Shown here one piece after another: positions 1 to 39,093 of a stretch of 39,093 nucleotides of DNA. The stretch lies in the IMG/VR virus record IMGVR_UViG_3300037104_000277, positions 1-39,093 of that record, one strand, 5' to 3'. The DNA comes from a virus. How positions within the stretch are numbered: position 1 is the stretch's first letter; the number at the start of each line of letters is the position of its first letter. The position numbers were made by a program, and so were the translations under genes. The notes beneath the pieces were generated by a model. That model was given only the letters and a program-made list of their open reading frames with translations. It was not told the DNA's origin and made no database searches.

Positions 1-158
1 GCGGCTCATCCTTTTTCGATACCGTAACCAGCAAGGGGGGCCTGTGCGGCATCTGGAACGCCGTCATGCATGGGACCAACGTTTCCCCGGTCGTTTTGCG
101 GAAGATCGAGGACAACTCGCAGGCCATTCAACAGGTGGCTGCCGCGACCGGGACTACG
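1..158. repeat. Left copy of imperfect terminal repeat
   Basis: Bases 1-158 match 38746-38903 with only two differences, at 100 (G here, A on the right) and 117 (T here, G on the right). Both change an amino acid (Arg/Gln and Ser/Ala). After base 158 the two copies share no alignable sequence. It lies inside a holin-like coding region in both places. It may be a circular genome's overlap assembled from two strains, or a duplicated gene segment. Confidence 0.9.
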
Positions 159-209
159 TTTGTTTCCAAGCCCGCAGACTCCGCCGTGCCCGCGCCCAAG
201 AACCCGTGA
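3..209 (+). CDS. Holin-like membrane protein, C-terminal part (5' end outside window)
   Basis: The open frame enters at the left edge and stops with TGA at 207-209, giving the last 68 residues. The first 52 codons match the C-terminal half of the complete gene at 38613 with two substitutions. From there the tails differ: this copy ends in FVSKPADSAVPAPKNP, the other in IPPSATVDKPVNRDSVPQ. The missing N-terminus of the other copy carries the membrane helix, so the part seen here is the soluble tail. A lysis or tail-completion role is inferred from position only. It is either a second allele of the 38613 gene or a paralogue. Confidence 0.7.
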   Translation, partial: GSSFFDTVTSKGGLCGIWNAVMHGTNVSPVVLRKIEDNSQAIQQVAAATGTTFVSKPADSAVPAPKNP

Positions 210-246
210 TTGACAGGACAGCCCACAAGCGTGACACAAAAACACC

Positions 247-507
247 ATGAACAATCCCCACATAATCGTTGGCCCAAACAGTCGGTGTCTCTGCGGTCTA
301 TATGGGAGCAAGTCCTTTTCCTGCCAGCAAATAATTGCCGCCGCCCAAAGCCTTTACGATAAGGCTACCGCGAAAGTATCAGCTGACATGGATGCGGCGC
401 ATGACGCGGTCCTGATTTACACGGTCTTGGAAACCTTGATTCAAGACCGGCCAACATCTACGGACGGCAAAACGCCGTCCGCTCAGTCAACACAAAACAA
501 ACCATGA
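247..507 (+). CDS. Small hypothetical protein
   Basis: This 86-residue protein has no family I recognise. It has two Cys near the N-terminus (RCLCG) and a third a few residues later, followed by a helical middle region (about residues 28-68) and a polar Pro/Ser/Thr tail. The ATG at 247 follows a 37-bp gap after the holin-like gene. The stop overlaps the start of the exported beta-barrel gene at 504 in an ATGA arrangement, so the two are probably translated together. The position among lysis genes suggests a late function, but nothing in the sequence defines it. Confidence 0.6.
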   Translation: MNNPHIIVGPNSRCLCGLYGSKSFSCQQIIAAAQSLYDKATAKVSADMDAAHDAVLIYTVLETLIQDRPTSTDGKTPSAQSTQNKP

Positions 508-1079
508 AAAGAATACTCGCAATCGCAGTGTTGCTTGCGGCGGTAAGCCTGCAGGCTCAAATCACAACCAATCAGCCGGCCATCCCAACCAGCCCGGCCA
601 ACATCGTCCAGACAACCATCGGCTGGCTGTCAGACTTGGATACCAACATGCCGACGTTCACGGCCAATCGGGCGATGCTTTGGACCGGCGCAAGCTCCAT
701 CCAGGGCGGGCCGGTGTCTCTGGTCAACGACATTGGCCTGAGCTATGACGTGCTCCAGGTCCGAAAGACAAACTCGGCCAGCATATTCTACGTCGCCCCC
801 GAAGCACTCATGCGCTCCGGTGGGGTGTCAGGAACAGTCGTTAGTTGGCAGGCCGGTGTTGGCGCCGGAGTCATTCTCTACGACCTCCGCATCGGACTCT
901 ACGCTGATGGGGGTAGCTACGTTATCAGCGTCAACAAAGACCAGTCGAAAGTCTTTGGTGAAGTCGGCCTGCGCGTGATGAAGGGACTGGGAGCTCACTT
1001 CGCAACCGGCGTTGGAGTTGGGGCACAGTTCCCTGACAACCGGCAGGTATTCAGCGCATTGGTGTCCGCAAACTTCTGA
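504..1079 (+). CDS. Exported protein, probable outer-membrane beta-barrel
   Basis: The 191-residue product starts with a clear Sec signal peptide: Lys-Arg, a hydrophobic stretch (ILAIAVLLAAVSL) and a probable cleavage site after QA before QITT. The mature part has alternating hydrophobic/polar strands rich in Gly and ends in SANF. A C-terminal Phe is the usual recognition signal for the outer-membrane BAM machinery. Size and position after the tail and holin genes recall lambda Lom, though I see no direct Lom match. It could change the host surface (superinfection exclusion, serum or grazing resistance) or help outer-membrane disruption. The start overlaps the previous stop (ATGA). The barrel call is inference from pattern; export is well supported. 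Confidence 0.65.
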   Translation: MKRILAIAVLLAAVSLQAQITTNQPAIPTSPANIVQTTIGWLSDLDTNMPTFTANRAMLWTGASSIQGGPVSLVNDIGLSYDVLQVRKTNSASIFYVAPEALMRSGGVSGTVVSWQAGVGAGVILYDLRIGLYADGGSYVISVNKDQSKVFGEVGLRVMKGLGAHFATGVGVGAQFPDNRQVFSALVSANF

Positions 1080-1081
1080 GC

Positions 1082-1705
1082 GTGAAAGCCTGGTTTCTAA
1101 TCAACGGTATTTTGACATTCCCTGGCTCGTCGAAAAACTGGACGGGCCGGGGAGTGACCTGGCTGAATACGCGGACAGAAGCAAAGGCCGAGAAGATTGA
1201 GTATCTCTGCGGGCCGATAGGTCGTGCGCTTGGCCAGATGGATCGGGCGTATAAATTATGGCACACGCTGAGCTACTATGACGGGGATGACAATTACGTT
1301 GTCGGCCACTCCAACGGCGCGGACGTGATTATATCAATGCTCAGAGACTTCCCCCTATGTCCGAAGATTCGAGAGCTTCACCTGGTCTGCGGCGCGTCGG
1401 AAAGCGACTTCAATAGGAACGGATTGAACCGGCTGCTTGGCACCGGGAAGATTGGCCGCGTGATTGTCTATGTCGCAAAAAAAGATGAGGCACTGCGGCT
1501 CGCTCACACTTGGCTTGGACATATCCTTGGCTACGGGACTCTTGGGCTGGACGGTCCGACGAGCGTATTGCCATCGGTTGAGTCGAGCGTAAAAACAATC
1601 GAGTGGCCAGACTATGGCCACTCCGATTGCTGGCACGATGATAATTTTGAGGCGACAATGCGGCAGATTACCGCGACTCCCTCCATGCCTTCACCCCCGC
1701 TCTGA
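1082..1705 (+). CDS. Alpha/beta-hydrolase fold protein (esterase/lipase-like)
   Basis: The 207-residue protein shows the nucleophile elbow VVGHSNGAD (Ser77) that defines serine alpha/beta hydrolases. Candidate acid and base residues follow in order: Asp135 (KKDEAL) and His180 or His185 (YGHSDCWHDD). The substrate is unknown. In a lysis region it might attack lipids or acyl esters of the envelope, as LysB does in mycobacteriophages, but no LysB-specific match is claimed. It has no signal peptide, so it would need a holin or pore to reach the envelope. GTG at 1082 follows the previous stop by 2 bp. Its 3' end runs 38 bp into the convergent gene on the minus strand. Confidence 0.65.
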   Translation: MKAWFLINGILTFPGSSKNWTGRGVTWLNTRTEAKAEKIEYLCGPIGRALGQMDRAYKLWHTLSYYDGDDNYVVGHSNGADVIISMLRDFPLCPKIRELHLVCGASESDFNRNGLNRLLGTGKIGRVIVYVAKKDEALRLAHTWLGHILGYGTLGLDGPTSVLPSVESSVKTIEWPDYGHSDCWHDDNFEATMRQITATPSMPSPPL

Positions 1706-1907
1706 GCCACGACAAAGCCCACGCCCGATCTTGCTTGTCAATAGCTAACAGTGCCTCCCGGATCGTGGAGCGGCAGAACCTCGTTTGCGTGCGACAGTCC
1801 GCTCCAATCCGATGCGCAATATCCGCTGACAGCATCAGGTCTCCAGCAATCGCCGCCAGCCCCCGCCCGATCAACATTCGGACCGTATCACTTGCTATTA
1901 TTTTCAT
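1668..1907 (-). CDS. Small hypothetical protein, minus-strand mini-operon
   Basis: The protein has 79 residues from the ATG at 1905-1907, which has AAAGGAG four bases upstream. A longer frame from 1943 exists, but it overlaps the preceding 50-codon gene and has no comparable ribosome site. The sequence is mainly helical, with charged C-terminal helices (STIREALLAIDKQDRAWALSW). No family recognised. It is the last of three minus-strand genes. It overlaps the 50-codon gene by 20 bp and the convergent hydrolase by 38 bp. Confidence 0.6.
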   Translation of the reverse strand: MKIIASDTVRMLIGRGLAAIAGDLMLSADIAHRIGADCRTQTRFCRSTIREALLAIDKQDRAWALSWLRAGVKAWRESR

Positions 1908-2040
1908 TCCGCTCCTTTCTCGGCCTGCCGCCGCGCTTCCCATTTTTACGACTCGCTGCGGCCTGAGCCGCAGACTTGTTCTTATGACTCATCGAGCCGA
2001 GCAGCCTTGCGGCTGCCGAGAATGCGATTTTCGCTTTCAC
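1888..2040 (-). CDS. 50-residue basic protein, GTG start
   Basis: The frame begins GTG at 2038-2040, with GGAGG seven bases upstream, and stops TGA at 1888-1890. The start overlaps the upstream gene's stop in a GTGA arrangement, and the 3' end overlaps the next gene's start by 20 bp. This packing, together with the ribosome site, argues that it is real. The C-terminal half is strongly basic and low in complexity (SAAQAAASRKNGKRGG, then RPRKER). It resembles small phage proteins with a GGRPRK tail, probably a nucleic-acid-binding peptide. Function is unknown. Confidence 0.6.
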   Translation of the reverse strand: MKAKIAFSAAARLLGSMSHKNKSAAQAAASRKNGKRGGRPRKERNENNSK

Positions 2041-2291
2041 GATTTGCCCTCCGCTTTGGCGATAACCCTTCGCAGACCAATGAGTGCGTTCGTGAACGGG
2101 TCTCGAGCCTCAGGCGCTAACTGGTCTTCGCAAACGCGTTCCATTTGTAGCGCGGCCTCTCGGCACGTCGCTAGGAGCCTGTAGTTGTCCTTCTCTAATT
2201 CCCGCGACAGTGAGGCGGGAACGGTCGGGCAAAAGTAGAATCCGCAGTCGCGGGCTTGCATTTTATCTGTTTTTGGAGTCGGTATTTTCAT
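2037..2291 (-). CDS. Small hypothetical protein, first gene of minus-strand mini-operon
   Basis: The 84-residue protein has Cys17 and Cys21 (DCGFYFCP) near its N-terminus, followed by two predicted amphipathic helices (SRELEKDNYRLLATCREAAL and NALIGLRRVIAKAEG). The first helix has the look of a short coiled coil. No family recognised. It reads away from the + strand early operon across a 267-bp control region, so the two operons are divergent. The ribosome site is weak. A divergent small-gene operon opposite an early operon often holds regulators, but nothing here proves that. Confidence 0.6.
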   Translation of the reverse strand: MKIPTPKTDKMQARDCGFYFCPTVPASLSRELEKDNYRLLATCREAALQMERVCEDQLAPEARDPFTNALIGLRRVIAKAEGKS

Positions 2292-2421
2292 TTCGGGTCT
2301 TTCGTTGTGGGGCTTGCGCCCCGGTTCCGAGCGGTCCCTCCGCTCTTAATTTCTGAGGACACAATACCCCACCGCCCAGGTTGTTGCAAGAAAAATAATC
2401 CCGGGGAAACTACTAATTGTG

Positions 2422-2465
2422 GCCCCGGGGAAACCCCTGGTTGTATCCAGGGGTTTCCCCGGGGC
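2422..2465. repeat. Perfect 19-bp inverted repeat with 6-nt loop
   Basis: The left arm is 2422-2440 (GCCCCGGGGAAACCCCTGG), the loop TTGTAT, and the right arm 2447-2465 is its exact reverse complement. There is no T tract on either side. The left part is preceded by another CCCGGGGAAAC at 2400-2410, so the half-site is reiterated. It could extrude as a cruciform or be bound by a dimeric protein. Confidence 0.9.
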
Positions 2466-2482
2466 TAGCAACCTCCGTTCCG

Positions 2483-2504
2483 ATTCTTAATAATTATTAA
2501 GAAT
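2483..2504. repeat. Perfect 22-bp AT-rich palindrome
   Basis: Bases 2483-2504 (core TTCTTAATAATTATTAAGAA) are identical to their reverse complement with no spacer. A further TTATTAA follows at 2504-2510. This is typical of an operator or an unwinding element and lies just upstream of the promoter-like sequence at 2523. Confidence 0.85.
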
Positions 2505-2522
2505 TATTAACAATAAATAGCT

Positions 2523-2552
2523 TTGAAAATTGTTAAGAACGGACTTAATAAT
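2523..2552 (+). promoter_or_regulatory. Sigma70-like promoter candidate for the early operon
   Basis: TTGAAA at 2523-2528 is separated by 18 bp from AATAAT at 2547-2552; each matches 5 of 6 consensus bases. Transcription would start close to the ATG at 2559, which implies a leaderless message or use of the in-frame ATG at 2586. The spacer holds GTTAAGAAC, then three bases, then CTTAA, a pattern repeated before the holin operon at 38354. Confidence 0.45.
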
Positions 2553-2558
2553 TTCCCC

Positions 2559-2741
2559 ATGAAAGAAAAAGATGAACAGGTGGAAATGGAGAAAGCGAGG
2601 GCGATCTCTATTAGTCTCTACCCATTGCAGAAGGAGCACATGGTCAAAGCTGCGCTCCGGGGAGGAGTCAGCCTCAGCCAGTATTTCCAAGACCTAGTGG
2701 ACGCGGATATTGCGCGCGCCAAACGGAAAGGAGCCAAGTGA
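2559..2741 (+). CDS. Ribbon-helix-helix (Arc/MetJ/CopG-type) DNA-binding protein
   Basis: From ATG 2559 the product has 60 residues. A short strand (RAISISLY) is followed by helix 1 (PLQKEHMVKAALRGG) and helix 2 (SLSQYFQDLVDADI), the layout of ribbon-helix-helix regulators. These dimers read operators through the beta strand. As first gene of the early operon beside two palindromes it is a good candidate autoregulator; that is inference. An in-frame ATG at 2586 has AGGTGG before it and could be the true start, leaving the fold intact. A frame from TTG 2523 also exists but would read through the promoter-like sequence. Confidence 0.6.
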   Translation: MKEKDEQVEMEKARAISISLYPLQKEHMVKAALRGGVSLSQYFQDLVDADIARAKRKGAK

Positions 2742-3001
2742 TAATACTTTCCACAATCGCCGTCGCCACGGCCCTGTTGATTTTTTACTTCCGCGGCGTC
2801 AAGCTCGACCCGCAACTGGATACCGTGTGCTGCTTGTGTCATCGCCGAACGGTAAAGGGTGAGCCTTACGGGTTCCGCGTTGTCGCCGGGCAAAATCAAT
2901 CGCATGGAATTTGCCTGGAATGCCTGCCGGGCTATTGTCGCGGAAACGGTCTCTCCGAATCAGATATCGCACGGATTGCTAAGGAGGTCACACGGAAATG
3001 A
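2738..3001 (+). CDS. Small membrane protein with Cys-rich zinc-ribbon-like domain
   Basis: The 87-residue protein begins with one hydrophobic helix (residues 2-18). A soluble part follows with Cys31, Cys32, Cys34 (CCLCH) and Cys59, Cys62, Cys67 (CLECLPGYC), spaced like a zinc ribbon. The start is GTG at 2738, overlapping the previous stop (GTGA), with AAAGGAG seven bases... upstream of it at 2727-2733. It is probably membrane-anchored with a metal-binding domain. Function unknown. It is translationally coupled to both neighbours. Confidence 0.6.
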   Translation: MIILSTIAVATALLIFYFRGVKLDPQLDTVCCLCHRRTVKGEPYGFRVVAGQNQSHGICLECLPGYCRGNGLSESDIARIAKEVTRK

Positions 3002-3321
3002 AGCCGATTATTTCCCCACTGGTCGGGTTTGGTAGGCCAGCCGATGAGACGGTAGGAGATAAGGTGAATCATGTGCCGCGCGGGGCGGCACTAAGCCAAG
3101 GCGACGGCACACGCCAAGGCGCCCCGCTACCTATTCCGAATGGTAGTGCTTTCAGTTCCGAATCGGCGGCGATGGCTGCTGGATTCGTTCCAGTCACGAC
3201 ATGGTATTCCTTGACGGACGAGCACGATATGTTTGCCCGGGCAGCAAGACAACTTGGGCCACTCATTCCGCGAGCTGTAGTGCTCCGGGGTAAATACGTT
3301 TCGCTGTGGAGGAAACTGTGA
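2998..3321 (+). CDS. Hypothetical protein
   Basis: The 107-residue protein is unrecognised. The first half is Gly/Pro/Ser-rich and probably disordered. The second half (residues 60-107) contains an aromatic and basic segment (VTTWYSLTDEHDMFARAARQ) that may fold. The start is secure: ATG overlaps the previous stop (ATGA) and AAGGAGG lies at 2981-2987. It sits just before the recombination genes and overlaps the next start by 4 bp (GTGA). Confidence 0.6.
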   Translation: MKPIISPLVGFGRPADETVGDKVNHVPRGAALSQGDGTRQGAPLPIPNGSAFSSESAAMAAGFVPVTTWYSLTDEHDMFARAARQLGPLIPRAVVLRGKYVSLWRKL

Positions 3322-4208
3322 GCACCCCGCTTCCATCTTGCGGACTCCATGCCAACGTCCCGTTCGATCAATATTGCGAATGGGATGCGGTCAACATCCA
3401 CAGCCTCATGCCGATGGATGACAGTCCAATGCACTGCGCGTGGGATCGCAGCCACCCAAAGTCCAGCCCCGAAATGGACGTGGGAAGCGCCTGCCATGTC
3501 GCGGTCTTCGAGCCGGCCCGACTCGAAAAGGAATTTTTCTTTGGACGCGAAGAATTCGACGGGCGGACAAAAGAAGGAAAGGCTGCGATTGCAGCCGAGC
3601 AGGAGGAAGCCGCCGGCAGGAAATACATACGCAAGAAGCGCGGCGACTCGGTCGATTGCGATTCAGTGACCGGCATGGCCGCTGCCCTGTGGAATTTTGG
3701 GCCAGCCAAGAAATTCCTGGAAATGCCGGGGCAATGTGAAATCTCCGCTCTCTGGACCGATCCAGAAAATGGACTGCTCTGCAAGGGACGGTTCGACAAG
3801 CTCATCCCGAAAGAGGTTTCCCCATTCAAGCGTGACGTGATCGTTGAGTTGAAGACAACGGGCAAAGGTCACGCGAAGACATTCGCTTTCGGCCGAGAAT
3901 GCGACAAGTGGAATTACGCTGAGCAGGCGGCTTTTTATTCTCGCGGCCTGAAAATCTTGCACGGGGAATCTCCATTGCATGTTTTCCTGGTCGTGGAAAA
4001 CGTAGGCCCATACGCTCCGAATTGGGGCACGTTGGACGACGCATCAATGCAGACAGGAGATCTAAACGCATCGGCCTGGCTGCGCGAATATGCGGCGTGT
4101 GTCAAAACTGGAAAGTGGCCCGGATACCCCGAATTGGAAAACGGAAATTGTCCACAGTTCGGCCTGCCACCCTGGAGAAATAAACAAACAATAAATTCAT
4201 TCGAGTAA
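3318..4208 (+). CDS. RecE-like PD-(D/E)XK exonuclease
   Basis: The 296-residue protein resembles phage PD-(D/E)XK nucleases of the RecE C-terminal / exodeoxyribonuclease VIII-like group. Visible signatures in order are GSACH at 56-60, CKGRFDKL with Asp160, VIVELKTT with Glu177 and Lys179 (the catalytic E-x-K), and YAEQAAFY (Gln203, Tyr207). These enzymes resect one DNA strand from ends to make 3' overhangs for the annealing protein encoded next. The GTG at 3318 is chosen because GGAGG lies at 3308-3312 and it overlaps the previous stop as GTGA; the frame is open from GTG 3306. The partner at 4211 follows after 2 bp. Confidence 0.8.
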   Translation: MSTPLPSCGLHANVPFDQYCEWDAVNIHSLMPMDDSPMHCAWDRSHPKSSPEMDVGSACHVAVFEPARLEKEFFFGREEFDGRTKEGKAAIAAEQEEAAGRKYIRKKRGDSVDCDSVTGMAAALWNFGPAKKFLEMPGQCEISALWTDPENGLLCKGRFDKLIPKEVSPFKRDVIVELKTTGKGHAKTFAFGRECDKWNYAEQAAFYSRGLKILHGESPLHVFLVVENVGPYAPNWGTLDDASMQTGDLNASAWLREYAACVKTGKWPGYPELENGNCPQFGLPPWRNKQTINSFE

Positions 4209-4210
4209 AT

Positions 4211-5200
4211 ATGAGCGAACAAGCAATCATTCCCTTACAATCCGCACTGCCCGGCATCCCTACGGATGTCGCGTTTCAAGACCTTCAGTCTGCTTTGGCC
4301 GGCGACCTGGCCAGACTGTCCTCGGAAGGCAAGGTCAAATTCTACGCAAAACTGTGCGAGTTCACCGGATTAAATCCACTCTCCAAACCGTTCGACTGGA
4401 TCACATTCCAGGGCAAGGTAACACTCTACCCGAACAAAGGCTGTGCAGAACAGTTGCGCGCGTTGCACAGAATAAGTTTCGACGATGATTTCCAGCGCAA
4501 GATCGAAAGCGGTTGTATTATCTGCACCGTCCGCGTCACGTCGCCAGATGGCCGGAGAGACTGGGCCACTGCCGCAATTCCGTTTGACGAAAAGATGTCA
4601 CCTGATGCGAAAGCGATGGCAATAATGAAGGTCGAGACAAAAGCGAAACGTCGCGCAACGTTTTCGATTTGCGGCCTCACGATGTTTGTTCGCGGAGATG
4701 GTGAAGACGATGATGAGGTCAGACAAGTCCACGCCAAGGTTTCGGCTGTGACAAGCACAGAATCTTCCACTGACCGTGCGGCGATGCTTGGCAGCGTGGT
4801 CGAAACGACAGAAGTGATTTCGGGGCCGGCGACGGTAGGCACTACTGGCGAACGGGCGGCATCCCAACCGCCCACTCCAGCGCCCGTGAGCGAACCTATC
4901 GCGCCGGCCCCTGTTGTCACCCCCGATGCCAAGCCGGATGCCACAGAGACCCCACCGGCGAAGCGGGATGGGATATCCGAGGACATGGCCCGCAATGTCG
5001 AGATTGCGATCACCTCGGGCGTGACCCAAGAGCAGGCCAGACTCGCGTTTGAGTACCTATTGTTCAAGGGATCACTGCCGAAAGGATCGAATGCGGGACA
5101 GTTGAACCTGCTAAAGCCGGAAGCCGCAAACTGGTGCATAAAGAATCCTGCCCGACTCCACGCCCGGGCGGCGGAATGGGAAAAGAGAGGACGAAAGTAA
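4211..5200 (+). CDS. Single-strand DNA annealing protein (RecT/Bet-like)
   Basis: This 329-residue protein has a conserved phage annealing-type N-terminal half: FTGLNPLSKPFDWITFQGKV followed by LYPNKGCAEQLR, then TKAKRRATFSICGL. The second half (about 190-260) is Ala/Pro/Thr-rich and probably a flexible linker, with a small helical C-terminal domain. Such proteins anneal complementary single strands after resection. Pairing with the RecE-like exonuclease directly upstream is the classic two-gene recombination set. The exact subfamily (RecT or Bet) cannot be settled by eye. The stop overlaps the next start (TAATG). Confidence 0.65.
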   Translation: MSEQAIIPLQSALPGIPTDVAFQDLQSALAGDLARLSSEGKVKFYAKLCEFTGLNPLSKPFDWITFQGKVTLYPNKGCAEQLRALHRISFDDDFQRKIESGCIICTVRVTSPDGRRDWATAAIPFDEKMSPDAKAMAIMKVETKAKRRATFSICGLTMFVRGDGEDDDEVRQVHAKVSAVTSTESSTDRAAMLGSVVETTEVISGPATVGTTGERAASQPPTPAPVSEPIAPAPVVTPDAKPDATETPPAKRDGISEDMARNVEIAITSGVTQEQARLAFEYLLFKGSLPKGSNAGQLNLLKPEAANWCIKNPARLHARAAEWEKRGRK

Positions 5201-6495
5201 TGGACACCCCACTACACATCGTTGAGCTTGTCAGCGAGAACATCAAGATTCTCAAAGCGGTTCGCATAGTCCCGAAGGGAAACACTGTCATCATCACGGG
5301 ACGAAACGAGCAAGGAAAGACATCCATTCTAGACAGCATCGAATATGCGCTCGGGGGTGCCGGGACGATCTGTGAGGAGCCGATCCGAAAGGGGCAACAG
5401 AATGCCCGCACGTTCATCAACCTCGGCCCAATCACGGTTGAGCGAACCTATTACGCCACGTCCGGAGAGACTAAACTGGTCGTGAAATGGAACGGGGAGA
5501 CTCAAAAATCGCCCCAAGCCATTCTTGACAAGCTGTGCTCTCTCGTTGCCTTCGACCCACTGTCATTCGTCCGGCAGAAACCGCTGGAACAGGTCGAGAC
5601 TTTGAGTCGGCTTGTCGGCCTGGACTTCAAGGCGTCTGACATTCAGCGAAGAAAATTATTCGATGACAGAACCCTTGTTGGCCGGGAACTGGAATCCGCC
5701 AAAGCGACGCTTATGACTTGCCAGCTTTTTGAGGATGTTGGAATCGAGCCGGTAGCGATTGGGGAATTGATGGGCACGCTGACTGCGGCTCAGAATCATA
5801 ATGCGGCGATTGCGAAAGCGAACCAGTCACAGATTGACCGGGAGTCCAAAATAGAATCGCTTGACCGGGACATTCTGAACACCGGTAATGACATCGCGGA
5901 ACTACATCGCCAACTCGCTACGAAGGAAGCGTTGCTCGCGCGACAGACCGACGAACGGAAGTCCGCAAAAGAAGCATTCGCGCAAGGATGGGAGCAGATG
6001 AAAGCAATGGTGCCGGACGATGAAGCGTCGATCCGCAGTGAGATCGAAGAAGTCACAAACAAGAACGCTCGCATTCAAGCCAATCAAAAACACTTCGCGC
6101 AAGATGCCATGGTCCAGAAGAAGCGACAGGAATACGATGCGCTAACTCACTCGATTGAAGACATCGATCAAGACAAGCGCGACAAATTGGAGTGGGCAGA
6201 ATTCCCATTGGAAGGACTTTCGTTTTCTGATTCGGCTGTGCTCCTCAATGGAATTCCATTCTCACAGTCCAGCCAGGCTCGACAACTCCAGGCCGCCGTA
6301 GCCATTGGCCTCGCACTCAATCCACGGTTGCGCGTCATTCTTATTCGGGACGCGAGTCTACTTGACGATGACTCGATGAAACTCATTGCGGAGCTTGCTC
6401 AAAAGCACGACGCGCAAATATGGATGGAGGTCGTGAACAGTAAAGACCCGGCCGCGGTAGTCATCGAGGCTGGTGAAGTGAAGAAAGAAATATGA
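5200..6495 (+). CDS. SMC/RecF-like ATPase with coiled coil
   Basis: The 431-residue protein has an N-terminal Walker A GRNEQGKTS (34-42) of the SMC/Rad50/RecF type. A long heptad-like, Glu/Lys/Gln-rich coiled coil spans about 170-310. A C-terminal ATPase lobe has an SQSSQARQLQ signature-like motif (about 355-364). The expected Walker B Asp-Glu is replaced by VILIRDASLL. It is shorter than SbcC and no SbcD nuclease is next to it. Position after exonuclease and annealing genes suggests a DNA-end or recombination accessory. ATG 5200 overlaps the previous stop, with GAGAGGA upstream; an open frame from 5134 is ignored. It contains the segment EVVNSKDP repeated in the gene at 7321. Confidence 0.7.
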   Translation: MDTPLHIVELVSENIKILKAVRIVPKGNTVIITGRNEQGKTSILDSIEYALGGAGTICEEPIRKGQQNARTFINLGPITVERTYYATSGETKLVVKWNGETQKSPQAILDKLCSLVAFDPLSFVRQKPLEQVETLSRLVGLDFKASDIQRRKLFDDRTLVGRELESAKATLMTCQLFEDVGIEPVAIGELMGTLTAAQNHNAAIAKANQSQIDRESKIESLDRDILNTGNDIAELHRQLATKEALLARQTDERKSAKEAFAQGWEQMKAMVPDDEASIRSEIEEVTNKNARIQANQKHFAQDAMVQKKRQEYDALTHSIEDIDQDKRDKLEWAEFPLEGLSFSDSAVLLNGIPFSQSSQARQLQAAVAIGLALNPRLRVILIRDASLLDDDSMKLIAELAQKHDAQIWMEVVNSKDPAAVVIEAGEVKKEI

Positions 6496-7193
6496 AATTC
6501 CAAATCAAAAACCGTTACACCAGAAGCGTAATATTTGAGACTGACGCCCAGACATTTAGCGAAGCAATAAGCGTCGCTATAAAAGCCAAAGTGGACTTTA
6601 GCTACGCGGACTTTCGCGGCGCGGACTTGAGCGGCGCGAACTTGAGCAGCGCGAACTTTAGGCGCGCGGACTTGAGCGGCGCGAACTTGAGCCGCGCGGA
6701 CTTGAGCTACGCGGACTTTCGCGGCGCGGACTTGAGCAGCGCGAACTTTAGGCGCGCGGACTTGAGCGGCGCGAACTTGAGCCGCGCGGACTTGAGCTAC
6801 GCGGACTTTCGCGGCGCGGACTTGAGCAGCGCGAACTTTAGGCGCGCGGACTTGAGCGGCGCGAACTTGAGCCGCGCGGACTTGAGCTACGCGAACTTGA
6901 GCTACGCGGACTTGAGCAGCGCGGACTTGAGCGGCGCGAACTTGAGCGGCAAAAAAGTGCAATGCGCAAAACTGTTCATGGGGCTATACCGATATGACGT
7001 GATGGCTATCCTATTTGAGGACCAAACTCGCATGGTGCGTATGGGGTGCAAATGGATGAGTCTTGAGGAATGGGAACAAGTCGGAATCCGAAAAAGCAAC
7101 CTCATTGAATTCCCTGATGATGGATCACTAGCATCCGAAGATCGCGTATCGGCCTTTGAATTTGCAAAGTCGGCTGCGCTAAGAATGAAGTAA
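6492..7193 (+). CDS. Pentapeptide-repeat protein
   Basis: The 233-residue protein contains about 23 tandem A(D/N)(L/F)xx pentapeptides (roughly residues 36-154), which fold as a right-handed quadrilateral beta-helix. N-terminal residues 1-33 are a short alpha/beta cap. A conserved-looking C-terminal domain (about 157-233, with VRMGCKWMSLEEWEQVGI and EFPDDGS) follows; I recall similar tails on other phage pentapeptide proteins. Some family members (MfpA, Qnr) mimic DNA and act on gyrase; whether this one does is unknown. ATG overlaps the ATPase stop (ATGA). The repeats are also nearly perfect at DNA level, pointing to recent expansion. Confidence 0.85.
   Translation: MKFQIKNRYTRSVIFETDAQTFSEAISVAIKAKVDFSYADFRGADLSGANLSSANFRRADLSGANLSRADLSYADFRGADLSSANFRRADLSGANLSRADLSYADFRGADLSSANFRRADLSGANLSRADLSYANLSYADLSSADLSGANLSGKKVQCAKLFMGLYRYDVMAILFEDQTRMVRMGCKWMSLEEWEQVGIRKSNLIEFPDDGSLASEDRVSAFEFAKSAALRMK
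6640..6893 (+). repeat. Tandem 90-bp repeat inside pentapeptide gene
   Basis: The sequence from 6640 repeats with exact 90-bp period for about 2.8 copies (phase points at 6646, 6736 and 6826). Each unit encodes six pentapeptides. Related but less exact units extend from 6600 to about 6950. The synonymous sites have not diverged, so the array grew recently or is kept uniform by recombination, and its length may vary between strains. Confidence 0.9.
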
Positions 7194-7320
7194 TTTATTG
7201 CCAAGCGCACACCGCGCGGCGGGGAAAATACCTCGTATCTGTGGTTGATCTCCTTCGCTCTGAGATTCGATGAATCGAAGTTGGCAATTCTGTCAGTAAA
7301 CCAAAACACAAAATAAACCT
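7194..7320. other. Intergenic region after pentapeptide gene
   Basis: This is a 127-bp gap in an otherwise tightly packed region. It holds a spaced inverted repeat, ATTGCCAA at 7197-7204 and TTGGCAAT at 7281-7288, plus a small GATTC/GAATC hairpin near 7264-7276. No strong promoter or T-tract terminator is visible. It may contain a start site for the helicase-methyltransferase operon. Confidence 0.4.
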
Positions 7321-7587
7321 ATGGGAACGAAAAATAAAACGCAAGACACCAGCGCCGGAACCAGCACTTCAGCACCCCCGCGCAAGACGCGCACTCCGGT
7401 CTCCCTGGCGCCGAATCTGCAAATGGAAGTCGATGCTGCGAAAGCCAAGATCAAGGAGGCTAAGGCGCTGAATAAGATCGCGACGGCAATCGGGACTCTC
7501 AGCCCGTGGAGCCTCGACCAAATCGGAGCTGTCATTGAGCGCCGGCGGGAAGCGTTGGAGGTCGTCAACAGCAAAGACCCGCAGTAG
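7321..7587 (+). CDS. Hypothetical protein with Ala/Lys-rich helix
   Basis: The 88-residue product has a disordered Thr/Ser/Pro N-terminus (1-30) and a helical remainder (AAKAKIKEAKALNKIATAIG). It ends in LEVVNSKDPQ. The same EVVNSKDP string, with only synonymous base changes, occurs near the end of the SMC-like ATPase at 6426-6450. No family recognised. It opens the helicase-methyltransferase gene group after a 127-bp gap. Confidence 0.55.
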   Translation: MGTKNKTQDTSAGTSTSAPPRKTRTPVSLAPNLQMEVDAAKAKIKEAKALNKIATAIGTLSPWSLDQIGAVIERRREALEVVNSKDPQ

Positions 7588-7641
7588 GACGGTCCTTCAT
7601 GTCTGCCGCTTCACTGAGTCGGCAGCAATGAGAGACTGATT

Positions 7642-7851
7642 ATGAGCACTAAAAAAATACTAGCCTACTACGAATACGACCTCCGCGAATGGAAGAAACG
7701 TAACGGACTGCAAGGTGGTGGTGGAAAATGGGTCAGGCAAGGAAAAGAACCGCATTATGCCTTTGCACCAGAACCAGAAATCCCATTCGCTGTGGATTCG
7801 TTCGAGCGAAAGTGCGCGCTCGCCGTTCGCTTGAAAGCGATTGGACTATGA
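7642..7851 (+). CDS. Small hypothetical protein upstream of helicase
   Basis: The 69-residue protein is rich in aromatic and charged residues (LAYYEYDLREWKKRNGL), with a Gly run (GGGGKW) in the middle. No family recognised. Its stop overlaps the helicase start as ATGA, so the two are probably coupled. A 6-bp hairpin (7603-7608 with 7620-7625) lies in the gap before it, without a T tract. Confidence 0.55.
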   Translation: MSTKKILAYYEYDLREWKKRNGLQGGGGKWVRQGKEPHYAFAPEPEIPFAVDSFERKCALAVRLKAIGL

Positions 7852-9215
7852 ACTACGAAGAATTTCTTGCCGGCAAACGCCTGTCGGATGTGCCCACTGG
7901 TTTTGATCCCGGAACCATCACTCCGAAAGCATTTGACTTCCAGCAAGACATCATCCGGTGGGCGCTGCGCCGTGGCCGGGCCGCGATTCTCGCAGACTGC
8001 GGACTCGGTAAAACCTTGATGGAACACGCTTGGGCCGATGCGGTTGTGCGACACACGAACAAATCAGTTCTGTTATTCGCGCCGCTCGGCGTGGTCCAGC
8101 AGCACATCCGAGAGGCTCACAAATTTGGATTCGAGGTAAAATACGTCCGTAACCAAAATGAAGTGGCTGGCGCTGGAATATACATAACGAATTATCAGAA
8201 GTTGCATTTGTTTGACCTGTCGCAATTTGTTGGGGTTGAGCTTGATGAGTCGTCGATCCTCAAATCCTTTGAGGGTAAATTCCGATCCCAAATCATAAAG
8301 GAGTCTAGGCGGGTGGCGTATAAACTCGCCGGGACGGCCACGGCTGCGCCGAACGACTTAATCGAGATTATCAATCACGCTGAGTTTTTGGGTGTGATGA
8401 GCGGCAAGGAAATTATCGCACTGTTTTTTAAGCAGGATGGAAATTCAACACACCACTGGAAACTGAAGGGCCATGCGGAGAAAGACTTCTGGCAATGGGT
8501 ATGTTCCTGGGCGGTAAACATTCGCAAGCCGTCCGATCTTGGTTACGACGATGGACAATTCATCCTTCCAAAACTCACGCTTGTCGAGCACACAATCAAA
8601 AATCAGAAGCCGATGGATGGGTGGTTGTTTCCTGTCCAGGCATCAACCCTGGCAGAGCGGCGTGCGGCGCGACGCGCATCGATGGTCGGGCGCATCGACA
8701 TCGCTATTGAGCTTTCGAAGAGCAATTCGGATCAATGGGTGTTTTGGTGCGATCTCAACGACGAATCGACTCAACTCTCGAAAGCAATTGGAGCGGCAGA
8801 GATCACTGGAAGCACTCCCGAAGAGGAGCGCGAAGAAATCATGCTCAATTTTCTGGATGGCAATATCCGCGATGTGGTAACAAAGCCCGCGCTTTGGGGC
8901 TTTGGACTTAACCTCCAATGCTGCCACCAAACCGCGTGTGTCGGCCTATCGGATTCTTATGAGCGATTCTACCAACTCGTTCGACGGTTTTGGCGATTCG
9001 GCCAACCCAGTCCGGTGGACTGCCACATCATCACCAGCGAGGCTGAGGGCGCCGTGCTCGAAAACATTAAGCGCAAGGAAAAAGACTCGAACAAACTCAT
9101 TGATGAGATGGTCAAAAACATGGCCGACATTTCGTCATCTGAAATCAAGGGCCAGACAAGAAACGTTATGGATTACACTCCGTCAACTGAGGTCAGAATG
9201 CCCGCATGGCTATGA
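7848..9215 (+). CDS. SF2 (SNF2-like) DEAD-box-type helicase
   Basis: The 455-residue protein has motif I ADCGLGKT (49-56), motif II as LDESS (132-136) in place of DEAD/DEAH, motif III AGTATAAP (161-168) and motif VI YQLVRRFWRFGQ (375-386). This is the phage helicase group normally encoded next to an N4/N6 methyltransferase, as here. It is an ATP-driven DNA translocase, probably in replication or modification. ATG 7848 overlaps the previous stop as ATGA; the frame stays open upstream to 7728, but that stretch duplicates the coding region of the upstream gene in another frame. The 3' end overlaps the methyltransferase start. Confidence 0.85.
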   Translation: MNYEEFLAGKRLSDVPTGFDPGTITPKAFDFQQDIIRWALRRGRAAILADCGLGKTLMEHAWADAVVRHTNKSVLLFAPLGVVQQHIREAHKFGFEVKYVRNQNEVAGAGIYITNYQKLHLFDLSQFVGVELDESSILKSFEGKFRSQIIKESRRVAYKLAGTATAAPNDLIEIINHAEFLGVMSGKEIIALFFKQDGNSTHHWKLKGHAEKDFWQWVCSWAVNIRKPSDLGYDDGQFILPKLTLVEHTIKNQKPMDGWLFPVQASTLAERRAARRASMVGRIDIAIELSKSNSDQWVFWCDLNDESTQLSKAIGAAEITGSTPEEEREEIMLNFLDGNIRDVVTKPALWGFGLNLQCCHQTACVGLSDSYERFYQLVRRFWRFGQPSPVDCHIITSEAEGAVLENIKRKEKDSNKLIDEMVKNMADISSSEIKGQTRNVMDYTPSTEVRMPAWL

Positions 9216-10174
9216 ACGCAATCAACCAACAATCTGGAAAAAACTGGACACTGCTACAGGGTGATTCCATCGAACTGATTAAAAGCATCCCCGATTGCAG
9301 CATTGGGTTGTCAGTCTTTTCGCCACCATTCCCCGGAATGTATGCGTATTCCAACTCTCCGCGCGACATCGGAAACACGAAAGACATTACGGAGATGCTT
9401 GATCATTATGCATTCATCACGAACGAACTTTTGCGCGTGACTATGCCCGGACGAATGTGCTGCGTCCACCTGATGCAACTGACGGCGATGAAATCCAGAG
9501 ATGGATACATCGGCATAAAAGACTATCGTGGCAAGCTCAAAGAAGTCATGACTGCAGTAGGATGGATGGATGCGGGGGAAGTTACTATCGACAAAAATCC
9601 GCAAGTCCAGGCCGTGCGAAACAAAGAGCGCGGGCTGATGTTTAAGACTCTCGCGAAAGATTCCAGCATGATGCGAATGGCGCTGGCTGATTACATCCTC
9701 TATTTCCGCAAGCCTGGCAATAACCCAGTTCCAATTCATGCTGGCATCTCCAAAAAATACAACAATCCAGACGGGTGGATAACTGAGGAGGAGTGGATTG
9801 AATGGGCTGCCCCTGTCTGGTATCGTCGCGTCAAGCGCGATGGCCGGCGCGAGGTTGGAAACTACCCAGGAATGCATCAAGCCACCGATGGAATTATGGA
9901 AACAGACGTGCTGAACGTTTCCTGCGCCAAGGACTCAAAGGACGAACGTCATCTCTGCCCTCTGCAACTCGGCGTTATCGAGCGTTGCGTAAAGCTCTGG
10001 TCTGCTCCGGGCGACACTGTGTTTTCCCCCTTCGCTGGCATCGGCTCAGAGGGATATAAATCCGTTCAACTCCATCGGAGATTCATCGGGATCGAATTGA
10101 AGCCGTCCTATTTCCAAGTCGCGTGTGACAACCTGCAAAAAGCCGAAAATGAAATGGTGAAAGGACTACTATGA
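9206..10174 (+). CDS. DNA methyltransferase, N4-cytosine/N6-adenine type
   Basis: The 322-residue enzyme has catalytic motif IV as SPPFPG (39-44) near the N-terminus and the SAM-binding motif I FSPFAGIGSEG (273-283) near the C-terminus, the beta-class order. The segment YAYSNSPRDIGN is typical of phage members of this family. It transfers a methyl group from SAM to an exocyclic amine in DNA, probably shielding phage DNA from restriction. Target base and site cannot be read from the sequence. There is no cognate restriction gene. Either ATG 9206 or ATG 9212 (ATGA overlap with the helicase stop) could be used. Confidence 0.85.
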   Translation: MAMNAINQQSGKNWTLLQGDSIELIKSIPDCSIGLSVFSPPFPGMYAYSNSPRDIGNTKDITEMLDHYAFITNELLRVTMPGRMCCVHLMQLTAMKSRDGYIGIKDYRGKLKEVMTAVGWMDAGEVTIDKNPQVQAVRNKERGLMFKTLAKDSSMMRMALADYILYFRKPGNNPVPIHAGISKKYNNPDGWITEEEWIEWAAPVWYRRVKRDGRREVGNYPGMHQATDGIMETDVLNVSCAKDSKDERHLCPLQLGVIERCVKLWSAPGDTVFSPFAGIGSEGYKSVQLHRRFIGIELKPSYFQVACDNLQKAENEMVKGLL

Positions 10175-10344
10175 CCGAACAAGAACTCATTGCTGAAAAC
10201 GAGCGACTGCGAATCCTAGTTTTAAAACTGGAATCTGACCGCGCAACGTTGCTTAGTAATCTGCGCTTTATACAGCGGAGCATATCGTCCGCAGACTGCC
10301 AGGTTATGGCGTTAATAAACTTTTTACTGGGGACAAACCGATGA
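10171..10344 (+). CDS. 57-residue coiled-coil protein
   Basis: A short frame from ATG 10171, overlapping the methyltransferase stop as ATGA, ends TGA at 10342-10344. The N-terminal two thirds is an evident coiled coil (ENERLRILVLKLESDR). The rest is hydrophobic (CQVMALINFLLG). No family recognised. The coupling at both ends supports it: a 19-codon frame begins as ATGA at 10341. Confidence 0.55.
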   Translation: MTEQELIAENERLRILVLKLESDRATLLSNLRFIQRSISSADCQVMALINFLLGTNR

Positions 10345-10400
10345 ACGCTGAGGATGTGAAAGTCTTGGAAGAAAAGAGGATTTGTGGCAGAACTTCTTAA
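10341..10400 (+). CDS. Possible 19-codon leader peptide
   Basis: The frame ATG 10341 to TAA 10398-10400 encodes MNAEDVKVLEEKRICGRTS. It overlaps the previous stop by 4 bp and the next helicase start by 17 bp. It may serve only to pass ribosomes to the helicase start, or be chance. There is no conservation evidence. Confidence 0.25.
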   Translation: MNAEDVKVLEEKRICGRTS

Positions 10401-12027
10401 CGCAAATATGATGGACGGCCTCGCAATAACCCCAAGGCCCTATCAGGCAGAATACGACACCGACATCGAGTCCGGTTGGAAGCTCGCAAAGAAACAGCTT
10501 GTCGTTGCTCCTACCGGGTCGGGAAAGACATACATGTTTTCCTGCATTGCTGGCCGATTTGTGGCGCACGGCCAGCGTGTCCTGATTCTGGTTGACCAGG
10601 ACGAACTCGTTTGGCAGACGCAAAAAGCGTTACGCGCATGCGCCGGGCTGGAATGTGAAGTCGAAAAAGCTGAACTGCGGGCCTCTCTCAAAGCTCAGGT
10701 TGTCATTGCCTCAGTCCAAAGTATGATGCGTGCGGAGCGATTGGAACGTTGGCCGGCGGATCACTTCGGTCTCGTTATCGCCGACGAAGCCGACAAGTCG
10801 ATTGCGAAAAGCTGGCAATCAGTCCTGAACCATTTTGATAGTCACGCGAAAGTCTGCGGATTCACCGCGACGCCGCACAGGACTGATCAAGTGAATCTAG
10901 GAGTGTATTATGAACGAAGCGTCGAGAAAGAAAATCTAGTCAGTCTGATTCGCAAGGGCTTTCTTTGTCCGATTCGCGTGTCGCGCATACCAATCAAACT
11001 CGACCTATCGGCAGTGCATATTAAGGAGGGTGACTACGACAAAAACGAATTGGACGAATTGATTGGGCCGCACTTGCTGCGCATTGCGGAGACGGTTCGA
11101 GACAAGGCGGAATTTCGCAAGACTCTCGTATTTTTGCCGCTCATAAAAACCGCCGTGGCTTTCGCCGATATTTGCCGCGACGTTGGACTTGATGCCCAAC
11201 ACATCAGCGGAAAAGACCCGGATCGGGATGTGAAATGGGCCGCGTTCAAGGCGTGGAAATTTGACGTGCTTGCCAACTCGATGTTGTTGACGCGTGGCGT
11301 CGATGACCCTCAGATTAACTGCCTCGTGCCGTGCCGGCCAACCAAAAGCATCACTCTCTATTTTCAGATGGTCGGGCGGGGAACACGAATCGCTCAGGGA
11401 AAGACAGACCTGCTCCTGTTGGACTTCCTTTACCAGTCCGGGACGCACTTGATATGCCGCCCGGCGCATCTTGTGGCCAAAGATGATTTCGAGGCCGAGC
11501 AGATAACTGAGATGGAAGAAAAGGCCGCTGGAATGCCCGGAGACGTGGCGGAGCAGTTGGACCTTGTCGATGTGGCGGACACCGCCTCAAGTCAGCGGGA
11601 AGCGGCCCTCCGTAAGCGGCTGGAGCAGGTTAAAGACAATCAGCGGGAAGAGATTGGGCCTGAGGAATTCGCGCTACTTAACCACTCGATGGACCTGGCC
11701 GAATACCGCCCGACAATGAGTGCGGATTCAAAACCTCCAACCGATAATCAGCTTCGGTGGTTGCGCAAAATCAAGATCGATCCAAATACCGGAAAGTGTT
11801 TGATGCACTACGCTCCGAGCAATTTCAAACCGATTGCCGTTGACCAAATCAAAACTGTTGGGCAAGCATCGAAAATCTTGGGATTGGCCTTTTCTAACGA
11901 GCACAAGGGGCCAATCTTGGCGAGCGAAAAGGTCCGGGCGCTGATGAAGCGGGCCGGCGAAACAGACTGGGAAACTGCAAGTGCGGAGCGGGGAAGACAA
12001 TTCTTCGCGGCGCTGCATAAAAAATAG
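10384..12027 (+). CDS. SF2 helicase with C-terminal extension
   Basis: The 547-residue protein has motif I APTGSGKT (42-49), motif II DEAD (134-137), motif III FTATPHR (160-166) and motif VI QMVGRGTR (328-335), so both RecA-like lobes are complete. It resembles type III restriction/RecG-UvrB-like SF2 helicases common in phages. The last 150 residues (TDNQLRWLRKIKIDPNTG region) are an extra domain that may bind DNA or a partner. GTG 10384 follows AGAGGA; ATG 10408 is an alternative. A role in replication fork or recombination processing is inferred. It is a different enzyme from the helicase at 7848. Confidence 0.85.
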   Translation: MAELLNANMMDGLAITPRPYQAEYDTDIESGWKLAKKQLVVAPTGSGKTYMFSCIAGRFVAHGQRVLILVDQDELVWQTQKALRACAGLECEVEKAELRASLKAQVVIASVQSMMRAERLERWPADHFGLVIADEADKSIAKSWQSVLNHFDSHAKVCGFTATPHRTDQVNLGVYYERSVEKENLVSLIRKGFLCPIRVSRIPIKLDLSAVHIKEGDYDKNELDELIGPHLLRIAETVRDKAEFRKTLVFLPLIKTAVAFADICRDVGLDAQHISGKDPDRDVKWAAFKAWKFDVLANSMLLTRGVDDPQINCLVPCRPTKSITLYFQMVGRGTRIAQGKTDLLLLDFLYQSGTHLICRPAHLVAKDDFEAEQITEMEEKAAGMPGDVAEQLDLVDVADTASSQREAALRKRLEQVKDNQREEIGPEEFALLNHSMDLAEYRPTMSADSKPPTDNQLRWLRKIKIDPNTGKCLMHYAPSNFKPIAVDQIKTVGQASKILGLAFSNEHKGPILASEKVRALMKRAGETDWETASAERGRQFFAALHKK

Positions 12028-12217
12028 CGGGTGCGAATGTTATACGGCGAAGAAAGGCAAATTATAGCATTTCGGTTTCATTAGTTAATGTTTTGGATTA
12101 TATGGTTGAAACTGAAATTCTACTGACTAACTCTGAGTCGGAGGGAGTGGGCAGTGAGTAAAGAAATCGGCTATTTTGGCTTATTGAATAGCGATTTGAG
12201 CAACACGTAGAAACACC
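12028..12217. promoter_or_regulatory. AT-rich intergenic region with 12-bp stem
   Basis: The 190-bp gap contains ATTTCGGTTTCA (12069-12080) and TGAAACTGAAAT (12107-12118), which pair over 12 positions as RNA with one G-U, leaving a 26-nt loop. TATA-like sequence (GGATTATATGG) lies in the loop. Two tiny frames (12101-12160 and GTG 12153) exist, but neither is convincing. It probably holds the promoter or operator for the operon starting at 12218. Confidence 0.4.
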
Positions 12218-12643
12218 ATGAATGCTATACTCATTGTCCTCCTCTTCATGTTCATCTGCTGCAAGTCGTGGCACTGTGACACCAAGACGGCTTTTACGAT
12301 CTGCGGAGGAACTGCGGTGATTCTGTATTTGATGGGGAACGAAAGAAGTAAAATTATGAAAGAAACAAACGAAAACCCAAAACCTACATTGACTGACGCG
12401 ACTTGTTCGGGACTCGGAGGCGCCACACTGTTGCGCGGAAGACTGAAAGAGGGCCAGTGCGCGGAATGCGCGGTAGTGCATGATCCAGCCCAACCCCACA
12501 ACCAGGAGAGCCTGTTCTGGCAATATCAATTCAGGGAAAAGCACGGGCGATGGCCGACTTGGGCAGACGCGCTGGCGCATTGCAGCAAGGAGGTCAAGGC
12601 GTTTTGGGTGAAGGCGCTCGCGGAGCTCGGGATAAAAGTATGA
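12218..12643 (+). CDS. Hypothetical protein, N-terminal membrane segments
   Basis: The 141-residue frame begins with a hydrophobic segment (AILIVLLFMFICC) and a second weaker one (AFTICGGTAVILYLMG), so the first 40 residues could span the membrane. The soluble part (46-141) has CAECAV and a Trp-rich region (FWQYQFREKHGRWPTWADAL). An in-frame ATG at 12356 would give a 95-residue soluble protein; either is possible. No family recognised. The stop overlaps the nuclease start as ATGA. Confidence 0.5.
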   Translation: MNAILIVLLFMFICCKSWHCDTKTAFTICGGTAVILYLMGNERSKIMKETNENPKPTLTDATCSGLGGATLLRGRLKEGQCAECAVVHDPAQPHNQESLFWQYQFREKHGRWPTWADALAHCSKEVKAFWVKALAELGIKV

Positions 12644-13074
12644 GAGCACCAGGCCGAAACATCGAGGTTGGTGAGGCTGTGCGGAAACTAAATCCGCATA
12701 TTTTCCGACCGGACCAAGACTCAACGCGTGAGACTGTCGAGACCACAAGAAGCATCCGACAAGACTCCAAGCCGCTGTTGAATGGACTCGAAACTGAATG
12801 GCTCGCAGTCCTCGTTCGCACGCTGCCACCGGGCACTCAGATCCATTCGCAAGCCTGGCGCGTCAAGCTGGCGAATGGCTCGTGGTATAAGGTTGACCAT
12901 TGTGCATTTGTTGCTGGACAATGGACGGCGTGGGAATGCAAAGAATTGAAAGGCAAAAACTCGGCTCGTGGAATCCTGGCGCTAAAAACTGCCGCACACC
13001 AGTTCCCGGAAGTGCAATGGTTTTTAGTCACTAAACAGAACGGACAATTTACTGTTGAGCGGGTGTTGCCTTGA
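12640..13074 (+). CDS. PD-(D/E)XK nuclease-like protein
   Basis: The 144-residue protein shows an N-terminal conserved helix (NGLETEWLAVL, Glu51/Glu53), then Asp86 (YKVDHCAF) and Glu99-x-Lys101 (AWECKELKG). This is the D...ExK core of small phage PD-(D/E)XK nucleases such as DUF1064/VRR-type resolvase-like proteins. The strand EVQWFLVT follows. It may be a junction or structure-specific nuclease for replication/recombination. ATG 12640 overlaps the previous stop; the frame stays open upstream to 12550 but that overlaps the coding sequence of the previous gene. Confidence 0.6.
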   Translation: MRAPGRNIEVGEAVRKLNPHIFRPDQDSTRETVETTRSIRQDSKPLLNGLETEWLAVLVRTLPPGTQIHSQAWRVKLANGSWYKVDHCAFVAGQWTAWECKELKGKNSARGILALKTAAHQFPEVQWFLVTKQNGQFTVERVLP

Positions 13075-13087
13075 CATGGAGGAAAGC

Positions 13088-13304
13088 ATGAAACCGCAGC
13101 GCATTCAGCTTTCTCGACGACGTGGATGGCGCATGCCGGCAAATACGGTGAGGGTGTGACCCGCTGACTGAACCGATTCGGAAACTGGCGGCAATCGAAC
13201 TGCGCGGAAAGAATGTCGCATGCTGGTGCCCAATCGGAAGTCCATGTCATGGGGACGTGCTTCTGGATATAGCCAATAAACAATCTGAAAATGTCAAAAC
13301 CTAA
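13088..13304 (+). pseudogene. Internally deleted DUF4326 gene
   Basis: ATG 13088 with GGAGG five bases upstream encodes KPQRIQLSRRRGWRMPANTV, the start typical of DUF4326 proteins, then a TGA at 13157-13159. In the +1 frame, 13158-13304 encodes the typical end of the same family (AIELRGKNVACWCPIGSPCH then GDVLLDIANK), stopping TAA at 13302. The middle of the domain, normally including a KWGNPF motif and several tens of residues, is absent. So the gene has lost its centre and its frame. The remnant overlaps the replicative helicase start by 14 bp. DUF4326 function is unknown. The family assignment is from memory of its motifs. Confidence 0.75.
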
Positions 13305-14718
13305 ACAACGCGCCGATCTACCTCCGCATTCGGTTGAAAATGAGGCCGGTGTGATCGGGTGTATTCTCTTAGACCCCACAACATTGGCTGACGTTAAGGC
13401 GCGATTTGGACGCGACACATTCAACGTATTTTACGACCTGCGTCATCAGGAGATTTACAAAGCAATCCTCGCCGGCGCTACCGACATCATCACGCTTCAA
13501 CAAAAATTGAGGGATGAGAAGCTGCTCGATTCGTGCGGTGGAATTTCCTACATAGCAAAACTTCCAGACCTCGTTCCATCCGCATCAAATCTGCCGCTTT
13601 ACCTCGACGTGGTCTGTGAAAAGTTTGAGATTCGACGAATTATCGAGAGGTGTTCGGATGTAATCTCCAGGGCCAAAACTTGGTCTGGTGACATCGAAGA
13701 CTTGCGTTGGGCCACGCGGTCGGACTTGAGTGAGTTTTTTATCGCCGGCGAACGAAATAAACTGCCAGACATCGAAGACGCAAACGACTTCATTGCATTC
13801 GATTTGGATGAGCCACCGCAAGTGATTCAAGGTATTTTGCACAAGGGTTGCAAACTGGCTCTTGGCGGCGGGAGCAAAACTTTCAAGACCTGGTGTTTTC
13901 TGGACCTGGCCCTAAGCGTTTCGCATGGTCTTCCCTGGCTCGGTTTTGAGACTCAGAAACTCAAAACAATTTACGTCAATCTTGAATTACCTTCATGGCA
14001 TTTACAGCGACGATTGAATTCTATCGCGCGTAAACGCGAGATTACTATTGATCCGGGACAGATTGGTATTTGGAATCTTCGCGGATTTGCCGCGTCGTAT
14101 GTCGAATTGATTCCCAAACTTGCGGCAAAACTTATCGAGTCGCATGCTGGACTTGTTATTCTTGACCCGATTTACAAGCTATATGGCGATGCGGATGAGA
14201 ATTCTGTGACGGCCGTCACCGCTCTACTTAATAGCCTTGAGCGACTCGCGCAAAAGACCGGCGCCGCAATCGCATTCGCGGCGCATTTCAGCAAAGGTAA
14301 CCAGGCTGGAAAAGAGGCAATCGACCGAATTTCAGGCTCTGGCGCCTTCGCTCGAGATCCTGATGCCATCCTGACATTCACCCGGCACGAGGAGAAAAAT
14401 GCGTTTACAGTCGATTCTACGCTCCGCAATTGCAAACCGGTAGATCCGTTCGTTGTGCGATGGAACGCCCCGCTAATGACCCGGGACGATGAACTGGACC
14501 CATCCAAACTCAAGGAGACCAAACCAACGCGCGGCGTAAAATATAAAGCCACCATGCTGAGCGATCTCCTAACCTGCCCCATGACCGCATCCGATTGGCA
14601 AGAGAAAGTCAGCGAAGAAACTGGAATGGCACGTGCAAAATTCTACGATTTGAAGAAACTGCTCGAAGACTTGAAATCAGTCAAACGAGACCCGTTCGGT
14701 AAATGGGTGAAATGCTGA
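13291..14718 (+). CDS. Replicative helicase: DnaB N-terminal domain fused to RepA-type RecA-fold ATPase
   Basis: Residues 10-150 resemble the DnaB N-terminal domain (PPHSVENEAGVIGCILLDP). Residues 160-400 form a RepA/AAA_25-like ATPase with Walker A GGGSKTFKT (192-200) and Walker B AGLVILDP (286-293), plus AAHFSKGNQAG. The last 60 residues look like a winged helix. It would be the hexameric fork helicase. No primase or polymerase is seen in the window, so host enzymes are probably recruited. Walker A carries FKT where GKT is usual. ATG 13291 has no clear ribosome site and lies in the decayed DUF4326 gene. Confidence 0.75.
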   Translation: MSKPKQRADLPPHSVENEAGVIGCILLDPTTLADVKARFGRDTFNVFYDLRHQEIYKAILAGATDIITLQQKLRDEKLLDSCGGISYIAKLPDLVPSASNLPLYLDVVCEKFEIRRIIERCSDVISRAKTWSGDIEDLRWATRSDLSEFFIAGERNKLPDIEDANDFIAFDLDEPPQVIQGILHKGCKLALGGGSKTFKTWCFLDLALSVSHGLPWLGFETQKLKTIYVNLELPSWHLQRRLNSIARKREITIDPGQIGIWNLRGFAASYVELIPKLAAKLIESHAGLVILDPIYKLYGDADENSVTAVTALLNSLERLAQKTGAAIAFAAHFSKGNQAGKEAIDRISGSGAFARDPDAILTFTRHEEKNAFTVDSTLRNCKPVDPFVVRWNAPLMTRDDELDPSKLKETKPTRGVKYKATMLSDLLTCPMTASDWQEKVSEETGMARAKFYDLKKLLEDLKSVKRDPFGKWVKC

Positions 14719-15554
14719 ATTTTATGGATGAACCAATTAACACAATTAGCCTCGGTGCCGGAGTCCAGTCTTCTACGATGGCGTTGATGGCTGCCGCTGG
14801 CGAGATTGCGCCGATGCCAACAGCCGCCGTCTTCGCTGACACTCAGGCTGAGCCAAAGAGTGTTTATGTGTGGCTGGACTGGCTTGAGAAACAACTTCCG
14901 TTTCCAGTGGTGCGTGTCACGTCGGGAAGCTTGGAAGACGCTGCAATCAGGACGCGAATATCGAAGAAAGGAAAACTCTACAACACGACAAAGCTGCCGG
15001 TGTTTACCCAGTCCCAAACTGGAAAAGTGGGGATTATTGGAATGCGAAATTGCACGGCAGACTTTAAGATCGTGCCGGTGCTCAAAGAGTCGCGAAAGAT
15101 CGGAAATGTGCCGCGTGGATGCAAGGAGGTAAAAATAATTCAATGGATCGGAATCAGTTTGGATGAGGCTTTGCGCATGAAGGATTCTCGCGTCCCTTGG
15201 ATGCAGAACCGCTGGCCGCTTATTGACGCGAGAATGACTCGGGCCGATTGTTTGCGTTGGATGGAATCACACAGATTCCCCAAACCACCACGCTCCGCTT
15301 GCGTCTTCTGCCCGTTCCATAACACCTCGGAATGGAGACGATTGAAGACGGATGAACCGGAAGAATTCAAACGGGCTTGCGAGTTTGAGGCCAAGTTGCA
15401 AGCATCCAGACTGCAAGCGAACAGTCCCACGCTCAGCACGATGTTTTTGCACCGCAGTTGCAAGCCGCTCGCCGATGTAGATTTCTCGACCGAGGAGGAA
15501 CGTGGTCAAATCAATATGTTCAACAATGAATGCGAGGGGATGTGCGGTGTATAG
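14703..15554 (+). CDS. PAPS-reductase-like PP-loop ATP pyrophosphatase-family protein
   Basis: The 283-residue protein begins with a modified PP-loop, ISLGAGVQSSTMAL (15-28), as in phage members of the phosphoadenosine phosphosulfate reductase family, followed by PTAAVFADTQAEP. A Cys cluster lies further on (RSACVFCPFHNTSEW, about 201-215), and the chain ends CEGMCGV. These proteins adenylate a substrate; in relatives the chemistry is sulfur transfer or nucleic-acid modification. There is no evidence for true PAPS reduction. Candidate starts are ATG 14703, 14712 or 14724. The 5' end overlaps the helicase by 16 bp. Confidence 0.7.
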   Translation: MGEMLNFMDEPINTISLGAGVQSSTMALMAAAGEIAPMPTAAVFADTQAEPKSVYVWLDWLEKQLPFPVVRVTSGSLEDAAIRTRISKKGKLYNTTKLPVFTQSQTGKVGIIGMRNCTADFKIVPVLKESRKIGNVPRGCKEVKIIQWIGISLDEALRMKDSRVPWMQNRWPLIDARMTRADCLRWMESHRFPKPPRSACVFCPFHNTSEWRRLKTDEPEEFKRACEFEAKLQASRLQANSPTLSTMFLHRSCKPLADVDFSTEEERGQINMFNNECEGMCGV

Positions 15555-15771
15555 TCCAATTTGCATGTATTTTGGACTTAGTGAAAAACAACATTATACT
15601 TTACTTTATGAAAATTATTAAGAAAAAGGCTATTGACAGAGGGTTAAAAAATATAGATTATACCGGAAGTCCTAGCGGGGAGGCCCCCCAGGGGGGGGGA
15701 CCCGCACGGACTTCCGGTAATCATCTGATTTCTAACCTCCCTTCAAGTCCAATTTGCCGATTTTTCGTTTT
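15555..15771. promoter_or_regulatory. Structured intergenic region with promoter
   Basis: An AT-rich stretch (15580-15660) carries an exact TTGACA at 15633-15638, a 17-bp spacer and GATTAT at 15656-15661. A GC-rich nested hairpin follows at once. CCAATTTGC occurs twice, near each end of the gap (15557 and 15750), each with ...AGTCCAATTTGC. The gap thus looks like a separate control element between the replication genes and the next group. Confidence 0.6.
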
Positions 15772-15775
15772 ATGA
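15608..15775 (+). CDS. Possible 55-residue protein spanning the hairpin
   Basis: The frame from ATG 15608 starts basic (MKIIKKKAIDRGLKN) and reads through the hairpin to a stop that overlaps the GNAT start as ATGA. That overlap argues for coding. The promoter and hairpin inside it, a poly-Gly/Pro middle and the lack of a ribosome site argue against. I lean towards non-coding. Confidence 0.25.
   Translation: MKIIKKKAIDRGLKNIDYTGSPSGEAPQGGGPARTSGNHLISNLPSSPICRFFVL
15661..15719. repeat. GC-rich nested hairpin with 12-bp outer stem
   Basis: TACCGGAAGTCC (15661-15672) is the exact reverse complement of 15708-15719. Inside it GCGGG (15675-15679) pairs with CCCGC (15701-15705), and a C6 run (15684-15689) faces a G9 run (15691-15699). 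The whole 59 nt could fold into one long stem. It is not followed by T residues on either strand. It may be an RNA 5' structure, a protein-binding site or a mobile palindrome. Confidence 0.85.
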
Positions 15776-16197
15776 TAAAAACCAAAACCAAGTTAGTTGA
15801 CAAACACACAAACCAAGCCATCCGCATCAAGCAGCCGTCTGGCTTCCTCGGCAAACATGGATGGTATTACGTTGATCATCCCCATTGCTCAGCTTCGTTC
15901 GTTCGCGACGCTAATGAAGTGTGGATCGCTGAGATCTGGGTGTTCCCCGAATACCGATCTCGTGGCCTCGGAACGGCAGTGCTCGCAGCCACCATCGAAT
16001 GGGCCGGCCAACTGCCTATTGATCTTTACCCCGTCCCGGAGCAGGATACCGACATGAAGCGATTGATTAGGTGGTATGAACGCTTCGGGTTTAAGCTTGA
16101 ACGCACCGGAGTGATGCGGCGTGACCCAAACAGCCAGACGAACGCCCGATGCGCTGTAGGGCAATCTAGGAGCATTTCGGGGGTAGGGTCCTTCTGA
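15772..16197 (+). CDS. GNAT-family N-acetyltransferase
   Basis: The 141-residue protein has GNAT motif A, IWVFPEYRSRGLGTAVL, where RSRGLG (62-67) is the acetyl-CoA pyrophosphate loop, and a C-terminal RWYERFGFKLERTGVM typical of motif B. It transfers an acetyl group from acetyl-CoA to an unknown amine. In phages such enzymes may modify host proteins, toxins or DNA base precursors; no target is visible. ATG 15772 overlaps the stop of the questionable frame before it and lacks a clear ribosome site. TTG 15754 is less likely. Confidence 0.8.
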   Translation: MIKTKTKLVDKHTNQAIRIKQPSGFLGKHGWYYVDHPHCSASFVRDANEVWIAEIWVFPEYRSRGLGTAVLAATIEWAGQLPIDLYPVPEQDTDMKRLIRWYERFGFKLERTGVMRRDPNSQTNARCAVGQSRSISGVGSF

Positions 16198-16254
16198 ACA
16201 CAAATGCATTCAAGAAGTTTCCGTAGATTTTTCTACATCTCCTCACAGCCGAAA

Positions 16255-16269
16255 ATATTGACCCAATAT
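16255..16269. promoter_or_regulatory. Small dyad just upstream of HTH gene
   Basis: ATATTG-ACC-CAATAT (6-bp arms, 3-bp spacer) ends six bases before the ATG at 16276. Its position suggests an operator bound by the HTH protein it precedes, or by another regulator. A second small hairpin (GTAGA/TCTAC) lies near 16223. Confidence 0.35.
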
Positions 16270-16275
16270 CGAAAT

Positions 16276-16659
16276 ATGAATACCGATCCAGACATTCAAG
16301 AGCAATTCGAGCGCATTATTAGCTTTTTCGAGAACACGCAACACATCCTCAATGCGTATCAGTCCCATCAGTCAGGAGAAAGGAATTTGCGCATGTCAAC
16401 ACGTGCGATGCAGCTTGCGCTCGGATTTTATCTTGCGGCGGGAGCGGATGGTCCAGCAGAACTGGCGCGTAAATGCGGGGTAGATAAGCAAACCCTTGGC
16501 AAATGTTTGAATCATTTCGTTGCGCAATTAAGTTTAGAACCGCTTCCGTTCCAGCGCAAATCTGATGCGCGCGCAAACATGGCTGACGCAAGAAGGAAGC
16601 AAGTTGGAGGTGCGGACATTCGCAAATGCGGAAAACTCAATTCAAAATTACTCACATGA
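16276..16659 (+). CDS. Helix-turn-helix protein
   Basis: From ATG 16276 the product has 127 residues. The N-terminal helix is acidic (DIQEQFERIISFFENTQHIL). A helix-turn-helix lies at about 60-82 (PAELARKCGVDKQTLGKCLN). A basic C-terminus follows with NMADARRKQ. It may be a late regulator or a DNA-binding accessory of packaging. The frame is open to ATG 16204, but that extension crosses the dyad and looks non-coding. The stop overlaps the next start as ATGA. Confidence 0.6.
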   Translation: MNTDPDIQEQFERIISFFENTQHILNAYQSHQSGERNLRMSTRAMQLALGFYLAAGADGPAELARKCGVDKQTLGKCLNHFVAQLSLEPLPFQRKSDARANMADARRKQVGGADIRKCGKLNSKLLT

Positions 16660-17243
16660 AGAACATAAATAAAATCCAAATCACGAACGCGGACAAGTCC
16701 GCAAAACTCCAAACAAAAGCGCGGAAGGCTCTCATGGTCTCTGCGGGCCGGGACTGGGAAAATTCAAAACTCGCGGTAGAGGCCGCCGCGAAACTCCTGG
16801 TCAAGGGTGCAAATCTCGCGCGTCAAGTCGGCATCAAAATGATTGAAGCTGCCGGCCATGAGCAAATCTCCTTCGAGTGGTTTCATAATCACGCGGAGGA
16901 CCTGCCCAAGGGAATGACATTCCCCGCGCTCAAGAAATGTGTGCACATCGCCAAACATTTCGAGGGTGAGATCAAAGACATGAACCAGGTCAGACAGGTT
17001 CAGCAATCCCTCTTCGAGGCATTTGGTCAGGCCGATGCGCCGAAGCGAATCGAAGACCAAACCCCACACGAATCAAATCCGTGGTCGGAATTCATCAGCG
17101 GAGCCGCGTCGTTCACGCGCATGTTCGACGATTTAGATACTGACCGCATGGATGATTGGGGCCGCGACAAGTTGACGAAGTTCGTTGAAACCACGAAGCC
17201 GATTGTCGAAAAACACAATCAGGCTGTGGACTTATTGAAATGA
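16656..17243 (+). CDS. Hypothetical helical protein
   Basis: From ATG 16656 (ATGA overlap with the HTH gene) the product has 195 residues. It is helical and Lys/Ala-rich in the N-terminal third (KARKALMVSAGRDWENSKLA). A central AEDLPKGMTFPALKKCVHIA segment resembles a small DNA-binding or phage-regulator domain. An acidic DDLDTDRMDDWGRD region follows near the end. No family recognised. Its 3' end overlaps the minus-strand radical-SAM gene by 25 bp. Confidence 0.6.
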   Translation: MKNINKIQITNADKSAKLQTKARKALMVSAGRDWENSKLAVEAAAKLLVKGANLARQVGIKMIEAAGHEQISFEWFHNHAEDLPKGMTFPALKKCVHIAKHFEGEIKDMNQVRQVQQSLFEAFGQADAPKRIEDQTPHESNPWSEFISGAASFTRMFDDLDTDRMDDWGRDKLTKFVETTKPIVEKHNQAVDLLK

Positions 17244-17827
17244 AATACCCATCTTTGCAAATTGTCGCCAACAAATGCGACCGCACGATCCGCATCGCAG
17301 AGCAGAGGCTCCATGCTGACGCCGGTCTGGAATCCCGACAGGAACGCACTCAGGAGTGCCTCAATCCGCTCCGCCGGCGCCGGCGCTCCCGGCTCCCAGA
17401 ACCGAGCCACAGCGGCATCGTTGGTGCCAATGGTGAACCGGAATTGCACCAATGGCCGAACATCGCGGAGGTCTGCGCACAAAGCCTCCACGCATTCGAG
17501 GTGAGGCTTGCTGACAATCAATACTCGGTTCCCACGACTGGTCAATTCGCGGAGGACCTGTCGAGACAGGTCCAGGGTTGTGGGGGTGATGTCGTGCGTT
17601 GTGGGGAACATCACAACGCCTGGATATCTTCGTTTCGCCAGGGCCAGTTTGTCAGGTTGGAGTCGTTCCGTGGCCCACGTCTCGCGCGTGGTCCGGCCAA
17701 ACCTCAGAGCCATCCCGCGTGCGTAGCAGTATCGGCAATTGTGAGCACACCCCGTGCAGATGTTGATGCTGTGCTCCGCCCATTCCCGCGTCCCGGTTCC
17801 GGTTCTATTTTCGTCGAATTTTTTCAT
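17219..17827 (-). CDS. Radical-SAM protein, probably C-terminally truncated
   Basis: ATG at 17827, with GGAAAGA upstream, gives 202 residues. CTGCAHNCRYCYA (Cys24, 27, 31, 34) contains the CX3CX2C motif that binds the 4Fe-4S cluster and SAM. Then come the strands RYPGVVMFPTTHDI and FRFTIGTND, and RFWEPGAPAPAERIEALLSA. This matches the phage/bacterial group related to spore photoproduct lyase. Relatives I know continue for several tens of residues after the SMEPLL motif; here the chain stops after 29 residues in WVFHFNKSTA, overlapping the convergent gene. It is the only minus-strand gene in this half of the window. An upstream extension to 17986 looks non-coding. Confidence 0.7.
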   Translation of the reverse strand: MKKFDENRTGTGTREWAEHSINICTGCAHNCRYCYARGMALRFGRTTRETWATERLQPDKLALAKRRYPGVVMFPTTHDITPTTLDLSRQVLRELTSRGNRVLIVSKPHLECVEALCADLRDVRPLVQFRFTIGTNDAAVARFWEPGAPAPAERIEALLSAFLSGFQTGVSMEPLLCDADRAVAFVGDNLQRWVFHFNKSTA

Positions 17828-17841
17828 AGTCTTTCCATCGT

Positions 17842-17871
17842 GCGAGCGCAGCGGCTCGCGCTTGTTTTTTT
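17842..17871 (+). terminator. Rho-independent terminator-like hairpin
   Basis: GCGAGC (17842-17847), loop GCAGCG, GCTCGC (17854-17859), then a T-rich run including seven T at 17865-17871. In + orientation it would stop transcripts before the small terminase gene and isolate the packaging operon. It lies just upstream of the minus-strand radical-SAM start. The surrounding 17828-18004 has no gene and is where a cos site would be expected in a lambda-like layout, though no cos sequence can be recognised. Confidence 0.55.
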
Positions 17872-18004
17872 GTTCGCGCCTTCGCGGGCCCGCAGCGTTT
17901 TCCGCCACGCCGCCCGATTTCGGCCAAATAAGCCGAGATGCTTTTTTGCATTCCCGGATGATACACAAGCCGCTTGCGCAGAGCAATAAAAACCTTTCTA
18001 ATAT

Positions 18005-18634
18005 ATGGCTAAAGAAAAAGAAGTTTGGCTTCCGAATCCATCCGAAATTCAGATTCTGGAATCCGCAAACGCCCGCAACATCGCTAAAAAATTGCAGGCC
18101 GGCGGAACGTTATCCATCGCGGAACAAAAGGTTCTGGCCCAACTGAGCGGAAAACAAAACGCGGAAGGAGTGACAATCACCGGACTATTCTGCAAAACAG
18201 GAGTGGAACGGCTCACGATTATTAAGCGGTTCCAGACCGAGGGGCTTAACCCTATCCGCAAGAGAGGCAGGCGCGCGTATTACGACGAGTCGGAGGCCAT
18301 GAAGGTGTTGGCGCCCCAAATAGCCAAGCGCGCAAACGCGGCGCACTCAGAGCCTAACATCGATCCAGAAACCGGACTGACCTATCACCAGAAACTCGAA
18401 AAAGAAAAATCAATTGAGATCGCCTTACGCAACCGAGACACAGAGCGGGCACAAAGCAACAAGTGGCTGACAGCCGAAGAGGTTGATGAAATGCTGTCAC
18501 TACTCATCAGCCGAATCGAACAGTTGCCAGAGAAATGGAAATCGCAACTGGGATTGACAGATGCTCAAGTGATTGCGATTCGCCGAGGACTTGACGAAAT
18601 CAGAACGGAAGCCGCCGAAGAAATGCACAAATGA
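18005..18634 (+). CDS. Terminase small subunit-like protein
   Basis: The 209-residue protein has a winged-helix/MerR-like segment at about 55-103 (VTITGLFCKTGVERLTIIKR, ... RKRGRRAYYDESEAMKVL) and a charged helical rest with QKLEKEKSIEIALRNRDTER. This is the layout of lambda Nu1-like small terminases: DNA recognition, then oligomerisation and large-subunit contact. The assignment rests mainly on lying directly before, and overlapping (ATGA), the large terminase. Size fits (Nu1 is about 180 residues). Confidence 0.65.
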   Translation: MAKEKEVWLPNPSEIQILESANARNIAKKLQAGGTLSIAEQKVLAQLSGKQNAEGVTITGLFCKTGVERLTIIKRFQTEGLNPIRKRGRRAYYDESEAMKVLAPQIAKRANAAHSEPNIDPETGLTYHQKLEKEKSIEIALRNRDTERAQSNKWLTAEEVDEMLSLLISRIEQLPEKWKSQLGLTDAQVIAIRRGLDEIRTEAAEEMHK

Positions 18635-20679
18635 CACCATCCAACCGAAAACGTTTCTCCTCCATCATCCGGCCACCGCCCCGGCTTTCCATCAGTGAGT
18701 GGGCCGACCGCGACGCGTGGATACCAAGCGAAGGAAATGCCGAGCCGGGAAAGTATCGACTGTCTCGTATGCCACATCAGCGTGGGATGCTGGACGATCT
18801 GCAAGACCCAGGAGTCCGCGAAGTGTTTTGGATGATGGCCAGCCAGGGTGGTGGAAAGACGCTATGCCTGATTCTTGTTTGCGAATTCATAATCTCACAA
18901 CTCCACAAATCGATAATCATGGTTCGGGACACTAAAGACCGGGCCACGGAATGGATTCGAGACAAGTTCATGCCGACAGTTGAGGCCACGCCGGCCATGA
19001 AAGGGTTGATGGTTGACCCGCGCAAGCGCGGTAGCAATTCGACGTCACTGTCACGCAAATATCCCGGGGGGGTGCTTAAAGTCATCGGTGCAAAATCTCC
19101 CGGAGCATTCCGGTCCACTTCTGCCGGGAATGTGTTCTGCGACGAAATTGACGCCTACATTGCGGGGAAGGAAGGAGACCCATGCGCCCTCGCTGACCGC
19201 GCCGCGATCACGTTCACCGATGCGTGGAAAATCAAATGCAGCACGACTACACTCACCAACTTCTCTCGTGTTTACGACGGCTTTAAGCGCGGGGATCAAC
19301 AGCTATTCTTCATTCCGTGCCCATGCTGCGGAGGATTTCAAGACCTAAAAACAGAGCAACTCAAATTCAGTTTCACGCCCGAAGAGCACGCGAGATTCGA
19401 TTGTAACCCAAACGATTACACCTGGCAGACCTTCGCAGACGCTAAAAAACAGGAAGGCTTAATCCGCGAGACCAAGCGCGCGATGTATGTATGTGAGCAC
19501 TGCCATCGGGGTTGGACTGACACACAACGGATTCAGTCCTACATGTCCGGCGACGCGCGCAACCCACCGGTAATCGTAAAAGGAAAGGAATTGCGCGCGG
19601 ACTGGCGGGCAACCGCTCCATTTAACGGTATCCGATCAAAAGCCCTCAACGGGATGTATATCACCATCGGCCTGAAAAAGGATTACGTTTCCTATCTACA
19701 ACAATTTGCGGAGCAGTTTATGGCTGCTTGTGAAGGTGGCCGCGAGACGCTGATGGTTTGGTGTAACATTTTCGCGAATAAACCTTTCGAGGATGAGGCC
19801 GAGATAACAGACTGGCAGGTCTTGAAGAAGCGGGCCGAAGATTACACTGTCCCCGTCCAGGTTTGCTGGATCGCGTTTGGTGCGGATGTTCACCCGGACC
19901 GATTTGAGCTTGTCTTTGTTGGGTGGGGGGACAGGCAAGAGCAGTGGGTGTTGGATCGGAAGGTAATCATGGGTGATTTTGACATGCCGGAAATGCAAGA
20001 TCGGGTTTGGGATTACCTATCCAACAAGAAGTTCGCTCATCCAATTCTTGGCGACATGGAATGGAAGGCTGGCGCAATCGACAGTGGCCACCAAACTAAA
20101 GTCCAGGCAGTGTTTAAATTTGCGGCGCAACATGCGATGCGGAGCGTGTGGTCATGCAAGGGTTTTGATGAAGCGTTGGGCGCTGTCTATGAGCGAAAAA
20201 AAGAGAGGGTCCATGCTGGCATCCGTTTCAATTTCAATGTGGACTACCTGAAAAACCAAATATTTGACCGGCTGAGAAACACAGAGCCGGGCGCAAACTA
20301 TATTCACTTCCACGCACGGCTAGATAACGACTTCTTCCAGCAGCTTTGTTCCGAGCGCAAGGTGACGGTTAAACAGGCAAACGGCGGATTCAAGACTCAA
20401 TGGGTGAAACCGACAAGCAGCACTCGCAACGAGGTGCTTGATTGCATGGTCTATTGCCAGGGAGTTTACGAGGTCTGCCGGGAGGGTGAAGTCATTGCCC
20501 GGACCTGGAAGAAAATCCAAGAGAAACTCAGAGAGCAGAACATACCAGACCCGGTAGCGAAACGGGAGGTTTACATGGTTCCGGCGGAAAAAAAGATTCC
20601 AGAATTGCAGCCTCCTCCAGTGGTTAGACGGCCCGCGCGGCGCAGGATTCGCATCGCAAATCCATTTGGACACTGGTGA
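18631..20679 (+). CDS. Terminase large subunit, lambda gpA type
   Basis: The 682-residue motor has Walker A SQGGGKT (71-77), Walker B NVFCDEID (167-174) and GpA-type nuclease acids in GADVHPDRFE (Asp418) and AIDSGHQT (about 482). CPCC (229-232) and CEHC (287-290) form a zinc-binding pair seen in gpA-family proteins. It cuts concatemers and pumps DNA into the prohead through the portal. GpA terminases generally make cohesive ends, so cos packaging is expected. The start overlaps the small subunit stop. Confidence 0.9.
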   Translation: MTPSNRKRFSSIIRPPPRLSISEWADRDAWIPSEGNAEPGKYRLSRMPHQRGMLDDLQDPGVREVFWMMASQGGGKTLCLILVCEFIISQLHKSIIMVRDTKDRATEWIRDKFMPTVEATPAMKGLMVDPRKRGSNSTSLSRKYPGGVLKVIGAKSPGAFRSTSAGNVFCDEIDAYIAGKEGDPCALADRAAITFTDAWKIKCSTTTLTNFSRVYDGFKRGDQQLFFIPCPCCGGFQDLKTEQLKFSFTPEEHARFDCNPNDYTWQTFADAKKQEGLIRETKRAMYVCEHCHRGWTDTQRIQSYMSGDARNPPVIVKGKELRADWRATAPFNGIRSKALNGMYITIGLKKDYVSYLQQFAEQFMAACEGGRETLMVWCNIFANKPFEDEAEITDWQVLKKRAEDYTVPVQVCWIAFGADVHPDRFELVFVGWGDRQEQWVLDRKVIMGDFDMPEMQDRVWDYLSNKKFAHPILGDMEWKAGAIDSGHQTKVQAVFKFAAQHAMRSVWSCKGFDEALGAVYERKKERVHAGIRFNFNVDYLKNQIFDRLRNTEPGANYIHFHARLDNDFFQQLCSERKVTVKQANGGFKTQWVKPTSSTRNEVLDCMVYCQGVYEVCREGEVIARTWKKIQEKLREQNIPDPVAKREVYMVPAEKKIPELQPPPVVRRPARRRIRIANPFGHW

Positions 20680-20690
20680 TTGTTGACTTT

Positions 20691-20723
20691 TCTCTGGCTG
20701 TGAATGCAGACACCAGCCAGAGA
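20691..20723 (+). promoter_or_regulatory. Hairpin enclosing the start codon of the connector gene
   Basis: TCTCTGGCTG (20691-20700) pairs exactly with CAGCCAGAGA (20714-20723). The 13-nt loop contains the ATG at 20704-20706. Folding would hide the initiation region, which has no obvious ribosome site. It may limit translation of the downstream protein. A 10-bp stem can arise by chance in a window of this size, but rarely on a start codon. Confidence 0.5.
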
Positions 20724-21282
20724 GCCGATCCAATTTACGGCCGGCGACACGCTCACTTTCCTCCGAAGTCTGAGCGCGTTCCCCGCGTCCGACGGATGGT
20801 CCCTGCTCTACGAGCTGCGGGGCCAGGCTCAGCCGATTGAATTCGCATCCACGGCCTCAGGTGAAGGTCATAAAATCCTTGTCGATGCTGCCACAACCGC
20901 GCTTTGGTTGCCAGGTGATTATATCCTTGCCGGCTACGCAACAAACGGTAATGAGAGACATCAGATTTACTACGGAGACTTGCAACTCGCCGCGAATCTT
21001 CCGGCGGTTTCCGGTGACGAATCGGAAAAGACTTTCTCGCAAAAGATGGTTGAAATGCTCGAAGGTCTGCTATTAAAATCGGCGCAGGGAGGACTGCTCG
21101 AAGCCAGGATCGGAGAAAGCCTGTTCAAATATCAGACATTGACTGAAATCCGAACCGAGCATGCTTATTGGGTTTCGGTTAGACGCAATGAGATTGGGCG
21201 GCGCAGAACATTCTATCCTCGGTTCGACATCACAATGAGCGGCGGGACTCTCGGTTACGGAGTCAGAATTCCACTTGGTTAA
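20704..21282 (+). CDS. Head-tail connector-like protein (gpW position)
   Basis: The 192-residue protein combines an N-terminal beta domain (residues 1-100, GDTLTFLRSLSA ... DYILAGYATNGNERHQIYYG) with a helical C-terminal part (LEGLLLKSAQGGLLEARIGE, then LTEIRTEHAYWVSVRRNEIG). The C-terminal part resembles small gpW-like connector/neck proteins that sit between terminase and portal in lambda-like phages. The location supports that. The beta domain is an addition I do not recognise. The start codon lies in a hairpin. Confidence 0.5.
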   Translation: MQTPAREPIQFTAGDTLTFLRSLSAFPASDGWSLLYELRGQAQPIEFASTASGEGHKILVDAATTALWLPGDYILAGYATNGNERHQIYYGDLQLAANLPAVSGDESEKTFSQKMVEMLEGLLLKSAQGGLLEARIGESLFKYQTLTEIRTEHAYWVSVRRNEIGRRRTFYPRFDITMSGGTLGYGVRIPLG

Positions 21283-21283
21283 A

Positions 21284-22894
21284 ATGAGACTAAGCATCTA
21301 TCGGCAGTCAATGGTTGAGAAACCGCAAGCGTCAGTTCGCCGTCCACCGCCGCAAGTTGCGGCATTCATGGACACCGTGAACAAGAAAGCTCTTCGGATT
21401 TACGAGGCGGCAGTATCGAACAACCTCAATCTCGATTTTCCAATCGACATCGGAAGCGCGAACGCTCAAGTCTTCACCAGCATATGGGCCGGACGAGCAA
21501 GGGCGCGCACGCTCGAACGCGACAACCCATACGCTTTCGCGATCCTGCAAAGTTACCAAAATAACGTCTGCGGCGATGACCCATTCAGACTGGAAATGAA
21601 TATTGGCCATTACGACGCGCAAGATAAATGGGTCAAACACCAAAAGGAAAATCGGATGATTGAGCAGGCGTGGAAGGAGGCTCAGTTTCCAGAGAATTGC
21701 ACTGCGTCTCGTGATGTGTCCCGGCTTGAGTTGGACTGCCAGGTGATTCTCTCGATGATTCGAGACGCGGGATACATCGCCGAACATATCAACGCTTTTC
21801 CGAAAAACAAATTCCATTACGCTTTGCGCTGTTGGGAAATCGACCGTCTTGACCATTGGTGGAACGGGGTAAACGAGATCACTGGGAACCAAATCAAACA
21901 CTCAATCGAGCTTGACGAATTCGGAGGGCCGGTGGGTTATTGGCTGCTGACTACTCACCCGGGAGACATCTATACTTCGATGGCTCAAAAGCAGAAGTAT
22001 CGCCGCTACGTTCCAGCCGAAGATTTGATCGTGTTCCACGACCTGCGGAGCCGTGCCGAACAACTGATTTCTATGCCGCGCTTTTCGAGCATTATCCAGC
22101 GGTTACACCGAATGGATCAATTCGATATTGCCCACGTCACAGCCGCTGTTTGGTCTGCCTGCAAGCCACTCTTCATTATCAAAAAGTTTCCTACCGCGAT
22201 GGAATATTTACCGGAGTCGGTCAAGGCCGCGATGGTGGATGTGGATAAAATCCAGAATGAAAGCAAACTTTCACCAGGAGAAACTGAGTCTCTGAATTAT
22301 GGTGAAGAGCCTTACCTGGTCGATCCTAAGTTTCCAGTTGAGGCCGCGGCCGCATTCAAAAAGGAGCATCTCAGGGCCGCAGCGGCTGGCAGCGGCGCTG
22401 CCTATCACGTCATTGCCAACGACCTGGAGAGTGTAAACTTTTCAAGCGGGAGACTTGGGCTTGAAGAATTCAGGACTGGATGCAAAATCATTCAGCGGCA
22501 TTTCATACTGTCCTTCCGCAGAAAACATTTCAACGAGTGGCTGCGAAACGCTCTGACATTTGGCACAATCAATCTTCCAATCTCTCGGCTGGAAGAGTTT
22601 CAACTGGCCGCAAATTTCCACGGCAGGCGATGGCCGTATATGCAGCCGCTCCAGGACGCGCAAGCGGACGCTGTGCTCCTAAAGAATAGGCTGGCAAGCC
22701 GGGACAGTCTCCTGTCTGAAAGCGACCGTGGCGGCGATTACCAGCAAGTCGCGTCTGAACTTGAGGCGGATAATGACACAGATAAAATTCACAATCTTGA
22801 CCCATTCGACCCCGATGGAATCCAAGCCGGAAAAGATTCCGGAGACGAAACCACGGTCGAAGAAACGCCTGCCGAAAAACTCGGAAAGACTTGA
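21284..22894 (+). CDS. Portal protein, lambda gpB type
   Basis: From ATG 21284 the product has 536 residues. ARARTLERDNPYAFAILQSY and NNVCGDDPFRLEM near the N-terminus, and ADLIVFHDLRSRAEQL-like text (AEDLIVFHDLRSRAEQLISM) with IQRLHRMDQF in the centre, match lambda-family portals. The dodecamer forms the DNA entry channel and terminase dock. The C-terminus (about 480-536) is acidic and disordered. TTG 21275 in the same frame is less likely than ATG 21284, which lies two bases after the connector stop. Confidence 0.85.
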   Translation: MRLSIYRQSMVEKPQASVRRPPPQVAAFMDTVNKKALRIYEAAVSNNLNLDFPIDIGSANAQVFTSIWAGRARARTLERDNPYAFAILQSYQNNVCGDDPFRLEMNIGHYDAQDKWVKHQKENRMIEQAWKEAQFPENCTASRDVSRLELDCQVILSMIRDAGYIAEHINAFPKNKFHYALRCWEIDRLDHWWNGVNEITGNQIKHSIELDEFGGPVGYWLLTTHPGDIYTSMAQKQKYRRYVPAEDLIVFHDLRSRAEQLISMPRFSSIIQRLHRMDQFDIAHVTAAVWSACKPLFIIKKFPTAMEYLPESVKAAMVDVDKIQNESKLSPGETESLNYGEEPYLVDPKFPVEAAAAFKKEHLRAAAAGSGAAYHVIANDLESVNFSSGRLGLEEFRTGCKIIQRHFILSFRRKHFNEWLRNALTFGTINLPISRLEEFQLAANFHGRRWPYMQPLQDAQADAVLLKNRLASRDSLLSESDRGGDYQQVASELEADNDTDKIHNLDPFDPDGIQAGKDSGDETTVEETPAEKLGKT

Positions 22895-22933
22895 TGCGAA
22901 CGGAAGACCAGTTCGGATCACTCGATAATTTAC

Positions 22934-22981
22934 CCGGCTAATTCATAACCACCAGCGGATGGTGGGGTGGTTAGTTGCCGG
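22934..22981 (+). promoter_or_regulatory. Hairpin leader upstream of capsid gene
   Basis: In the 184-bp gap before the capsid gene, AACCACC (22947-22953) pairs with GGTGGTT (22966-22972), and outer CCGGC (22934-22938) pairs with GCCGG (22977-22981). CCACC can also pair with GGTGG at 22961-22965, so two alternative stems exist. There is no T tract. It could stabilise or regulate the capsid message. The rest of the gap repeats similar CCACC and CCAGCGG(A/T) words without a gene. Confidence 0.5.
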
Positions 22982-23078
22982 GGCCGTATAACCAGCGGTG
23001 ATGTTGGCTAACCACCGAACTTAACGTTGCGCGCGACAACGAATCCGCAATCGCGCGTTGACTTTTTGCGGTTTGCAA

Positions 23079-25025
23079 ATGGCAGACCAAAATAAAGGGC
23101 TTTCCAGATCGTTCAAAGTCGAACGAAATAAAATCGACGTTGAAAAACGGACAATTGAACTTTCGTTTGCATCCGAAACACCCATTGAACGTTGGGGAGA
23201 GAACGAAGTCCTTGGACACAGCGCCGGGGAATACGACTTCTCCCGAATCAAAGACGGGACACATCCTCTTCTGTTGGGCCATTCCGAACAAGACCCAAAC
23301 TCTCAAATAGGAGTGGTGGAATCCGCTGAAGTGAGAGACGGAAAGAGCCGGGCGATTGTCAGGTTCTCGAAGCGTAAAGACGCGGACGAAGTATTCCAGG
23401 ACGTGATTGACGGAATTCGTCAGAACATTTCAGTTGGTTATGACCGGACAGGAATAGTTTCCTCCGTCAAAGACAAAGATACGAATGCGGTGACGACTCG
23501 TTATCGTTGGATGCCGATCCACATCGCAATCGTTCCCGTTCCCGCCGATACCGCCGTGGGGGTTGGCAGGGGAAGAGTTGACTCCCCACAAAAACCGAAC
23601 GCAGACGAACAATCGAAAAATAATATGCCCGACGCTCCTAATACTTTGACCGTTGACGAGCCGAAAATCCGGCTCGATGAACGAGGGAAAGCTTTCGCCG
23701 AAGACCGAAATCGCGCGAAGGAAATCACCGATCTGAGCGATGAACTCGCGAAGAAACACGGCGCAAAAAACGACGGCACTCTGGAGACTGACATCCGCAA
23801 GCTGCAATCCGAGGCTATCGCGACCGGAATGAGCAAGGGTGATTTTCAACTTCGAGCGCTGACACTTGTCACCAATGCGACGCCGGCGAAACCTATCCTG
23901 CTCCGCGACATCGACCACGATGGGGCGAAGAAATACAGTCTTATGCGCGGAATCCAGTTTGCTCTGGCCGCGCGGGAAAAAGGCGGAGCGTCTGTCCCAT
24001 CCGAAAAAGACTGCTACGAGGGTGAGATGCACGCCGAGGTCATGCGCATCGCGAAGCAGCGCGGGGGACTTGGGTTTGACCCCGGCCCTGGATTCCAGGT
24101 GCCCGCCGATGCTCCGATGCGCTCGCACACTCCCGGAGGATCGCGCGCTCAGTTCATGCGCGACGTGAGTTCTCAAGCGGGTATCTTCGCTCAAGGTGGC
24201 GCATTCATCCCGACCGAGTTGCGCCTGCCTATTATCGAGCTGCTGCGCAACAAGGAGATTCTTTCTGAACTCGGAATCTTCACGATGGCTGGCCTGCAAG
24301 GCCCCATCGTCATTCCCCGGCAGACTGCCGCCGCGACCGCCTACAGCGTGCCCGAAATTGGTCAGCTTGCCGATACCGGCCAGTTGCTCGACCAAATCAC
24401 CCTGACTCCGCATCGTGTCGGTGCGACTCAGAAATACAGTCGCTTGTTTGTGATGCAATCATCGCCTGATGCGGAAGCGTTTCTGCGCGACGATTTGCTG
24501 ACTGTGATCGGACTGAAATGGGACTTTCATGGAATCGCCGGGCAGGGTGCGGGCGACGAACCACTTGGCCTGTTTAACAGCCCCGGCATCGGCTCAATTG
24601 TGCTCGGAGGTTCTCCGACCTACGCGCAAATGGTTGCGATGGAAACCGCAATCCGCAACGCGAACGTGCGCGATCCGCTGGCCTACATCTCAACGCCGAA
24701 CACTAAGGGCAATATGAAGGTCCAGGCGGAAGTGCTCGCCACCGCGACTACCACTATTTCCGGCGCTCAGAATGCGCTCTGGAAGCCGAACGACACCGTC
24801 AACAGCTATCCCGCGCATGAAACGAATCAGGTCCCGTTCAACAAGATCGCGCTCGGCGCGTGGCGGAATCTCATTCGCGGAATCTGGGGTGGAATGACTG
24901 TGATCGTCGATGTGTTCACATCGGCCACCACGGACCAAGTGCGGATCACGTTCAACACCTACGGAGACTATGCGCTACGGCACCCGCAGGCTTTCGTTGT
25001 CAGCGCCGATGCTGGCAATCAATAA
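23079..25025 (+). CDS. Fused HK97-type prohead protease and major capsid protein
   Basis: The 648-residue polyprotein starts with a U35/HK97 maturation protease domain (about 10-165): LLLGHS (His68) and QNISVGY (Ser118) are the expected catalytic residues, and WMPIHIAIVPVPAD the closing strand. A charged helical scaffold-like linker follows (about 180-290). The C-terminal part is an HK97-fold major capsid protein (YSVPEIGQLADTGQL, LRDDLLTVIGLKWDF, NPLGLFN-like EPLGLFNSPG). Self-cleavage would release the shell protein. ATG 23079 is preferred to TTG 23058. Protease, scaffold and shell are usually separate genes, and here the fusion follows a lambda-type terminase and portal. Confidence 0.9.
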   Translation: MADQNKGLSRSFKVERNKIDVEKRTIELSFASETPIERWGENEVLGHSAGEYDFSRIKDGTHPLLLGHSEQDPNSQIGVVESAEVRDGKSRAIVRFSKRKDADEVFQDVIDGIRQNISVGYDRTGIVSSVKDKDTNAVTTRYRWMPIHIAIVPVPADTAVGVGRGRVDSPQKPNADEQSKNNMPDAPNTLTVDEPKIRLDERGKAFAEDRNRAKEITDLSDELAKKHGAKNDGTLETDIRKLQSEAIATGMSKGDFQLRALTLVTNATPAKPILLRDIDHDGAKKYSLMRGIQFALAAREKGGASVPSEKDCYEGEMHAEVMRIAKQRGGLGFDPGPGFQVPADAPMRSHTPGGSRAQFMRDVSSQAGIFAQGGAFIPTELRLPIIELLRNKEILSELGIFTMAGLQGPIVIPRQTAAATAYSVPEIGQLADTGQLLDQITLTPHRVGATQKYSRLFVMQSSPDAEAFLRDDLLTVIGLKWDFHGIAGQGAGDEPLGLFNSPGIGSIVLGGSPTYAQMVAMETAIRNANVRDPLAYISTPNTKGNMKVQAEVLATATTTISGAQNALWKPNDTVNSYPAHETNQVPFNKIALGAWRNLIRGIWGGMTVIVDVFTSATTDQVRITFNTYGDYALRHPQAFVVSADAGNQ

Positions 25026-25057
25026 TCGAAACAGACTCTAACACTCTCGAAAATAAT

Positions 25058-25672
25058 ATGAGACTCAAAACCATTTTGCGGGTTGCGGTAATCGCAAGCC
25101 TTGCCATCACCCCGGCTCTGTTTGCGCAGAACGGATTCGACATGTTCGGAATTCCCCGCGCCGTAGTGCTGAGTGGGGGAACCGCACTGGATGGAGCCGT
25201 CACGGTGTCCAACAACCCAGTTGATATTCGCGTGTTCAACGGAATCGCGTCCATCATCGCCGTCAGTGCGACGAATGGAGCGTCTGGTGTTGTTGGCGCC
25301 ACCACGCTCAAAATCACCACGGGCAGCGACCTGACTAATTGGACTGCGATCACGAACCTTGCCATCACGACCGCATCTTCGCTCACCGCGACGAACGGCA
25401 TGTATGGAAACACTAATCTGATCGCGACAAACTCGTGGTTGCTGCCGGGCGTAATCACATATCCTACGGCTTACTCCGCTGGATTTTCGACCCCCTACAT
25501 GGCGCCGGCGCAATTCACAAACACTACGGTCACATTGGCCGACAATAGTCCTGTCGCGATTGGCTTCCCAATAGAGAACGCGGGGAGATATATCCGCGCG
25601 CAGTGGACGACGACTGGAACCACCACCAACACCGGAACGGCGATTCTGCTGGGCCGCGCGAATTTCCCCTGA
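25058..25672 (+). CDS. Exported protein next to the capsid gene
   Basis: The 204-residue product begins with a strong Sec signal peptide (MRLKTILRVAVIASLAIT, cleavage expected after FA before QNGF). The mature part is Thr/Asn/Ala-rich and predicted all-beta (TTLKITTGSDLTNWTAITN). The place directly after the capsid gene would fit a decoration protein, but a cytoplasmic decoration protein should not have a signal peptide. It could coat released virions, act in the periplasm, or keep the hydrophobic end as an anchor. Function unknown. The frame is open further upstream, but overlaps the capsid gene. Confidence 0.6.
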   Translation: MRLKTILRVAVIASLAITPALFAQNGFDMFGIPRAVVLSGGTALDGAVTVSNNPVDIRVFNGIASIIAVSATNGASGVVGATTLKITTGSDLTNWTAITNLAITTASSLTATNGMYGNTNLIATNSWLLPGVITYPTAYSAGFSTPYMAPAQFTNTTVTLADNSPVAIGFPIENAGRYIRAQWTTTGTTTNTGTAILLGRANFP

Positions 25673-25706
25673 AACAAACCCACATCAACACAACCAAATT
25701 GATATT

Positions 25707-26063
25707 ATGGACTTAATCGCAAAACGAGATTTTGCTCTTGTCAAACCACTGCGCGGCATTCTTAAGATCGCCGACGCGAGACATCCCGACCATGTGCATA
25801 AAGGGGCGACGTTCAGCCTCGGAACCGCAAAAACATTCCAGGGTTTGCGCGAAGAAAACGCCGCGCTTGCTCAGACTGTTTCCGTCCTGGACTACGCCGG
25901 CTGCATCGCTGATGCGACCGATGAAAAGGCTGTAAAGGCCATCAAGGAAGAGATTGCCATTGAGGCTCGCCGAGTTGAGAAGCTCTCCAAGAAATCCGAC
26001 AACTCCGAAATGGCCGCTCTGACCGAACAACTCACGGCCCTGCTGGCCAAAGCCGCGAAGTAA
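25707..26063 (+). CDS. Hypothetical head/neck protein
   Basis: The 118-residue protein has a beta-rich first half (DFALVKPLRGILKIADA, ... HKGATFSLG) and a helical, coiled-coil-like second half (AIKEEIAIEARRVEKLSKKS, LTEQLTALLAKAA). It lies where head-completion genes are found. It is followed by a terminator-like hairpin, so the capsid transcript may partly end here. No family recognised. Confidence 0.6.
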   Translation: MDLIAKRDFALVKPLRGILKIADARHPDHVHKGATFSLGTAKTFQGLREENAALAQTVSVLDYAGCIADATDEKAVKAIKEEIAIEARRVEKLSKKSDNSEMAALTEQLTALLAKAAK

Positions 26064-26081
26064 ACTTTTTGGGTTGGTTGC

Positions 26082-26116
26082 ACCGCCGCGGCTACGAGTT
26101 GGCCTCGGCGGTTTTT
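26082..26116 (+). terminator. Rho-independent terminator-like hairpin after capsid genes
   Basis: ACCGCCG (26082-26088) pairs with CGGCGGT (26106-26112) around a 17-nt loop that has a further GGC/GCC pairing, and is followed by TTTTT. The next gene starts four bases later. It could reduce readthrough from the abundant capsid message into tail genes. Confidence 0.6.
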
Positions 26117-26120
26117 CATT

Positions 26121-26474
26121 ATGAGCGATTTCCAGGCACACGCACAGGCCCTGGCAGACTTCCAGGCGCGTCAGGGCGATGACTGCCCTTACTTCCTATG
26201 GGGAGGAAAGAAGTGCCAAGCAATCCCCGGGACGGCGCAGCGAAGGGCAGACCTATCCCCCGGCGGATTCCAGCTAAATGCAGACCTGCAATTCGAGTGC
26301 TTGGTGGCGCCGATGCTTACGCCGGCTGTTTCCGAAGTATCGGCTCTGAAATCCGCGCTTCTCACAACCACGATCAAATATCTTGAAGACGCCTATAAGG
26401 TTGATGCGGTTGGAATTCGGATGGGTGGACTGGTGATAAGGATCGAGTGTAGCTCAATCGATCAAAATGCCTGA
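26121..26474 (+). CDS. Hypothetical head-tail joining-region protein
   Basis: The 117-residue protein contains CPYFLWGGKKCQAIPGTAQR, strands (FQLNADLQFECLVAP) and a terminal KYLEDAYKVDAVGIRMGGL. Position between capsid and tail genes suggests a completion or stopper protein. No family recognised. It overlaps the next gene by 8 bp. Confidence 0.55.
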   Translation: MSDFQAHAQALADFQARQGDDCPYFLWGGKKCQAIPGTAQRRADLSPGGFQLNADLQFECLVAPMLTPAVSEVSALKSALLTTTIKYLEDAYKVDAVGIRMGGLVIRIECSSIDQNA

Positions 26475-27309
26475 CTCGCTGGACATTAAAATTGATGCGT
26501 CTGGACTTAATGCTGGGATTGTGGAGGCTTCGGTTTATTCCAAGCGCAGCTTGGCGGAAATCTGCAACACATGCGGATATTGGATCGCTGTAAATGCAAA
26601 GGCAAAAACCCCATTCGTTACCGCAGATAAAGTTGACCAGCAACTCCACATTATCAAAACATCGGAACAGCAAATCAGCGTAAGGACGGGCAAGACTCTA
26701 AAAAAGACGATTACAAGATATTCGTCCAGCAGTGCAGCAAGTGGAAAAGTGGCTGTGACAACGGGAGGAAAAACACGGGCAGTCCCGTTCGCCGCCCTCA
26801 TTGTTGCTGCCCGCGCAAAACAAGACTCGAAATACAACGCCTCAACCAATTCCAGATATGCGCTTGCAAAGAATCCATTCAAAGGACTTACTCGCGGACT
26901 TGGCCGGCAGAAGATGGCTGCACTTGTTGAGAGCATGACGAACTCCAGACACTCATCTGGAAGTTTTCTTAAATCCAGTTTGGTGCCAATTGTCCAGGCG
27001 CTAGAAAGTTTCACAAAACAGAAGTTCTCAAAAGGTGGTTCGTCTCCAAATGAAGCACAAAGGCAATATTACAACACCGGATTGGGCAGGGCCAGTCCGG
27101 CGTCGGACGGATGGTCGTGCTCTTGTGAACTCCTAGATGAATTGGGAATGCAAGGAGTGAACTCAGCTAGTCACAACAAGGCTCTAACAACTATTCTTGG
27201 CCCGATTTTCACATCCACGGTTCAGCACGAGGGAGAAGTCCAGGCTAAATATGCGCTGGATCATTACGAAAAAGAATTGTCAGATCGCGTAAACAAGTTC
27301 CTGAGTTGA
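26467..27309 (+). CDS. Hypothetical minor head/tail protein (gpZ-like position)
   Basis: The 280-residue protein opens LDIKIDASGLNAGIVEASVY, with an NAKAKTPFVTADK segment that resembles minor tail/neck proteins of the gpZ or HK97 gp10 type. Next comes a long basic Ser/Lys-rich middle and a helical end (HYEKELSDRVNKFL). It may be a tail-completion protein; the link is weak and positional. Confidence 0.45.
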   Translation: MPDSLDIKIDASGLNAGIVEASVYSKRSLAEICNTCGYWIAVNAKAKTPFVTADKVDQQLHIIKTSEQQISVRTGKTLKKTITRYSSSSAASGKVAVTTGGKTRAVPFAALIVAARAKQDSKYNASTNSRYALAKNPFKGLTRGLGRQKMAALVESMTNSRHSSGSFLKSSLVPIVQALESFTKQKFSKGGSSPNEAQRQYYNTGLGRASPASDGWSCSCELLDELGMQGVNSASHNKALTTILGPIFTSTVQHEGEVQAKYALDHYEKELSDRVNKFLS

Positions 27310-27325
27310 CAATTCCCAAATTCTG

Positions 27326-27886
27326 ATGGCCGCACAATTCAACAACGTCCGATCAAAACTAAATCGCGCAATAGCGGCGTATCTGGTTTCGGTTGGTTGC
27401 GGTGGAGTCGATGACGTGCTGCCGGCGAATGTCCGCACCTTCAAGACATACCCAAACACTCTCGTGCGGGCAACCATGAGCACACCCGATCCACCGCTAA
27501 CAGGTGTAAGGGAGGTTACAGTCCACATCTCAATCAAAGGCACTGCCACCGAATACCCAAATGAACCAAACCCAGGTACATCCCGTGTAGCTTTTGATGA
27601 TCGTGTGGCACAGACATATGACGCGCTGATGCAATCAGACGATGGAGAGACGCTCCGAGCAACCGCAGAGGCGATCACTGAATCGGGCAGGGCATTGGCT
27701 GTAGCGGTGGACGATAGCGCGGATGCCGTTCTGTGTGCGCAGAACAATTCCGACATGTTGGATTTCACTTGCTCCGCGTGGTATGACATGGGTGAGGGAG
27801 AAGGAGATGGAACAAGCGCGGAGGGGACGTCTTGGGAAGAGGTGCTGATTTTCAAAGCTCGCTGTTCACCGTCAAACGTAGATTGA
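27326..27886 (+). CDS. Tail-terminator-like protein (positional)
   Basis: The 186-residue protein has an N-terminal helix (VRSKLNRAIAAYLVSVGC), a strand region (VREVTVHISIKG) and a regular helix (VAQTYDALMQSDD), broadly like gpU-type tail terminators that bind a tail tube end. It comes right before the tube-region genes. The C-terminus is acidic. Confidence in the specific role is low. Confidence 0.45.
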   Translation: MAAQFNNVRSKLNRAIAAYLVSVGCGGVDDVLPANVRTFKTYPNTLVRATMSTPDPPLTGVREVTVHISIKGTATEYPNEPNPGTSRVAFDDRVAQTYDALMQSDDGETLRATAEAITESGRALAVAVDDSADAVLCAQNNSDMLDFTCSAWYDMGEGEGDGTSAEGTSWEEVLIFKARCSPSNVD

Positions 27887-27890
27887 TTTT

Positions 27891-28262
27891 ATGGCCGACA
27901 TTCCAGCCCCACAGAGCATATCTGTAAAAGTTGATCCTGGCGCTCAGACACCAATAAAAGTTCCAGTGTCCAAGCTCCCAGCGAAGCTGATTGCAGCAAT
28001 GAAGCAAACGCAGAAGCCGAAGCAGGGAAAGCCGGACGGTTGGTGGAACCTATCCGATTTCTCCGGCACGTTGCCTGGCCTGCTTTCGTTTATCGATGCG
28101 GCTAAAGACATTCCAGACCACTGGAAAATCGCAATCAAAGCGGACGCGCAAGCAGCCTCGGCAGCCGGCTCGAATTTTTTCTACCTGGACGCTCACTACC
28201 ACATCGACCGAAACCGAACGCTGCATTACAGCCTTCAACCCACCACCGCAAAGTTGACTTAA
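27891..28262 (+). CDS. Hypothetical tail-region protein
   Basis: This 123-residue protein has a Pro/Lys-rich start (VDPGAQTPIKVPVSKLPAKL), a conserved-looking WWNLSDFSGTLPGLL segment and a terminal strand pair (FFYLDAHYHIDRNRTLHYSL). No family recognised. It lies four bases after the previous stop and 13 before the next start. Confidence 0.55.
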   Translation: MADIPAPQSISVKVDPGAQTPIKVPVSKLPAKLIAAMKQTQKPKQGKPDGWWNLSDFSGTLPGLLSFIDAAKDIPDHWKIAIKADAQAASAAGSNFFYLDAHYHIDRNRTLHYSLQPTTAKLT

Positions 28263-28275
28263 TCCAATTTTCGAT

Positions 28276-28791
28276 ATGGCAGACGAAATCAAGACTCCTG
28301 AAAAAACCGAAAAGCAAAAAGCGATTCAAGCTTACCACGATGCCGCAACTCCCGAGGCGAAGGCTGAGGCGGTTGAAAAGTATCCGGTTTTGAAAACACT
28401 TTTCGCGCACATCAACCACGCGAAATCCGTTGTCGGTCTGTTGGTGATGTTCTTTGCGCTCGCGGCCAACGGCCAGACTCTCTTCATCGGCTCTCCCGCC
28501 ACAGTGTCACCGGGGACAACCAATACCGGATGGTTCGCAATCGGTTCAGTTCCGATGCCGATCAATACCTATCAGATTTACAGTGGTGGAATACCAACAA
28601 CGAACACGTTCAGCGGGACTCTGCAAATCGGTTTTGACGGAACCAACGGCATTCCAGTCTCGATTTACTGGCCCAGTTCAACCAACGCGCACACGGATGT
28701 TTTCAATCCGGCTGCAAGCAACGTGACGATCTATGCGCGCTGGGTCATAACCACAACGAACGCGGTTCAACTCTCCGGCACCTACAAATAA
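28276..28791 (+). CDS. Protein with internal signal-like segment
   Basis: The 171-residue product has a charged, helical 48-residue N-terminus (KTPEKTEKQKAIQAYHDAAT), then a hydrophobic segment SVVGLLVMFFALAANGQ that reads like a Sec signal peptide ending before QTLF, and a beta-rich Thr/Asn/Gly C-terminal domain resembling the mature part of the exported protein at 25058. It could be a membrane-spanning protein, or an in-frame ATG at 28447 could give a short exported form. Function unknown; it lies between tail genes. Confidence 0.55.
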   Translation: MADEIKTPEKTEKQKAIQAYHDAATPEAKAEAVEKYPVLKTLFAHINHAKSVVGLLVMFFALAANGQTLFIGSPATVSPGTTNTGWFAIGSVPMPINTYQIYSGGIPTTNTFSGTLQIGFDGTNGIPVSIYWPSSTNAHTDVFNPAASNVTIYARWVITTTNAVQLSGTYK

Positions 28792-28792
28792 T

Positions 28793-29212
28793 ATGGCAAT
28801 CACAAAACGCGGCAAGGCAACTGTAGAAGGTATTCCCGGGTCAATTGATCTCATCGTCTATCCTGTCAAGCAATCCGGCAAGGGGACGATGAACTTCGAT
28901 GAGGAAATCATCAAAGATGAACACGGTCTTTCTGTGGCTTGGCTGGCGCGTGACACCCACTACCTGATGGATTTCGCGTTCAAGCTTCTTGGTGACACCC
29001 AGACGCACGCACTCTCCGGTGGAGTGTTCCTACAGCCATACGCCACCGTAACCCTGTCAGGATTCGACCTGCCCGCATTCAATGGCACCTACCAGAACAT
29101 TTCCGGCCAGGAGATTGATCTTGGTAATACCAAGGTTGGTGATCTGAATACCAAATTCCGCCGATACGACGATCCGACTCAGAACACTCTGAGCCAGACT
29201 GTTCCTCAGTAA
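28793..29212 (+). CDS. Probable tail tube (major tail) protein
   Basis: The 139-residue protein is compact and beta-rich, starting MAITKRGKATVEGIPG, with strand pattern and a central helix (THYLMDFAFKLLGD) of the size and order of small major tail proteins. The place two genes before the tape measure supports this. No strong motif defines the family. ATG 28793 lies one base after the previous stop. Confidence 0.5.
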   Translation: MAITKRGKATVEGIPGSIDLIVYPVKQSGKGTMNFDEEIIKDEHGLSVAWLARDTHYLMDFAFKLLGDTQTHALSGGVFLQPYATVTLSGFDLPAFNGTYQNISGQEIDLGNTKVGDLNTKFRRYDDPTQNTLSQTVPQ

Positions 29213-29217
29213 GTGTT

Positions 29218-29838
29218 ATGCACGACCTGGCGCTAGCCGACTCGGCGCGGCCTGCGCCAGTCTCAATACTCGGTTTGCCGATGCTGCCATACAGCGTCGG
29301 CCATGAGACTATTCTTCTCAGCCAGCGCAATCCCATTGTGCTGGACGGATTCGAGCAACTCTCGTTCAGCGAAAAGAGACAAGCGATAATACGCGCTGCG
29401 CTTGTATGCTACCGCACATGGGAGCAGAACAACCGCCCGGAACGAAACCTTAGGTTGTGGCTGTGGAAGATTCGCAAATCAAACTGGGCCTCTGAGATTG
29501 CTGAATTCATCAACTACAGAGTGTCCGGCTCACTGTGTCCCCCATCACCATCGCAAGCCGCCTATGAAATCGCGGCGGGTGTCCAAAATGAAGAGACTGG
29601 ACGATCTTTCGGCTCCCCTCATGCCGCATGTTTAATCGCTTTCCTTTGCCCAATTCACTCTTCACTCGGCTATGTAACTCCGTGGGATGTTCCGTTGGGG
29701 CTGGCTAATTTCCTGTATTTCTCACAACTTGAAATGGCTGGCAATGTCAGGATCAAAAACGCGCGAGAGTCTCAGGCCGAATCAGAATTAGCAGAGCATG
29801 AATCCGCTATAAAGAAGGAGCGTCAATGCCCGGATTGA
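29218..29838 (+). CDS. Tail assembly chaperone-like protein
   Basis: The 206-residue protein sits exactly between tube and tape-measure genes, the normal place of tail chaperones. The N-terminal half is helical with FSEKRQAIIRAALVCYRTWE and RNLRLWLWKIRKSNWASEIA, and the tail is charged. The usual programmed frameshift product is not evident: I found no seven-base slippery sequence near the end. The end overlaps the tape measure by 13 bp. Confidence 0.5.
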   Translation: MHDLALADSARPAPVSILGLPMLPYSVGHETILLSQRNPIVLDGFEQLSFSEKRQAIIRAALVCYRTWEQNNRPERNLRLWLWKIRKSNWASEIAEFINYRVSGSLCPPSPSQAAYEIAAGVQNEETGRSFGSPHAACLIAFLCPIHSSLGYVTPWDVPLGLANFLYFSQLEMAGNVRIKNARESQAESELAEHESAIKKERQCPD

Positions 29839-31232
29839 TGGTAATAATCGGCGGCAACGCGAATAAGCTCAAGAGCGAGCTTGACCGTGTTGGACACATG
29901 ATTAGCTCGACGTTCGCGAGCAGACTTGCGGGGATAGCGTCCATAGGAGCGATTGAAGAGGTGGCGCGCCGAACTGCCGAATATGCAGAGTCTGTCTCTG
30001 TCCTATCACAGCGACTCGGAATCTCAACTGATGCGGTTCAGGCATGGGATTATGCGCTAAAAATGAATGGAAGTTCGATTCAAAATGCCACAAAATTTTT
30101 TGAAAAGTTAGCTCTATCTCGACAAAAAGCATTGAAAGGAAATACCGATTTAACACAATCCTTCAAGAATTTTGGAATCACGCTTGACGATCTAAAGAAC
30201 AAGCGCCTGGAAGATTTAGCTTCTCAGATCGCGCAAGCGTTCAAAGCCGGAGATCCTCAAAAACTGATTGCCGACCTGCGAGATGTAGGAGGCCGAGGCG
30301 CCGGAGAGATGGTGGCTGCGTTCCGAAGTGGGTTGAAAGACTTCATGGACGACGCCCGCGAGATGGGAATAATAATTGGGAAAGACACAATTGATGGGTT
30401 GCGGGAAGGGATGGAGGAATCCAAGACTGTGTGGATGCAGTTCCGAGTGGAGGCTGCAACAGAACTCAACGCGTGGATTTATTATACAAAATATGCGGCG
30501 TTCGAGGTCCAATCCGTATGGGCTATGATGCGTGGATATTTGAAGGGTGGCATAACCGAGTCTCGGGCAGAAATCGACCGCGTAAAAAAAGATTGGTCCG
30601 ATGCTGCAAAAATGAGACTTGATAGATTGAACGCCAGGAAGAAATCTTTTTCTGGAGGCGCAGACGACGAAGATACTAAGGCAGAAGCAAAACGGGAAAA
30701 AGAAGCGGAGATGAGCGCGAAAAGAATACTCAATCTGAAAGAGGAACTATCCAGAATAGAAGACGCGACATCACTTAAACAAATGACAGCTGCGGAGAAG
30801 GTGATTGAATTGACGCGCAGAAAAGCAGAGATAGACAAAAAGCTTGCTCAAGGATCTGGAACACCAGCAATCCCAGCAAGAGCCGAGACTCGCAACGAGA
30901 CAATCTATCGGATCAATCACAACATACCGGGAAACGGAATGGTTCCGGCCGTAGCAGCAAAGCCAGGAATGAGCGAGGAAGACAGACTTAAACTGGAAAT
31001 AGAAAAAGCCAAAATAAACGAAGAGCTTGCTGCGGCAGAAAAACCAGGAAAGACACGCGAAAGAATGTCGCATGGTGGCGTAACATCATTGCAGCAAATT
31101 GGAGGATATACGTCTCCGGCAAGCGCAACACTGATCGACGTGAATCGCAAAATGGAACATCACCTGAGTGCTATTCACAAGGCCGTGACTGAGCACAATG
31201 GACACTCTGGATTGTACGAAAGGAAGTTCTAA
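29826..31232 (+). CDS. Tail tape-measure protein, short
   Basis: The 468-residue protein is mostly helical: GNANKLKSELDRVGHMISST and LSQRLGISTDAVQAWDYALK near the N-terminus are typical of tape-measure proteins, followed by a coiled coil (KREKEAEMSAKRILNLKEEL). It sets tail length; at roughly 0.15 nm per residue it predicts a tail near 70 nm, which is an estimate. The lack of long hydrophobic segments is notable. The start overlaps the chaperone gene; the stop overlaps the next start (TAATG). Confidence 0.8.
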   Translation: MPGLMVIIGGNANKLKSELDRVGHMISSTFASRLAGIASIGAIEEVARRTAEYAESVSVLSQRLGISTDAVQAWDYALKMNGSSIQNATKFFEKLALSRQKALKGNTDLTQSFKNFGITLDDLKNKRLEDLASQIAQAFKAGDPQKLIADLRDVGGRGAGEMVAAFRSGLKDFMDDAREMGIIIGKDTIDGLREGMEESKTVWMQFRVEAATELNAWIYYTKYAAFEVQSVWAMMRGYLKGGITESRAEIDRVKKDWSDAAKMRLDRLNARKKSFSGGADDEDTKAEAKREKEAEMSAKRILNLKEELSRIEDATSLKQMTAAEKVIELTRRKAEIDKKLAQGSGTPAIPARAETRNETIYRINHNIPGNGMVPAVAAKPGMSEEDRLKLEIEKAKINEELAAAEKPGKTRERMSHGGVTSLQQIGGYTSPASATLIDVNRKMEHHLSAIHKAVTEHNGHSGLYERKF

Positions 31233-32068
31233 TGGCGCTACCAATCGCACGTGGAAGTCCGCTGCTACAAAAGCAAAACGAGTCTTTCAAATACGACCCG
31301 ACTACTGGGTTGATTCATAGTTGGGATTACAAAGGAATTTCTCAAGCCTACGCAATCATGGCCCAGCAGGACTATGCTAGGGCCGGAATCCCGTGCGTTC
31401 TGACACTGCACCAGGGAGACACAGCAACACTCGAAATCGATGACCCAACGTTCCAATATACACTCGACACTTGGGAAGTTGCGGACAACGAAGAGTCTCC
31501 TGACGCGTGGCAGAATCCAAAAGTCGAGCAAGTAATTTACGACATTGCTTCTGGATATGCCGCACTTTCTGACGGAAGCGCTTTAACTTTTGGAGAGGTT
31601 ATGGCCGCCATCCGGCAGGCGCTCGCGAACGATCAACCGTCAGATGGTGATGGAGGAGCGTTCCAGGATGGAGCACTGTTGCCATTTTACGGAACGAGCA
31701 TCCAGAGAATCTATGACGACTATCAGGCCGGTGGCACAGAATTCCGTCGTGCTCAATATGTGCTGCGGCACAAGACAAACGCTCCACGCATCTGGACGAC
31801 CAACGTTGCCGACATTGGAGTTGAACAGATATATTCAACATCTCAGCTATTAACTGAGGCGTCAGATGCATCGCTGTGGATTTATCCGCTTCCGCCCAGA
31901 CTCGCATACAAGATTGCAAATCTTCCAAGTCCGATCCCGCGCGCGAATTATATGTGGGGCTGGCTGAAATCTGGAACCACAGAATCGACCGCAGCAAACA
32001 ATCGAATCGACCTCACCACTGAATATTGTCTCTACCAGTGGTCACTCGACAAATACGATGCCTTCTGA
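31232..32068 (+). CDS. Tail tip / baseplate-type protein
   Basis: This 278-residue protein directly after the tape measure, in distal-tail position, has SFKYDPTTGLIHSWDYKGIS, ATLEIDDPTFQYTLDTWEVA and a mixed alpha/beta pattern. No family recognised by sight. AAGGAAG precedes its ATG. It overlaps the next gene by 11 bp. Confidence 0.55.
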   Translation: MALPIARGSPLLQKQNESFKYDPTTGLIHSWDYKGISQAYAIMAQQDYARAGIPCVLTLHQGDTATLEIDDPTFQYTLDTWEVADNEESPDAWQNPKVEQVIYDIASGYAALSDGSALTFGEVMAAIRQALANDQPSDGDGGAFQDGALLPFYGTSIQRIYDDYQAGGTEFRRAQYVLRHKTNAPRIWTTNVADIGVEQIYSTSQLLTEASDASLWIYPLPPRLAYKIANLPSPIPRANYMWGWLKSGTTESTAANNRIDLTTEYCLYQWSLDKYDAF

Positions 32069-32660
32069 TTTTCCACGCAAGCCGAGCGGCTCAGATGAAG
32101 AGATGCGGTTTCATCGAACCGTTTATGACAAAACGTTTGGACCTGCCGGACAGATCCGCAACTCCTCAACTGTCAAGGTAAGCAGGACGAGCCGAGGAAT
32201 CATTCTGCACGCATCCCCGCCATCACCTGGAGGGGGTAAGCAATTTCTGTATCGCATCACGAGTCTTTACAATGCGGACTATTTCGGAGCGCGAAAATGG
32301 AATCCGCTGGCCAACAATGGTAACGGAGACTACATTGGTGCCGAAGAGAACATAGCGAAGTGTATCACTGGAAGGATGCCGGATTCTGAATTGATTGACG
32401 GATTCGGAACGAACTATGTTTACTCCGACGAGAATCTACGTTCTGCCGCAACCCAATATTCCACCACTGAATATGATGTGATGCATCCGCGCTACACTGC
32501 TTTTGATCCAGACAACCCGGACGACTATGGCAACCTGATTATCGTTGCGCGAATTCCAAACGGAACAGGTGTAACTGATGACAACAATAGACAAATCTAT
32601 TTGATGGAAATACAACCGACTCGCTATTGGACCTACAAGAATGAACAGCAGCTTACCTGA
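32058..32660 (+). CDS. Hypothetical tail protein
   Basis: The 200-residue protein is beta-rich with KVSRTSRGIILHASPPSPGG and FLYRITSLYNADYFGARKWN. Such short motifs occur in tail-fibre-associated proteins, but no assignment is safe. Overlaps on both sides (11 and 20 bp) place it in the tail-tip operon. Confidence 0.55.
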   Translation: MPSDFPRKPSGSDEEMRFHRTVYDKTFGPAGQIRNSSTVKVSRTSRGIILHASPPSPGGGKQFLYRITSLYNADYFGARKWNPLANNGNGDYIGAEENIAKCITGRMPDSELIDGFGTNYVYSDENLRSAATQYSTTEYDVMHPRYTAFDPDNPDDYGNLIIVARIPNGTGVTDDNNRQIYLMEIQPTRYWTYKNEQQLT

Positions 32661-33426
32661 TCTCACGGTCCCGATAGAGAGTCCCGCCGCCGCACTAAAA
32701 GAGAGTCCTGGATTTGCGCTGATGGCGCACAAGAAGGATTACGATTTCATGTTTGGCTGTTCAGTGTTTGGACAGACGATGAGGCTTGCATTCCAAGGTG
32801 AAGGATCAGAATTCTTCGGAGGTATTGAGAATGGGGCGGCGGATGGAACAATTCTTGTTTTCAGGACTCAAAACGGTGTAAATCAAATCGGTAATTATAT
32901 TAGCCAGCTTCCTAGATACTCCGATTCCATAAGCATCTTCACAATAGGACTTGATGGGGATCATTACTACAATGAATATTTCCATGTCGAGCTTGCAAAC
33001 GACAGTGGTTGGACATTCTGGAGCAGATGCCAGAACACTGTGGGCTTCGATGGAAGCGGAGGAGTGGCTATTTTTGGCAATGAGATACATTCAACCGTGA
33101 ACGGATTTGCTGTTTATCCGCAGGCGATGGCCTCTGTTTCTGCGGCCGGGGCCTGCATTTGCCTATGCGCTGTCGGAACGAAGGGAACAATCTCGATCCA
33201 TCAGAAGAGCGTAACATCTGGCAAATTGCAAGGCGCGGAATCTAAACAATATGTTGACATTACCGAGCGCGGGATTCAGGAATTTGCGTGCGATGAAAAC
33301 CATGTGATTTGCTTTTGGATCGGCAAGCATCCCGACGATGTTCCGAGCCGGTTCAGCCATCCCGACTTCGCTCCATCTGAATTCAATTTGCAGGTGTTTG
33401 ACAATGTTCCCGATTACACGCGTTGA
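32641..33426 (+). CDS. Hypothetical tail-tip protein
   Basis: The 261-residue protein is probably all-beta (HKKDYDFMFGCSVFGQTMRL, ILVFRTQNGVNQIGNYISQL), with a Cys cluster AGACICLCAVG near 178. Position suggests a structural tail component. No family recognised. The Cys cluster could bind metal or form disulfides in the virion. Confidence 0.55.
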   Translation: MNSSLPDLTVPIESPAAALKESPGFALMAHKKDYDFMFGCSVFGQTMRLAFQGEGSEFFGGIENGAADGTILVFRTQNGVNQIGNYISQLPRYSDSISIFTIGLDGDHYYNEYFHVELANDSGWTFWSRCQNTVGFDGSGGVAIFGNEIHSTVNGFAVYPQAMASVSAAGACICLCAVGTKGTISIHQKSVTSGKLQGAESKQYVDITERGIQEFACDENHVICFWIGKHPDDVPSRFSHPDFAPSEFNLQVFDNVPDYTR

Positions 33427-33446
33427 CTAAATCCCATAATTGATTT

Positions 33447-34109
33447 GTGGCAGACCTAAAACTCTATATCAACACCAGCAATAACTCGCTGGTTGGCGGT
33501 CAATCGTCAACGCAGGCGATTGACACTGGCTCACTGCCGCTATTTTTTGGAGACGTTCTCAACCTTGTAATCTACCTCCTGCAAACCCCAACGGGTTACA
33601 ACTCGACCGACCCGAGCAACTCCAAACTCGAAACAGTATCGATAGCGGGACTTCAACTGTTCTTTTACCTCGACGATGGGAAGATTGGCGGGACTGTCTA
33701 TACAAGCCAAGTAGCCTTTGAGACCGACCCGACCGATTCATTCTTCATCGGCACATTGGCGCTGAACACGGAGCCACTCCAAACGCTGCTCGGAACGGCA
33801 AACAGCGCCACGGCATGGGTGAAAGTGGGTTATGTCCAGAATGGCCAACAGGTCACAATATTATCCAAACAGGTCAGCATCGGCGTGGGCATCCCCGTTG
33901 CTGCGCTCCAGGTGCCGGCCGGGTTGACACCCTTGGCTGCCGAGGTTGCTAATCAGACTTATTTTCCACAGCAACCCGTGGCCGGAAAACCGCTCTATTT
34001 GGAATCGCCAAATGGAAAGATATTCGTGCTGCGCGTAGTTGATGACCCTGATGGTAATGCGCATTTTGAATCTTCACAGTTGAATTTTGAATCTTCACAG
34101 TTGAACTGA
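33447..34109 (+). CDS. Hypothetical tail-fibre-region protein
   Basis: The 220-residue protein starts GTG at 33447 (DLKLYINTSNNSLVGG), is beta-rich with VYTSQVAFETDPTDSFFIGT and ends with a duplicated FESSQLN. The C-terminal domain (KPLYLESPNGKIFVLRVVDD) may be a small beta domain. A phage receptor-binding or fibre-attachment role is possible by position only. Confidence 0.55.
   Translation: MADLKLYINTSNNSLVGGQSSTQAIDTGSLPLFFGDVLNLVIYLLQTPTGYNSTDPSNSKLETVSIAGLQLFFYLDDGKIGGTVYTSQVAFETDPTDSFFIGTLALNTEPLQTLLGTANSATAWVKVGYVQNGQQVTILSKQVSIGVGIPVAALQVPAGLTPLAAEVANQTYFPQQPVAGKPLYLESPNGKIFVLRVVDDPDGNAHFESSQLNFESSQLN
34064..34105 (+). repeat. Tandem 21-bp repeat at gene end
   Basis: TTTTGAATCTTCACAGTTGA plus A (21 bp) occurs twice back to back, 34064-34084 and 34085-34105, adding a second FESSQLN to the protein just before its stop. 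It looks like replication slippage. Copy number may vary. Confidence 0.9.
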
Positions 34110-34111
34110 AT

Positions 34112-35689
34112 ATGAAAATAATCATCGCTCTTTTACTGTCAGCATTGTGCGTGTCCGCACAGCCAATCATCACAGCCAGTGTTACCGTCACGAACATAGC
34201 GGGAACGACTAATGGCCAAACCATAAGTGTCAATGGAGTGGTGCGGACTTTCACAAACAACGTTACGTTTGCCAATGTCCAAATCTCGACCGCGACGAAT
34301 ACGACTTTGGTGGCATCAAACATCTTCGTTGCTTACGCCTCGTTCCCGCAGCCAAACATGAGTCTGTTCACATTTCCGCAATCCTCAGTTCTATTTCAGT
34401 CCTATCCAGGGTCCGCAATGACGGTTCTTATTTCCCCAGGCTGGGGAGCGTTGTCCTATTCAACAAACTCGCTCAGTTCTGCTACTGTGATGCGAGCTCC
34501 TATAACTGTGGCCGGCCCATTTGAAATCACCAACGTCGCCAATGCAATACGTGATTACATATCGAGTCAGGCAGTGACAAATCAAATCCCAACAAATGCT
34601 CCGGCGATGCAATTGTTTAAGCCGTTCGACTCGAACATCCTTAACAACGCCGTAGCAAACTTGGGGACGAATTCAACCAACTTTACACTGATGATGGGGT
34701 TGAATGGAACCAATTACGTCAACTTTGTCACAAGCCTTCAATCCAATTTCTTTTGGAGTGTAGTTGGAGGAATCGGAAGTGCGGCGTATCAACCCGTAAC
34801 AGCATTCCAACCCGCGAGCACGACTCTGTCAAATATCAGCGGGCTAGACCTATCGCAGCTTGTTCCTTGGCTAACAAACAACGCGATTGTATTGTATAAC
34901 ACCAACGCATTAGATGGTAGTCAGATATTCAGACTTGAAGCGCAACCGCTCGGCCCCATGCGACTCTATTACGCAGACGCAGGCGCAAACCCATTCCTGA
35001 CCGTCAATGGACCATCCGAGGGGAGTCCTAACGACATAGCAATCAAAGCGTTGTCGTCCGGTGTTACCCGTATCGAGATTCAACAGCCGGAGAATAACGG
35101 ACAGACAATATTGAGAGACTCTGCCGGAGACAATTCTCTGACAATAACGAAAACGAGTGGGAATGTCCTGCTTAAAAAGCCAATCACATTCAACACCGTT
35201 TCACTTCCAGGCGTTGCGATGGGATTGGTTACGAACTTCGTAAACCAGACAGCGTATAGTGGTTCTGGTTCCGGGGAGTTGAATACCTTCACAATCCCGT
35301 CCGGAGTGTTGACAAACATCGGAGATACAATCATTCGGAGAATTGGAGCGGGAATATCCGGGTCCGGTGGCGGGAAGATCGAAGTTGATTTTGCCGGCGG
35401 ATCGATTGGCGACACTGGCAGCATTGCCACGACCTCCACTGGATCGATTTATGTTCAATGCGAAATCACCGTCATTGACGATACTGATGTTGGCGTGGTT
35501 GTCAGCACAACCTCGCAAGGAACAGCATCTGCCACTACCACGGTCTGCCAAAAACTTAGCGTTGACAGCCTTACATCAAACGCACATGATTTTCAGTTGA
35601 AACTTTACACCACTGGCGGAGACACTGTGACAATCTTCACCGACAATATTTATTACGCCCCGTCACCGGCGTGGGCAGGGCTACAATAA
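34112..35689 (+). CDS. Exported Asn/Thr-rich fibre-like protein
   Basis: The 525-residue product begins with a signal peptide (MKIIIALLLSALCVSAQ) that closely matches the one on the next gene. The mature part is Asn/Thr/Ser-rich and probably all-beta, with repetitive TNAPAMQLF and GSGGGKIEVDFAGG segments. The C-terminal domain (GKIEVDFAGGSIGDTGSIA ... FTDNIYYAP) resembles a small jelly-roll found on fibres. Tail location and signal peptide conflict: either it is secreted, or the hydrophobic start is used for assembly. ATG 34112 lies two bases after the previous stop. Confidence 0.6.
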   Translation: MKIIIALLLSALCVSAQPIITASVTVTNIAGTTNGQTISVNGVVRTFTNNVTFANVQISTATNTTLVASNIFVAYASFPQPNMSLFTFPQSSVLFQSYPGSAMTVLISPGWGALSYSTNSLSSATVMRAPITVAGPFEITNVANAIRDYISSQAVTNQIPTNAPAMQLFKPFDSNILNNAVANLGTNSTNFTLMMGLNGTNYVNFVTSLQSNFFWSVVGGIGSAAYQPVTAFQPASTTLSNISGLDLSQLVPWLTNNAIVLYNTNALDGSQIFRLEAQPLGPMRLYYADAGANPFLTVNGPSEGSPNDIAIKALSSGVTRIEIQQPENNGQTILRDSAGDNSLTITKTSGNVLLKKPITFNTVSLPGVAMGLVTNFVNQTAYSGSGSGELNTFTIPSGVLTNIGDTIIRRIGAGISGSGGGKIEVDFAGGSIGDTGSIATTSTGSIYVQCEITVIDDTDVGVVVSTTSQGTASATTTVCQKLSVDSLTSNAHDFQLKLYTTGGDTVTIFTDNIYYAPSPAWAGLQ

Positions 35690-35690
35690 T

Positions 35691-38294
35691 ATGAAATCAA
35701 TACTTGCTCTCCTACTCTCTGCTCTGGCCGTTTCCGCACAAACGAACACGGTGGATATTACCTGGAATTGGTATGATTTCCAATTAAATCCGCAGGCGGT
35801 TCGCAGAATCACGATGACTCCTTTGCCTGACCCGTTCGCGGATTATGCGGGCGGACTAATCAGCCTATCTCCAAAGTCAGCGGTGACTGGGCTGTATGGA
35901 AGTTACACCTATAGCAATACAGTCCCTGGATACTGCTATCGAATTCAACTCGACACCCCCTACGGTTCCACTGTTCGGACGTGCGGAATACCGGCGACCG
36001 TCTCGGGACCAATCAACGGACGCGATTATCTTGGAATGAGGATCGGACCAAACTTCTTTTATCTCTACCAGACAAATGGGGGACAGACTGCATTGCAGGT
36101 CCAGGCCGCAGTGTTGCAGGCGTCCAACTCGCTAGCTGGACAGATAGCGGGTATTTCAAGCCCGACGAATGGATTGACATCAAACCAGGTGGCCTCGGTG
36201 GTAGAGGTCGTAGCCTTGCCGATTGCGCAAGCCGTGGCCGCTACGAACCTTCCGTCGGGCGTCGTGACTAACGGACAGACGAACGTCACAATCAGCGGAA
36301 CATTCCACGGCCAGGCGGACTCGGCGGGGAGCGCGTCCGAGGCAACGAATGCGCAGCGGCCGGAGATTGTTTCGGAGTTGGCTCAGGCGGTGCTGGGAAT
36401 CGATGGGAATGAGCATTTCACGGTGACTGGAGTCGACTGGATGATCACCAACCTGTTTTCGTGGATGTCGCTTATTAGCCAAGCGGGGAACAACGTCAAC
36501 GTCACCGGGGGGATGCAGGTGTCGAACATTTTTTCGACGTGGGGGACGAACACTTACAACGGGAATTCGGTCTTTAATGGGAGCGCGAATTTCAACAACG
36601 GGGTGTCACTTACCGGGGCGGGTTACTTTTCCGGGGATGCCTTTGGGTTGACGAATTTGCAGGCGAGTCAGTTGACGGGGAGCGCGTCCGAGGCAACGAA
36701 TGCGCAGACCCTCGGCGGTGTTCCAGCGTCGGCTTACGCGCAGACCAACGGCGCGACGCTGAACAACGTCACGATTGCGAGCGGGAATTTAGGCACAATC
36801 TCCGTCACGAATTTAGTTATGCCTCTTGTGCTTCGCGACCAAGGGTCTTTACAGGCGTTCATCAACGCAGTGGCCGCCGGGGCCAACAATAGCCACACAC
36901 TGCACATCCCGGCAGGCCTCTGGCACGCCACGAATATTGCGTTACCAGCATCGTGCCTCGGCACGGCGAGCATTGCGGGCGCGCCATGGACAATTGAAGG
37001 TGAAGGCCAGCAGCAGACGTTTATAGCCACGATGGCGACGAATGGCTTTATTTTCGGATTCCAAACTTCGGGCGGGGGCGGCGGCCCAAGGGTGGTTGGC
37101 GTCACCATTAAAGACCTATGTTTGCTTGGTCCGGGGGTGACCAACATTGCAAACGGCGCCGGCGCAACGGGCATTTACGAGACGACTAATTACAGCACGG
37201 TCGGAATCTTCGTGGGCATCACCAATGCTTACGCGTCCGATACTTGTGGTTACCAGATCAAGGTCCAAAAATGCGCCGCTTTCGGGTTTCGATCTGCGGT
37301 GGAGTTCTCGAACACGGTCACGTCCGCAGTCGAAGACTGTATTTTCGAGGGGAACTGGCAAAGCGATATTCACGCCGACAAATGCGACACATTTAAAGTT
37401 TCTGGCGGCAATTACGGCTGGAGTAGCTTCCCCATGACAATAACGAATTTCCACAAGGCCGCGATGTGGTTTACGGGTGGGGGCTTAGGCGCTGTGGTCA
37501 CGAGCTGTGAAATTGGGGGAGTGTGGCGGGGAATTTTTAACGATGGCGGGGAATGGAACCTAGTCGTGATGGGCGGTAATACCGAGTCAATCTACAACGA
37601 AAAGTTCCTACAGAAGGGAGCCATAATGACTACGTTCATTGGGCCGATGGATAATTTCACGCTTACGACTGGCGTAGCATATAATGTGACAAATATTACT
37701 GGCGGAGGCCTAGGGGGGTTGCTGGTAGTTAACCCAGTGGGACCCAATTGCACAGGGACGAGCTACGAATTTGGAGTTACTGGCACAGCGCAAGTGTGTT
37801 ACGTGAACGTTATGGCCTACGGCACAGTGAATAGCCCCAACTGCCTGAACAACGGAACACCAACAGTCCTCAGTCCTCGCGGTCTATCGTCTTCTGAGGC
37901 GATTGGCCAATTGCAAGTAACGAAGCTCGGGGTCGGCGTGGCGGCAGTAACTCCATTTGATGTCGAAGTGTCCTCTTTTGAGCGCATGTTGTTTCAGAGC
38001 CACCAGGCGTCCCCACTGCCCGCGTGGGGGACCCCGCTAACTCCAATGGCCACCGCCGTCAGCTTGCGCTCATTTAGTGGAGACCTGTCAGCCAATGAGG
38101 GAATAAACATCGACTCGCCCCGGCTCACTACTGACGGAGACTTCTACATAAGGTCCAACTTGGTGTTCAATGGCACGGCTATGGGCTTGACAAACTCTGC
38201 TTTGGCCAGAGTGCCGGCGGGTTACGACTCGATTCAATTCTACAGCAACCACGTTTGGAGGGTGACGCCAACTGCGACGAACCTCATTAACTGA
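35691..38294 (+). CDS. Tail-spike-like protein with beta-helix and signal peptide
   Basis: The 867-residue protein opens with a signal peptide (MKSILALLLSALAVSAQ). Residues 200-370 carry fibre-type repeats (GYFSGDAFGLTNLQASQLTG, SASEATNAQ twice). Residues about 390-660 look like a right-handed parallel beta-helix (GLWHATNIALPAS, GVTIKDLCLLGPG-like, CGYQIKVQKCAAFGFRSAV), the fold of pectate-lyase-like spikes that bind or cut surface glycans. The C-terminal part (FDVEVSSFERMLF ... DSIQFYSNHVWRVTPTATN) resembles fibre tips. It is the likely receptor-binding protein. It contains a 32-bp exact DNA repeat. Confidence 0.65.
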   Translation: MKSILALLLSALAVSAQTNTVDITWNWYDFQLNPQAVRRITMTPLPDPFADYAGGLISLSPKSAVTGLYGSYTYSNTVPGYCYRIQLDTPYGSTVRTCGIPATVSGPINGRDYLGMRIGPNFFYLYQTNGGQTALQVQAAVLQASNSLAGQIAGISSPTNGLTSNQVASVVEVVALPIAQAVAATNLPSGVVTNGQTNVTISGTFHGQADSAGSASEATNAQRPEIVSELAQAVLGIDGNEHFTVTGVDWMITNLFSWMSLISQAGNNVNVTGGMQVSNIFSTWGTNTYNGNSVFNGSANFNNGVSLTGAGYFSGDAFGLTNLQASQLTGSASEATNAQTLGGVPASAYAQTNGATLNNVTIASGNLGTISVTNLVMPLVLRDQGSLQAFINAVAAGANNSHTLHIPAGLWHATNIALPASCLGTASIAGAPWTIEGEGQQQTFIATMATNGFIFGFQTSGGGGGPRVVGVTIKDLCLLGPGVTNIANGAGATGIYETTNYSTVGIFVGITNAYASDTCGYQIKVQKCAAFGFRSAVEFSNTVTSAVEDCIFEGNWQSDIHADKCDTFKVSGGNYGWSSFPMTITNFHKAAMWFTGGGLGAVVTSCEIGGVWRGIFNDGGEWNLVVMGGNTESIYNEKFLQKGAIMTTFIGPMDNFTLTTGVAYNVTNITGGGLGGLLVVNPVGPNCTGTSYEFGVTGTAQVCYVNVMAYGTVNSPNCLNNGTPTVLSPRGLSSSEAIGQLQVTKLGVGVAAVTPFDVEVSSFERMLFQSHQASPLPAWGTPLTPMATAVSLRSFSGDLSANEGINIDSPRLTTDGDFYIRSNLVFNGTAMGLTNSALARVPAGYDSIQFYSNHVWRVTPTATNLIN
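36325..36707 (+). repeat. Dispersed exact 32-bp direct repeat in spike gene
   Basis: The 32 bases at 36325-36356 (starting CGGGGAGCGCGTCCGAGGCA) recur exactly at 36676-36707, 351 bp apart and in the same frame (SASEATNAQ). This could drive deletion or domain shuffling of the 117 codons between. The DNA between is unusually rich in GGGG runs compared with the neighbouring fibre gene. Confidence 0.9.
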
Positions 38295-38353
38295 GCATGA
38301 CCACGGAACTTGAACGTCTCGCTATCAATATTACCTTTGCAAGATACTAAATC

Positions 38354-38370
38354 GTTAAGAACTACCTTAA
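38354..38370 (+). promoter_or_regulatory. GTTAAGAAC-N3-CTTAA motif before the holin genes
   Basis: The gap 38295-38376 is AT-rich and holds GTTAAGAAC, TAC, CTTAA six bases before ATG 38377. The same two halves with the same spacing lie at 2532-2548 before the early operon. It may be a shared regulator site or phage promoter element. A 17-codon frame (ATG 38297) is also present but unconvincing. Confidence 0.35.
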
Positions 38371-38376
38371 AAACTC

Positions 38377-38610
38377 ATGATCTCAGACAAACAATTCGAG
38401 GAACTAGACAGAAAGATTAACGAAACCCATGACACCGTTCTTCAAGTAAAGACCATTGTCGAGCGGGCGCTTCCTTGTGCTTTGCACACTTCTCAGATTG
38501 AAGACCTTTACAAGAAAGCATCATGGGCCACAAATAAGATCAACATGGCATTAGGTGCCGTCTGTCTTCTTACTCTTGCGGTGTCAATCTATGACATCCT
38601 AAAGAAATAA
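38377..38610 (+). CDS. XhlA-like holin-associated membrane protein
   Basis: The 77-residue protein has an N-terminal coiled coil (DKQFEELDRKINETHDTVLQ) and a C-terminal transmembrane helix (INMALGAVCLLTLAVSIYDIL). This is the layout of hemolysin XhlA-type proteins that accompany holins. It lies two bases before the next membrane-protein gene, and the group of three small membrane proteins suggests a lysis cassette. Confidence 0.6.
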   Translation: MISDKQFEELDRKINETHDTVLQVKTIVERALPCALHTSQIEDLYKKASWATNKINMALGAVCLLTLAVSIYDILKK

Positions 38611-38612
38611 CT

Positions 38613-38960
38613 ATGATTGCTCAACTCGACCCCGAGACCATTGACGCAGTAAAGAAGATCATCCCGTCCGGATGGGTTCCATACGTCCTGTTCGCCGTGC
38701 TCTGCATTCCCTACGCGACGCGCGCTTGGAAGTCGATACGGTCAAGCGGCTCATCCTTTTTCGATACCGTAACCAGCAAGGGGGGCCTGTGCGGCATCTG
38801 GAACGCCGTCATGCATGGGACCAACGTTTCCCCGGTCGTTTTGCAGAAGATCGAGGACAACGCGCAGGCCATTCAACAGGTGGCTGCCGCGACCGGGACT
38901 ACGATACCCCCGTCGGCCACGGTTGACAAACCTGTGAATCGTGATAGCGTTCCCCAATGA
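38613..38960 (+). CDS. Holin-like small membrane protein
   Basis: The 115-residue protein has one clear transmembrane helix (VPYVLFAVLCIPYATRAW, about 22-39) and a soluble C-terminal half with a helical QKIEDNAQAIQQVAAATG. It resembles small phage membrane proteins of unknown or holin function in lysis cassettes. Its C-terminal half is almost identical to the partial gene at 3-209. The stop overlaps the next start as ATGA. Confidence 0.6.
   Translation: MIAQLDPETIDAVKKIIPSGWVPYVLFAVLCIPYATRAWKSIRSSGSSFFDTVTSKGGLCGIWNAVMHGTNVSPVVLQKIEDNAQAIQQVAAATGTTIPPSATVDKPVNRDSVPQ
38746..38903. repeat. Right copy of imperfect terminal repeat
   Basis: This is the partner of 1-158 (156 of 158 identical). 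The boundary at 38903/38904 is sharp: the right copy continues ATACCCCCGTCGG, the left TTTGTTTCCAAG. The left boundary cannot be seen because the window begins there. Confidence 0.9.
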
Positions 38961-39093
38961 GCATTGGACTTTTATTCTGGGTTTTGGCAATTCTTGCGGT
39001 GATCTTCGGGTTCTGGACATCAAGCGCCTCGGCGCCCGCTGCGCTCAAGCCTTGGTCTTGGGTGTTGCAGTTCATTTTAATCTTGTTGTTGGG
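38957..39093 (+). CDS. Small membrane protein, partial (3' end outside window)
   Basis: Forty-five residues are visible from ATG 38957. Two hydrophobic helices (GLLFWVLAILAVIFGFW and WVLQFILILLLG) are separated by a short loop, the pattern of a small holin or antiholin. The start overlaps the previous stop. No counterpart of this gene follows the holin-like gene at the left end, which is one of the differences between the two copies. Confidence 0.55.
   Translation, partial: MSIGLLFWVLAILAVIFGFWTSSASAPAALKPWSWVLQFILILLL

Follow-up and report, generated by a model that had tools for sequence, protein, structure and literature searches.

The 39,093-nucleotide viral record IMGVR_UViG_3300037104_000277, analysed over its whole length (hereafter, the window), carries Sec-type leaders on proteins of its late region, including a predicted capsid decoration protein and two proteins in the tail-fibre position. 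The export signal is conserved on the decoration protein and fibres across a whole lineage of uncultured tailed phages, pointing to the addition of some coat proteins outside the compartment in which the core is assembled. Tailed-phage assembly is understood to be cytoplasmic, and an export signal on phage particle proteins is unexpected. The best reading, which we hold with moderate confidence, is that surface proteins are exported by Sec, cleaved by signal peptidase I and joined to particles at lysis.

An earlier note on this DNA had described leaders ending in Ala-Gln at genes 25058, 34112 and 35691 (named by start position), a fifth leader at 504 and an internal one at 28276, and we found all of them, each in the late region. 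The leaders of 504 (MKRILAIAVLLAAVSLQA/QITT; the slash marks the predicted cleavage site), 25058 (MRLKTILRVAVIASLAITPALFA/QNGF), 34112 (MKIIIALLLSALCVSA/QPII) and 35691 (MKSILALLLSALAVSA/QTNT) start at the ATG of the gene and run from a basic n-region through a hydrophobic core to A/Q, with Q at +1 in four out of four N-terminal leaders of the window; the internal hydrophobic segment of 28276 (SVVGLLVMFFALAANG/QTLF) begins near residue 51. Leaders were called by a home-made rule, and we count conservation across relatives as the stronger evidence; together, rule and homologues place a small-x-Ala site of the Sec/signal peptidase I type near residues 16–30. Among 45 plausible genes, the rule found a leader with Q at +1 only in these four, with one further call, weak and non-Q, at 27326. 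In composition shuffles, 1.35% of proteins had a leader and 0.08% had one with Q at +1. The note's premise that Sec signals are normally absent from virion proteins held in two Cellulophaga control phages: 0 of 20 structural proteins of phi14:2, most of them detected by mass spectrometry, had a Sec-type leader, nor did any structural protein checked in phi38:1.

Table 1. Leaders, mature parts and a leaderless neighbour in the window, with the basis of each assignment.
Feature	Position	Strand	Basis
Leader of late protein after holin-like gene, SLQA/Q	504..557	+	Home-made rule
Mature part of 504 protein, 173 aa	558..1079	+	Open reading frame
Major capsid protein (MCP) fused to head maturation protease; leaderless neighbour	23058..25025	+	phrog_617 E 2.6e-90, phrog_4523 E 2e-42
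Sec-type leader of decoration protein, predicted cleavage after ALFA	25058..25126	+	Home-made rule, homologue conservation
Mature capsid cement/decoration-type jelly roll (predicted)	25127..25672	+	PHROG 5707, profile matches, model and fold matches
N-terminal 49 residues of 28276, matching a 55-60 aa gene that relatives carry separately ahead of the tail tube gene	28276..28422	+	Z, HMM scores
Internal hydrophobic leader of fused tail-adjacent protein, ending AANG/Q	28423..28473	+	Home-made rule; composition switch here
Predicted exported part of tail-adjacent protein	28474..28791	+	Homologues in L217, L230
Leader of first fibre-position protein, CVSA/Q	34112..34159	+	Home-made rule; G001 orthologue TSEA/Q
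Mature fibre-position protein, 509 aa	34160..35689	+	Position; G001 orthologue with YadA-head repeats
Leader of second fibre/spike-position protein, AVSA/Q	35691..35738	+	Home-made rule; G001 orthologue PSMA/Q
Mature fibre/spike-position protein, 851 aa	35739..38294	+	Position; conserved N-terminal module

On profile and model evidence, we assign the mature 25058 protein to the jelly-roll family of capsid cement/decoration proteins. Its family matched a leaderless family at 95% in a profile–profile comparison (hhalign), and these leaderless homologues adjoin the capsid gene in other phages. In the PDB, a joint profile retrieved the cementing protein of Bordetella phage BPP-1 and the Carin1 capsid decoration protein (E 1.3e-4 and 3.4e-4), while a profile of the leader-bearing family alone reached E 0.035 against cement/decoration proteins. 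The structure model (pLDDT 73) has a jelly-roll/beta-sandwich fold that matches the BPP-1 cement protein (Z 9.4) and Carin1 (Z 8.1); the highest-scoring folds were XepA (Z 12.5) and YomS (Z 12.9), both absent from the PDB profile matches up to E 10.

We compared 29 loci, with 27 viral contigs among their sources, found through peptide patterns of the mature domain rather than the leader. The decoration gene bore a leader in all 29. Of 23 non-redundant homologues, 21 have A/Q and the other two lack Q at +1; the cleavage site is the best conserved part of the family's leader, and across five homologues only M1, A23 and Q24 are invariant. In the capsid-protein tree, the leader-bearing phages form one clade with support 1.0 and the nearest outsiders (L006 and L016) retain a leaderless decoration homologue, so the signal on the decoration protein was probably gained a single time. 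These relatives share a layout comprising a decoration protein and fibres, both predicted to be exported, and often a protein beside the tail tube with the same prediction; leaders are confined to such surface-type proteins, and the MCP, portal, tail tube and tape measure are leaderless. Single-sequence scans with the MCP and with 35691 gave no match, and alignments were needed.

The internal leader of 28276 is explained by a gene fusion rather than by an unusual signal: homology shows that two genes lying apart in relatives are joined in frame here. Its N-terminal part matched the small genes of L217 (Z 14.4) and L212 (Z 10.1), with an HMM E of 4.9e-12, and the homologues of its C-terminal part in L217 (E 3e-7) and L230 (E 2.7e-8) carry their leader at the N-terminus in the normal way. 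We rejected a frameshift as the source of the odd start, since homology points to fusion of neighbouring genes. In L217 and L230, cleavage of these tail-adjacent leaders would leave Ala rather than Gln at the new N-terminus; this counts against the explanation we prefer, as do the two 25058 homologues without Q at +1.

Genes 34112 and 35691 close the tail module, where a fibre or spike is expected. The 34112 orthologue in the relative G001 contains YadA-head repeats (Pfam E 5e-9), and the N-terminal module of 35691 is 50% identical in G001; the AlphaFold model of 35691 reached a pLDDT of 30, and we therefore claim no fold for it. Both G001 orthologues retain leaders, and the fibre-position proteins of G009, G012 and G014 also bear them. 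A scan of the collection with the fibre N-terminal modules matched G001 only, whole-record searches gave weak matches in three more relatives, and the modules were not found in cultured phages. At the protein level, 34112 and 35691 have near-copy leaders (14 of 17 residues identical), as the earlier note had remarked; a recent duplication was rejected, with only 36 of 51 bases identical and nothing similar beyond the leaders. The fifth leader-bearing gene, 504, would follow the holin-like gene if a 158-base end repeat closes the map. Searches with its product gave no homologue, PHROG or significant Pfam family, and a structural role for it is only putative.

Lysine and arginine make up 1.9–3.3% of the leader-bearing mature parts versus 10.3% of leaderless structural proteins, and within 28276 the composition changes at the hydrophobic segment. 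Export of the proteins behind the leaders is well supported as a prediction, since leader and A/Q are kept at about 35–44% identity and the mature parts are charge-poor, with a non-cytoplasmic composition. Because 25058 and 28276 contain no cysteine, we rejected disulfide formation as the general purpose of export.

The host was sought without a believable match in 395 Bacteroidota and 396 Acidobacteriota genomes. Leaders called by the same rule have Q at +1 in 33% of a Hymenobacter sample and 24% of an Acidobacteria sample, so this residue does not fix the host. The only genome contig matching with the decoration gene belonged to a phage and came from a MAG labelled Patescibacteria; this binning is doubtful because the MAG contains two different phages of the clade. 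The host may conceivably belong to the Verrucomicrobiota.

We propose that the leaders are genuine Sec/signal peptidase I signal peptides on peripheral virion proteins, the carriers being the capsid cement/decoration protein 25058, the small tail-tube-adjacent protein 28276 and the tail fibres or spikes 34112 and 35691. Synthesised late, these proteins would be exported across the inner membrane and cleaved after Ala or Gly, usually leaving Gln exposed; an exposed N-terminal Gln is cyclised to pyroglutamate in some hosts. The mature proteins would stay in the periplasm during the cytoplasmic assembly of heads and tails out of leaderless proteins, and would bind the finished particles once lysis opens the inner membrane. 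The data show the leaders and their conservation, the decoration family of 25058, the single clade and the charge-poor mature parts; that the proteins are actually exported and cleaved, reach virions and attach at lysis is our inference. The fuller picture of a two-compartment virion, in which a cytoplasmic core of head and tail meets a periplasmic coat of decoration protein, tube-adjacent protein and fibres only at lysis, is a more tentative proposal.

The earlier note had left open whether such proteins modify the envelope, attach to virions after lysis or use the leader as an assembly anchor. Membership of 25058 in the cement/decoration family, as judged from sequence, argues more for binding to virions after lysis than for a role confined to the envelope. 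The latter role would have former decoration and fibre proteins exported and cleaved but recruited to the envelope or surroundings as non-virion proteins, for example for receptor masking against superinfection or for help in lysis, as with XepA of PBSX. A leader naturally entails export, and of the nearest folds to the 25058 model, YomS and XepA, the latter is exported yet absent from mature PBSX particles (PMC6834076), which also counts against our preferred explanation. However, the decoration gene directly follows the MCP gene in 29 of 29 loci rather than lying in a lysis cassette, sequence profiles favour cement/decoration proteins with XepA and YomS not among the matches, and neither the window nor G001 showed another, leaderless protein in the fibre position, so that under this alternative the phage would have no fibres. 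We consider it unlikely, if the most serious competitor.

Less probable still is that the leader serves as a membrane tether or assembly anchor with the body in the cytoplasm, or is removed by the phage head protease during assembly. The MCP does have a fused head protease, and signal-like MCP starts in Porphyromonas gingivalis phages have been ascribed to prohead protease cleavage (PMC10367356), but the basic n-region orients the body outward, the conserved small-x-Ala/Gln site is of the host signal peptidase I type, and the mature parts differ in composition from cytoplasmic virion proteins. About 1.4% of shuffled proteins begin with a hydrophobic stretch, and chance or mis-called starts without function would account for the leaders only with very low probability, given a leader in every locus despite low identity, a cleavage site that is its best conserved part, and leaders on several unrelated gene families of the same genomes.

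If these proteins are exported and matured outside the cytoplasm, the order of assembly, the timing of lysis and the state of virion N-termini would need rethinking for this lineage, as would its dependence on host Sec, signal peptidase I and perhaps glutaminyl cyclase. Since a single decoration family contains both predicted exported and leaderless members, the question can be tested directly.

In the open-access literature searched, we found no tailed phage that exports decoration or fibre proteins of its virion, and this lack of precedent weighs against our preferred explanation. The site resembles the Bacteroidetes Q-rule, a signal peptidase I site with Gln at +1 that extends to phage-encoded proteins, including those of Porphyromonas gingivalis phages (PMC5837995, PMC10367356). 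Those phage genes are of unknown function, whereas here decoration and fibre-position families carry the site; the host search gave no support for a Bacteroidota host. In its predicted fold, 25058 is closest to XepA (PBSX) and YomS (SPbeta) of Bacillus subtilis prophages and, like XepA, would be exported, going by its leader; unlike 25058, both are lytic-cassette proteins whose genes lack the position after the MCP gene, and the profile searches gave no sequence-level match to either. With the BPP-1 cementing protein (3j4u), the Carin1 decoration protein (8cjz) and PHROG 5707 it shares a predicted jelly roll, profile similarity and an MCP-adjacent gene, yet its mature part is longer (about 180–190 aa, against about 120–145 aa in leaderless homologues) and its family, unlike those homologues, is charge-poor.

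The earlier note's description of signal-like leaders in the window is confirmed by a home-made rule for Sec-type signal peptides. The N-termini of genes 504, 25058, 34112 and 35691 (genes are named by start coordinate) combine a short basic n-region, an uncharged hydrophobic core and A↓Q, a predicted cut between Ala and Gln, whereas among shuffled proteins such a leader arises by chance in 1.35%, and with Q at +1 in 0.08%. By the same rule no further window gene has a Q+1 leader, gene 27326 giving one weak non-Q call. Cellulophaga phage phi14:2 has no leader on any of 20 structural proteins, the majority of them detected by mass spectrometry, and none was called on those checked in phi38:1, annotated by similarity, so the premise that virion proteins normally do without Sec signals holds for these Bacteroidota phages. 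In each of these two phages, though, one small gene for a non-structural protein has an A↓Q leader.

The leader of gene 25058, which directly follows the major capsid protein (MCP), recurs in relatives. It reads QALA↓Q in the first relative (L013, 42% identity) and GAFA↓Q in a syntenic one (G001/L146), and in a five-member alignment (35–44% identity to the window) it is free to vary except at M1, A23 and Q24. A scan with two peptide patterns, both drawn from the mature part of this alignment, retrieved 27 viral contigs; these were examined together with the window and with two phage contigs binned in a single MAG. At all of these loci (29 of them in the capsid tree) a family gene stands directly after the MCP, every one with a leader, and the gap is 19–74 bases where the start was automatically resolved. 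Once sequences more than 70% identical were removed, 21 of 23 members had A↓Q, the exceptions being AYA↓LIGF (L215) and ALG↓VGF (L229). Its persistence in the relatives shows that the leader is maintained by selection, and retention of Q argues for actual cleavage at A↓Q. The two MAG contigs, L206 (G004:C311) and L207 (G004:C340), are different phages of the leader clade, and their joint presence in this MAG, which carries a Patescibacteria label, is probably an artefact of binning.

A tree of 109 MCPs places every one of the 29 leader members in a single clade (support 1.0), whose sole additional member, L110, is a contig that ends inside the MCP, with the next gene out of view. The next branches, L006 and L016 (placement weakly supported, 0.40), both have a leaderless homologue after the MCP. 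On the simplest reading, the signal peptide would have been gained once, in the ancestor of the leader clade. In a first set, the gene following the MCP could be seen at 137 loci; Q+1 leaders there were confined to this clade, bar one call in L046 (ALAA↓QLQT), which scores close to the threshold and stems from an unlikely long n-region.

Sequence profile, predicted fold and position agree, and we therefore identify gene 25058 as a capsid cement or decoration protein. It matches PHROG 5707 (E 1.3e-4), and an HMM built from the mature domains of four leader-family members matches leaderless MCP-adjacent proteins in other phages (L080, E 6e-6; L006, E 8e-4); profile-profile comparison between the groups, each aligned on its own, gave 95% probability (E 2.7e-8). 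We found the leaderless form in 31 records, from phages of Xanthomonas, Escherichia, Pseudomonas, Synechococcus and others; in one of them it is annotated 'minor capsid protein'. This form is also similar to the C-terminal part of a major tail protein family, phrog_9522. In the PDB, only two sequences scored below E 0.01 with the joint profile, namely the Bordetella phage BPP-1 cementing protein (E 1.3e-4) and the Carin1 capsid decoration protein (E 3.4e-4); the leader-only profile matched the Carin1 protein best, at only E 0.035. The predicted structure (pLDDT 73) resembles YomS (Z 12.9), the XepA C-terminal domain (Z 12.5), BPP-1 cement (Z 9.4) and the capsids of phage 7-7-1 (Z 8.6) and Carin1 (Z 8.1).

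The hydrophobic segment of gene 28276 is internal. In L217 and L230 the counterparts of its two halves are encoded separately close to the tail tube gene, by a leaderless gene of about 55–77 aa and by another whose leader is N-terminal as usual. Residues 1–49 of 28276 match the small gene of L217 (Z 14.4, same end point), the match to that of L230 being weak on its own, and the remainder matches the leader genes (E 3e-7 and 2.7e-8); 28276 is therefore an in-frame fusion. In G001, leaders occupy the same place on the 34112 orthologue (TSEA↓Q) and on the 35691 orthologue (PSMA↓Q). Among relatives with enough sequence to compare the plan (G009, G010, G011, G012 and G014), each has a leader-bearing decoration protein, all but G014 a leader protein adjoining the tail tube, and G009, G012 and G014 leaders on fibre-position proteins; in G011 a single leader gene lies towards the right end. 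No leader was called on their MCP, portal, tail tube or tape measure, except for one rule-based call inside the G009 tape measure, which starts at an internal GTG and was treated as noise. Three relatives have an extra leader gene that is absent from the window (see table).

Coordinates of additional leader genes and of other features in the window and in other phages
Feature	Position	Remarks
Extra leader gene (A↓QYF[SD]G...)	L013 1018-1503; L110 about 1762-2094; L218 7660	between portal and MCP
Small A↓Q leader gene, phi38:1	L158 31090-31383	
Small A↓Q leader gene, phi14:2	L159 9-266	
End-repeat regions	window 1-250 and 38613-38960	reading frames diverge beyond the repeat
Predicted serine hydrolase	window 1082-1705; L154 6663-7268	GHSNG motif; after holin region in window and G001
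Pentapeptide-repeat protein	window 6492-7193	Pfam PF00805, E 8e-52; 15-base tandem repeat of 21 registers
Radical-SAM-like protein	window 17219-17986, minus strand	lone minus-strand gene beside packaging genes

The window, 39,093 bases long, is the nearly complete genome of a tailed phage. Its ends share a repeat of 158 bases (99% identity), and the contig ends may come from two different strains. The late region runs from the terminase large subunit through a head-tail protein, portal, protease/MCP fusion, 25058, head-tail and tail genes, tape measure and tail-tip genes to 34112, 35691 and a holin-like gene, so called on size and a hydrophobic segment only. The serine hydrolase is possibly an esterase acting at lysis. 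The radical-SAM-like protein falls below the Pfam cut-off and weakly resembles spore photoproduct lyase and DUF5131.

Amino-acid composition lends separate support to export. In the mature parts of 25058, 28276, 34112 and 35691, K+R make up 1.9–3.3%, D+E 1.9–5.4% and T+N+S 27–34%, against averages of 10.3%, 11.6% and 17.5% for 16 structural proteins in the window that have no leader; within the decoration family itself, leaderless members contain 6–10% K+R and 7–13% D+E. The switch from charged to charge-poor in 28276 coincides with its hydrophobic segment. Such composition is expected of proteins outside the cytoplasm, but other causes are possible; the leaderless neighbour 33447 is likewise K+R-poor. 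Cleavage of most signal peptidase I substrates in Bacteroidetes exposes a Gln that is then cyclised (PMC5837995), and Porphyromonas gingivalis phages have been reported to carry Q-rule genes without a known function (PMC10367356). By our rule, the share of leaders with Q after the cut is 33% for a Hymenobacter sample and 24% for an Acidobacteria sample, so Q does not fix the host, and a search of 395 Bacteroidota and 396 Acidobacteriota genomes gave no believable match.

We favour a reading, which we rate at about an even chance, in which the peripheral surface proteins would be exported, cleaved and then stored in the periplasm, and would bind finished particles at lysis. It is consistent with core proteins being leaderless and surface proteins bearing leaders, and in vitro the completed capsids of some other phages can still take up their decoration proteins. 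The main rival, export for a role in the envelope, is possible though doubtful; in its favour, XepA, a fold relative of 25058, is exported yet absent from mature PBSX particles (PMC6834076). A role as membrane tether or in connection with the head protease seems improbable.

The decoration family and signal peptides are each already known; in the open-access literature searched, we found no case of the two combined on surface proteins of the virion throughout a clade. Two-compartment assembly, by export and binding at lysis, is thus far an unproven but testable claim. What distinguishes 25058 from its leaderless relatives is the signal peptide, which it carries and they lack.
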